Positions 1 to 64,000 of a stretch of DNA of 64,000 nucleotides are shown piece after piece. The notes under the pieces are model-generated. The model saw only the letters and a program-made list of their open reading frames with translations. It made no database searches and was not told the DNA's origin. Numbering within the stretch: the first letter of the stretch is position 1; each line of letters opens with the position of its first letter. This DNA is from Monodelphis domestica (lineage: Eukaryota > Chordata > Mammalia > Didelphimorphia > Didelphidae): positions 34,671,351-34,735,350 of the forward strand of contig NC_077230.1 of the NCBI RefSeq assembly GCF_027887165.1, in the 5' to 3' direction. A program made the translations under genes and the position numbers.

Positions 1-1130
1 AATTTTGGAGTTGTGTGTTTTTATTTTATCTTTAGAGCTCATTAAATAATATTTGAGTAAGTAGAGATATAGGCTAGATGTATAATTTCATTGAAATAGG
101 GAATACTCACGTGTATAGTTAGAAAATCTGGAAACCCTACTACATTACCCAGAATACTTTTCCCTTTGTGCACATTTGAGTCAGTTCACATAACTGTTTA
201 TAAGTTCTGTAGCTCCTCTCAATTGCTCTCTTCTTTCATGACTGGTCCTGGGTATTGGTAGTTCTTTTATTTTAGTTATTAATTAATAAAAGTTTAAAAA
301 TAAAATTTATAGAATGTTAATTTTAAACTTTACATTTTGGTTTACCACAAAGAGAATTTTCAAATATTTTTTTAAGATAGAATAGATAAATTTTTTCAAG
401 CATGCTTTTCTGCCCGCCCACCTGCTTTCCCCACCATCTGCTTGAACCAGCTCTCCTCTCACTACTGCTGCTGCCACCCACCACCAGATCTTGGGAGTGG
501 TTTCTCCTCCCACTGCATGCTCTTGGGAAGAGTGCTCAGCTGCAGTCTCCCACTGCTATTTCTGATTCAAGTGTCTGCACAGAGGGTGAGATTCCCCAAT
601 TTTTGGCCAGTCTTTTCCCCACTCCAGGTGGGTTTTTGAGCCTGTGCTAGCCATTTTTCAATGAGGAAAAGTGACACCATGCTATTCAGCCCCACCCCCC
701 TTTAGTTTATAAGCTGAATTTCTTAAACTGACCCTTGGCACCCGGCTTGCAACTCAGGATTTTTTTCACAGGAAAGGGGACCCATCTGCTGTTTTTTTTT
801 TTTTTTGAGGGCACATTAACACAAATCAATGGATTTTAGATTTTATTTTTCTGCCTCCTACCCAAAACATCGAGGACTAATCTTTCTTTCACATGAAAAT
901 ATGCTATTGTTCTCCCTTGAAGTTTTGCCCTTCTTTGAGTTTACTCTTTAAATAAAATCCATTCAGTCTTCCCTTTTTTTTTTTGGAGGAAAAATGCTTT
1001 TACAAAGAATGCTAGGAACTCTCACAGAACAGTTTGAATTGCTTGATCTCTAACTAGTGCATATTAGTTCTTGTTTTTTTTACTAGCAGTTTGTATTTGC
1101 ACTGCATATTTCCCATTTTGTTTGCTTCTC
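1..1130. other. Intronic/intergenic DNA, no gene seen
   Basis: Upstream of exon A1 in gene copy 1. A slightly GC-richer patch at 400-660 gives two overlapping short open frames, but both are retained only because the whole block is duplicated at 58678-58930. I see no splice-flanked exon. Confidence 0.5.
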
Positions 1131-1150
1131 AAGAATATGCAACAGGCTAG

Positions 1151-1352
1151 GGGGCACCTGGGTAGCTCTGTGGATTGCAAGCCAGCCCTAGAGACGGGAG
1201 GTCCTAGGTTCAAATCTGGCCTCAGACACTTCCCAGCTGTGTGACCATGGGCAAGTCACTTGACCCCCATTGCCTAGCCCTTACCACTCTTCTGCCTTGG
1301 AGCCAATACTCAGTATTGACTCCAAAAAGGACGGTAAGGGTTTAAAAAAAAA
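1151..1352 (+). mobile_element. Opossum CORE-SINE (SINE1_MD/MAR type)
   Basis: Starts with a tRNA-like head (ctgggtagctctgtggattg), has the tgtgaccatgggcaagtcac core, the ccaatactcagtattgac 3' part and an A tail. It is flanked by a perfect ~20-bp target duplication beginning aagaatatgc (1131-1150 and 1353-1372). Confidence 0.9.
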
Positions 1353-1413
1353 AAGAATATGCAACAGGCTAGACTGCTTAAATTACAGACCAAACTGAAA
1401 TATTCTGACAAAG

Positions 1414-1949
1414 TGTTATGGGGTTCAGATGTGTACCCCTGGGGTTCAGGAAGGATACCTTTGGCAAGAATGCAAGACTCCAAAACTTAGCTTAAAAACA
1501 AAAAGAGAAATTTATTAGTTTAGGAGGCAATGTTGATAATGGCCAGGAGGATAGCAAGGTGGAGCAGCAAGATGGGGAGCAGTTCCTTGGGAGGACAGCA
1601 TGAATGGAAAGGCTGCTCCCCTGAGGACAGTATAGATGGAAAAGCTGTCCCCCCAGACGACATCAGTTCTGGGGATTTTATACTCTTTACAACAGATGCT
1701 ATGTCATGGTGTGGACATGACCTAGAGTGTTAAGAATCACTCAGGCATTTGGTGGGGTTGAGGTGGTCATCTGACTTGGGTCTGCCTGGAGGCATAAAGA
1801 TTCCTTAACAAAAAGATATCTTGAGATATAGCCTGATAGGATCTAGGTGTAGCCTGGAGGTGTGTCTCTCTGTCCAAAATAGTTTGCCTGAGTTTCTGGG
1901 GGTACAGTGCCCATGTCAAAAGTTTTGATATTCTTAAATATTCTCAACA
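1414..1949 (-). mobile_element. Solo LTR-like element (endogenous retrovirus)
   Basis: About 536 bp with TGTT...AACA ends and, on the minus strand, an AATAAA signal. No internal retroviral genes are adjacent, so it looks like a solo LTR. The recent-duplicate copy is at 59690-60225. The family was not identified; it predates the 58-kb duplication. Confidence 0.55.
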
Positions 1950-2639
1950 CACAGAGTAGAGAATTCTGCCCATTGCTTCTATCAGAAATTTCCGAGTTCT
2001 GACAAATGAAGTGCAAATTGTTAATAAATAGTGCGGAGGGGAATGAACTTTAAAAAGAGATCTGGAAGTTTATCGTTTCCTAACTAATTTTAATTTATTA
2101 ACCTCCATGAGAGTAAAAGAAGTCTATTGGAATTGGAGAAAAGGATTTTTGACGTCCCTGCCTATGTCTGTTACGCTTATTTTATTTGCTGATTGCTTCT
2201 GTTAAGAGTTAATTTTTTTAAAGTTCATATGTTAATCTAAGCAATATCTTTCTGATATACTGAATCATTTCAAGCTAATGTTTTTGCCTATTAGATATAT
2301 TCTATTATATTGATTTTTGTACCTTTCCCCTCTGACTGTACTGAAGAACATCATTATGAAAGCCCATAAACACCTTTTTCAGTGGCAAAATCATAACTCA
2401 TTAGGGGTGTGCTGCATTTGTCACATAGATAATGATGGATGGACTTCATCAAAACTGGTTACAACTTGTATACAACCTTTAGAGAATTTAATGAGCTAAG
2501 AATATCAATTGCAATTTTAAGAGGTCTACAGAAATTACTTTAGATATCTAGGAGATTTCTGGAATGATATTTAAAATATATATGCATACATATATTTTAA
2601 AAAATGTTGAACTAAAAGGTAGAGAACCAAATAGATGTT

Positions 2640-2755
2640 CCTACCTAGCCTAGAAAGGCTAAGTGACTTGCCCAAGTTAATACAACTAATTAGTGGAAAC
2701 TAACAACTAGGTTCTAGAACTAGAACTTGAGTCCAAATCTCTTTAATTCCAAGAT
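2640..2755 (+). repeat. Old MIR/CORE-SINE fragment
   Basis: Contains the ctaagtgacttgcccaagtt core and a degenerate ...cttgagtccaaatc tail. Its copy is at ~60920-61035. It ends just before exon A1. Confidence 0.55.
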
Positions 2756-2800
2756 GGTTTGATTGCCAGTTGTATGAAACTGCTACCTTTTCTTCCACAG

Positions 2801-2888
2801 TGACCTGAAATTTGTTATTGGGGCACTGAAAATATTAATAGAAGAAGATCAGGGATGTAGAAAAAACATCCAAGCTATCTTTGAGCAG
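2801..2888 (+). CDS. Exon A1 (coiled-coil segment)
   Basis: An 88-nt exon between a cttttcttccacag acceptor and a gtaaga donor. It starts with one base completing a split codon and ends on a codon boundary. It encodes a Lys/Glu-rich stretch ([10 protein letters not shown]...) comparable to part of the neurabin coiled coil. An identical 88-nt exon lies at 61082-61169, and a diverged, 9-nt longer counterpart at 24491-24587. Confidence 0.8.
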
Positions 2889-5800
2889 GTAAGACAGCAC
2901 AGTTCCTCCCCATTAATCAAGTTTTATTGAATGTTAGTTGTGTTCACAGTGATAAAAGTAGTGGAAAGCAAAGCAGTCAGTGTGAATGGTGCCCATAATA
3001 ATGCATGAAATAAATGCTTCCTATTTCATTCATCCATTCTTTTGATCAGTCCAAACAAAACTTTTCAACCTTACTAAAACTCTTCTTGGCCTAAGAGGAC
3101 TGCTTTATGAAAGGTGAATTGACCAAAACTCCCATATCACTACTCTCTGCCTAGTACTACTTATCACTCTTTAGAAAATCCAGTATGGAAATCATTTGGG
3201 AACCCCAGCCTACTACTACTACTAATCCATGAATTGTGTCTACTTGATCAAGAGAAAGGATCATTGGCTGGGGTATCCTTCTTCCTTGCTTCCCTTACTC
3301 CCTTGCAGCTATTAACTACTCTTAGGTCTTAAGATGTGAATCAGTAACTTTCTTCCTTCTGAAGTGAAGAAGGCCCACCAGGCTTTTTTATTATTATTTT
3401 CTCTGTGAATGTGCCTCTGAAGTCTGCTAGAATGTAGGCCTTACAATCGATTTCCCCTACTTTTATGCTATCATTGTAACTACTAATTGAAAGTACCTCT
3501 GGATGTGTGCAAAATGCTGCTAAGCGCTGGAGACATAAAGAGAAAAAATGAAACATTTCCTGATCTTGAGACACTCTTACTCGATACTCTAAGTGGAAAG
3601 TACAACATTTAAAATAAGGTTCAGCTGAAGCACAAGATGGAATGCTTCAGAAGTCCTGGGGTCTCAGTGGTAGAATGGATGGAATGGATAGCAAGAGCCA
3701 TTTGGCAATGATTTCACAAAGATTAGTTAGACTGGTTCTGCCATCTATCACATCAGTAAATTCTTTTTGTATTTGAGGATTTAACCCAGTGTCTCGGTCA
3801 CATATTATCAAGGCTTTCCTGTTTTTATTGGATAAAGTCTAAACCCAGTACCTTCCATACTCTGACACCAGAGGGTTCCATACTTAATTCCCAGAGTACC
3901 ATGACATAAATTTTTTTTTATATATATATATGCATATATCTATATCTATATCTTTGTAGTCATATAAATCTTATATACCCAGAGCTTAGCTGAGGACCAG
4001 AAGACCAGACATGGAAGAAGCTCTTAGTAGTGAATATCATTTTTCCTTTTTTCTATACACATGTAAATCTGTGTGTCTGTATATACATATATATGCACAT
4101 AAATGCATGCACACATTTATTTATATATGTGTATGGGTGTATGTGTCGATATCTATACCTCTATCTAAGGCCAGGTTACTTACTCATCAGACCTGCCCTA
4201 ACATTCTTCTAGTTTGCAAAAGGGCTTGTCACTGTAATTTCTCAGCTATTATGGTATTTCCACTGACTGTTTTTGAACATCTCTTGGAGTCCATTTTACT
4301 AAATTACAATCCTCCTAGAAGCAGAAACTGTCTTTCCCCCTGTATATACAGAACTATGCAGGAAGGGAGGCTTCGTTTGGTAGTGTTAGGAAGTGATATG
4401 TATTGAAGTGGTCCCCCTGATGTCCATCCTGGATGTCTGAAGCTCACCAGGTCAGTAACATCTTACTGCTTTTGGCAGCTTCCTGCAACTAAATGGCAGT
4501 GAAGGTGTCACCTTGCCTTGAAAAACACAATTCTTAGCTGGGAGAGCTTTTAAACTTTGGATTCTATCCCTAACCTCATTCCTATCTACATGCCTATCTC
4601 TTTCCCTCTTCCCATTCCCATCCATGTCCCCATCTCAGTTCCCAAACCTATCCCTGTCTCTAATCTCATGTAAATCTCTAGTCCTATCCTGATTGGTTTT
4701 ACTCAATAGCTACTAGTCATGGAATTTGTGCATATGTTTTTGAATGTAATAGATCTTAAGGGGTCATTTGAGAATAAAGAGGTCAGATAAGTGGCTAGCA
4801 GGAATAAATGAGATGGTTGTGACTGTTGGAGAGGAAAAGGATTGAATAGCATGTAATTAATAGATTTATTTTGGTTAATTTGGTAAATTTCAGGCTAACA
4901 TTTTTCAAGACAAATATAAAGACATGAACACATACAAAGTGAATATGGAACAGAAACCTGATGAATCAAATAAAGAAGGCACATTTTTACCATTGGCCCC
5001 AGAAGAAGAATTATTACTAGAACAATTTAAAATAAAACCTAAAGAGATAAAAAATGAAGATTTATCACCTGGGCAATTATTAGCCCAAGGGGATTTCAAT
5101 TCAGGTAAGACATATATCCTTGCTCAAAACATTTGACCCTAAAGTTTTCCGATAGAAAAGAGAAATTTGGAACAAATGTTTCCGTCACTCACCGAATCTC
5201 TGGTCTCTATTCCTTTTCCCTTCATATCTCTAATAATCCTTTTCCCTTCATATCTCTAATAATGAGAATGCTAGCTGCTTTATAAGGCTTTCTCAACTAT
5301 TGGTGATCCCTCTCTTGGTGATTGAACTATAAGGGACCTTGGAAATATTCTACTATAACATTTTAATTGCTATAGAAATCTATCCTATATGTATGTCAGA
5401 ATGTCATTTAGCGTCTGCCTCAAAATATGCAGTGATAGGAAACTCATTTTCTCAACATCCAGGCCACACTATTTCTAAATTACTTAAGGTTTTAGAAAAG
5501 ATTTCAGTACAATTTTTTTTGCTCAGGCTTTTTTTTTATAATTTAGTCCTTTTCCCTTCTTTTGAAATAATACAGAAAAAGATCTTGTTCCTCTTTCCTT
5601 ATTACTATCCATTTGACCTATAAAATCAACTTATTTTCCACCTAAGACTTTTTTTTAATCTCTATGATCATGTTTAGCCTGAAGACAATCTTTATATGAT
5701 TTCTTATTACATCGTTGGGACATGGTTTTGTTTAGAGTCTATTATCCATCCTACTTTAATGACATCCATTTTGGTTTATCAACATTATGTTGGTCTCATT

Positions 5801-8800
5801 GCAACAAAATCTTTTTTTTTAATTCAATTACTTATAGGAATAATTTTGGCCATTTCTTTTGACATTTAAAAATTCAGATACCCCCATCTCCCTTTCCCTA
5901 CCTGAGGGGGTGAAGAATCTGATATAGGTTATACTCATACTATCATGTAATACCTATTTCCATATGGTTCCCATCATGATAAAGACACATAACACACATA
6001 TTCAATAGAAATCTCATGAAGATTTATAATATAACTTATAATTTATAATATAACTATTATAGTAGAAGATGTCAAGTTTTGATCTACACTCAGATTTTTT
6101 TTTTTGTAGCTTCCTTGACCATTGATAGTATGTTCTTCATGTGTTACCTTGGAAGCTCAATGATAATGGTTTAGTCCTTCACAGTTGATCATTGTATAAT
6201 ATTTCTGTTATAGTCTCTAGTTATAGTTGTTCTGCTCACTTTTTCTGAATTCATCCTGTTCATTGTTCCTTATGGCATAATAGTAATCCATTACAACCAT
6301 ATTCCACAGCTTGATCATTCAACCACTAAATAATGTACAACCCCTCAGTTTCCAGTTCTTTGCCACTATAAAAAGAGCTGATAATAATATTTTGGCACAG
6401 TTAATTCATTTTATTCTATCTTTGATCCATTTGGAATCCTGAACCTTTAGTGAGATTGTTGTATAGACCTTTGGGTATTGTTTCATATAAGTCTCTAGAA
6501 TGGTTGTATCGATTCACACTATCACCAATGAAGTTTATTAGTTTTCCAATTTTCCCACCTCCTCTTCAACATTTATCATTTTCCATTTTGGTCATGTTAG
6601 CTAATCTGAAGGGTATGAGATCATTTTTCAGAGTTGGCTTAATTTTCATTTCTTTCATCAATAGTGATTGGGAATTTTTTAAAATATGGCTATGTAAAGT
6701 TTTAATCTCTTCTGAGAAATGCCTATTCAAATCCTTTGACCATTTCTCAATTGAGGAATGTTGTGTATTATAAATTTGACTCAGTTCTCTTTATATTTAA
6801 GAAATGAGACTTTTGTCAAAAATTGCTATAAATTTTTCCTCAGAATTTGTTTTTTCATTTCTAATCTTAAGTACATTTGTTTTATTTGTGCAAAACCTTT
6901 TTAATGTAATGAAATCAAAATTCCCTTTTAATCAAGTATGCCGATGATTTATTTATTTTATTTTTTCATAAAACAAACTATTTGTCTTATTTTATTAGTT
7001 CTATGGTTTTCTTACTTTCAATCTATTCATCCCTTGCTTGATTTTCATGATTTCCAATTTGCTGTTTAATTGAGGATTTTTAAATTTGTCCTTTTCTAGG
7101 ATTTTTAGTTGTATCACCAATTCGCTTATGACCCGCTCTTTTTCTACTTTGCCTCATATAAGCAATAAGAGATGTGAATTTTCCTCTAAGTACGGCTTTG
7201 GCTACATGCTAAAAAATTTGATATGTTGTCTCCTTATAATCATTGTCTTTAATGAAATTATTGATTGTTTCTATGATTCATTCTTTGACCAATTTATTCT
7301 TTAGGCAAAAATTTGTTTATATCTATCATATGCCATACGCCATAAATTTATTTATTGGCAAATAGAGAAGGTTTCCTATTTTAGCTATAAATATCACTTG
7401 TATAAATTGTTCATTAGAAAACACCTTTTTCCTGGGTGCCATCCATTACTTGCATTCCTTTTGCACTGTGAATCTGTGAACATTTGGAGTATCACTGTCA
7501 TTGCTAACAGAAGGAAATCTGGTTCAGCCTTATGAATCTGATATCTGGAAGAATGAATACTGGTGAATTGAGCAACAGTTTGAAAATGAATGCTGTACTT
7601 CAGGGGCTGACTTTTTTTTGGCTGCCAAGTACCAACAATTAATATGATTGTTGTTCAGAGAATATTAGATCCTCTAGTGTGAGGGCTTGCTGAACGCTTT
7701 TCAGGGCTGCTTATTTACCTTTGGTGTCTACTTGTCACTCAGCTCTCATCTGTGGTTCCAAGAAGTTGTAGCATGTGGAGCAGCCTGTTAAAAATGAACA
7801 GATGGGTTAAGTTAGGTTGATATCTACTCCAGGCTTGTGAAGACCTCCTCCTGGAATAGGTGGATGAGAAAATTTGCTTCAGTAGCCATGAATGTAGCTG
7901 AAGTAAGCACTGTGGAGTGCATAGAGTTTGGTTGGACATCTAAGACACTAAAGTCATTTAGGTTCAGTGTCAATCATCTAGGTTCAGTGTCAGTCATCCA
8001 GACTTTTGTCTTGCCAAAGGATTTAGATGATTCTGCAAGAAAGAGTGAGGCTGACAATTTTGTGCAACTCACTTAAATCCAATTCATACACAAGTGAAGA
8101 TATTACTCTTTGATGTCACTGGTACTTTTCAAACATAAGGATCACCACCACCACTGCCAACTGATTAATCAACATTTTTGACTGTTTCATCCTTTTAAGT
8201 CTTCTTCAATCCAGCTTTACTTGTTTTAAACTGCCCTTGCAGCGGGACTAGTATTTTCTTGGTAGATATCCTAGATCATCAGTCTTAGAAGGAACCTCAA
8301 AGACCACCCACTTTAATCCCTTCATTTTGTAGGTGAGAAAAATGAGGCCCGGAGAAGATATTCAGATAGTTACCTTCCCAGCTGTGACTTCATGGCTTCT
8401 GGCTCTAAAATCAAGGCTAAAGGTAGGTTCTTCACTTTATAAGATGTCTAAGCCTTGGTCAGCAATAGTAACCAATGAAAGATTGCTGTTGTCCCTTGCT
8501 AATCCTAGTAAAATATTTGTGTACTGTTGTACTCATTGAATTATTTATTTTTCTTAGAGACCCAAATAAAAAAAGAAAAAGAAGAAGAAGAAATAGTAGT
8601 GGAGGAAGAGATTATTAGCACTGGAAAACCTACAGAGGGAAAGGCTAAAAAGGGATTTTCCTGGTTCCGGTAAGAGATGTACTTTTTATATATGGATAAC
8701 AATATTCTTAATAAACAAAACATTTTATTTCTCCTGGAATTTACCTCTTTGGCTACTGTTTGCTATGTTTTTTGCCCCTTTCTACAAAAGAACATTATTT

Positions 8801-11800
8801 ATATGAATTTTCTCAGTTGTTCACATCTTCCTCAAATGGGTGCTGGCATAGAGTAAAGGTGTCAAATTCACAGTTTATGTATGTGACCCAGAGAGATCTA
8901 TTTCTTTTTGAGTCTGATAATAACAACTTAGTGGGAAAAGTATAGGACATGGAATCTGAGTTATCTGCATTCAGACTGGAGTTTTATCACCTAGTGATGT
9001 GTTCAAATTCAAGTATTTTCTGATCAATAGGTTACAGACTTCCCATCTATAAAATATTACAGGTTAACTTCTAGCGTTACTTCAGATCTAAATCAGTGAC
9101 CCCCTCGCTCCTTACAAGACAAATCATGTATTAGTTGTGGTTAATGTGGAGGAGGAAGAAGTAGAGAAATGATATTGTGCCATATGCACACATATTTAAC
9201 TTAACTGGCTTCCATATCTAGTTTTATATTTTTACCTATAGCGCCAAATTTGATCTTGCCCCTTCTCTAATATATGTGCTGACATAGCACGTATCCTACA
9301 AAAAGTGTAACTCCAAACTCTTTTAACATTTAGCTTTGTCTTTTTTTTCAGAATTGAAATTCATGAAATTTTTATAGTGTGCATCTATTTAAGATCTATT
9401 TTTTGTGTCATAGTAGAATGTATTTTTGTGTTTTAATAATTATTTCCCTTTCAAATGTTGTATGATTCTAGCAATATCAAAGAACGCAAGCTGTGGAACT
9501 TCTTTCATTTTAAAAAACATGACAAACAAGTAAAGAATGTGCACAAGTGGGAAGAAATTGATCAAGAGGTAAATTTTCATTATGTTAAATTTATCAAAGA
9601 TTTAAGTTTGTTTCCCCATTTAAATTACTAGAGAGTGAGCTTTTTCTTGAATTAGAAAACTATAATTTACCTTGGATTGAGGAGTTAACATTCTGTCATA
9701 ATTAATAATCAGTATTAATCAGGAATAAAATTACCCGAGTAAGGATCAAAAGTACCATAGCGGCAACTGTTTGGCCTTGAAGTCACTTTTTTGTTCCCAG
9801 AGATCATTCAAGAACCTCTCTCAAGAAAAGGGAATGATTAAGAACTCTTAAAACATTTGAATTCTCTGTATTTGGATGTTCTAAGGACAAAGGATAATTG
9901 ATTCAACTTTTGGCATCAGAATATTGTTGGCTGAAAATTTTCTAAAATTATGGCACAGAGTATTGAAATACACTTAACCTAGAGAAAAGTGCAAGTTGAA
10001 TTATTATGGGCTGATGCAGGTAGGAAGTAATAACATATTAGGATAATTTTCCCTCCATGAGACAGAAGGGGTCTCTGAAGGGGCTGTACAATATATAAAA
10101 AATAACAGGTAGGTAAAATGGTAAAAGTTTACCAAGAAATACCACTGTCGGTTGTTGGCAAAATAAGAGGAGAGATTGCATGTGTATGTCTTGATTGACT
10201 GTGCCTGTGTTACTGAGCAAAAAAAAGAACATGAGAGCCACAGATGGGCCAATATGACAATGAAGGAAACTAATAAATGTTGAAGGGGATATGGCAGAAT
10301 TGGGACACTAATGCATTGCTAGTGAAGTTGTGAATTAATACAAGCATTCTGGAGGGAAATTTGGAATTATGAGCAAAGGGCTTTAAAAGAACACATATCC
10401 TTTGATCCAGCAATACCACTGCTGGGTTTGTACTCCAAAGAGATAATAAGGAAAAATGCGTATACAAAATATTCATAGCTGAGCTCTTTGTGGTGGCAAA
10501 AATTGGAAAATGAGGGCATGTTCCGCAATTAGGGAATGACTAAACAAATTGTGGTATATGTTGGTGATGGAATACTATTGTGTTATAAGGAATGATGACC
10601 TACTTGATTTCTATATGAACTGGAAAGACCTTCATGAACTGAAGCACAGTGAAATGAGCAGAACCAATCGAATGATATACACTGAAAGTGAAACATTGTA
10701 GAACTATCCAACATAATGAACTTTACTACTAGCAGCATACAATAGTTTTTGCTGTCTATGGTTATATTAACATATAGCCATGGAAGCTTTTTAAATATTG
10801 TGTCTCTTGACCTCTAGGTATTGGATGATTACTGTCCTTATTCTACTGAAGCCCCTAAAACATTGCCAACACAGTGGACAAATATTGAAGTTGGTAATTG
10901 GTTATGGAGCATTGGAATGGAGGAGTATGTTGTAAAATTTTATTGTAAAGGAATAAATGGTGAAAAACTCCTTATACTGGACAATCACTCACTAAAAGTA
11001 AGTATGCTAATCTAGGTGATATAGATGAATGTTTACAAAAATATAAATTGCCTAGATTAACATATGAAGAAATAGAATTCTTAAATAATCCCATATCAGA
11101 AAAAGAAATTGAACAAGCCATCAAGGATCTCCTTAAGAAAAACATCCCCAGGGCCTGATGAATTAACAAGGGAATTCTATCAAACATCAAAGAAAAGCTC
11201 AAAGTTCATTTGGAGAAGAACAAAAGATCAAGGATATCCAGGGAAATAATGAAAAAAAAAAAAACGCAAAGGAAGGTGGCCTTTGTAGTACCAGATCTCA
11301 AACTATGGTAGCCTTTGTAGTACCAGATCTCAAACTATACTATAAAGCAGTGGTCATCAAAACAATTTGGTAATGGCTAAGAGGCAGAAAGGAGGATCAG
11401 TGGAATAGACTTGGGATAAGTGACCTCAGCAAAACAGTCTATGACAAGCCGAAATATCATAGCTTTTGGGACAAAATGTAAAATAAATAATTTTGATTCC
11501 ATCAAATTAAAAAAGTTTTGTACAAACAAAACCAATGCAACCAAAATTTGAAGGGAAGTAACAATTTGGAAACAATCTTCATAACAAAATCTCTGACAAA
11601 GGTCTAATTACTCAAATTGACAAAGAAGTAAATCAATTGTCCAAAAAAATCAAGCCATTCTATAATTAGTAAATGAGCAAGGGACATGAATAGGCAATTT
11701 TCAGTCAAAGGAATCAAAACTATTAATAAGCACATGAAACAGTGTTCTAAATCTCTAATAATCAGAGAAATGCAAATCAAAACAACTCACCTCATACCTA

Positions 11801-13933
11801 GAAGATTGGCTAACATGACAGCAAAAGAAAGTAATGAATGATGGGTAGAAGGGGTGTGGAAAAGTTGGGATATTTGCATTGCTGGTAGACTTGTGAATTG
11901 ATCCAACCATTCTGGAGGGCCATTTGGAACTATGCCCAAAAGGGGCTAAAAGACTGTCTGCCCATTGATCCAGCCATAACACTGCTGGGTTTGTACCTCA
12001 AAGAGATAATAAGGAAAAAGACATGTACATGAATATTCGTAGCTGCACTCTTTTTGGTGGCAAAAAATTGGAAAATGAGGGGATGCCCTTCAGTTGGGGA
12101 ATGGCTGAACAAATTATGGTATATGTTGGTGATGGAATTACTATTGTGCTCAAAGGAATAATAAAATAGAGGAATTCCATGGGAACTGGAACAGCCTCCA
12201 AGAAGTAATGCAGAGTGAAAGGAGCAGAACCAGGAGAACATTGTACACAGAGACTGATACACTGTGGTACAATCGAATGTAATGCATTTTTCCATTAGTG
12301 GCAATTCAGTGATCCTGAAGAACCCAGAGGGATCTATGAGAAAGAACACTATTCACATTCAGAAGAAAAACTGTAGGAGTAGAAACACTGAAGAAAAACA
12401 ACTGCTTGATTACATGGGTCTAGGGGGATATGTTTGGGGATGTAGACCATAAAGGAACATCCTAGTGCAAACATCAACAGCATGGAAACAGGTTATTATC
12501 AAGGACACATGTAATACCCAGTGGAATTGCGCATCAGCAATGGGAAGGGTGGGTAGGGGGAGGGGAGGGAGGAATAGTATATGATTTTTGTAACCAAGGA
12601 TTAATGTTTGAAATTGACCAAATTAAAAAATAAATAAAATGAAATGAAATGAAAAAAAAAAGAGTATATAAGGCCACATTTGAATTAATGACTTTTTAAA
12701 AAATTTAATTTATTTAGTCAATTTTTAGAACATTATTCCTTGGTTACAAGAATTATATTCTTCCCCTCCCTGCCCTCTCCCCACCCTTCCTGAATCTGTT
12801 GCTCAATTTCATTGGGTATTACATGTATCCTTGATCAGAACCAAGTTCTATGTTGTTGGTGTTTGCATTATGATGATCATTTAGAGTCTACCTCCCCAGC
12901 CATATCTGAGTTAAGGACCTCTTGTTTCTAGGCCTAGCTCTCAATTTGCTAAGCCACCTGTCATTCTTTTTTAGAACTCTGTGCATTAAAAAAAAAAAAC
13001 CCACTGGTAACCAGGAAAGCAGTTTTGTAGTTTTTGAACAGTCAGATTAATTTCACTGAAACAGATTAAAAAACATTAATCATGGAAAATGGCAAAATTT
13101 CATTTCATTTATAGTAAATAGAATCTCATATTTTATAAGGCCTAAATTGCAAATCCTGGTTAGTATGATACCTTTGTCTTTGACTAGAGATACTTGATCC
13201 ATGAAATATGATAACTTACTAGACAAAAAAAATTCTTCTTGGATTCATTTATTTCCAAAGAGAATAGAATTTTGAGGGTTTTAAAATATACTTTCTCTCA
13301 TAACATGTTTCTAGGATTTTCCTAAAATATAGTATTTGATTTAAGTTCCTTTAAGCTGTAAATGTCTGATATTCTGAGCCTTCAATTTTAATTTAATTTT
13401 TAATTTTAAAAATAAATTATTAATACATTTAAGTATTGATTGATTTTATTATTCATTCTTTTACTTAAGTAAACAGGAATGTTTTAATTAATTTAATTTT
13501 CCATTTAATTTTTTTTCAATTCGGGATTGTTTCAATAGCACAAGCATCATTGGACTCCCATCTAGATAAATAACAATTAATGCATGAAATCCCAAAACGT
13601 TTCACAAAGGCAAACTATTATGGTAGTTCCTTAATGTATTTTAGGATTGTACGATGTAATTTTTTACTTCATCCAGACCTAGGGAATATTTTTCTATTGT
13701 TGGAAAATCTGTGTTCTTTAGAAATGATCCTATAGCAGCTTCATTTTCAGGTTCATTATGTAAAGAATTAGAAAATCTATTCATCTGAATAAATAGATGC
13801 AAAATTACACTTTTAATTTTTCTTTCCAAAGGAAATCGAAGTCAACAGGAAGAAAGACCGCCGGAAAATACTTAAGGCTATTAAGAAAATTAGAGATTTT
13901 TTGGAAAAAAATCATATTTGGGTCTTACTATAG
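2801..13933 (+). CDS. Neurabin-like gene, module A: coiled-coil to SAM 3' half (exons A1-A6, copy 1)
   Basis: Six exons join in phase: 2801-2888, 4894-5104, 8558-8669, 9472-9568, 10818-10997 and 13832-13933, all with AG/GT borders and ending in a stop. They encode about 262 residues: a short helical stretch, an acidic linker, a Lys-rich stretch (KKHDKQVKN), a V-L-D-D motif and a SAM domain. The first base completes a codon begun in an exon outside the window, so this is the 3' half of a longer gene. The order, and especially E/V-L-D-D just before a SAM domain with W..V..WL.S....YV..F....I.GE.LL.LD...LK, matches neurabin-1, a scaffold that binds actin and PP1. Unlike neurabin, the protein stops about a dozen residues after the SAM domain. 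Assignment to the neurabin branch is an inference from remembered sequence. The exon chain is seen directly. Confidence 0.8.
2889..4893 (+). other. Intron A1-A2
   Basis: Mostly unique DNA. A weak MIR-like stretch lies near 3490-3610 (tgctaagcgctggagacataa). TA/CA simple repeats occur at ~3910-3960 and 4080-4160. The segment 3820-4060 is recognisably homologous to 24665-24890 in module B, which ties the introns of A and B together. Confidence 0.6.
4894..5104 (+). CDS. Exon A2 (acidic linker)
   Basis: A 211-nt exon with a ggtaaatttcag acceptor and gtaaga donor, open across 70 codons ([11 protein letters not shown]... to [11 protein letters not shown]). It ends one base into a codon. The copy at 63185-63395 differs at one synonymous base (Pro codon). 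Paralogue B2 is 78 nt shorter but keeps the frame and the GQLLA motif. The Glu-rich middle ([10 protein letters not shown]) is absent from B2. Confidence 0.82.
5211..5264 (+). repeat. 26-bp tandem duplication present in A but not A'
   Basis: The unit beginning ccttttcccttcatatctct occurs twice here and once at ~63500. This accounts for the fall in offset between the two copies after this point (58291 before, 58265 after). Confidence 0.8.
5870..7320 (-). mobile_element. Old LINE-1, 3' part, antisense
   Basis: On the minus strand this is a LINE-1 3' UTR followed inward by ORF2 sequence (RT/linker region), heavily mutated. The same insertion, at the equivalent intron position, begins module B's LINE-1 at ~26040, so it predates the A/B duplication. 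Confidence 0.75.
7321..8557 (+). other. Intron A2-A3, part conserved with module B
   Basis: Bases ~7350-8550 align with ~31980-33178 in module B. A MIR3-like patch is at 8275-8385 (cctcaaagaccaccc... aggtgagaaaaatgaggccc). No further exon is supported. Confidence 0.55.
8558..8669 (+). CDS. Exon A3 (Glu/Lys-rich linker)
   Basis: A 112-nt exon with a tttttcttag acceptor and gtaaga donor. It begins with two bases completing the codon left by A2 and ends two bases into the next codon. It encodes [12 protein letters not shown], an S-T-G-K-P motif and FSWF. Paralogue B3 conserves IKKE, S-S-G-K-P and FSWF. Confidence 0.8.
9472..9568 (+). CDS. Exon A4 (basic linker)
   Basis: A 97-nt exon with a gatgattctag acceptor and gtaaat donor, entering at phase 2 and leaving at phase 0. 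It encodes [15 protein letters not shown]. Paralogue B4 is exactly the same length and keeps [15 protein letters not shown], the most conserved block between modules A and B. No matching motif is known to me in neurabin. Confidence 0.82.
10255..10735 (+). mobile_element. LINE-1 3' end, sense
   Basis: Contains the LINE-1 ORF2 C-terminal/3' region (e.g. tttgatccagcaataccact, gggtttgtactccaaagaga). It is absent from the matching intron of module B and ends about 80 bp before exon A5. Confidence 0.85.
10818..10997 (+). CDS. Exon A5 (SAM domain core)
   Basis: A 180-nt, phase-0 exon with a cttgacctctag acceptor and gtaagt donor. It encodes VLDD, about 15 linker residues, then helices 1-4 of a SAM domain ([32 protein letters not shown]). 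SAM domains are helical protein-interaction modules. Here the best remembered match is the neurabin-1 SAM, including E-[IV]-LDD across the A4/A5 junction. The exon lies between two sense-strand LINE-1 pieces (to ~10735 and from ~11008) that module B lacks. Confidence 0.85.
11008..12652 (+). mobile_element. LINE-1 with internal deletions, sense
   Basis: Starts about 10 bp after the A5 donor inside the ORF2 RT region, jumps by internal deletion near 11190, and ends in an A-rich tail at ~12650. A tandem duplication of about 33 bp is seen at ~11275-11340. It is not shared with module B. Confidence 0.85.
12690..12915 (-). mobile_element. LINE-1 3' UTR fragment, antisense
   Basis: Matches the T-rich/CCCTCCC 3' UTR and tail region seen at ~35000-35220 of the young LINE-1. 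It joins an older SINE remnant. Confidence 0.75.
12916..12975 (-). repeat. SINE remnant shared with module B
   Basis: The antisense SINE head (ggcctagctctcaatttgct) corresponds to 34925-34970 in module B. The SINE therefore predates the A/B split. Confidence 0.6.
13832..13933 (+). CDS. Exon A6 (SAM C-terminal helix, stop codon)
   Basis: Acceptor tttttctttccaaag, then 33 codons and a TAG. It encodes the last SAM helix, [14 protein letters not shown], and a short tail ending in HIWVLL. Paralogue B6 has the same layout ([15 protein letters not shown] and a stop). The neurabin-1 SAM is followed by a charged helical tail that is absent here. The 3' flank turns into a minisatellite about 55 bp later. 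The AATAAA found downstream of B6 reads gaaaaaatgg at the matching place after A (~15.42 kb), so the poly(A) site of A is unclear. Confidence 0.8.
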   Translation, partial: EIEVNRKKDRRKILKAIKKIRDFLEKNHIWVLL

Positions 13934-13989
13934 AAATTGTTGGAAAGAAGACACAGAACCTGAAAGATATGGCAAAAATGGAAAATGCA

Positions 13990-15345
13990 ATTACTTTTGT
14001 TATATTGACTTTTCATCATTTTACTTGTATGTTACTTTTGTTATATGAACTTTTAATCATTTTATTACTGTTATTCTGTTATAATTAACTTTTAATCATT
14101 TTGTTACTGTTACTTTTGTTGTTATTAACTTTTAATCATTTCACTTCAATGTTACTTTTGTTATATGAACTTTTAATCATTTCACTTCTATGTTACTCTT
14201 GTTATATGAACTTTTAAGGGATTTTACATCCATGTTGACTTTTGTTATATGAACTTTTAAGGGATTTTACTTACATGTTACATTTGTTCTATGAACTTTT
14301 AATCATTTCACTTCTATGTTACTTTTGTTATATGAACTTTTAAGGGATTTTACTTCCATATTACTTTTGTTATATGAACTTTTAATCATTTTATTACTGT
14401 TATTCTGTTATTATTAACTTTTAATCATTTTATTACTGTTATTATTGTTATTATTACCTTTTAGTCATTTCATTTCCTTGTTACTTTTGTTATATGAACT
14501 TTTAAGGGATTTTACTTCCATGTTACTATTGTTATATGAACTTTTAATCATTTTATTACTGTTATTCTGTTATTATTAACTTTTAATCATTTTATTACTG
14601 TTACTTTTGTTATTATTAACTTTTAATCATTTCACTTCCATGTTACTTTTGTTATATGAACTTTTAAGGGATTTACTTCCATGTTATTTTTGTTATTATT
14701 AACTTTTAATCATTTCACTTCTATGTTACTTTTGTTATATGAACTTTTAAGGGATTTTACATCCATGTTGACTTTTGTTATATGAACTTTTAAGGGATTT
14801 TACTTCCATGTCACTTTTGTTATATGAACTTTTAATCATTTTATTACGGTTACTTTTGGTATTATTAACTTTTAATCATTTCACTTTCATGTTACATTTG
14901 TTATATGAACCTTTAAGGGATTTTACTTCCATATTACTTTTGTTATATGAACTTTTAAAGGATTTACTTCCATGTTACTTTTGTTACATGAACTTTTAAG
15001 AGATTTTACTTCCATGTTACTTTTGTTATTATTAAGTTTTTAATCATTTCACTTCTTTGTTACTTTTGTTATATGAACTTTTAATGGATTTTACTTCCAT
15101 GTAACTTTTGTTATATGAACTATTAAGGGATTTTACTTCCATGTTACTTTTGTTATATGAACTTTTAAGGGATTTTCTTCCATGTTACTTTTGTTAAATT
15201 TACTTTTAAGGGATTTTACTTCCATGTTACTTTTGTTATATGAACTTTTAATCATTTTATTACCGTTACTTTTGTTATTATTAACTATTAATCATTTCAC
15301 TTCTATGTTTCTTTTGTTTCATTATTAACTTTTAATTATTTCATT
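13990..15345 (+). repeat. Minisatellite, ~40-42 bp unit, about 33 copies
   Basis: Two unit types alternate: one with acttttaagggattttactt, the other with acttttaatcattttattac, each followed by a tgttacttttgttat block. The array begins about 55 bp after the A6 stop. The matching place after B6 (~42310-42370) has only one degenerate unit, so the array grew in A after the duplication. Confidence 0.9.
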
Positions 15346-16289
15346 TTTAAGTAAGTATTATTTTGATAGAGGATAATTTTTGCACAGGTTAATAATTGTT
15401 AGTATCATACATATAACATTTGAAAAAATGGTTATAATATGCACGTATACTTTTTTATAAGAACCAATATGGAATTTCCTCCACATGACCATAATGTAAA
15501 AAGCAATCATTCTAATCTAACAAAATATTTAGTTATTTTTCCTTTTCAACTTTTCATTGCCACTGCCACCAGCTTTAAAGAATCTGTCTCAAGTATTCTT
15601 TATTAGTTCATAATCCCAGAGAACTCAATAGGCTTTAGTCAAGCCCTCATGATGCTCTGTTACTTTTGTTTCAGAATCTATATATAAACCAAAGAAATGC
15701 ATATAAAAATCAGTACATGTTATAGATTTCCTGTAAGGATACATATTGTTCATGAGAATCTCCTTATTACCTTACTTTTTTGTCATAATCCTCTCCAAAT
15801 CATATTTTAAGAGGTACAAAGTATAGTTTTATATTCATCACTCTCTTATAGAATTTAGTTTAATTTCTATCAAAGTATTTTAAATAACAATGAAAATAAC
15901 TTCATAAAACTTTCCCCCTTAAAATTTCAGTTCATTCTCTCATAAAGGTATAAAAGCTCAGTGGAATAAGGATACCTCTTTAGGATTCATACATAGGCAC
16001 AGGCAGCACTTATGCTTTGGGACATGGGTGAACAGAACACGTTGGAGGGCAATGAAATTAGAGCTAAAAGATATCCCAAAACTATCCTCATTAAGGACAT
16101 TGTAACATGTAAGGCATCCATTAATGTGAAGTGATCAGCCTAGATGTAATCATAAAACTGACTGGACAGTACCCTTCCTCCTGAGAGGGAATATTTTAAT
16201 ATGGATACTTGCACACACATATGTATTTCCATTTAAGTGTGTATACACATATCTAAAATAATCTATACTAAAAAATAAGCATCATATGA
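15346..16289. other. 3' flank of module A
   Basis: The stretch to ~15930 is homologous to 42360-42990 after module B. Beyond that I recognise nothing. Confidence 0.5.
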
Positions 16290-16990
16290 AACTGAGAAAC
16301 ACTAGCAGCTATCCCAATAAATATAAGAGTAACGAAAAAATACCAACTCTCCCCAATACTATTTGAAAATTTTCCGGAAATACAATAGTAATAAGAAAGA
16401 CAAATCCAGGACCTAAAGAGAGGAAAACAGGAGTATATTTGTTATTCTTATTTGCTTATAACTGACAGATGTCTTAGAAAATCCTAAAAAATCAGGAGAT
16501 ATTGTAACTGAGATGAGAATTTATAGCAAATTTACATTCTACAAAGTAAACCCTCAAAAATCAATTCTATTTCTATATAATAGCCACAAAGATTCAATGG
16601 GTAGTAATAGAGATAAAAATCACATTGTAAATAACTATAAATAGCTGCAAATAACATGTTAGGATCAAACTACTGAAATATACAAACTAATTGTATAAAC
16701 AACATTATAAAGTGATCCTTCAGGAAGAAAAGAAAACTGTAAATAGCTGGAGGGAATATTCATTATTCATGACTGGTGATCATAATTTAGGGCAAGTGTC
16801 AGTGCTACTCTACTTAACCAATTTCTAGTGCTATGTCAATCAGATTTTTAAAGGTTACATTATGAAATTCAATAGAATTATAACAACTCAAATTAAAATA
16901 TATATATATAAAGGGAAATAATGAATGAAGACTGGGAAATATAAAGTCTGTAAATTAAATACTGAGTACAGACTTCATACTGTTATATGG
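16290..16990 (+). mobile_element. Old LINE-1 ORF2 fragment, sense
   Basis: Degenerate RT-domain sequence (e.g. caactctccccaatactatt and agaaaatcctaaaaaatcag), typical of ancient mammalian LINE-1. Confidence 0.6.
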
Positions 16991-17049
16991 AAGCAATCAC
17001 CAAAGCCATACTCTAATGATTAAAAAATTGAAAATTAAATTTTGTATAT

Positions 17050-18060
17050 ATAGTTAGTGAAGGGTGGTTTAGCATAAATGTTTGTTCTATTGTGACAAAG
17101 GCTTTTTTCTATATCAAAAAATTATGTGGTTTAGGTCATTTTTCTTTTCTATATGATTGTCTTTACTCTTTTCCTTATGTTAAACTATCTTTTGTATTCC
17201 CGGCATAAATCTAATTTTTTTAATCACAGATTGGTTTTTGGCTTAATCACTGTATTTTGTTGACAGAATTTTACTAAAAATTGTTAAATTAAGTTTCATT
17301 AAAAGTCTGGACTTTTGTAATTTTTCCTTCCCTTGTTTAGGTGTCAGGATTATAATTATTCAGTGAAATTTAATAGTGCTTTCTCAATGTTTTGAAAATA
17401 TTTTATGTGTATAGTAATACTATAATTATTCTTTGAAAGTTTGACTCAATTCAGGACTAGGAATTTTTCACCAATATCCCCTGAATTCCCACTTTGGCAT
17501 GGCATTTCATTTATACTTTGATTTCTTTCTCTCAATTGGATTATTAAAGAACTTTATATGGGATTCTGTTAGTTTGGATATTTAACATGCTCGAAGATTT
17601 TTCTCTATTTTGTATTTTCAGTTTTATCATCATAAAATCATATAAAGTTGGAAATTATTTGATTCCAGTTTTGTGTTTTATTATATTTTCTAGATTCTTA
17701 ATTGGATTTTCTTCCATCTTTCTAATCATGTTGATGATTTGTCAAATTTGTTGATCTTTTTCAAAAAATCAACTTGTAGTTTTATGCATTATTTTCATCA
17801 TTTGCAAAGTGGATTTTTTACTTAGTTTTCTCTAATTTTTCATAGTTCATTTTTCTATATTTTCTATTTATTAGCTGTGTTTCAGATATTTTAGTATGTT
17901 ATTTCATCCTTATAATTTCCAATTGCATTTCCTGTTTTACCTAAAAGTTTATCAATTAAAAAGTCATGTTGGTTTTCCAAGTTATGTCTCTTAAAATTGT
18001 TTTATGTTATTTCAAATTTTTTAAATTGTCTTTTCTTTTTCCTATAAAATGTGGGAAATG
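17050..18060 (-). mobile_element. Old LINE-1 ORF2 fragment, antisense
   Basis: On the minus strand it holds degenerate RT sequence (aggcttttttctatatcaaa, then attatgtggttta on the + strand) in the order known from antisense LINE-1 ORF2. Confidence 0.65.
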
Positions 18061-18364
18061 AATAATAAACTCTTTTATGAATTTATATTGTCAATCAAAT
18101 TTCTATATCAGCCATGTTGAAAAAATACGAATGTCTTATTCTGTACTCTTGAGTCTTTGATTTATCAGGAGGCAAATAGTATGCTTTTTCATTAAGCATC
18201 TTGAATGATGGTTGGTCATTACATTGATTAGAATTCCTAATTTGTTCAATGTTTTTGTCATTACCATATTGTTCTCCTTGGCTCTGTTTACTTGTCTCTC
18301 CTTCACACTTTACAAGTCTTCCCATTATTTTCTCAAACCTTCTTCCATTATTTATTGAAATACA

Positions 18365-18440
18365 ATACCATTCTATCATATTTCCATCACATTACTTTCA
18401 GCCATTCCCCAATTTGTGGGCTTGCCTTCAAATTTCTATC
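18365..18440 (-). mobile_element. Short LINE-1 piece, antisense
   Basis: cagccattccccaatttgtg is the antisense of a LINE-1 ORF2 3' motif. It is very short. Confidence 0.45.
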
Positions 18441-18639
18441 CCTAGCCACATTAAAAAGGTATATAATATAATTTAAAATATGTATGCAAATACATATATG
18501 TGATATATAATATCTTTATGTATATGACTATCACTCCCTTCCTCTGGCCTCCCTCTCATTACCCCATTTTCCCACAGTAAGGCCAGCTACATCTCTCACT
18601 ATGAGTTCTAAGGGGGTAGTATCCTTTTTTATACTTTTT

Positions 18640-18787
18640 AAACTTTTACCTTATATCTTAGTACCAACACTAAGTAAAAAGTTCCAAGGCAGAAGAACAG
18701 TAAGGTCTAGGCAAAGTTGCCAAATTTGAATGCAGGACCTGTCTGTAGGTCTGGCTCTCTAACCATTGAAAAACCCAGCTGTCCTGG
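18640..18787 (-). mobile_element. CORE-SINE, antisense, degenerate
   Basis: Antisense order of the opossum SINE (ttccaaggcagaagaacagt ... ggtctggctctctaaccatt ... cccagctgtcc). Confidence 0.75.
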
Positions 18788-19068
18788 TATGATCCCTTAA
18801 TAATAAAGTCTTCAGCCATCATATCAGTGTGTTATGTTTACCCTATTAGGTGATTAGGAACTGGTTACTTTAACACTATGAACATCAATTAGACTTTGGT
18901 AAGAGATATTTGCTTCAACAATATAGTAAGAAAAGAATTCCAAATATTACCCCAACACCTTTTCTCCTATTTCAACACAATCACAGGCAAGGATGAAAGG
19001 ATGAGATCATACTTAACTTGGATTTGATCCACCAAATTTACTTACAAATCTCTCACTGAACAATGGAA

Positions 19069-19070
<2 letters not shown>
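18788..19070. other. No feature recognised
   Basis: AT-rich single-copy DNA. Confidence 0.4.

Positions 19071-19148
<78 letters not shown>
19071..19148. repeat. (CT)n microsatellite
   Basis: About 39 uninterrupted CT dinucleotides followed by a T run. Confidence 0.98.
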
Positions 19149-19156
<8 letters not shown>

Positions 19157-19159
19157 TCT

Positions 19160-19620
19160 TTTAAGCATAGCCCAGCCTGGACCCCAGGCCCCAGACTTTC
19201 TGTAAATGGCTAGAGCTTCTGAACTTTTAAAATGCACAAGGCCTGGCCATCTGCATTCTCTTTCACCTAAAAGAAGACAAAAAAGACACAAAATGACAAA
19301 AGTCACAGCATGGCATGTACTCCCAACTTTAGCTCAAATCCAGGTAAGACATGATCTCAGAGCCCTATGGCAACTGGCCATCCTCACACACTCTACAGGA
19401 AGGGAAGGGCCTGGACCATGTTTCCCATTGGATACTTTTGAGTATACCCCAGTTCTACAGCCCATCAAAAAGGCTCCTCTTCACCACATTGTCAGAGGAC
19501 CCAAAACAAATACCTTGCAAATACTCCACAGCCTGCAGGGAGATCAACCTATGCCAGTTCATAGATGGGTCTGTTTGGTTGGCTTTCCATTATGATCACA
19601 ATAAATGTTTCTGAAATAAG
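19160..19620 (+). other. Unclassified, possible LTR fragment
   Basis: More GC-rich than its surroundings, with a 129-codon open frame (19206-19595) that resembles nothing I know and a cacaataaatgtttctg end resembling an LTR poly(A) region. No paired ends were found. Confidence 0.25.
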
Positions 19621-19829
19621 AAAAGTACCCCAAATGCCTAAGATTAACCACTATTTTATGATGGAAAATCCTTCATCAAGGGATTGAAACTACAGTTCTC
19701 AAAAGAAAAATTGTAAGTTATCATCAACTTTATTAAACATGATTGCAAATCATTAATAAAATTGTATGCATTAACAGAATGGGGGCTCTACCTCAAGAGG
19801 TAGCATTACAAAAGGTCAGAACTGCCAAT

Positions 19830-20050
19830 TTTGGAGAGGATATATAAAAATTAGCACAATGAGTTGTTCTACCTTTGACATGGCATATCCATTTGGGAAA
19901 ACAATTTGGAATTATAATTTTGAAAAAGTGACTTAAAATGTCTATGCCCTTTGAATATTTTACTCTCAAGCATACATTCCCAAGAAACAAAAAAACTAAA
20001 AAGGTCCCCCTGACATCTAAATATTCATTATACCCTTTATGTTGTTGGAG
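19830..20050 (+). mobile_element. Old LINE-1 3' fragment, sense
   Basis: Degenerate version of the LINE-1 3' region (atttgggaaaacaatttgga, aagtgacttaaaatgtctat). Confidence 0.55.
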
Positions 20051-20059
20051 GCAATTAGG

Positions 20060-20200
20060 GGAAGAAGTGGTTAGCATGCCGGGCATGGTGTCAGAAGACA
20101 CAAGTTCAGATCTAGTTTCAATTACTCATATCCTGGGCAAATCGCTTAAATGTTATATTGTCTGTGTCTTGGTTCAAATTTGCTCAAATAAACTATGACA
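20060..20200 (+). repeat. Degenerate MIR-type SINE
   Basis: cagaagacacaagttcagat ... cctgggcaaatcgctt ... gtctgtgtcttggtt: an old SINE core. Confidence 0.45.
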
Positions 20201-20465
20201 ATATAACATTTAAATGAAGTAGCTTCTGGGAATTTTTTAAGGTTTGCAATCCTAACCTTATGAAGTAGGTTCTGAGAATTTCTAAGGTTTACAGCACCGA
20301 GCGGGCAACCTGGACAGAGCTACAAAGACTCCACATATTGCTCTAGCCTTCCAGGAGGTTTTGGCCTCAGGACATATCCAGTAGAACCCAGCTGAATTTA
20401 ATCCCATCAAAAGTCTTCAGAGGTCAGGGAAGTCCAAACTCCAAGATCCCTTCCTCACAGACTTC

Positions 20466-21757
20466 TGGACTTTAATATAAAGAGGGAAACAATAAGTAAA
20501 TTAGGTGAACACAGAATAGTATACCTGGTAGACCTTTTGGAAGGGAAAGATTTTAAAACCAAGCAGGACATAGAAAGAGTCACAAAATATAAAATAAATA
20601 ATTTTGTCTACATCAAATTAAAAAGTTTTTGTACAAAGAAAACCAATGTAACTAAAATCAGAAGGGTAACAACAAACTGGGAAACAATCTTCATAAAAAC
20701 TCTGACAAAGGTTTAATTACTCAAATTTACAAAGAGCTAAATCAATTGTACAAAAACCCAAGCCATTCTCCAATTGATGAATGGGCAAGGGACATGAACA
20801 GGCAGTTCTCAGCCAAAGAAATCAAAACTATTAATAAGCACATGAAAAAGTGTTCTACATCTCTTATAATCAGAGAGATGCAAATCAAAACAACTCTGAG
20901 GTATCACGTCACACCTAGCTGATTGGCTAACAAAACAGCTATGAAAAATAGTGAATGCTGGAGTGGATGTGGCAAAGTAGGTACACAAATTCATTGCTGG
21001 TGGAGTTGAGAATTAATGCAACCATTCTGGAGGGCAATTTGGAACTATGCCCAAAGGGCGATAAAAGAATGTCTGCCCTGTGATCCAGCCATAGCACTAC
21101 TGGGCTTGTACCCCAAAGAGATAATAAGGAAAAAGACTTGTACAAGAATATTCATAGCTGCACTCTTTGTGGTGGCCAAAAATTGGAAAATGAAGGGATG
21201 CCCTTCAATTGGGGAATGGCTGAACAAATTGTGGTATATGTTGGTGATGGAATACTATTGTGCTAAAAGGAATAATAAAGTGGAGGAATTCCATAGAGAC
21301 TGGAACAACCTCCAGGAAGTGATGCAGAAGGAAAGGAGCAGAACCAGGAGAACATTGTACACAGAGACTGATACATTGTGGTACAATCGAAGGTAATGGA
21401 CTTCTCCATTAGTGGAGATGCAATGTCCCTGAACAATCTGCAGGGATCTAAAAAACACTATCCACAAGCAGAAGATAAACTGTGGGTGTAAAAATACCGA
21501 TGAAAAGCAACTGCTTGGCTACAGGGGTGGAGCGGATATGACTGAGGAGAGACTCTAAATGAACACTCTAATGCAAATACCAACCACATGGAAATTGGTT
21601 TGAATCAAGAACACATGTGATACCCAGTGGAATTGCGTGTTGGCTGTGGGAGAGGTGGTGGGAGTGGGGGAGGGAAGAAAAGAAAATGATCTTTGTTTCC
21701 AATGAATAATGTTTGGAAATGACCAAATAAAAATTAAAAAATAAATAAAAATAAAAC
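20466..21757 (+). mobile_element. 5'-truncated LINE-1, sense
   Basis: ORF2 C-terminal third and 3' UTR, ending in an A-rich tail. It contains a 126-codon open frame at 21016-21396 that matches the ORF2 C-terminus of the young LINE-1 ([21 protein letters not shown]). Confidence 0.92.
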
Positions 21758-21759
21758 CC

Positions 21760-22479
21760 TTTTCTCTCCCTACTCAAGTTTGGGAGAACTCAAGCTTTGG
21801 CATCCTGAGTCCCTTGCTAGTCAAGTTGACTGACCCTGGGTTTGGCCCCTTGGCCACAGTTCAGAAACAGGGCAACAGGAGCTGAGGTAAAGCCTGACAG
21901 AATCAAAATGCCTTTTTTCAGGTTTCTCTTCCCTCAGTCCCTTCAATTGAGAAGTGTTGGGGGGAAATTTTCTGTCACAAGCAGGAAAAAGTGGGTAACC
22001 CTCAGGATAAAGTCTTATTCCATCTTCTCTCTTCAGCTTCTCCCCACTGAAAGACCAATTGCTCTTCTGAAGATAACCTTCTCTTCCTCAAGATTCCAAC
22101 CTCCTGCTCCTGGTGCCCCTTCCCCAATGAAGTGATCAGATCCACACACTCTTCAGCCTGGCACTTTTTGTTTAGTGCCTGCCTCTGTCACAAGATCTAA
22201 TGTTTGGCATTTTAAGTGAAAAATTCAATTATTTAGTTTTTTATTTAAAATTATTCATCTAGTGTGTCATAGAATGATTGAAAATATTTCTTTATTCTGA
22301 ACTTAAGCATTACATAAAGTGAGCATGTCTCAAAGTAGAAAAGTGGTTTGTATATAGAATTAAGAATCTCTACCATATGGAGCTAGAATTATTTTTATTG
22401 GTATATAATACATTCAAAATGTTTCTTTCAAATTTATCCTGTTTCTATGGTTTATAAAAAGGTTAATTCTGGGCTTCCT
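21760..22479. other. Unclassified interval
   Basis: The first 440 bp is GC-richer and ends near cctgcctctgtcacaagatc; the rest is AT-rich. It may be a further LTR or 5' LINE fragment, but I cannot support either. Confidence 0.3.
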
Positions 22480-24470
22480 TCTGTTATCTTTTATGGAGAT
22501 CCTAGGTTTTTTTTTTTTTATAAGAACCCAATATTTGATCAATTACCCCAAATCTATACCACTGAGTCTCCAATGTCTCTTAGACAGTACCATAATGTTT
22601 AGATGATCACTGCTTTTTAGTAGAGTTTAAGATCTGGTACTGGTAGGCTCCCACCATTCACATTTTTCCCCCATTAGTCCCCTTGATATTCCTTTGTACT
22701 TCCAGATGAATTTTGTAATTATTTTTTCGAGTTCAATAAAATAGTTTTTTTGGTAGTTTTATTAATATGGTACTGAAAAAGTAAATTAATTTTTAGGTAG
22801 GAAGTATCATTTTATTATGTTAATTCATCCTAGCCATGAGTCATTGTACTTTCCCAATTATTTAGATCTAGTTTTAATTGTGTGTTTTGTAATTGGGTTC
22901 ATATAATTCCTGCTTGTCTTGGCAAGTAGATTGCTAAATATTTTATATTGTCTAGGGCAATTAAAATGAAATTTCTTTTTCTAAGTCTTGCTGCTGAATT
23001 GTTGTTGGAAATATGGCTGGCAGAGGGTTTCTCCCACTCCCATCTTCTGTGCTAGTTTTGTTGATTTCAGAATCTTAGCAGTAGATAGAAAGCAAACAAG
23101 AACAGTTCTAACTTTCAGAAACTGGTTGGGCCTGTGTCTTTGGGCTGAATTGAGAAGAGGCACTCAGAATCAGGACTGGGAAGCCAACACTCCTCCCACC
23201 TCCAACACCAGGAAGGAAGTAACAACCAGGCAGGAATAAGGGCTAGTCACAAGACCCAACTGCCACTCCCAGTTGCCCCTTCCCCCACCAACTATCAGTC
23301 TTGTTTCCTTTCCAAATAGCCTTCTTACCCTTCCCCCTAACTTTTTGATTTTAGTCAGTCTCTCTCTTTTCCCCTCCCTAATGTTACTCCCTTTCCAATG
23401 TTCTCCCCTCTTATTTATTCCCCTCTTACTATAGTGCCTTTTAAATGACCCCCCAACCTCTCCCTCTCTTGTGTAGCTCCCCTCACCACATGCCCATTTA
23501 TTATCCTTCTACTTCTCCATAGGAAACAATACAATTCTCTGCCCCCAATGGATCTGATTGTTCTCTCTCTGAGTCAATTTCAGTGTGTGTAAGATTTAAG
23601 TATTACATGTTGCCAAACTCTTCCATTCTTCCATTGAATTGATCTTCTCCCCCTCCCCCATGAGCTTCTTTATGAAAAATATATTTACCCCATTTTATCT
23701 CTTTTCCCATTTCTCTTAGTATTAACCTATGTTTACACCTAGTTTTTTAAATACATTTTGACATATCATCCTATACAGTTTGTCACTGTACCCTCTTTCT
23801 AGCTAACCTGATGAAAATAACATTTTTTAAGAGTTATCAATATCTTTTCTTATAGAAATACAAATCATTTTTACCTCATTGGGTCCCTCAAAAAGTTTGG
23901 TTTTCTTTCTTTTTTCTTTCTTACCTTTTGGTGATTCTCTTGAGTTCTGTTTTGGGGTATGAAATTTTCTGTATAAGTCAGGTCTTTCCTTTAGGAATGC
24001 TTGGAAGTCTTTTTAAAATTAAATTACCAAAATTTCCAGTGCATGACTATAATCAATATTGCTGGGTAGTTGATTCTTGGTTATAGACCCAGGTTCCTCA
24101 TATTCTGTAATATCATATTTTTTGCCTTGCAGTCCATCAGAGTGGATGCAGCCAGTTCCTGTGTTATCCTAACTGTGCATCCATGATATCTGAATGGTTT
24201 CTTTGTAGCATCTTTTCCTTAATCTGGAAGTTCTTGAACTTGGCTATAACATTCCTTGGTGTTGTCAATTAGCTATTAAATGCAGCAGGTGGTCTGTGGA
24301 TTCTTTCAATCTCTACTTTATCCTCTTGTTCAAGAATGCCTGAGCAGTTTTCTTGAATAATTTCCTGTAGAATGATATCCAGACTTTTTTCTTTGGTCAT
24401 GATTTTCTGGTAGTCCAATGTTTCTTAAATTGTCTCTTCTGGATCTATTTTTTAGGTCTTTTTTCCCAAC
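22480..24470 (-). mobile_element. LINE-1, antisense, ORF2 piece and ORF1, with internal gap
   Basis: 22480-23010 matches 36545-36925 of the young LINE-1 (RT end). About 300 bp at 23010-23300 is foreign or unrecognised and replaces ~2.2 kb of ORF2. 23300-24470 matches the pyrimidine-rich inter-ORF spacer and ORF1. The element ends within 25 bp of the exon B1 acceptor. Confidence 0.8.
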
Positions 24471-24490
24471 GATCCCTTTTTCTTCTGCAG

Positions 24491-24587
24491 AGAACTGGAA
24501 TTAAAAAATGAAGAGATGGAATTGAAAAGAATAATAGAAGAAGAAGGTCAGAAATATAAAAAAGACCTCAAGGAAATTGATGAAAGT
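24491..24587 (+). CDS. Exon B1 (coiled-coil segment)
   Basis: A 97-nt exon with a tttttcttctgcag acceptor and gtgaga donor, in the same phase as A1. It encodes a strongly helical stretch ([20 protein letters not shown]), closer to a neurabin-type coiled coil than A1 is. An antisense LINE-1 fragment runs to within about 20-25 bp of the acceptor. A hairpin of TA repeats starts 9 bp after the exon. Confidence 0.65.
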
Positions 24588-27500
24588 GTGAGAGTACAGT
24601 TCATATATATATATATCACATATATATATATATGTGAACTGTATCTATGATTAAAAACCCAGTGTCTGGCTCAAATATTTTCCCTCTTCTTTGTGAATAA
24701 AATCTAAATTCTGTGACTTCCAAACTGAAACCAGAGGGTTCTACAATTAATATCCAGCGTACCTTGAAATAAATCTTATTATATATACATATATGCATAT
24801 AAATCTCATATACTCACAGCTTAGCAAAGGACCAGACACATAAAAAGCATTTAATAAAGGTCATTTTTTTCTTTCTATATACACATGACAAGATGTATAA
24901 ATATATACATACACACATTTATATATGTGTCTCTGTGTGTGTAACTTACATCTATATATACACCTCTATCAAAGAAGAGGATACTTTTTTTATCAAACCT
25001 CTCCTAACATCATTCTAACTGCAAATGGTCTGGTCCCTGTAATTTCCCAGTTCTTATGGCACTTTCACTAATTTTGTCTTTGAACATCTTTACTAGTCCA
25101 TTCTACAAAATTATAATCTCCCTGGAGACAGAATCTGTCTTTTCCCTTTCATATACAATACTACACACAGAGAGTGGTTTCATTTTATAATATTAAGAAG
25201 GAAGACCTACAATGAAGTCCTCCTTCTAATGTCCATCCTGGATGTCTAAACCTCACCAAGTCGGTAACATCTTAGTGCTCTGGGAAACTCTCTGCAACTA
25301 GAGAGCAATGGAAGTGACACTTTCCTTGAAAAAGTTAATTCTTCACTGGGAGATCTTTTCACCTTGAATTCTATCCCTAACCTCATCTACTATGACTATT
25401 CCTATCCCCTTTCCCTTTCCCATCCCCATTTCGACCTCTATACGAATGTCTATCCCTATCCCTAACTTCATGTTAATCCTTAAATCTATTTTGATTATTA
25501 TTCCCTGACAACCTATTCATGGAATTTGTGTATAAGTATTTTTCATGTATAGTATTAAGGGGTTAATTGGAGAGCAGAGAGGCCAGATAAGTGGCTAGCA
25601 GGTACAAATGAGTTATTTATGGAATAGTTATGAATGCTGGAGAAAAAAAGGATTGAATAAATTGAAATTAATAGAATTATTATGGTTGCACAAATTTCAG
25701 ACTAACAACTTGATAGAGAAACTTAAAAAATACATGAACATATCTGAAGTGAATATCCGAAATCAGCCTGAGGAGACAGTAAAAGAAGATATAACAACAG
25801 GGCAATTATTGGCCGCAGAGGATATCAGTTTAGGTAAGAGTTTGATTCTTGATTAGGCTGAAAGGAATCAATTAGTGTCAAGAAAAGAGGCAGCAGAGGT
25901 TATAATGTAAATATGGAATTTTCGCTGATAAACATTCTGTAGGTCTATTAACACAAATATTTTTAATTTTTTAATTGTACAATTTTAATTTTAAATTAAA
26001 AAATTTTTTAAAATTAAAAAAAATTTAAATGTTACATGGAGAAACAATTTTTGACAAGTTTTTTTTTTTTTACCGTTTTAAAATTGAGATTTGCTACTTA
26101 CCCTCCTCCCGCTCCCAGACAAGATTGATTAATAGGAGAGAGGAGGATATACCCATACTTTCATGTTATACATACTTCCATATTATTTCTGTCCATAGAT
26201 GATAGAAGACACCTATCACTCTTACAATATAAATCTCATGAAGTTTATATTATAGGAGCAGATGTCAGGTTTTGATCTGTCCTTAGCTTCTAAAATTCTG
26301 TCTTTGGCTATAGACACTATTTTCTTCATGTTTTGTATTCTTATAAATTTGACTTGGTTCTCTATATATTTGAGAAATGAGGCTTTAGTCAGATACTTTA
26401 TATAACCCCCCCATTGGTTGTTTCCTAGATTTCTTGTTTTCTTTCTCATTGGTTTTATTTCAGTAATATCTTTTAAATTTAATTAAATTAAAATACTTTT
26501 TAAAATTAAGTAAGCCATGATTTATATATTTGATTTTTTTTCACAAAACCAAATTTTTTTCTTATTTGTTAGTTCTATAGTTTTATTTCAATTTATTCAT
26601 ATCTCCCTTGATTTTCAGGATTTCAAAATTGCCGTTTAATTATGGGTTTTTAATTTGTTCTTTTATAGTTTTTTTACGTGCCTAATCAATTAATTGATGT
26701 TCTGTTTCTCTATTTTATTAATATAAGCTATGAGATATGAATTTCCTTCTAAGTAGTGCTTGGCTACATCCCATAAATTTTGTTTGCATTCCATAAATGT
26801 TGTTAATGAAATTGTTATTTGTTTCTATGATTTAATCTTTGATCCATTTGCTCTTTAGGAAAAGATTGTTTCTAATTCTAAAAATTAGTTCCTAATTTAT
26901 TTTTAGTCTTCTGCATTTTGTGTCACTTTTCTAGCATTCTGGTCTGAAAAGTATGGATTTAATATTTCTGTTTCTTAACATTTGGATGTGAGGCTTTTAT
27001 GACCACTTATGTGGTTGATTTTTGTGAAAGTCACACATATTGCTGAGAAAAAGTGCTTTCCTTTCTATTTCCCTTCAGTTTTCTCCAGAGGTCTATCATG
27101 TCTGGGTTTTCTAAAGTTCTCTTTACCTTCTTAACTTCTTTCTTGTTTAATTTCTGGTTGGATTTATCTACTTTTGAGAGGGGAACTTTGAGATATTCCC
27201 CACTAGTAATATTTTTATTTTATTTTTCCTTCTGTAACTTCTTTAATTCTTCCTTTATGAATATGGATGCTATGCCATTTGATGCATAAATGTTTAATAA
27301 TGATATTGTTTTCATTATCTATCAAACCTTTTATCATTATGTACTTTCTTTCCTTATTTCCTTTGATCAGATCAGTCTTTGCTTTTGATTTGTCTGAAAT
27401 CAGATTTGCTATCCTGGCTTTTATTACTTTATTTGAGGCATAGTATATGCTACTGGAGCCTCTTTTATTCTCTGTGTGTTGTCTCCATGTTTTAAATGTG

Positions 27501-30500
27501 TTTCTTGTGGTCAGAATAATGTGGTGTTCTGGTTTTTTTAAACAACTCTGCTATCCTTTTCTGTTTCATGTGTAAATTCAGCCCATTCATGAATCCACAT
27601 AATCATTACTAATTGTGTTTTCATGCATCTTATTTTCCCTGTTTATTTTTCTCTTTCTCTCTTCTTAGCCTTTCCATGTTCATAGATGTTTTGTTATTGA
27701 CTATCACCTCCCCCAATTCAACCCTCCTTTTTTGTTCACCCTCAACCCCTTATTCTCTCTAACCTCCTACTTCCCTATAGGGTAAGATAAGTTTCTACAG
27801 ATGAATATGGCTGTTATTTCCTTTTTGAGCTAGTTCTGATGAGAGTAAGGTCCAATCAGAGTTAAAGCACATCTCCTCCACTGGATTTGCTGTTTATGTG
27901 CCTGTTAATGAGAAATAGTTTGCCTCCTTCTAGATCTCCTTTTCTCTCTTCTCCATTTATTCTTCTTTCCCATTCCCTCCCATTTAATATCATCCCATCT
28001 TATTTAGCTTCCTTTCTTTGATGCATACCCCTTTTATTGCTCCAATATTAAGTATTTTAGATACTTTAATCTTAAGTATTATTTTCAATATTAAGTATTT
28101 TAGATTCTTTAGCTTTAGCTTGCCTTTGAAATATTATAGATGTCTTAATTATTTCAATGATCATCTTGCCAGGTATGAATGAACTCAATTCAACTTTCGC
28201 AAAACTATCAAGTATTATTCCTCTCTTGAGTTTTGAATTTAGTCATCAAATTTTGTTTTCAACTTTTTTGCATGAGAAAAGTCCAAATTTCTCTATTTCA
28301 TTAAAGAGCAGTTGCTACCTTTTGGAAGTTTAATCTTGGTTTTACTCGGTGTATAATTCTAGGTTGCAGTCCTTTGAATCTTTGCTTTTCAGAATGTCAT
28401 ATTCTGTGCCTTCCAGTCCTTTAATGTAAAAACTGCTATGTCCTGGAGAATCCTGACTATGGCTCCTCAATATTTAAAATGTTTCCTTCTGGCAGCTTCT
28501 ACTACTTTTTCTGTGGCCTGAGAGTTCTGGAATTTGGTTATAGTAGTACTGGGGTATTTTATTTTGGGTTCTCTTTCAGGAAGAGATTGGTGGATTCTCT
28601 CTATTTCTATTTCCCCCTCTTGTTTGAGGATATCGTAATATTCCCTGAGGACTTCTTAAAATATGGAATTCAGGATTTTCTATTGATCATGGTTTTCAGG
28701 TATTCTGATGATCTTCAGATGATTTCTCCTGGGTCTATTTTCTAGGCTGGTCATATTTACAATTGAAGTATTTCAGACTTTCTTCTATTTTTTTTTTAAT
28801 TTTGGATTTTGTTTTATTGTTTCTTGCTTATGGTTTCATTAACTTCTATCAGTCCAATTCTAATTTTAAGGAGTTTTCTTCCTTGAGTTCTTGGGTTCCT
28901 TTTCCACTTGACTGTCTTTTCTTTAAAGGGTTGTTTCCTTCAGGTTCTGTTTTGTTTGTTTTGGTTTGGGGTTTGTTTTTTTGTTTTGTTTGTTTGTTTG
29001 TTGTTGTTGTTGTTGTTTAGTCTCTATTCCCATTTGGTGGATTCAATTAATTAGGAAGTTTTTTTCTTCAATGATTTTTTTCCCCCAGCTGTTGAGTTTT
29101 TCAATTAATTCCCTTATATATTTTAACTTCTTCCAGGGATTCTTTTTAAGATCTAAACTCCTTGCCCACTTTCTTTTGAGGCTTCACATGTTTCCTTTAT
29201 GGCATTGTTGTCCTCTTCTGAGCCCATATATTGATCTTCCTTGTCACTAAAGTACATTTCCCAGGTCAGTTTTTTTCTTTTTTTACTTGTTTTTCCATTT
29301 TTTTTCTTTCCTTTGTAACCATATTTATCTTTTGAGATCCTTCTCTGTTCCTGGAGTAAAAGGGTATATTGTTCTAAGATTACAGAGTACTCTTCTCTGG
29401 TATTTGGTGTAGGACTAGCTGCCCTTGTTCCTCGTGGTTTGTCTGTCAAGGAGACAGCAGTACTGGCATGTTCTGGGGAGGTTGGCAACTGTTTCATCCA
29501 ATTATATTTAGCATAATGATTTACCAGTTCCCCCATTGTTTTGTGGGTTAGTCTGGTCCCCACTATGTTGCTTCACTGCCCCTACCAAGTAGCCTGGGTG
29601 GAGAAGGCTCCCTGTTTTGATTTCTACTGCCCAAGGCTTTCCCCCACCACATGTAAGTAAGCAAATTACTTCACTGTAGTTCTAGTTCCCCCTTCTTGCA
29701 TCCCTGTAACCTCAAGATTCTTTTGCCATTTGGAAGTGGATAGTTCATTGTTAATTCTAGTTCCATCTTTACTCCTTTGGAGTCCCAAGGCTCTGATGTC
29801 ACATGAGAGTTTGAAGGTTCCTTACCTTCTCTACCTGTATAGAGTGACCCCAGCTGGGTTCCAAGATCTGCCAGTACTATCAGATTGCTCTCTTCTCTTA
29901 CCTACAGTGAGATGTTGCTCCAACTTTTCTTTGTTTTGAGGCAATTTGTTTTGTTTTGTTTTTGCATTGAGGAAATGGAGTGCCTTTTCTTCCTACATCT
30001 TATCTTTCAGCATGCAACTTTTGTCTTCATGCAAAATCTAAATAAAAGTGAAGAGGGCAGTTCTAAAGAGAGGAAGCTGCTGAGGTATCTATACACATAA
30101 ATGTACATATACACATATGTACACATATATACATCCATATATACATATACATATACATATCTATATGTCTGTACGTATATGCATGTGTGAGCATAGAATG
30201 CCTTCCGCATTTTAAAGATTTTTTTCATAGACATTGAAAATGTTTTTTTTCACCAAGAACTCCTTGATAGCAGAGATTGACTTCTTTGTCTTTTTCTGTA
30301 TCCTTGGTGCTGTACCTGGAACACTTGAGGCACTTACTAATGATTGTTGACTTATTCAAAACCTAGGATTTGTTTTTTTAAGATATATTATCTATAAAAA
30401 GAAGAATGTGCATTTTTCAAAGACTTTCAAGTTTTTGAACTATAACACTCAAGGATGAGATAGAACACTTTATCATCCCTATTACTACAAGAGGAAACTA

Positions 30501-33500
30501 AGAATCAGAGCTGATGATTACCTTTGGCTTATATGTTTCTGTGCCAAGAATAATCCCATGTGTCTTACCACAAAGTTTATATTCTGCCTGATTATAAGTA
30601 AATTTTCTGGGAAAAAGAAACATATAGACATACACACACACATACATACAAAACACAAATACACATACAAATCGTATCTAGGCTGGTGAAAAAACTGAAG
30701 CTAGTGAGTGGGGAAAAGATTGCAAAAACAGAAAATTACTCATAAATATATAAATTACCTATCCTTAAGATCAACGCTGCCATACTCTTAAGAGATGTGC
30801 ATTATACAATGTCACATGTATCTGATTTCTTTTAATGTAAAATACTCTCTGTAAGGCTTATTATCTTGTTTTATCTTCATGACAATTCTGTGGAGGAGGT
30901 TACATAAATATCATTTTCCAGATTTTACGGAAAACAAAAACAGGAAGATTCTGGAAATAAGACAGTACTTGTTCAAGTACACCCAGCTCGTAAATGGACA
31001 AGCCAAGATTCTGTAGAAAGAATGCATTGTCACTTTAAAGATATATTACAGAATCCAAATTGTAAGAAGGAATGGAATACATTCTCTCCCTAGTTAATCT
31101 GTGTCACCCTAAGATTTTATTAAGTGTGGGACTCACTCTAATTCCCTACTTAAAATGAATGTGTAAACTCTAGCTTGAGTCTCTAGCTGCCTTTCTAATG
31201 AGACTCACCATCACCTTTGTCAGAGTTATGCAGAAAGTGAGGCAGGTCAAGATTCTTTTGAGAAAAATGAGGTGGGGGGAGGATTCATTCTATTTCGCCT
31301 TCTGCGGATTTGACTATACCATTTACTAGCTGTTTGGAACTTTGAACAACTTACTTAACTACTCATGTTCTTTAAATCTCATATGAAAAGTAGTACTGTG
31401 AGAACACCAATCTGACCTTTCGGTGTACATAGTTTCAAAGGAGAAATGCTTGGAAAAAATATTGGACAAATTAAATAAAGAAGTATTATATATACATTTA
31501 CATATACATATACATATACATATACACATATTCGGAAAAGAACGAGTTCTACATACCAACTAGTGAAGTTTCCAAAGAATACAGTTCTTTCAGAACAAAA
31601 ATGACAAAATAGAGAAAAGAGAAATGGATCCTATTTTGACTCTGGCAAAGGCTTAAAAGTACAGGTGAATTTGGAACAACGAATGCCCAGGTGCCAAGAA
31701 GAGGAAAAGATCATGAAAAAGTGGTTGTAATGGAACAGAGAGGATATTATGGAACAGAGATGATGTTATAAGCATCAGTGTTTGATATTAATAAACATTT
31801 TAATCACTGACATAGATAAAAAATAGATTCCATATGAAATTTGCAAATAATTTGTTTTAGCTATAATTTTCCCAAACCTAGTACTATGGAAAATATATTT
31901 TTGAATGTTTTAAATGAATATTATTTTAGATATATCTGTATCTATCTCTTTCGATCTATATGACTGTCCATCTAAATTTAACTGTTGGCAAATAAGTTAG
32001 AGATGGCTTCCTTTCTTAGCTATAGATGTTAGTCAACCTATATAGATGTTAGACAACCTATCTATATAGAAGGTTCATTAGAAATCACTTTCTTGGGTGT
32101 CATCATTTACCTGAATTTGTCTGGTATTGTGAATATGACAACTTTTGGAGCATCATTGCCATTGCTAACAGTAGGCAATCTGGTTCAGCCTTTTGAGTCT
32201 GGGGTGAATGAGTCACAGTGGGAAAGTGGATGATGCACTTCAGGGGCTGTTATTTTTTTGGCTGCTGAGTACCATTATTATGGTGATATGTTCAGTTGGT
32301 GTTCAGGGAGGGTTAGGACCTCTACTGTGAGAGCTTGCTGAATGCTTTTCAGGGCTGCTTATCCCCGTTTGGTGTCTACCTCTTTCCCAGCTCTTACCTG
32401 TGGCTCCAAGCTATAGTTTTCAGCAGCAGCCTGTTAAAACTGTCCAGGCAGATGGGTTAAGCTTGGGTTTATGTCTAACCCTAGCCTTGTGAAGACCTCT
32501 CCTGCGAGAACAGATGGATGAGGCAAAATTTGTTTCAGTAGCCATGAAGGTGGCTGAAGCAAACACTTTCGAGTGCTTAAAACTTGGACGGCTATTAGAG
32601 ACACTGACATCATTCGGGTGCATTTTCAGTCATCCTGACTTTTGTCTTGCCACAGGATTTAGATGACTCTGGAAGAAAGAGTGAGGCTGACAACTCTGGG
32701 CAACTCACTTAAATCCAATTCACATATAAGTTAAGATATTACCCTGTGATGTCACTGGTATTCTTTGAAATGAAGGATCACCACCACCACCACCAATTGA
32801 TGGAACATATTTTTTATTGACTGAATCATCCTTTTATCTTCTTAAATCCAGCTTTGTTTTAAACTGCCCTTGCAGCTGGCTAATATTTTCTTATAAATTC
32901 CAGATGATCAGTTTATGAGGAAGCTCAAAAATTATCTATTTAATCCACTCATTTTGTAGGTGAGGAAAATGAAGCCCAGAGAATACATATAGATGACTAG
33001 CTCCCCTGCTAAGACTTCAAGTGTCTTGCCTCTAAATCCAATGCTCTATGTTCTTACCTATGCATGATAATATAGAGGGTCATTAGCAATAGGAATCAAT
33101 TAAAGGTTGCTGTTGCCTCTGTTTAAACCTAGGAAGAAACTTATACTGTTCTACTCATTGAATTATTCATATTCTTAGATATCACAATTAAAAAAGAACA
33201 AGTAGAAGAATTACTAGAACAAGAGATCAGCAGTGGCAAACCTGCAATGGGAAAAGCTCCAATGCAGTTTTCCTGGTTTTGGTAAGAGATATGCTTTTTA
33301 TAAATGGATAACAAAATTCTTAACAGACAAAATGATTTATTTTCTGCTGGATTTTACCCCATTGGCTACCATTTTGCAGTGTTTTTCCTTTATATAAAAG
33401 AACCTCATTATTTCTATATGGTTTCTCAGTTGTTCACATCTTCCTCAAATGGACTCTGGCATAGAGGTATCTAACTCACAGCCTATGGAGTGGCCCCAAG

Positions 33501-36500
33501 AGATCCATTTCTTTTTGAGTTTGATAACACCAACATAGAGGAAAAAATATAGGACATAGAGTGTATCTAGGGTCAAATTAGAGCTTTGTCACTTCAACTT
33601 GTGTGATTGAGGTTATGTGATTTCTGATCAATACGTTTGAGATTTCTCATCTATATAAAATGAGGGGATGGCACAAGTTGACATCCAGTGTTACTTTCAA
33701 ATCTACATCAGGGAAACTTCAACTCCTTACAAGACAAATCATGTATTAGTTGTGTTTAATGTAGAGGAGGAAGCGGTAGAGAGATGATGATACCATGCCA
33801 CATGCACAAAACTTTTAACTTAATTGACTTCCATTTCTTGTTTGTTTCTTTTTTTTAACATAAAAGTCAGGTTAGGTTATACCTATTCTCTTCGATATAT
33901 GCCAACATAGACATGTGCCCCATAAAAAACCAAAGTTCCTTTAACATATGGCTTTATCTTTCTTATGGAATTGAAATTTATGAATTTTTATAGTGTGTTT
34001 CTCTTTAGGTAACTTTTTGCATCATAATAGAATATATTTTATGCTTTAATTATTTCCCTCTCAAATCTTGGATGATTCTAGCAATGTCCAAGGATACAAT
34101 TGGAGGAACTTCTTTTGTTTTAAAAAACATGATAAACAAGTAAAGAATGTGCGCAAGCAGGAAGAAACTGACCTAAAGGTAAATTTTCATTATGTGAAAT
34201 TTGTCATAAAGATTTATGTGCTTATCTCCATTTTATTTTACTAGGGAATGAGCTTTTAACATAATCTCTAAGACCCTTTCGCAGTTTTCACTGTCAAGGG
34301 TTATATTAGCATAGGCCAATCTAAGCTTTTAAATATTGTCTCTCTTGATCTCTAGCTATTTGATGACGCCTCTGCTTCTTTTATACCCCAAAGCTGCTGG
34401 TGTCTGACTGGACAGAAACTCAAGTTGGCCATTGGTTAAAGAGTATTGGAATGAAAAAATATATCCTGAAATTTGATTATAAAAGAGTAAGCAGTCAAGA
34501 ACTTCTTGAATTAGACAATGATGCATTAAAAGTAAGCTTCAGAATTGGCTTTTTATATATGCTACATACAATTATATATTAACTTATTTTATGGTGGGCA
34601 TTGGATGAAAAACAGTACAAATAATGGGATTCCTATATATGGCCCATTTGACAACCTTATGGTTTTAAGGAAAACATGTTAACTACCTTTTTGAATGTAG
34701 TTTCAAGAAATGTTTTTTAATGTGATTTGCTCCCCCTTTTTTTTAGTATTCCTGCCATATGGTCATTCCTTTTTATTTCTATTTATTCATTGAAACCTTA
34801 TGCCTTCTGTCTTAGAATATATAACATGTAAATTTCCAAAGAAAAAGAATTTTAAGGGGTGGGCAATGTGAGGCAAGTGACTGTCTCAGCATCATACTTC
34901 TAGGGGGTCACATTTGAAACCAGGACCTCTTTTCTCTAGGTCTGGTTCTTAATCTATTGAGCCAGCATTCTTTTTTTTTTTTAAGAATTCTATGTATTTT
35001 TTTTTAAAATATATTTTATTTGATCATTTCCAAGCATTATTTGTTAAAGACATAGATCATTTTCTTTTCCTCCCGGCCACCCCCACCCACCATAGCCAAC
35101 GCGTAAGTCCACTGGGCATTAGATGTTTTCTTGATTTGAACCCATTGCTTTGTTGATAGTATTTGCATTAGAGTGTTCATTTAGAGTCTATCCTCTGTCA
35201 TGTCCCCTCAACCTCTGTATTCAGGCAGTTGCTTTTTCTCGGTATTTCCACTCCCATAGTTTATCCTTTGCTTATGAATGGTGTTTTTTTCTCCTGGATC
35301 CCTGCAAGTTGTTCAGGGACATTACACCGCCACTAATGGAGAAGTCCATTACGTTCGATGATACCACAGTGTATTAGTCTCTGTGTACAATGTTCTCCTG
35401 GTTCTGCTCCTCTTGTTCTGCATCACTTCCTGGAGGTTGTTCCAGTCTCCATGGAACTTCTCCACTTTATTATTCCTTTTAGCACAATAGTACTCCATCA
35501 CCAACATATACCACAGTTTGTTCAGCCATTCCCCAATTGATGGGCATCCCCTCGTTTTCCAGTTTGGGGCCACCACAAAGAGCGCAGCTATGAATATTTT
35601 TGTACAAGTCTTTTTGTCCATTATCTCTTTGGGGTACAGACCCAGCAGTGCTATGGCTGGGTCAAAGGGTAGATATTCTTTTGTCGCCCTTTGGGCATAG
35701 TTCCAAATTGCCCTCCAGAATGGTTGGATCAATTCACAACTCCACCAGCAATGAATTAATGTCCCTACTTTGCCACATCCCCTCCAGCATTCATTACTTT
35801 CCTTTGCTGTTATGTTAGCCAATCTGCTAGGTGTGAGGTGATACCTCAGAGTTGTTTTGATTTGCATCTCTCTGATTATAAGAGATGTAGAACACTTCTT
35901 CATGTGCTTGTTGATAGTTTTGATTTCTTCATCTGAGAACTGCCTATCCATTTCCCTTGCCCATTTATCAATTGGAGAATGGCTTGATTTTTTGTACAAT
36001 TGATTTAGCTCATTATAAATATGAGTAATTAAACCTTTGTCAGAGGTTTCTATGAAGATTTTTTCCCAATTTGTTGTTTCCCTTCTGATTTTAGTTATAT
36101 TGGTTTTGTTTGTACAAAAGCTTTTTAGTTTGATGTAGTCAAAATTATTTATTTTACATTTTGTGATTCTTTCTATATCTTGCTTGGTTTTAAAGCCTTT
36201 CCCCTCCCAAAGGTCTGACATATATACTATTCTGTGTTTACCCAATTTACTAATGGTTTCCTTCTTTATGTTTAAGTCACTCACCCATTTTGAATTTATC
36301 TTGGTGTAGGGTGTGAGGTGTTGATCTATTCCTAGTCTCTCCCACACTGTCTTCCAATTTTCCCAGCAGTTTTTATTGAATAGTGAATTTTTGTCCCAAA
36401 AGCTGGGATCTTTGGGTTTATCGTATACTGTCTTGCTGAGGTCGCTTTCCCCCAGTCTATTCCACTGATCTTCCTTTCTGTTTCTTAGCCAGTACCAAAT

Positions 36501-39500
36501 TGTTTTGATGACTGCTGCTTTGTAATATAGTTTTAGGTCAGGGACTGCAAGGCCCCCATCATATGTGTTTTTTTTTCATTATTTCCCTGGATATCCTTGA
36601 TCTTTTGTTCTTCCAAATGAACTTTGTTATGGTTTTTCTAAATCAGTGAAGAAGTATTTTGGTAGTTCAATGGGTATGGCACTAAATAGATAAATAAGTT
36701 TGGGTAGGATGGTCATTTTTATTATATTGGCTCGTCCTATCCATGAGCAGTTAATGTTTTTCCATTTGTTCAAGTCTAGTTTTAGTTGTGTGGTGAGTGT
36801 TTTGTAGTTGTGTTCATATAGTTCCTGTGTTTGTCTTGGGAGGTAGATTCCTAGGTATTTTATTTTGTCTAAGGTGATTTTGAATGGGATTTCTCTTTCT
36901 AGTTCTTGCTGCTGAGCTGTGTTGGAGATATATAGAAAAGCTGATGATTTATGTGGGTTTATTTTGTATCCTGCAACTTTGCTAAAGTTGTTGATTATTT
37001 CAATTAGCTTTTTGGTTGAATCTCTAGGATTCTTTAAGTAGACCATCATGTCATCCGCAAAGAGTGATAACTTGGTCTCCTCCTTGCCTATTTTGATGCC
37101 TTCAATTCCTTTATCTTCTCTAATTGCTACTGCTAGTGTTTCTAGTACAATGTCAAATAGTAGAGGTGATAATGGGCATCCTTGTTTCACTCCTGATCTT
37201 ATTGGGAATGCATCTAGTTTATCCCTATTGCAGATGATATTAGCTGTTGGTTTTAGATATATACTGTTTATTATTTTTAGGAATGACCCTTCTATTCCTA
37301 TGCTTTCTAGTGTTTTTAATAGGAATGGGTGTTGTATTTTATCAAAGGCTTTTTCTGCATCTATTGAGATAATCATGTGGTTCTTGCTAGTTTGCTTGTT
37401 GATGTGGTCAATTATGTGGATGGTTTTCCTAATGTTGAACCAGCCCTGCATCCCTGGTATAAATCCTACTTGATCATGGTGAATGATCCTTCTGATCACT
37501 TGCTGGAGTCTTTTTGCTAGTATCCTATTTAAGATTTTTGCATCTATATTCATTAGGGAGATTGGCCTATAGTTTTCTTTCTCTGTTTTTGACCTGCCTG
37601 GTTTTGGAATCAGTACCATGTTTGTGTCGTAAAAGGAGTTTGGTAGAACTCCCTCTTTGCTTATTATGTCAAATAGTTTGTATAGTATTGGGATTAACTG
37701 TTCTCTGAATGTTTGATAGAATTCACAGGTGAATCCATCAGGCCCTGGGGATTTTTTCTTAGGAAGTTCGTTGATGGCTTGATGGATTTCAATTTCTGAT
37801 ATGGGATTATTTAAGAATTCTATTTCCTCTTCTGTTAGTCTAGGCAGTTTGTATTTTTGTATATATTCATCCATTTCTCCTAAATTGGTGTATTTATTGC
37901 CATATAATTGGGCAAAGTAATTTCTAATGATTGCCTTAATTTCCTCCTCATTGGAGGTGCTGTCCACCTTTTCATCTTTAATGCTGTGAATTTGCTTTTC
38001 TTCCTTCCTTTTTTTAATTAGATTGACCAATACTTTGTCTATTTTGTTTGTTTTTTCAAAGTACCAGCTTCTTGTCTTATTTATTAAATTAATAGTTCTA
38101 TCACTTTCGATTTTATTAATTTCTCCCTTAATTTTTAGGATTTCTAATTTGGTTTTCTGCTGGGGGTTTTTAATTTGATCGCTTTCGAGTTTTTTCAATT
38201 GCATTTCCAAGTGATTGATCTCTGCTCTCCCTTGTTTGTTAATATAAGCTTTCAGGGATATGAATTTGCCTCTGATTACCGCTTTGGCTGCATCCCAAAA
38301 GGTTTGAAAGGATGTTTCGCCATTGTCATTTTCCTTGATGAAATTATTAATTGTTTCTATGATTTCTTCTTTAACTAAACGGTTTTGGAGTATCATATTG
38401 TTTAATTTCCAATTGGTTTTAGATTTGGTTTTCCATGTACCATTACTAATCATTATTTTTATTGCCTTGTGATCTGAGAAGGCTGCATTCATTATTTCTG
38501 CTTTTTTGCATTTGTGTGCTATGTTTCTGTGACCTAATGTATGGTCAATTTTTGTGAATGTGCCATGTGGTGCTGAGAAGAAGGTGTATTCCTTTTTATC
38601 CCTATTTATTTTTCTCCATATGTCTATTAATTCTAATTTTTCTAAGATTTCATTCACTTCTTTTACCTCTTTCTTATTTATTTTTTGATTTTATTTATCT
38701 AAATTTGATAATGGTTGGTTTAAGTCTCCCACTAGTATGGTTTTATTGTCTATTTCTTCCTTCAATTCTCCTAGTTTCTCCATTAGAAATTTGGGTGCTA
38801 TATTATTTGGTGCATACATGTTGATTAATGATATTTCCTCGTTGTCTATAGTCCCTTTTAACAAAATATAATTACCTTCCCTATCCCTTTTGATCAGGTC
38901 TATTTTTGCATTGGCTTTATCAGATATCATGATTACCACTCCTGCCTTCTTTCTATCAGTTGAGGCCCAGAAGGTCTTACTCCATCCTTTAATTCTGACC
39001 TTGTGGGTGTCAACCCACCTCATGTGTGTTTCTTGAAGACAACATATGGTAGGGTTTTGGATTCTAATCCATTCTGCTATTCGTCTACGTTTTATGGGTG
39101 AGTTCATCCCATTCACGTTCAAAGTTATGACTGTCATTTGTGGACTCCCTGGCATTTTGATTGCCTTCCCTAATTCTAACCTTTTGTTCATCGGCTCTAC
39201 CTTTTAGTCCAGTGATTTACTTTGAATCAGTCCCCTTGTCCCCTCCCTTGATGTTTCCCTTTTTAGTCCCTCCCTTTTTCTTCCCTCCCCCTCCCCCCTC
39301 TCTTTCCCTCCCTTTTTGTTCTCCCTCTCCCCCTCCCCCCTCTCTTTCCCTCCCTTTTTGTTCTCCCTCTCCCCCTACCCCCCTCGGTTTTCCCTTCTCC
39401 TTACCCTTGTTCGGTAAGATAGAATTCAAGATCCCAATGGATCTGGATGTTTTTCCCTCTCAGAGTTGATTTCCCTGAGATTGAGGTTTAAGTAAAAAAA

Positions 39501-42245
39501 AAAAAACCCTCTCTTCCTCTCCTTCTTATAGGAGTTTTCTTCCCCTCCCCTTCCCATGTGAATCTTTGTGTGAGAACGATTATTCTATTTGGTCTTTCTT
39601 TACCCCCTATTTATAAATTACATTTTCCCCACATATTAGTATACATAGATTGATATAAATGTAGTCCTTATAGAAGAGAGTTTGAGTAAAAGAAAATAAC
39701 ATTTTTCCCCTTTCCTTAATATTTACCTTTTCAGGTATTCCTTGCTCTTTGATTTTCGGTATCAAACTTTCCACAGAGCTCTGGTCTTTTCTTTGCAAAA
39801 AGTTGGAAGTCTTCTATTTTGTTGAATGCCCATACTTTCCCTTGGAAGTATATAGTCAGTTTTGCTGGGTAGCTGATTCTTGGTTGGAGACCCAGCTCTC
39901 TTGCCTTTCTGAAGATCATGCTCCATGCCTTACGATCATTCAGAGTAGAACTTGCAAGGTCTTGTGTGACCCTGATTGGCATTCCTTTATATCTAAATTG
40001 TCTTTTTCTGGCTTCCTGTAGGATTTTTTCTTTTGTTTGATAGCTTTGGAATTTGGCAATTACATTCCTGGGAGTTGTCTTTTGGGGGTTTAGTGTAGAA
40101 GGTGTTCTGTGAGCTCTGTCAGTGGCTGTATTGCCCCCTTGTTCTAGAATCTCTGGGCAATTTTCTTTGATTATATCTTGTATCACCATGTCCAGTTTGG
40201 TGTTTATTTCTGGCTTTTCTGGGAGTCCAATTATTCTTAAATTTTCTCTTCTCCCTCTATTTTCCAGATCTATCACCTTGTCGGTGAGATATTTTATGTT
40301 CTCTTCTAATTTCTTGGTGTTTTGGCTTTGCTTTATTAGTTCTTGCTTTAAAGCCTGGTTTTCTTTTACAGTTTGGTCAAACTGGTTTTGTAGATGCATG
40401 AATTTCTTTTGCATTATTTCCCACTTTTCCTCCCAGAGGGCTTCCATCTTTTTGGTCATTTCTGATTCAAATTCTTCATGGGTTTGTGGAGAGTTTCTAT
40501 TTCCTTTGGAAGATTTTAGAGAATTTTCTTGTATATCTTCTTCTATCTGCTCTGTATTTTGTATTTTGGCTCCATAGAATGTGTCTAAAGTCGCCCCTTT
40601 CTTCTTATTTTTCTTGGTATTTTGGGGCTTCTGTGCTTCTGTGGAGTTTGCTGCCGTCTCTGAATGTGGAGGATTAGCTTTTCTTATCTCTGTCTGGTTA
40701 TCAGAGGCTTTAGTCCCGGACAGATTGTCCCTTCTATGAGCTTTCCCTGAGTTAAACTGAATATGCCTCACTGGAACTGGAATGGAAGGGTAGGACCACG
40801 AGGCCACACTCTCCCCCTGGCTCGCTTTCCGGAAGTTGCCTTCAGAATCGCTGGCTGTGAGGCTGTTTCCTCGGCCTGCGGGGGGATGGGCTGCAGCTAA
40901 CCCAAGCTCTGAGGGCAAGGACTTTCACTGAGACTTGGATAGCAGGATCCAGCCCGTGAGGCTGTTTTGCCCGCCCTGAGGGTTGCTGTTGTTTCGACCA
41001 GCTCTCTGCAGCGGAAGCCCCAGGCAGTAACTTTCACCCGGACTCGGGTAGAAGGCCCTGAGGGTTGTGGTTCGGAGGACTCTGCTCTCTGAGCCCGGCC
41101 AGGCTGCGGCTTCCGGGAGCCTTGGACTCTGCGCTCCTACCCCTGAGGTCCGAGTGATCTCGGGTTCTGGCTTTTGAGGGGAGCCATACCTTTTGAACCG
41201 GGTCCAGGTGTAGGAGGAGGGTTCCCAGGGTCTGTGCTGTTGATCGTTTTGAATTTCGGCGCCTTAGGAGCTTTTGGTTTGAGATCGGTTGGGAAGGGTT
41301 TTCCGGAGATCTGAGCTTTAGCTTTCTCTAAGCCGCCATCTATTGAGCCATCATTCTTTTTTTTTTTAAGAATTCTATGTATTAACAAACACTGGAAAGC
41401 AGAAAAGGAATATTTTAATTTTTGACCAGGCAGATTAACTTCACTGAAACAGATTAAAAAACAGTAATCATGGGAAATGGCAAGCTTTCATTTTATTTAT
41501 AGTAAATACAATATCAATATTTTAAGCTTTAAATATCAAATATTGGTTAGAATAGCATCTTTGTCATTGACTAGAGGTACTAGAGGAATATGATAATTGA
41601 CTGCACAAAACCCTGAAATATATTCTACTTGGATTCATTTGCCACATAAGAAAATATTAGGAGGATTTTTTAAAATGTAGCTTCTTTCACAATTATTTCT
41701 AAAATGTTCCTAATGTATTCTACTTAAGTACCTCTAAGCTGTAAATTTCTGATATTCTGGGTTCTTCAATTTGAAGACAAATGAAAATTATGCAATTAAA
41801 AATAATAAAAAAAAATGTATAGTGTTTCAAATGCAACCATCTCTGGGCTCCCAACCAGTTAAGCAAATAAAAATTAATAGATGAGAAATGTAGCTTCAAG
41901 TATAATTATGATACCAATAAGAAGGACCAACACTCTTCTTAGAAAAGATAGTTTTTATGTGAATTCCTTAATGCATTTTAGAGTTCTACAATGTAATTTT
42001 TTTACTTCATTCAGAGATATTGAATATTTTCCTAATGTTGTAAAATCTGAGTTCTTCAGAAATGATACTTAATTTAATGTTCAGGCTCATTATGTAAAGA
42101 GTTATAAAATATATTCATTTGAATGCATGCATGTAAAGTAACAGCTTTCATTTTTTTTCCAAAGTGCATTGGAATCACTAAGAAGAGAGATCGCAAGAAA
42201 ATCCTTAAGGGAATTAAGAAAATTCAACAGACAGAAAAAAATTAA
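24491..42245 (+). CDS. Neurabin-like gene, module B: diverged paralogue of module A (exons B1-B6)
   Basis: Six exons colinear with A1-A6: 24491-24587, 25701-25833, 33179-33281, 34082-34178, 34394-34531 (or from 34356) and 42165-42245. With the 34394 acceptor they form one open frame of about 215 residues: a charged helix, a linker, the KKHDKQVKN block and a SAM domain. All donors and acceptors are GT/AG, and coding blocks are better conserved than the introns. No PDZ-type exon is seen between A6 and B1. B may be an alternative 3' end of the upstream gene (phases allow C5 or its equivalent to join B1), a separate gene with an unseen start, or a decaying copy. The open frames argue against simple decay, but there is no direct evidence of transcription. 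Confidence 0.65.
24596..24642. repeat. TA-rich inverted repeat after exon B1
   Basis: acagttca(TA)n ... (TA)n tgaactgt forms a stem of about 20 bp starting 9 bp after the exon. Confidence 0.75.
25701..25833 (+). CDS. Exon B2 (short acidic linker)
   Basis: A 133-nt exon with an acaaatttcag acceptor and gtaaga donor, ending one base into a codon as A2 does. It encodes [15 protein letters not shown], then QPEETVKED and [13 protein letters not shown]. It lacks 26 in-frame residues relative to A2. Confidence 0.68.
26040..30000 (-). mobile_element. Old, long LINE-1, antisense, in intron B2-B3
   Basis: From 3' UTR (26040-26340) through a deleted ORF2 (26340-28290), ORF1 coiled-coil/RRM region (28290-28900) and a second open ORF1-like stretch (29153-29563, 136 codons; [15 protein letters not shown]) to a 5' region near 30000. 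The ORF1 N-terminus differs from the young LINE-1 at 39.7-40.9 kb, so this is a different, older subfamily. Its 3' end is shared with module A at 5870. Confidence 0.78.
30090..30185. repeat. TA/CA-rich simple repeat
   Basis: Runs of acatatacacatatgtac and related units. Confidence 0.85.
30250..30360 (+). mobile_element. LINE-2 3' tail
   Basis: ctccttgatagcagagattg ... tgtatccttggtgctgtacc ... tgattgttgactt follows the known LINE-2 tail order. Confidence 0.6.
30361..31975. other. Intron B2-B3, nothing recognised
   Basis: Single-copy AT-rich DNA with a short catata simple repeat at ~31495-31530. No exon with matching phase was found. Confidence 0.45.
31976..33178 (+). other. Intron stretch conserved between modules A and B
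   Basis: Homologous to ~7350-8557 (e.g. tggcaaataagttagagatg against tggcaaatagagaaggtttc). It includes a MIR3-like patch at 32890-33010. Confidence 0.6.
33179..33281 (+). CDS. Exon B3
   Basis: A 103-nt exon with a catattcttag acceptor and gtaaga donor and phases identical to A3. It encodes [28 protein letters not shown] and FSWF. It is three codons shorter than A3. Confidence 0.7.
34082..34178 (+). CDS. Exon B4
   Basis: A 97-nt exon with a gatgattctag acceptor and gtaaat donor, the same length and phase as A4. It encodes [20 protein letters not shown] and EETDLK. Confidence 0.72.
34394..34531 (+). CDS. Exon B5 (SAM core, probable shifted acceptor)
   Basis: The acceptor matching A5 is at 34355/34356, but from there the frame closes before the SAM region, because the segment up to the conserved Trp codon is 53 nt against 57 in A5. 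A second AG at 34392-34393, after a pyrimidine-rich run (ctctgcttcttttataccccaaag), opens a phase-0 exon of exactly 46 codons. It reads [20 protein letters not shown] and continues to [11 protein letters not shown], with a gtaagc donor. Use of this acceptor would restore the frame at the cost of the V-L-D-D linker. RNA evidence is needed to choose between a rescued and a dead exon. Confidence 0.6.
34795..34970 (-). mobile_element. CORE-SINE, antisense
   Basis: Antisense opossum SINE (gcaatgtgaggcaagtgact ... gaaaccaggacctcttttct). Its head end was used as the LINE-1 target at 34955. Confidence 0.75.
35349..39191 (-). pseudogene. LINE-1 ORF2 (endonuclease/reverse transcriptase), disrupted
   Basis: The full span of about 1281 codons is present. 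The endonuclease part (39191-38691) shows [15 protein letters not shown] and VGDLNQPLS, and ends at an in-frame TAA at 38688-38690. The RT part resumes in the same frame (38657-36627) with [16 protein letters not shown] and FADDMMVYL. Near 36.64-36.56 kb a one-base shift in an A run and a compensating shift take ~20 codons out of frame. The C-terminal third (36347-35349) is open again. GDLN replaces the usual GDFN. So one nonsense and one local double frameshift break an otherwise young ORF2. Confidence 0.92.
39731..40918 (-). CDS. LINE-1 ORF1 (RNA-binding chaperone protein)
   Basis: An open frame of 395 codons with no ATG at the upstream end (the first in-frame codons after the preceding stop are TTG CCC TCA). 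It has an acidic/polar N-terminal part, a coiled coil (about residues 150-220; [23 protein letters not shown]), the RRM region ([13 protein letters not shown]) and the C-terminal domain ([17 protein letters not shown]). Its length is similar to other mammalian ORF1p. The protein binds LINE-1 RNA as a trimer. Lack of an initiating ATG suggests the copy is not fully competent. Confidence 0.85.
   Translation of the reverse strand: MPSELGLAAAHPPAGRGNSLTASDSEGNFRKASQGESVASWSYPSIPVPVRHIQFNSGKAHRRDNLSGTKASDNQTEIRKANPPHSETAANSTEAQKPQNTKKNKKKGATLDTFYGAKIQNTEQIEEDIQENSLKSSKGNRNSPQTHEEFESEMTKKMEALWEEKWEIMQKKFMHLQNQFDQTVKENQALKQELIKQSQNTKKLEENIKYLTDKVIDLENRGRRENLRIIGLPEKPEINTKLDMVIQDIIKENCPEILEQGGNTATDRAHRTPSTLNPQKTTPRNVIAKFQSYQTKEKILQEARKRQFRYKGMPIRVTQDLASSTLNDRKAWSMIFRKARELGLQPRISYPAKLTIYFQGKVWAFNKIEDFQLFAKKRPELCGKFDTENQRARNT
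42165..42245 (+). CDS. Exon B6 (SAM last helix, stop codon)
   Basis: Acceptor catttttttttccaaag followed by 26 codons and TAA. It encodes [20 protein letters not shown] and a six-residue tail. It completes the SAM begun in B5. The I-G-I-T loop is closer to a canonical SAM than the E-I-E-V of A6. Confidence 0.72.
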   Translation, partial: CIGITKKRDRKKILKGIKKIQQTEKN

Positions 42246-43030
42246 TACAATCTAACAATTAAATATATCAAAAAGATAATTCTGGAAGATACAGCAAAAA
42301 TGAGAAAAATATAATTACATGATATTTACCTTTAATCTACTACTTCAACATATTATTTTGATATAGAATAATTTTTCATAGTTGAAAAATTATTAATATC
42401 ATCCATAATAAGCATTACATATATTATACTGTATTTCTGAATAAACTGATTATAATATACACATATGCTCTCATTTTTGTAGGAAATAGATATGGAATTT
42501 CCTCAGTACAACTGAAAGAATAGTGCCAAAAGCAATTTTCCTAGTATAACAGAAACTCTTAGATGTTTTCAATCTTGTTCAACTTTTCATTACCTCTGCC
42601 TAGACCACCTGTAAAAAATCTGCCTCAAACATTGAATTGTTGCTTTCTTATTGTCCCAGAGTCCTTAATAGACATTAATTGCAGAACCTTAATGTTCTTC
42701 TCTCCAACTCCAGCCCTCTCTATTCTTTGTTAATTTTGCTTCAGAATCCAAATATGAACAAAAGAAATAAATGTATATAAAAATTTATACATATAATAAA
42801 TATATATCTATAAGGTATATATGATATGTGTGTGTGCATACATATATATTGCCCATGAGACCTCCTTCTTACCTTCTCCCATTAACTACTACATTGACTT
42901 CTCCATAGTTTTTTGGTCATAATACTCTCCAAATCATAGCTCAAGTGCTCCAAAATACTGTTTTACATTTATCAATCTGTTAAAGAATGTTATTCAGTTA
43001 AACCAATGGCCAACGAGGTGCTTTTGTTGT
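42246..43030. other. 3' flank of module B
   Basis: Homologous to the flank of module A up to ~42990; it contains one minisatellite-like unit (~42310-42370) and a TA/TG simple stretch at ~42780-42850. Confidence 0.5.
42440..42445 (+). promoter_or_regulatory. Candidate poly(A) signal of module B
   Basis: AATAAA about 195 bp after the B6 stop, in the stretch homologous to the 3' flank of module A. It is a single hexamer and no downstream GU element was assessed. Confidence 0.4.
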
Positions 43031-43711
43031 CCTCTCCCAGGACAATACTCTTTAACAACTCTGCCCACTTCTGCTCCCAAAGAGATAAAAGGAAAACGTG
43101 CTTTAGGACATCGACAACATGAAGCAATAGTTGTAAAGAGTGAAGAACTATAGAAACATGCATGGACTATACGCTATAGCACCCTTGAGCTATTTAGCTT
43201 TAGAATCTTTGTTTTTTAATTCTTACTATAAGCTTTTAATAGACACAAGGATCATTTGTTTTAGTTTTGTTTTTAGACCTGTGGCCTGAAGGAGCCATGT
43301 GCACTAGGAAAGAAAATAGGAAAAGTTACTTGGTTTAGAGGATCATATGTATCATCTAAGTTTCCCTAGTGCATATGGAAATATAAATGATCCAAGATAA
43401 TTTCTTGGGATCTGAGAATGTCCATGAGAATAATAATCCACAGGAAGATCTCCATTGACTGCTGCTGCTGAAAGTAAGGACAAACCTGAGAACACAATGA
43501 CAGTTTTATTCTAAAGGCTAAAGCCAGAGATAGGGACTTGTGTATTTCTAAAGGGACCGACTTCTGTAGGCATGATGTGGCCTAGGAAGAAGAATCAAAT
43601 TTCAGTTCAACAGGACTAAAACAATAGGAGATTCAAGAATGCCTGATTCCCTTTTACATGTGAATAAATTCTGTCACAAAGGTAAGTTTAATTAGAAGTT
43701 AAGGTGGCAGC

Positions 43712-43713
<2 letters not shown>

Positions 43714-43760
<47 letters not shown>
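43714..43760. repeat. (GT)n microsatellite
   Basis: About 23 GT dinucleotides. Confidence 0.98.
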
Positions 43761-43761
<1 letters not shown>

Positions 43762-44661
43762 GAATCATTTTCAATTGCAAACAATAGTTAATACTAAATC
43801 TAGGAGGAGATAGGAAATCTTTACAGACTACTGTGTAGAAAGACAGACATAAGGTGACATAGTTATACCTTTCTTTGAAAGCTCAATGCTGGAAGCACTG
43901 GATTAGGGAAGGATATGGCAGATTTTGCAGCAATAATGCAGGCTTCAGGGGAGAAAGACCTGCTAAGAAGTTTTGTGTGACAGAAGGGCAGGCCATGTTA
44001 GAGAGAAATGTTGGAAACGTCTCCACAGATAAGCTTTGACAACTGGCTGGATGGAGGAGGAAAGATGGACTGAGCCTGTGAAGAAGACAATAGTTGGTGA
44101 GGCAGGATGATGAAATAGTGAGAGAGAGAAGAGGAAGAGGGGAGATTTTCTGATTAGAAAATAAGAATTTCAGCTTTGGAAATACTGAATATCAGATGTT
44201 TATAGGACAATGGTATAATTTAGAGAGGCATCACCTACCAAAAATTCCAGACTGGGATCTGGAAAGCTTACCACAATCTCAACACCCAAAGATTAAAGTC
44301 CAAATATTTGGAGAACCAAAAAAAAAAAAAAAACCACCCCAATATACTTCTTTTTCACTGTCCTCTGATCAGGACTGATCTTCCTTCACCACTCTGCCTA
44401 CTGCTGCTGTCATAGAGCTAGAGAAAACATGCTTTTTGATGTCAGCAATAATTCATATTAGCTGTTAGGAGTGGAGCTATGTGGAAACGTGAGAGTGGTT
44501 TGGGTTCCTGAGTTGATTACATTACAAAATTCCTTTAAAAAATCTTTTTCTCAACACTTTTCACATTTACATAAAAGGTTTTTATTCTTTTTAATTTTAC
44601 ATAGTTACAAGAGCCTTAGTTTAAAAGCCCTGGTTCACTTAAAAAATAAAACAAACAAAAA

Positions 44662-44837
44662 ACCCTTACCTTCTCACTTAGAATCAATGCTGTGTATAGT
44701 TTCCACAGCAGAAGAGTGGTAAGGGCTAGTCAATGGGGTTTAAGTGACTTGCCCAGGGTCACCAAGCTAGGAAGTGTCTGCGGACACATTTGAACCCAGG
44801 ACTTGGCTCTCAATTCATCGAGTCACCCAACTGCCTC
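44662..44837 (-). mobile_element. CORE-SINE, antisense
   Basis: cccttaccttctcacttaga ... cagcagaagagtggtaaggg ... gtgacttgcccagggtcacc ... cccaactgcctcc. Confidence 0.9.
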
Positions 44838-45499
44838 CAAACTGGTTCATTCTTGAAAGAAAATTGAAAAAAGTTACTTTTCTTTTGATGAGTTACATGA
44901 ATGATTCCAGTCATCCAAGTATCCCTGAAACTCATAAATTCTTTTAGATGGTTTCTGAGGAACTGAAGCTAACATGAGAAAAATGTTCCCTAGAAACTTA
45001 CCCAGTCACCTGTGGGGAAACAATAACAGCAGATTCTAAAGAATGCCAGAAAAAGGAGTCCATGGATTTGTAAGAATACATATTTCTATATATATGATAT
45101 GTCTGAGGAAGCAGAGACAGTTCTGTTCTTGCTACCTCTGGGCTAAGCCATATTATCCTCCTTGAGGGCTGGTTGTTTCTCTCAAGCTCGGTGCCCACCA
45201 TAAATACTTGTTGGCTAACTGGATTGATAAATGGAATTGTTTACACACTCGTTGCTAGGGGAGCTTGTTTTGAAACTTAGGAAGTAAAATTATGTAAGTC
45301 TCAAGAAAGAAAAAGAAGTCTAAATATTAAATGTATAAAGGTGGTAAAATGGAAAGATTGGTAGGCCTAAGCTGAGGTATCTGTTAACTTTTACTGCTGC
45401 TTTTTGACTGCTGGCTGACCATTCTGAGTTTCAAGGCAACTGAAGAGTTGATTCAAAAGAAATGACTGGTGGTTCCCTTAAGAGGGCCAAACACTCAAC

Positions 45500-45612
45500 A
45501 GCCAATAAGAGATCATAGAACATAGAACAACTGTCAGGTTACCAAGGAATCAGGAGGATTATAAATAAAGGGAGGAGACTGGGGAGGTCATTCCTGCAAA
45601 GGAAACCAAGGA
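45500..45612 (+). promoter_or_regulatory. Promoter-like CCAAT and TATA boxes, 2.4 kb upstream of exon C1
   Basis: CCAAT at 45502-45506 and TATAAATA at 45560-45567, 58 bp apart, followed after ~45 bp by aaggag|gtagga, a possible donor. It could start a short noncoding first exon spliced to C1, whose in-frame Met codons (48104, 48107) would then begin the protein. It could equally be an LTR promoter remnant or chance. Confidence 0.25.
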
Positions 45613-46129
45613 GGTAGGATGTGTTAAGGATTGGAAGGGTGGCAGTTTGATAAATTGTGGAATTATTTGTTTTAGAGTAGTTGCTGGGGATTTCTTTTTC
45701 TTGTGGAATGGTTTGATATGGAATTGGTGATTTTTGATGTATACATTTTTAAAAAATATTGATAAACAGAATTCTAAAGGGGATCTCAGAGATTTTGTCC
45801 ATTTTCAAAGGAATTGAAGATTATTGAGGAATCTATAAATATTATAAAATACTATGGCAGGTTCCAGGGGGAAATATATCCTAACCAATATCTTCTAAAG
45901 TGTTTTCTTTTTTATTTTAATTCTTTCTCTTTTTAACTTTTAAACATTACTTCATGTTTTCTGTTTCATATGATTTTCACAATTTTGGTCAGTCCTCTAG
46001 TGAAAAAATATAAGAATATTGGGGAAAGAAGGAGTGGGATAAATCGTGGAAATTCATCTTTATATAAATATTTAGAAACAGAAACCAATCTATATGTATG
46101 TACTACATTTAAATAAATATATATAAGTC
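45613..46129. other. No feature recognised
   Basis: AT-rich single-copy DNA. Confidence 0.4.
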
Positions 46130-47645
46130 TGAATATAAAGATTATATCCAATTAATATCAATTATTAATTAATGATCATCAATTAGTAAATGTCACTAAT
46201 CAATAATTGATTAATTAATGATCATCAATGTGTAATAATGAAAAATTAATAATTGGTTAATATAAATTATTTATTATAAACCACTAAATTATTGAATTAT
46301 TTTATTTTTATTTATATACATTTAATTAATTTATTTATTTTTAATAAATTTTATTTTTATATATTTATATATTATTTATTAAATTGTTTATTTTAATTTA
46401 TTTTAATATAATTTATTAATTCATTTAATTTAATTTTTAAAGTAAATTTAATTCAATTATTCATTAAAATAATAAATACAATATAATATTATTTATTAAT
46501 TAGTGACAGCCATTAATTGATGACCATTAATTAATAACTGGCAATGATTACTATTTTTAACCATCATTAATATTAAACAATTATTGATTAATCAGCATTG
46601 ATTAATAATTAATCTTAATCAATTGATCATTAATGATTATTAATGAATCTATCCATGATCATTGATTACTAATTATATTAAGTGAATTTAATGGATGGTC
46701 ATTAATTAATAATTGATCATGATTATTATTCATAATAATTATTAAGTGATATTAAGTAATTATTGATTAACGAGGATTGACATTAATTATTTTATAGTCA
46801 TTATTATTAATTACATCAAAAAATTATTGATTTATTTCATGAATTAATATTAACCAATTATTATTTGATAGTGTTTAATAATTAATATTAACAGATTATT
46901 GATGATCATCAATTTATCCTTATTAAATAATTGTTTAATATTAAATAATAATGATTGTGGAAAATAATAATTAATAATGATCATCAATTAGTATATGTCC
47001 CTAATTAATAATTGATTAATATTAATTATTGATTATTAAATTATTGTATTTTAGAGTATATTTAATTGATTTATTTATTTTTAAATACATTTTCTTTTTA
47101 CATATGTATATATAAATATATTTTATACATTTTTAAATTTAATATAATTTATTTATTTATTTATTTAATTTAACTTTTAAATCAATTTATATAAAGTATT
47201 TATTAACTTATTAAAATAGTAAAGAATTAATAATTAAATATTGATGATATTATTACTAATTAATAACAATTGCTAATTAATTATTATTTATTAATAATCT
47301 TTTAGTATTTATTATTAATTAATTAACAATAATTAATGATTGATTCTTAATAATTATTATAAGTAATCAATATAAATTATTAATTAATGGTTGAGAATTA
47401 ATAGTCAATTAATAACAATTATTAATTAATAACAATTATTAATGATAATCAATCAATAATTGATTGTGTAATAATTAAATTATTATAATATAATGTGTTA
47501 TGTTGTATAAATATAATAATATGATAGGATAGGATAGGATAGGATATAATCATTATATTATAAATTTTGATTAATTGAAAATAATAATTTATTAATGATC
47601 ATTAATAATTAGAATTCATTAATTAATATTAATATTTAATTAACA
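46130..47645. repeat. 1.5-kb extremely AT-rich ATTAAT-type block
   Basis: Degenerate tandem patterns of attaattaat, gatcatcaatta and taataattgattaat, nearly devoid of G and C. A short (GGATA)n run lies at ~47526-47545. It resembles a scaffold-attachment or unwinding element by composition only. Confidence 0.85.
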
Positions 47646-48039
47646 TTAAAGGATGGTTTTAGAATATAAAGAAAAGAATGTGAGTCAATGTGCCTTGTAC
47701 CACTTACCATAAACATTAATTAGGCTATAGCAAAATTGTATATACCTTTAGAATTCCTCCCATTCCATTAGGTATAATGCTGATTTTTCCCCCTCAAATT
47801 TAATCAACATACAGGAGTAAATTTGAACATATGAGATACATTGTGAAAGGAAATATTATTAGTGTGTATCTTGGGGTCTAACACTAAGATAAAAAGAATT
47901 TTTAAGGGGTGTATCAATTAATGTCAAAAGACTGATCAAGAAAACTAATTTTTCTAAATAAAATTAACACACCACTGTACTTTGAAATTATTTATATTTT
48001 GTTGCCCATGCACTTAAATTTTTTTTTATTTTTTTCAAG

Positions 48040-48158
48040 TAAAGATCGAATATTTTTTTGTTCAAGAAGCTTGTTGATAGCTTTTAATCTTCTCTGTGAA
48101 AAAATGATGCAAAGAAGAGTCCAGAACCTCGATTTATTTTCTTGTCAAATAGACAAAG
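48040..48158 (+). CDS. Exon C1 (candidate PP1-docking motif and pre-PDZ linker)
   Basis: A 119-nt exon with a tatttttttcaag acceptor and gtaagc donor. It starts with one base of a split codon, then KDRIFFCSRSLLIAF, CEKMMQRRVQNLDLF and SCQIDK. RIFF fits the RVxF PP1-docking pattern and LIAF sits where spinophilin/neurabin have their second hydrophobic contact. RRVQNLDLF aligns with the family's KRVE-LELF just before the PDZ. About 15 residues of the family's intervening acidic linker are missing. A second possible acceptor at 48066/48067 would remove RIFF. Two in-frame Met codons at 48104 and 48107 could be starts if no upstream coding exon exists. Confidence 0.65.
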
Positions 48159-50011
48159 GTAAGCTTTAACTATAAAATTGCTTATTTCATACATGTATGC
48201 CATTTTTCATCAATTTTATTTTTATTAATTTGTTTTTCTCATCAATAAACATCAAATCTAGAAAATATTAAATTATTAGGAATAATTCCCAAATGAAGAT
48301 TAAGGAGTGTAAGTTTAACTGATAAATATTTTTGATATCATAACTTTTAAAATAATTTCAGAAAGGTGAGTTATAGCAATAAGGCACTATTTCCATTGAT
48401 ATTCTTGTCCTTGTTTAGTGAAAAATAATATGATAGAAGATGATCTAACCATACCAGATACCAAAGTGTATTATTATAAAGTACTTATCTTCAAACTAAT
48501 CTATTATTGATGAAGAAAGAGTAGTGGATCCGTGGAATAGAGTAGGTACACACAATATGCACAGTAGAAATGACTTTAGTAATGTTGTGTTTCTTACATG
48601 CAAAAATCCATATGTTAGGGTCAAGAACTCACTGGGTCAAAAACTGCTGAGAAAACCAGAAAGCATTTTGGCAGAAACTAGATGTAGACCAATGCCGCAC
48701 ATCATGTATCAAGATAAGGTGAAAGTGGCATTCGATTTATGCATTCAGGGTAATGCCAGATTTAAATTAGGGGAAAAAGAATTATCAAATAAAGGACAGA
48801 GAACATTATAGGAGGTGCAATGGATCATTTTCATTACCTTTAAAAGTTTTCCACACAAAACCAATATAGCTAAGACTAGAGGGAAAGAAGAAAAATGGGG
48901 AAAAATTTAAAGATCTGATTAAGGCCTCATTTCTCAAAGATATAGAGCACTGGATCAACTTTATAAAGAATACAGGCTGTTCCCCAATTCATAGATCCTA
49001 AAATTATATGAATAATCAGTTTTCAGATGAAGAAATAAAAACTGTCTCTAGCCACATAAAAAAGCACTAAATCACTATGAAGAATACAAATTTAAACAAC
49101 TCTTACTTTTCATGCCTATCAAATTTTCTTAACGAGACAGGAAAGGAAAATGAAAAATGTTGGAGGTGATGGGGGAATATTTGAGACACTAAGGTACAGA
49201 TGGTGGAATTGTGAACTGATTCATCTATTCTAGAGAAGAATGTGGACATATGATCAAGGAGCTATACAATTGTGCATATTCTTTGACTTGGCAATATCAC
49301 GACTAAGACAGTATCCCAAAGAGATTAGAAATTTTTAAAAGATGAAACAAAAATACCTATATGTACAAAATAATTTATGGCACTTCTTTTTTGTGTTGAA
49401 GAACTTAAAATTTCAGGGATAACATTCAATTGTGAAATGGCTGAAAAATTTGTGGTATGTGATTGCAACAATATTATTGTGCTACATGAAATGATGATTA
49501 AGATGATTTCAAAAAACCTGGAACACTTGTATGAACTGATGCAAAATGAAGGGAGCAGAAGCAGAACAATGGGTGCATGAACAGCAATGCTATGCAATGA
49601 TCAACTGTAAATGACTTTGCTATGCCCAGAAATACAAAGATTGAAAGACAGTTCTGAAGAACTGAAAAATGTTATCCACTTACAGTGGAAAAGGTGATGG
49701 AATCTAAATGCAGAGCAAAACATATTTTTTTACTTTATTTTCCTTTTTTCCTGGTATGTTTTATTTCTCAACATGATGAATAAGGAAGGAAATATTTTTT
49801 ACATGACTGCATATGTATAATCTTATCAAATTGCTTACCTTTTTAATGAGGTTGGAGACCAGGGTGAGCAGGAAAGAATTTGGAACTTAAAATAGATTTT
49901 ATATGTCCTTAGAAAAAATTTTAATCATTAAAAATATTTTAATGTGCTTATATGCTGAAAGGTAGAAAGTTCAGCAAAATCATTGGTCTAGGGCAGACTG
50001 TAAACAGAGTC

Positions 50012-50059
<48 letters not shown>

Positions 50060-53000
50060 ATATATATATTGCTAATTATTAAGGAAAAGATACCGGTAAA
50101 GTATAAGTGGATGGCTTATAATTCCATTTCAAAGCTAGAGTGGCCAGGCCAACTGTACTGGGAGGAAATTTTATTCTTACTGTTGCTTCAGATGTTTTAG
50201 GCTTTCATTATTATTACTATTATTATTTTTGTATTTATAGGTGACAACGAACTGGGGCTTTGTACTTGTATCTTCTTTGATCCAGCAGATGAGGATGGAA
50301 AGGAACCAGGGGTTTTTATAACTGAAATTATTGAAGGAGGTGCAGTTCACAAACTTGGATGGTGAGTTTGGTTTTGTAATTTTATAAGAATTGACTTTGT
50401 AGGGAGGATTTAACATCATTCTAAAAAGGGTTAATATTGTAAACATGGAAAGTGACTACACAAATAAAATCTCTGAAAAATACAGAAATATCAACTTTAA
50501 AAATATTGTCATGACCAAGCTAGTAAGGAAATGGAATTGGCTTGGAAACAAAGATTCTATAATTCCACTCCAACTAGGTCTGTAAACTATGACTTTATTC
50601 TTGATCATTGAGAAGGTCTTTAATAATTGCCATAATGAGCCCATTGTAAATATGTGCCCAGCTATTTCCAAATCAGGTCAAATTAACAAGTATTTATAAA
50701 TCTATACCATTCCAGAACCTGTGCTCTCCATGAAGGGATATAAAGAAAGTGGGAAAATAGTTCTTGATTTGGAGAAATGAAAAACTGAATTGACTAGGCA
50801 ACAAACAAATTACTATTGTGTGCAGAAAAGATCTATACTAAATAAATGTGAGAAAATCTGGGTGTGGGGGATACTTTGGTTGTATTAGAAAAAATGGTAT
50901 CCATGAGACACTGGCAACTATCTTCAGAGATTATTGAAATTTGACTATACAATAAAATAATTCCTGAATTGAGAGAGGGCTTCCTAGATATAGGAATGTA
51001 GGAATATACATTTAAAATATTACTATAAACTGCCCAAAGTGAATCCTTGAGAAAGGAAAAAAATAAGAAATGCAAATAGGTTGCCAAATCATAACTTTAA
51101 CCTTGTAAGAATTTACTATGCAACTGAGGTCAAATGGTACCCTCTATGTCCTTGCTCATGATGTAATTTTGGACTTTAAAATGGAATTCTTCCTGAGATG
51201 ACACTCTGTTACATAGAACTGAAAGCAAAAAACGCCATCAGGCTTTCTGTTTCAAAGCCTGAGGCTCATTACTTCTTCATCCCCAACTCACTTAGCCCAG
51301 ATGGTTTTAGAATTTTTTCCTGCTTCCTAGATTGTAACAGAATTGATTTCTTTAGCTGCCCATCCTGAATATCCCAAATAAATGGTGGAAATTTTCTCCT
51401 CTTAACCTCCCAAAGTTGTTTTCTTTTCCTCAGTTTCTATGATGACATTTATCTGTTTATTATCACCCAAGGTCTCTACAATAAAAATATCAACTAGAAG
51501 TTTCCGTCTGAATTATCCTCTCCTTACTCAGTCTTCAGTCAGTGGGGGCATTGTCTGATACCTCAGAAGAATCATTTGTTTTAGTTTCTGCAGATCCTAT
51601 TGACTTTCTGAAGAATATTAAAATTGAAACAATACTCTGATAATTGTTTGGAGGAGGGCATCTGTGTTTGTGGATGATTTCTCTTGGATCCTTCTCACTG
51701 TGTTTTCCAAGATCTGCCAAAGTCCCATCCTTTTTCAATCTCATTTCATTATTGAGACTTAGCCAGCTGGAAAGGCTTGGAGTACAGACCCAGTTATGAA
51801 CACTAATCATCCTTGAAGCCCACTTAAAAAAAATCCAGGGAAGAATCCCCAGACAGGCTGCAGGGTAATGAAATTATTGAGACACACCAGCCCTCTAAGT
51901 CTTCTGATTAATTTGTAGAGAAGTGGTGACTGAAAAATTTGTAAGTGGCAACCATTATAGTAATGGTATGATGAGTCATTGAAGTCTATCTCTTAAATTA
52001 GTACCATATCTTCTAATCATACACATGCATTGGACTTTTAGGTCATAAAAATCTTCAATGTAATTTTAATTACTATGCAATTCTATTTTTCAGTATCCGT
52101 GTATTTGACCAGATTATTAAAATAGGTGACATCAATCTAATTGGATTGGATGAAGCAGAAATCATCTCAACTTTTAAAAAAATGGACGATTCTCCTTTCC
52201 AGTAAGTAAATTTTCCCACATTTCTTTAAGATGCAGAGATTGCTAGATCATTGTTTTTGATTTGGAAATTTCTTTAGTAATGTGTTCAAACAGAAAAATT
52301 GGGGAGAAAGAAAGCCCAATTAACATGTTTAAATAATTTCTCTTTTTGACTTCTTTTGCTAGGAAATGACCCTCTTTTTTTCTGTTCAGCAGTTCACAAG
52401 ACATTTTAGGACCCATTTGCACCTTCCTTTCTGAATACTCTATCACATCTCAAGCAAACCCTTAATTTTCGTTTGCATTTATTTTTAGTTAATGAATTTT
52501 TATTTTCTTGGCAAATAATGCTCCTTGAACCTGAAGAGGTTTTTTTGTTTTGTTTTGTTTTGTTTTGTTTTGTTTTTGTAAGAATGACAGCTTAGCTGAA
52601 TTTCCCCATTCTGCTTTTTGCATGGCTATGTCTTAATCCAAAGTACATAAATTAAATGTGGATATTTTGTACCTAGGATTGAAATTGGCCGCGAACCACC
52701 TGAAGTGAAGTCAGAACTTATCGAACTCCTTGAGTTGTCAGAGGAAAGGAAGAAATATTTTATGGATTCGCTCATAGTACAGGTATTATGTGAACCAAAT
52801 AAAAAAGTGCAGAAACGCAAAATTCTTTCTTTTTTATCATAACAATATTAAAATAAAATTTTTGTTCTTTAAAACGTTTCCTTTCCTACTCTTCAGTAAC
52901 GTCATCTTAATTTATTACATACTTTTTTATTGTTGCTCTTTTATGCAATTTTATCAATGTCTCTGAGATTTCCATTCTAATCTTCTCTGATGCACTCCAA

Positions 53001-54661
53001 CCTTCACCACTGAATTATCATTTGTAGTATAGAGAATGAATTAAGCAAAACTGAACAATAAATACAGCAACTGAATCTGATAGTTTTTGCTCCTTTCTGA
53101 ACAACGGAGATATATACATGTGTATATGTGTATGTACATTTTTATATCTCTAGCTTTTGTCCCAGTCTAAGATTTTCCATTACAATTAGTCAGAGGATGG
53201 CAATCTTTTAATGCTGCTTTAATTTACCTTAGTTTTAAAGAGCCTTCTGTTTCTGATTACTTTACATTATTTAATATGGGTTTTTTAATGTCTTGTAGAA
53301 TTCTATTGTTAATTTCAAAAACTTAATAATATCTCATTATATAATATATCACAGCATTTGTTCAGGTTTTCCCAAATTAACGGACACTTTGTATTCAGAC
53401 AAAGAATGTGTAAGTGTACACATATTCCCTTGATTTCCTGCCTTTGATGACTTTGGGGTTTCACTTCTATTCTAGTTGCATTGATTTTGTTCATGTTAAA
53501 TCTTTCTCAGTAGTGCAAAATTTCTATTTTTTCTTTTATTATGATCACAAACCCCCTAGTTTTTTACCATCAATATGCCTCACAAATATTGGTCTAAGAG
53601 GTCTTATTCCTGTTATTTTTCTAATTTTGAATGCTGTATGGATATTGGTTGATATTAAGGTTGTATATGCAACTTGAATACATTATGGTAAATTATATAG
53701 CCCTTTCCTATTCAAACCTTAATTTGTATCACATGATTTCCAGTTTTTCTCAGGCCTTCCAAAATACAGAATCCTTCCTCTCTCATTTTTGTTTTTGGGT
53801 TTTTGAACCCCTGTAATGCTGAGTTAATTATCTTCTGGGACTTCCTCATGGTAGAATATTTTATGAACTCTTAATTATTGTCAAGTAATCCTGAGTAATT
53901 TTATTAATTTTGAAGGTTCAGTTTGAGGACCTGTTAATTTTAGACCTCTTTTATTATTCTCGTTTTTAACATTTCCATTAAGATTCCTTTTCACAACAAT
54001 CTCTGACCAACAATCTTTTTTCTTATGTCTTTCTGTATCCTATCTCTAAGGCTTTCCCCAAAATGCTGGTCTACCAATCTGTAAGCCCCTGGAGGTGAAG
54101 GAATGTTTTATCTTTATATCCCCAGGACAACACACGGGCTTGCACTTTTTAGATGCTTAAGAAATTATGATTCAATTAGTTGCTCATGTTGTTATGCTGA
54201 TGCAGAAGCAGGCTCTAGCTTTTTATTCTGTGCTATTTAGCTAGATGTTTTGGCAAACCCTTTAAAATGTTTTACTATAATTTTGAAATGCCAATCCTTC
54301 CTCTAATACTGATAATGTCTTTGGAAGAAAGATCAAAGAATATATTTAATCTTTCAAAGTGTGTATATGGGTATATTGGTATATATTTCATTTTGCAAAA
54401 AGTATAAAAGTATTTACTACTGCCTCCTTAAAACCTCTTTCCTATCCAATTATGAAATCTTTAAACATTAGCACATTAGGAGAGTGGATTTTGTTGGTTT
54501 ATTTTAAGCATGTTCTTGAGATTTCTTAGCTTTAGGCCTATATTGTAATTACACTTTCTAAACATTTTCTCCATTTAAAGGAAAAAATTGGAGATATCAC
54601 TATTGTGAGAGGACAAGCAAGTATTTGTAGAAGTCCAAGAGTACCATGGTACTGGATGGCC

Positions 54662-54698
<37 letters not shown>

Positions 54699-57600
54699 TA
54701 TAGGTATAAAGATATATATGTAAGCTTTTATTGAGTATGTAAACTAGTGGTTTTTTTAGACAAAACTTAGTGAAAGATTAATAATAATATAAAAATATGC
54801 TTTTGCCTCTAAATTCCATTTACTGGGAAGATTTCCATATTGGAGACTCAATTTAAAAAATGTATATATTCAGTGGGTTTTTTGGATAATATTTTCCTGA
54901 TGAGGAATAGCCTCATCATTTCTGGCTCATAAATATATAGAATGAAATAATATAATGCATTAAAATAAGTAAATATCAGGAATAGAAGAAATCTGGAAAC
55001 ATCTTGATAAACTTTGATGTAAAGCAAATAGAACAGATGAAAACAAAAACAAAAAGAATGTTTTTTTAAACTTTACCTTCTGTCCTATAATTGAAGCTAA
55101 GTGTCAGTTCCAAAGCATAAGAGCAGTAAGAGCTAGGCATTGGGGTCAAAAGACCAGCCCACGGTCACATAGCAAAGAAGAACCTGAGGCCAGATTTGAA
55201 TGCAGGACCTCCCATCTCCAGAATCTCTCTATACACTCAGCCAATTAGCTGTTCATGAGAATATATTTTTTGTGAATTAAGACAAAAAAAGATCTAGAGA
55301 GAGCAATGGATAAGCAAAAAAAATGTTAGGCAGAAGAATAGATTTAAAAATGTTATTTTAGAGTGTTTAACTGACTCCCTATTATGTAAATTCATGTTCA
55401 ACATAAATAGCACAAAAAGGCTAGAGTCTCCTAAGCATGATGATTGTTCCTTAGTTCCTAAAAGTGTTGAATCAAGCATGAAACTCCCTAGGTTTCTTCA
55501 AATGCACAATATATTTTAGACTCTTCATACATCTAGTGATAATGTCCAGTTCTGATTGTATCTCTCCAGGACTTCTTAAATATTGACACTGTTTTAGTGA
55601 AAAATTCAGAGTTTTTTGCACTCATTGCTTTCTAGCATTATTGAACATATAGAAGGATGAATTTTTTCAAATATCTATGGTCACTCCAAGATAGATGCAA
55701 AGTTAAGACAGTGTAGTTTCCTAGAGTCACAACTTATTGTCATATTGTTGTTCAGTTGTATAATTCTTCCTAGGACACTCTTCAGAGTTTTCTTGGCAAA
55801 AATACTAGAGTGGTTTGCTATTTCCTTCTCTAGCTCATTTAACAGGTGAGGAAACTGAGGCAAACATGATTAAGTGACTTGCCTAGTGTTACACAGTTAA
55901 TAAGTGTTTGATTTGATGACTGAATTTTAACTTAAAAGATGAGACTTTCCTTACTCTAGGCTTGACACATCCAGTGTGCCACCTACCTATCCTTGCTGCC
56001 ATTAATATTTACATTTTGAGTTGGATTACCTAGAGAAAAGAGTAAAATATAACTCAGCTGTGTGCCTGTGATATCAAATAGGCATAGGAATTTCCCAAAG
56101 AAGTATAACAGTGACAGTTGTAAAGTTTAAAATTAGCGGTTGGATGATGATTATATGAAATTATGTGATTGCCAGTACTTATTACAACTTGAGTCAGAAT
56201 TTATTTACAAATAGAGAGGAAACAATAAAGAAGAGAAATGTAAGAGGGATGGAGGAGTTATCTATCCTATCATTCTAAATGCTTTTCTCTGGGTCTGCTT
56301 AATCCAGGAAGAGATTAATTAGCTCTAACCAGGAACCTTGCAGCCTCCTCCAAGATGGAAGTTAGGCTCTCTAAAATCTAGGAGAGGGATCAGCCTTTTA
56401 CTCACCCAAGGGAATAATCCTAGAGTCACAGTCCAATTAGAAGCCTAGTTCCAAACCCATGATCCAAGCAAGTCTCCAGCAAAGCTCCCTTGAAGACTAT
56501 CTAAGACTATCTCCAGAAGACAATCTCTTCAGACTATCTTCTCAAAGACAATCACTCTGCCCTAAAGAAGTTCGGGGTTTGCTTTTTATGGTGACTTCTT
56601 GTCCCCTCCCCTCTTCTCAGGGGTCAGTCACAGTTTCCAAATTGTCTAGCCCTGCCCATGGGGCAGTATGGGTAGGATCAACTTTTCACCTTCTGAAGGT
56701 TAAATTCTCATCAAAAAGCTTCACAGATTCCTGGCTGACTGAGGTGTGAATTCTCTAAGTACCTTGCTAGATTCTCATCTAGTACTAAGTATGGTGTTTA
56801 ATCTTTTGTTGGTTCAATTTAAAAGGAGACAAAGGAGAGTTAATCCGCTTTTTCCATCTAGTGAAGGTACTAAATAGGGGTACTTAATATTGTTAACTCA
56901 GGATAGACAGTAAAGAATTCCCTTTACACAGGATACTGGGGTCTAGAGTATTGGGATGATGCTGTGTCCTCTCCCTTTCCATTAAGGTCTTTCCTGTTTT
57001 CGACCTAAGCATGTAATGACTACTTTAGTCTTGGGGAGACCAGACCACTTGAAGGAAAGATCAGGCATTTCTCTCAGTCTTTGCTTCCTTTTGCCTCTAC
57101 CAGGTAGCTCCAAGGAAAATTGAACAGAAAAATTTGGTCAAATAAGGAAGTGCAAAAGTACTTGATCTACTCTGTGAGACAGCTATGTATTTCCTCTTCA
57201 TAAAACATAGGCTTAATAAACACAGGGTCTGAATGCAGTTCAGGCTCTCTGGACCTCTGAAATTCAGAATGTTGATTTTATGCAGAACACAATAACCTCA
57301 AGACTGATGTTGGATCATTTATGTAGGACAGGCAGTTAGAGGTTCAAGTTTGCTGAATTGAGCCCTAAAGATCTTGTGTCCACATGGAAAAAGCTGCCAG
57401 ACTCTTAGAGTGGGGAGGACAGCCCATCCTCCTTCTGTTCAGGAGAGAATTATTTGCCACATGCCCTAGAGTCATGATGGTAAACCTATGGCACATGTGC
57501 CAAAGATGGCACAGAGAGACCTCTCTGTGGACACACATATGCCTTCCATGGCAGAGTTAATTACTAGAAAGGTAGAAGAACTTGGGGTAGGGGGACTGCT

Positions 57601-60600
57601 CCCTTCCCCTCTCTCCACTGTGCATCCTTACCCCTCAGTACTCACTCCCATTCCTGAGTGGAGTGCTCAGGCTACTCTCCTCTCTTTCTCCCTCCCCTGT
57701 CTGAGTAAGGGCAGAGGACACTTGGTTGCTGGGTGGCATGGTCTCTAAAAGGTTCTAAAAGGTTTGCCATCACTATCCTAGAGCCTTTTTGGTGAACCTA
57801 TAGCAGGTGTGCTGGAGGGGCTGCTCCCTTCCCCTCTCCATGTGCGCAAGGACAATTCTTATATCACCTGCCCCTCAGCCTAGCAGTCAAATGGGAACAT
57901 TTCCTCCTTCCCCTGTCTGGAGTAAAGTCAGTTGTTCTTACATGCATCATAAGGGTTTCAGTTTGGTCACTTGCTCTCTAAAAGTTTTGCCATCACTGCC
58001 CTGGAGAATCAAAGGAGGAGATGCGATAACACCCCAAACACACATACCTCCTCCTGTCACAGGGCTGGGACAGCTCTGAGCATGTTCCATCTCCATTATC
58101 ATGACATGATATTATCATGACAGGCAGATAGACAGGCAGACATAGTGCAAAATTCATTATTCACATTTCTTCTAAATGCAAGTTTAGGCCTTTCTTGAAC
58201 CTCTAATATGAGAAAAATCACAATTCAAGTGAGCTGTGATTACTTTTGTTACAGTGATTGGGAGAATCATGTGGCATAATTTTGGAGTTGTGTGTTTTTA
58301 TTTTATCTTTAGAGCTCATTAAATAATATTTGAGTAAGTAGAGATATAGGCTAGATGTATAATTTCATTGAAATAGGGAATACTCATGTGTATAGTTAGA
58401 AAATCTTGAAACCCTACTACATTACCCAGAATACTTTTCCCTTTGTGCACATTTGAGTCAATTCACATAACTGTTTATAAGTTCTGTAGCTCCTCTCAAT
58501 TGCTCTCTTCTTTCATGACTGGTCCTGGGTATCGGTAGTTCTTTTATTTTAGTTATTAATTAATAAAAGTTTAAAAATAAAATTTATAGAATATTAATTT
58601 TAATCTTTACATTTTGGTTTACCACAAAGAGAATTTTCAAATATTTTTTTTAAGATAGAATAGATAAATTTTTTCAAGCATGCTTTTCTGCCCGCCCACC
58701 TGCTTTCCCCACCATCTGCTTGAACCAGCTCTCCTCCCACTACTGCTGCTGCCACCCACCACCAGATCTTGGGAGTGGTTTCTCCTCCCCCTGCATGCTC
58801 TTGGGAAGAGTGCTCAGCTGCAGTCTCCCACTGCTATTTCTGATTCAAGTTTCTGCACAGAGGGTGAGATTCCCCAATTTTTGGCCAGTCTTTTCCCCAC
58901 TCCAGGTGGGTTTTTGAGCCTGTGCTAGCCATTTTTCAGTGAGGAAAAGTGACACCATGCTATTCAGCCCCACCCCCTTCTAGTTTATAAGCTGAATTTC
59001 TTAAACTGACCATTGGCACCCGGCTTGCAACTCAGGATTTTTTTCACAGGAAAGGGGTCCCCTCTGCTGTTTTTATTTTTTGAGGGCACAACACAAATCA
59101 ATGGATTTTAGATTTTATTTTTCTCCTTCCTACCCCAAACATCGAGGACTAATCTTTCTTTCATATGAAAATATGCTATTGTTCTCCCTTGAAGTTTTGC
59201 CCTTCTTTGAGTTTACTCTTTAAATAAAATCCATTCAGTCTTCCCTTTTTTTTTTTTGGAGGAAAAATGCTTTTACAAAGCATGCTAGGAACTCTCACAG
59301 AACAGTTTGAATTGCTTGATCTCTAACTAGTGCATATTAGTTCTTGTTTTTTTTTTTACTAGCAGTTTGTATTTGCACTGCATATTTTCCATTTTGTTTG
59401 CTTCTCAAGAATATGCAACAGGCTAGGGGGCAGCTGGGTAGCTCAGTGGATTGCAAGCCAGCCCTAGAGACGGGAGGTCCTAGGTTCAAATCTGGCCTCA
59501 GACACTTCCCAGATGTGTGACCATGGGCAAGTCACTTGACCCCCATTGCCTAGCCCTTACCACTCTTCTGCCTTGGAGCCAATACTCAGTATTGACTCCA
59601 AGAAGGAAGGTAAGGGTTTAAAAAAAAAAAGAATATGCAACAGGCTAGACTGCTTAAATTAGAGACCAAACTGAAATATTCTGACAAAGTGTTATGGGGT
59701 TCAGATGTGTACCCCTGGGGTTCAGGAAGGATACCTTTGGCAAGAATGCAAGACTCCAAAACTTAGCTTAAAAACAAAAAGAGAAATTTATTAGTTTAGG
59801 AGGCAATGTTGAGAATGGCCAGGAGGATAGCAAGGTGGAGCAGCAAGATGGGGAGCAGTTCCTTAGGAGGACAGCATGAATGGAAAGGCTGCTCCCCTGA
59901 GGACAGTATATATGGAAAAGCTGTCCCCCCAGACGACATCAGTTCTGGGGATTTTATACTCTTTACAACAGATGCTATGTCATGGTGTGGACATGACCTA
60001 GAGTGTTAATAATCACTCAGGCATTTGGTGGGGTTGAGGTGGTCATCTGACTTGGGTCTGCCTGGAGGCATAAAGATTCCTTAACAAAAAAATATCTTGA
60101 GATATAGCCTGATAGGATCTAGGTGTAGCCTGGAGGTGTGTCTCTCTGTCCAAAATAGTTTGCCTGAGTTTCTGGGGGTACAGTGCCCATGTCAAAAGTT
60201 TTGATATTCTTAAATATTCTCAACACACAGAGTAGAGAATTCTGCCCATTGCTTCTATCAGAAATTTCCGAGTTCTGACAAATGAAGTGCAAATAGTTAA
60301 TAAATAGTGCGGAGGGGAATGAACTTTAAAAAGAGATCTGGAAGTTTATTGTTTCCTAACTACTTTAATTTATTAAACTCCATGAGAGTAAAAGAAGTCT
60401 ATTGGAATTGGAGAAAAGGATTTTTGACGTCCCTGCCTATGTCTGTTACGCTTATTTTATTTGCTGATTGCTTGTGTTAAGATTTAATTTTTTTTAAGTT
60501 CATATGTTAATCTAATCAATATCTTTCTGATATACTGAATCATTTCAAGCTAATGTTTTTGCCTATTAGATATATTCTATTATATTGATTTTTGTATTTG

Positions 60601-63395
60601 TACCTTTCCCCTCTGACTGTACTGAATAACATCATTATGAAAGCCCATAAACACCTTTTTCAGTGGCAATATCATAACTCATTAGGGGTGTGCTGCATTT
60701 GTCACATAGATAATGATGGATGGACTTCATCAAAACTGGTTACAACTTGTATACAACCTTTAGAGAATTTAATGAGCTAAGAATTTCAATTGCAATTTTA
60801 AGAGGTCTACAGAAATTACTTTAGATATCTAGGAGATTTCTGGAATGATATTTAAAATATATATGCATACATATATTTTAAAAAATGTTGAACTAAAAGG
60901 TAGAGAACCAAATAGATGTTCCTACCTAGCCTAGAAAGGCTAAGTGACTTGCCCAAGTTAATACAACTAATTAGTGGAAACTAACAACTAGGTTCTAGAA
61001 CTAGAACTTGAGTCCAAATCTCTTTAATTCCAAGATGGTTTGATTGCCAGTTGTATGAAACCGCTACCTTTTCTTCTACAGTGACCTGAAATTTGTTATT
61101 GGGGCACTGAAAATATTAATAGAAGAAGATCAGGGATGTAGAAAAAACATCCAAGCTATCTTTGAGCAGGTAAGACAGCACAGTTCCTCCCCATTAATCA
61201 AGTTTTATTGAATGTTAGTTGTGTTCACAGTGATAAAAGTGGTGGAAAGCAAAGCAGTCAGTGAGAATGGTGCCCATAATAATGCATGAAATAAATGCTT
61301 CCTATTTCATTCATCCATTCTTTTGATCAGTCCAAACAAAACTTTTCAATCTTACTAAAACTCTTCTTGGCCTAAGAGGACTGCTTTATGAAAGGTGAAT
61401 TGACCAAAACTCCCATATCACTACTCTCTGCCTACTTCTACTTATGACTCTTTAGAAAATCCAGTATGGAAATCATTTGGGAACCCCAGCCTACTACTAC
61501 TACTAATCCATGAATTGTGTCTACTTGATCAAGAGAAAGGATCATCGGCTGGGGTATCCTTCTTCCTTGCTTCCCTTACTCCCTTGCAGCTATTAACTAC
61601 TCTTAGGTCTTAAGATGTGAATCAGTAGCTTTCTTCCTTCTGAAATGAAGAAGACCCACCAGGCTTTTTTCATTATTATTTTCTCTGTGAATGTGCCTCT
61701 GAAGTCTGCTAGAATGTAGGCTTTACAATCAATTTCCCCTACTTTTATGCTATCATTGTAACTACTAATTGAAGTACCTCTGGATGTGTGCAAAATGCTG
61801 CTAAGCTCTGGAGTTATAAATAGAAAAAATGAAACATTTCCTGATCTTGAGACACTCTTACTCGATACTCTAAGTGGAAAGTACAACATTTAAAATAAGG
61901 TTCAGCTGAAGCACAAGATGGAATGCTTCAGAAGTCCTGGGGTCTCAGTGGTAGAATGGATGGAATGGATAGCAAGAGCCATTTGGCAATGATTTCACAA
62001 AGATTAGTTAGACTGGTTCTGCCATCTATCACATCAGTAAATTCTTTTTGTATTTGAGGATTAAACCCAGTGTCTCGGTCACATATTATCAAGGCTTTCC
62101 TGTTGTTATTGGATAAAGTCTAAACCCAGTACCTTCCATATTCTGACACCAGAGGGTTCCATACTTAATTCCCAGAGTACCATGACATAAATTTTTTATT
62201 ATATATATATATATATATATGCATATATCTATATCTATATCTTTGTAGTCATATAAATCTTATATACCCAGAGCTTAGCTGAGGACGAGAAGACCAGACA
62301 TGGAAGAAGCTCTTAGTAGTGAATATCATTTTTCCTTTTTTCTATACACATGTAAATCTGTGTGTCAGTATATACATATATATGCACATAAATGCATGCA
62401 CACATTTATTTATATATGTGTATGTGTGTATGTGTCGATATCTATACCTCTATCTAAGGCCAGGTTAGTTACTCATCAGACCTGCCCTAACATTCTTCTA
62501 GTTTGCAAAAGGGCTTGTCACTGTAATTTCTCAGCTATTATGGTATTTCCACTGACTTTGTTTTTGAACATCTCTTGGAGTCCATTTTACTAAATTATAC
62601 TCCTCCTAGAAGCAGAAACTGTCTTTCCCCCTGTATATACAGAACTATGCAGGAAGAGAGGCTTCATTTTGTAGTGTTAGGAAGTGATATGTATTGAAGT
62701 GGTCCCCCTGATGTCCATCCTGGATGTCTGAAGCTCACCAGGTCAGTAACATCTTACTGCTTTTGGCAGCTTCCTGCAACTAAATGGCAGTGAAGGTGTC
62801 ACCTTGCCTTGAAAAACACAATTCTTAGCTGGGAGAGCTTTTAAGCTTTGGATTCTATCCCTAACCTCATTCCTATCTACATGCCTATCTCTTTCCCTCT
62901 TCCCATTCCCATCCATGTCCCCATCTCAGTTCCCAAACCTATCCCTGTCTCTAATCTCATGTAAATCTCTAGTCCTATCCTGATTAGTTTTACTCAATAG
63001 CTACTAGTCATGGAATTTGTGCATATGTTTTTGAATGTAATAGATCTTAAGGGGTCATTTGAGAATAAAGAGGTCAGATAAGTGGCTAGCAGGAATAAAT
63101 GAGATGGTTGTGACTGTTGGAGAGGAACAGGATTGAATAGCGTGTAATTAATAGATTTATGTTGGTTCATTTGGTAAATTTCAGGCTAACATTTTTCAAG
63201 ACAAATATAAAGACATGAACACATACAAAGTGAATATGGAACAGAAACCTGATGAATCAAATAAAGAAGGCACATTTTTACCATTGGCCCCAGAAGAAGA
63301 ATTATTACTAGAACAATTTAAAATAAAACCTAAAGAGATAAAAAATGAAGATTTATCACCAGGGCAATTATTAGCCCAAGGGGATTTCAATTCAG
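48040..63395 (+). CDS. Neurabin-like gene copy 2: PP1-motif/PDZ module C plus exons A'1-A'2 (continues beyond the window)
   Basis: Exons 48040-48158, 50241-50361, 52094-52201, 52677-52782 and 54581-54663 (C1-C5) chain in phase and then into A'1 (61082-61169) and A'2 (63185-63395). The encoded order is a candidate PP1-docking motif RIFF followed by LIAF, then RRVQNLDLF, a PDZ domain (ELGLCT loop, EPGVFITEIIEGGAVHKLG, IRVFDQIIKIGDINLIGL), a GREPPEVKSEL tail and helical segments. In neurabin and spinophilin the same order occurs: K-I-[HK]-F, then RVE-LELF, PDZ, GRE-P..SE, coiled coil, with SAM only in neurabin-1. The predicted protein would be a scaffold that holds PP1 and one or more PDZ ligands. 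The N-terminal actin-binding region was not found upstream in the window. Its exon may be missing, or lie outside what I could recognise. Confidence 0.75.
48430..49930 (+). mobile_element. Old LINE-1, 3' part, sense, in intron C1-C2
   Basis: ORF2 C-terminal sequence (the 95-codon open frame at 48524-48811 begins like LINE-1 DPWNRVG) and 3' region (gagacactaaggtacagatg, atttgtggtatgtgattgca). It is heavily diverged. Confidence 0.75.
50014..50070. repeat. (TA)n microsatellite
   Basis: About 28 TA units with one interruption, ~170 bp before exon C2. Confidence 0.97.
50241..50361 (+). CDS. Exon C2 (PDZ, first half)
   Basis: A 121-nt exon with a tttttgtatttatag acceptor and gtgagt donor. It encodes DNELGLCTCIFFDPADEDGK and EPGVFITEIIEGGAVHKLG. 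ELGL is the peptide-carboxylate loop and GVFITEIIEGGAV is the strand-loop typical of PDZ domains. Confidence 0.85.
50362..52093 (+). other. Intron C2-C3
   Basis: No repeat confidently recognised. A 91-codon minus-strand open frame (51535-51810) shows no family I know. It is probably chance or an old pseudogene piece. Confidence 0.4.
52094..52201 (+). CDS. Exon C3 (PDZ, second half)
   Basis: A 108-nt exon with a ctatttttcag acceptor and gtaagt donor. It encodes IRVFDQIIKIGDINLIGLDE and AEIISTFKKMDD. R-V-F-D-Q-I-I-K-I-G corresponds to the PDZ strand that in neurabin reads V-N-D-Q-I-V-E-V-D-G. Confidence 0.87.
52535..52577. repeat. (TTTTG)n microsatellite
   Basis: Seven to eight units in intron C3-C4. 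Confidence 0.93.
52677..52782 (+). CDS. Exon C4 (PDZ end and GRE-P tail)
   Basis: A 106-nt exon with a tttgtacctag acceptor and gtatta donor. It encodes IEIGREPPEVKSELIELLEL and SEERKKYFMDS. The GRE-P.....SE..L..L pattern with a following E-R/K-rich helix is characteristic of neurabin/spinophilin just after the PDZ. Confidence 0.85.
52783..54580 (+). other. Intron C4-C5
   Basis: Mostly unrecognised AT-rich DNA with a LINE-2 3' tail in sense at 54070-54180 (gtaagcccctggaggtgaag ... tatccccaggacaacacacg). Confidence 0.5.
54581..54663 (+). CDS. Exon C5
   Basis: An 83-nt exon with a tctccatttaaag acceptor and gtatat donor. It encodes EKIGDITIVRGQ, SICRSPRVPWYWMA and ends two bases into a codon. 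A1, A'1 and B1 all begin with one base, so C5 can join any of them. The donor runs straight into a TA microsatellite, which makes its strength dependent on repeat length. YWMA may correspond to the YW-EA motif in the neurabin coiled coil (weak). Confidence 0.65.
54664..54720. repeat. TA microsatellite abutting the exon C5 donor
   Basis: gtatatatata... begins with the GT of the splice donor. Confidence 0.95.
55068..55250 (-). mobile_element. CORE-SINE, antisense, degenerate
   Basis: aaactttaccttctgtccta ... agagcagtaagagctaggca ... aggccagatttgaatgcagg. Confidence 0.8.
55745..55990 (+). mobile_element. Marsupial/therian CORE-SINE, sense
   Basis: gttttcttggcaaaaatact, gtggtttgctatttccttct, caggtgaggaaactgaggca and gattaagtgacttgccta in the canonical order, then a degenerate tail. 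Confidence 0.8.
56164..56930 (-). mobile_element. LTR-like element (endogenous retrovirus)
   Basis: About 767 bp, with TGTG...CACA ends, a minus-strand AATAAA-like signal near the left end and LTR-like composition. No internal genes lie next to it. The ends are tentative and no target duplication was confirmed. It is a fossil. Confidence 0.4.
56931..57463. other. Unclassified interval
   Basis: No exon or repeat recognised; moderately GC-rich. Confidence 0.35.
57472..57775. mobile_element. hAT-type nonautonomous DNA transposon (OposCharlie-like), copy 1
   Basis: Terminal inverted repeats (catgatggtaaacct at the left, ggtttgccatcacta at the right) with the CTATGGCACATGTGCC subterminal motif. 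Flanked by 8-bp duplications ccctagag/tcctagag (one mismatch). Too short to encode a transposase. Confidence 0.75.
57784..57997. mobile_element. hAT-type element, copy 2, directly adjoining
   Basis: Starts cctttttggtgaacctatag, ends ttttgccatcact, then ccctggag, a third near-copy of the same 8-bp target. Confidence 0.65.
59427..59628 (+). mobile_element. CORE-SINE, duplicate copy of 1151-1352
   Basis: Same insertion and same target duplications as the first copy, showing it was carried by the segmental duplication. Confidence 0.9.
59690..60225 (-). mobile_element. Solo LTR-like element, duplicate copy of 1414-1949
   Basis: Same ends and orientation as the first copy; a fossil carried by the segmental duplication. 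Confidence 0.55.
60920..61035 (+). repeat. MIR/CORE-SINE fragment, duplicate copy
   Basis: Matches 2640-2755. Confidence 0.55.
61082..61169 (+). CDS. Exon A'1 (recent copy of A1)
   Basis: Identical over all 88 nt to 2801-2888, with an acceptor that differs at one base (tcttctacag) and the same gtaaga donor. Confidence 0.8.
63185..63395 (+). CDS. Exon A'2 (recent copy of A2)
   Basis: 211 nt, one synonymous difference from 4894-5104, with identical splice sites. The remaining exons of this copy would lie beyond the window end. Confidence 0.82.
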
Positions 63396-64000
63396 GTAAG
63401 ACATATATCCTTGCTCAAAACATTTGACCCTAAAGTTTTCTGATAGAAAAGAGAAATTTGCAACAAATGTTTCCATCACTCACCGAATCTCTGGTCTCTA
63501 TTCCTTTTCCCTTCATATCTCTAATAATGAGAATGCTAGCTGCTTTATAAGGCTTTCTCAACTATTGGTGATCCCTCTATTGGTGATTGAACTATATGGG
63601 ACCTTGGAAATATTCTACTATAACATTTTAATTGCTATAGAAATCTATCCTATATGTATGTCAGAATGTCATTTAGCTTCTGCCTCAAAATATGCAGTGA
63701 TAGGAAACTCATTTTCTCAACATCCAGGCCACACTATTGCTAAATTACTTAAGCTTTTAGAAAAGATTTCAGTACAATTTTTTTTGCTCAGGCTTTTTTT
63801 TATAATTTAGTCCTTTTCCCTTCTTTTGAAATAATACAGAAAAAGATCTTGTTCCTCTTTCCCTATAACTATCCATTTGACCTATAAAATCAACTTATTT
63901 TCCACCTAAGACTTTTTTTTTAATCTCTATGATCATGTTTAGCCTGAAGACAATCTTTATATGATTTCTTATTACATCGTTTGGACATGGTTTTGTTTAG

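Follow-up and report, generated by a model that had tools for sequence, protein, structure and literature searches.

The window analysed here, a stretch of 64,000 nucleotides from Monodelphis domestica (contig NC_077230.1, positions 34,671,351 to 34,735,350 of the forward strand), holds sequence of three related genes, all on the forward strand. Positions 1-5735 recur at 58278-64000 as an unstranded match of 97.4% identity over 5758 columns (about 5.7 kb), which corresponds to a tandem unit of 58.28 kb. The window takes in the final exons of the upstream gene, copy A (exons 6-11, 2801-13933), and the first exons of the next gene, copy C (exons 1-7, 48104-63395). Exons 1-5 of copy A would fall before the start of the window. 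A third gene, the older paralog B, lies between them at 24491-42245. The tandem repeat thus confirms the local amplification suggested by the initial annotation. Searches of the window for RNA and tRNA genes were empty.

Copy C opens with exon 1 (48104-48158), which comprises the start codon and the motif RRVQNLDLF and ends with a GT donor after one codon base; the database models P0003 and P0006 start at this exon. Exons 2 (50241-50361) and 3 (52094-52201), both with AG/GT borders, encode the first and the second half of a PDZ domain. The former is 85% identical to P0006; the latter is missing from models P0003 and P0006. Exon 4 (52677-52782) carries GREPP and a helical segment and shares 94% and 97% identity with P0001 and P0002, respectively, and exon 5 (54581-54663), encoding the segment EKIGDITIVRGQ..., matches P0001 and P0002 clearly and P0003 (27%) and P0006 (43%) more weakly. 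Exon 6 (61082-61169), a helical segment, gives the same protein as its counterpart in copy A (2801-2888, with AG/GT borders and phase), and exon 7 (63185-63395) shows one synonymous difference from 4894-5104 in copy A, where the tblastn match to P0001 shows identity in 71 of 71 residues. Copy A continues with exons 8 (8558-8669) and 9 (9472-9568), both matched by P0001 and P0002. Exon 9 ends in ...IDQE and is followed by V-L-D-D and most of a SAM domain in exon 10 (10818-10997), for which the neurabin-1 SAM is the best match. Exon 11 (13832-13933), placed by its borders, phase and open frame, supplies the end of the SAM domain, a short tail and the stop codon, in line with the short C-terminal tail noted earlier. 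The initial annotation had located this entire chain within 48040-63395. Seven exons with RRVQNLDLF, the PDZ domain, GREPP and helical stretches are indeed found there; E-V-L-D-D and the SAM domain are instead encoded by exons 9-11 of the preceding copy A.

The exons of copies A and C are bordered by AG acceptors and GT donors, and their phases match. Joined in phase, seven exons of copy C and the last four of copy A yield an open frame of 420 amino acids with the order RRVQNLDLF, PDZ, GREPP, a helical and low-complexity middle, E-V-L-D-D, SAM and a short tail. Pfam recognises both domains in the joined sequence, the PDZ domain (PF00595) with 26.1 bits (cut-off 23.2) and the SAM domain with 41.1 bits (cut-off 23). 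Ten single open frames of the window gave nothing relevant in Pfam because the PDZ domain is split over exons. A complete PDZ domain is thus present in the DNA of copy C. The A-type models P0001 and P0002 begin inside the domain, and exon 3 is missing from P0003 and P0006; a complete domain is hence found in none of the six database proteins, all of them cluster representatives. Pfam finds SAM in five of five family members and PDZ in one of five, which counts against the neurabin reading. An AlphaFold model of P0001, calculated with five relatives, has a mean pLDDT of 32 and is uninformative, including for a putative coiled coil between PDZ and SAM.

Among solved structures the closest relative of the SAM domain is, by a clear margin, neurabin-1. 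Against solved structures the copy A SAM matches neurabin-1 (2gle) first, with 41.2 bits and an E-value of 1.4e-9; the next entry reaches 35.5 bits summed over two SAM domains, its best single SAM scoring 23.9. The SAM of gene B likewise finds 2gle first (50.6 bits, E 1.2e-12; next entry 37.1 bits, summed over three SAM domains), as does that of P0003 (36.5 bits; next entry 25.3). SAMD14 is absent from the structure matches listed, i.e. the best 60 of 69 for the copy A SAM and the best 60 of 81 for that of gene B. Identity to the neurabin-1 SAM is 23/68 for copy A, 21/68 for gene B and 20/68 for P0003, thus 34% or less, and copy A and gene B share 33 of 68 residues with each other.

The PDZ domain is less discriminating. 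With exons 1-4 as query, five DLG4 entries top the list of solved structures at 51-57 bits by summing several PDZ domains, followed by neurabin-1 with 44.1 and neurabin-2 with 43.3 bits; DLG2, at 31.6 bits, is the highest-scoring non-neurabin chain with a single PDZ domain. A shorter PDZ query gives 43-45 bits for DLG4 (summed), 34.5 for neurabin-1 and 27.3 for DLG2. When the front flank is removed, neurabin-1 (29.1 bits) scores like DLG2 (29.7), PAR3 (29.2) and a two-PDZ scribble chain (29.3), with PAR3, scribble, DLG2 and the PDZ protein 1wg6 spanning 29.2-29.8 bits. Since the PDZ domain alone scores alike across families, it favours neurabin only together with its flanks, and these scores do not separate PPP1R9A from PPP1R9B. 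The equal scores of the bare domain and the summed DLG4 matches could be taken to place the genes in a different family with PDZ or SAM domains (DLG, Shank, liprin or PAR3), their likeness to neurabin being due to chance. We consider this highly improbable, as all three SAM domains tested prefer neurabin-1, and the order of motif, PDZ, helical region and SAM together with the aligned flank before the PDZ domain points to neurabin.

Neurabin-1 (PPP1R9A) has an RVxxLxLF motif, a PDZ domain, GRExP, a helical region and, near the C terminus, a SAM domain. The opossum exon chain shares this arrangement: RVxxLxLF stands before its PDZ domain and GRExP after it, and a SAM domain of the neurabin-1 type comes towards the C terminus. 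The best SAM match in the PDB and a match to the flanked PDZ domain are further likenesses. The differences are the low SAM identity, the tandem repetition and the length of 420 amino acids compared to about 1100 in neurabin-1, with no N-terminal actin- and PP1-binding half seen. Spinophilin (neurabin-2, PPP1R9B) resembles the opossum protein in its flanked PDZ domain, and SAMD14 has a SAM domain without a PDZ domain; neither of the two alone is known to have both. The A-type opossum gene, unlike them, encodes PDZ and SAM together, and gene B, which is without a PDZ domain in the window, matches the same family. The SAMD14 SAM is 57% identical to that of neurabin-1 according to PMC7242717, and PPP1R9A is reported from marsupials in PMC3820666.

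An RVxF-like motif had been counted as part of the chain; the corresponding RIFF (48047-48058) precedes the ATG at 48104, where P0003 and P0006, the two relatives containing exon 1, begin, and is not confirmed as part of the protein. With this stretch upstream of the annotated start, neither a PP1- nor an actin-binding part is seen. The alignment to the neurabin-1 chain 3hvq_C starts at chain residue 72, and the PP1-docking part of that chain presumably precedes this residue. No F-actin-binding region is present in the P0003 or P0006 models, which begin at RRVQ. An unseen upstream exon may carry an RVxF motif.

Database searches returned relatives from the opossum. A sequence search gave three (E<=0.01; 7218 candidates) and a family-profile search six (E<=10; 7994 candidates sharing most words scored). 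These six are protein clusters, all named Monodelphis domestica and all uncharacterized, which represent 42 member sequences (2+29+2+1+7+1); since isoforms and entries duplicated across sources may be among them, 42 is not a gene count. A single contig is common to all six and is taken as one chromosome. The entries LOC103102196, LOC130453618, LOC103097891, LOC103104116, LOC103099266 and LOC103098397 belong to the same family exon by exon, under names without a link to neurabin, and P0001, P0002, P0003 and P0006 are each assembled from some of the exons 1-7 of copy C. No paper on the family was found among the literature matches listed, and the six LOC names were found in no paper of the library searched. 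When neurabin-sized proteins were searched with a query of two joined family proteins, nothing reached E<=0.01 (7990 candidates sharing most words scored), a result that counts against the neurabin reading.

Instead of deriving from PPP1R9A, the family might descend from an ancient extra neurabin paralog that arose in the early vertebrate duplications, was lost in most mammals and was amplified here. Fish carry extra PPP1R9A-like genes, and the SAM identity of just 20-23/68, the nearly equal PDZ scores for neurabin-1 and neurabin-2 and the retained introns, which show that the genes are not retrocopies, would all agree with such an origin. Yet the database searched, where candidates sharing exact words were scored, yielded no relative named from any other species, and fast evolution could yield the same distance. 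On balance an ancient paralog appears unlikely.

The six exons of gene B (24491-24587, 25701-25833, 33179-33281, 34082-34178, 34394-34531 and 42165-42245) correspond to exons 6-11 and give an open frame of 216 codons to the stop, compared with 263 codons in copy A, which gene B resembles in introns and exons alike. The frame agrees with the 207-residue database models P0004 and P0005. Queries with the PDZ exons of copy C or with P0006 revealed no PDZ exons of gene B in the window, and as judged from its sequence gene B encodes a short form without PDZ as far as the window goes. Its SAM exon has a net loss of 4 nt relative to copy A and keeps the frame only via the downstream acceptor at 34394. 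Because this acceptor restores the frame, as P0004 and P0005 imply, a pseudogene reading of gene B based on the 4-nt loss was rejected.

Between copy A and gene B, 180 of 603 exon sites differ compared to 617 of 2449 flanking sites (Fisher p 0.023; four alignable blocks with exons 7-11, exon 6 left out, counts summed from rounded fractions). The exons therefore change at least as fast as the flanking DNA, and the slightly higher divergence would fit little constraint. This observation also suits the view that the array is mostly decaying and that the predicted frames are pseudogene remnants joined by software, as do the lack of PDZ exons for gene B in the window, the annotated A-type models without most of the PDZ domain and exon 9, where dN is 0.24 and dS 0.19. 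Several results argue against decay, however. Over 212 codons of copy A and gene B (NG86) dN is 0.35 and dS 0.58, and the resulting dN/dS of 0.61 has a bootstrap interval (0.41-0.93) below 1; single exons vary, with dN 0.29 and dS 0.91 in the SAM exon and dN 0.41 and dS 1.02 in the last exon. Open frames of the length seen in A and B are unlikely under simulated drift: unselected substitutions at distances of 0.1, 0.16 and 0.32 left no stop in 1.4%, 0.1% and 0.03% of runs (3000 runs per distance, substitutions only, no indels). Between copy A and gene B the lengths of exons 6-9 differ by 9, 78, 9 and 0 nt, all multiples of three, compared to 9 of 49 gaps in the flanking DNA; exons 10 and 11 show gaps of 4 and 5 nt, which are not multiples of three, the first being bypassed by the other acceptor. 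Between the recent copies A and C, 1 of 299 exonic and 92 of 5401 other sites are changed, although with p 0.094. An array mostly in decay is thus a rather improbable account, and the best reading of these comparisons is a family that would still be coding, weakly constrained and fast-changing.

Taken together, the genes probably form a lineage-specific, reduced and diverged family of the neurabin type, amplified as intron-bearing tandem genes from an ancestor with PDZ, coil and SAM. This assignment is based on the chain of exons with its open frames, the tandem repeat of 58.28 kb, paralog B and the best structure matches, i.e. the SAM domain throughout and the flanked PDZ domain among single-PDZ chains. 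A reduced, diverged neurabin descendant, as first suggested, remains the best fit, with the SAM domains of both paralogs finding 2gle first.

Neurabin is known as a scaffold protein of nerve cells, and the neurabins are usually regarded as a small, conserved group of scaffolds linked to the brain. In the opossum family the ancestor may have lost the N-terminal half that binds actin and PP1, or not carried it over. The remainder could act as an adaptor that joins partners via SAM, in some copies also via PDZ, without recruiting PP1, and short SAM-only copies of the B type could compete with the longer ones. The copies would diversify quickly under weak constraint; a parallel with reproductive or immune gene families is a guess. 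That the array represents a scaffold freed from PP1 and actin, with dozens of copies on one chromosome, a split into PDZ-SAM and SAM-only forms and near-neutral yet coding evolution, is a tentative proposal, which we regard as possible rather than probable. If true, it would describe a new, rapidly evolving adaptor family whose members possibly compete mutually or with neurabin in reproduction or immunity. The many reduced and fast-changing copies would then serve as natural mutants for the roles that PDZ and SAM play when actin and PP1 are not involved. A name and a testable origin would also become available for at least six opossum gene entries that databases currently give as uncharacterized.

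In copy A, the upstream neurabin-like gene copy, the interval separating exon 7 from exon 8 encodes an extra 29-residue segment (8332-8420) that is also present in the database protein model P0002 (LOC130453618), an uncharacterized M. domestica relative. This segment is missing from the 420-aa spliced protein, which joins exons 1-7 of copy C, the next tandem copy, to exons 8-11 of copy A. At the 3' end of copy A, a minisatellite with a 42-bp unit in about 33 copies (13991-15341) begins 57 bases downstream of the stop codon.

Ahead of the first exon of copy C lies an AT-rich region that contains numerous overlapping tandem repeats (46160-47638). A 1.29 kb pair in inverted orientation (20468-21753 and 34995-36278) shares 87% identity, with further relatives at 11471-12639; the open frames resemble LINE-1 pieces. 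The short element at 59410-59625, tRNA-like at its start and A-rich at its end, resembles marsupial SINEs.
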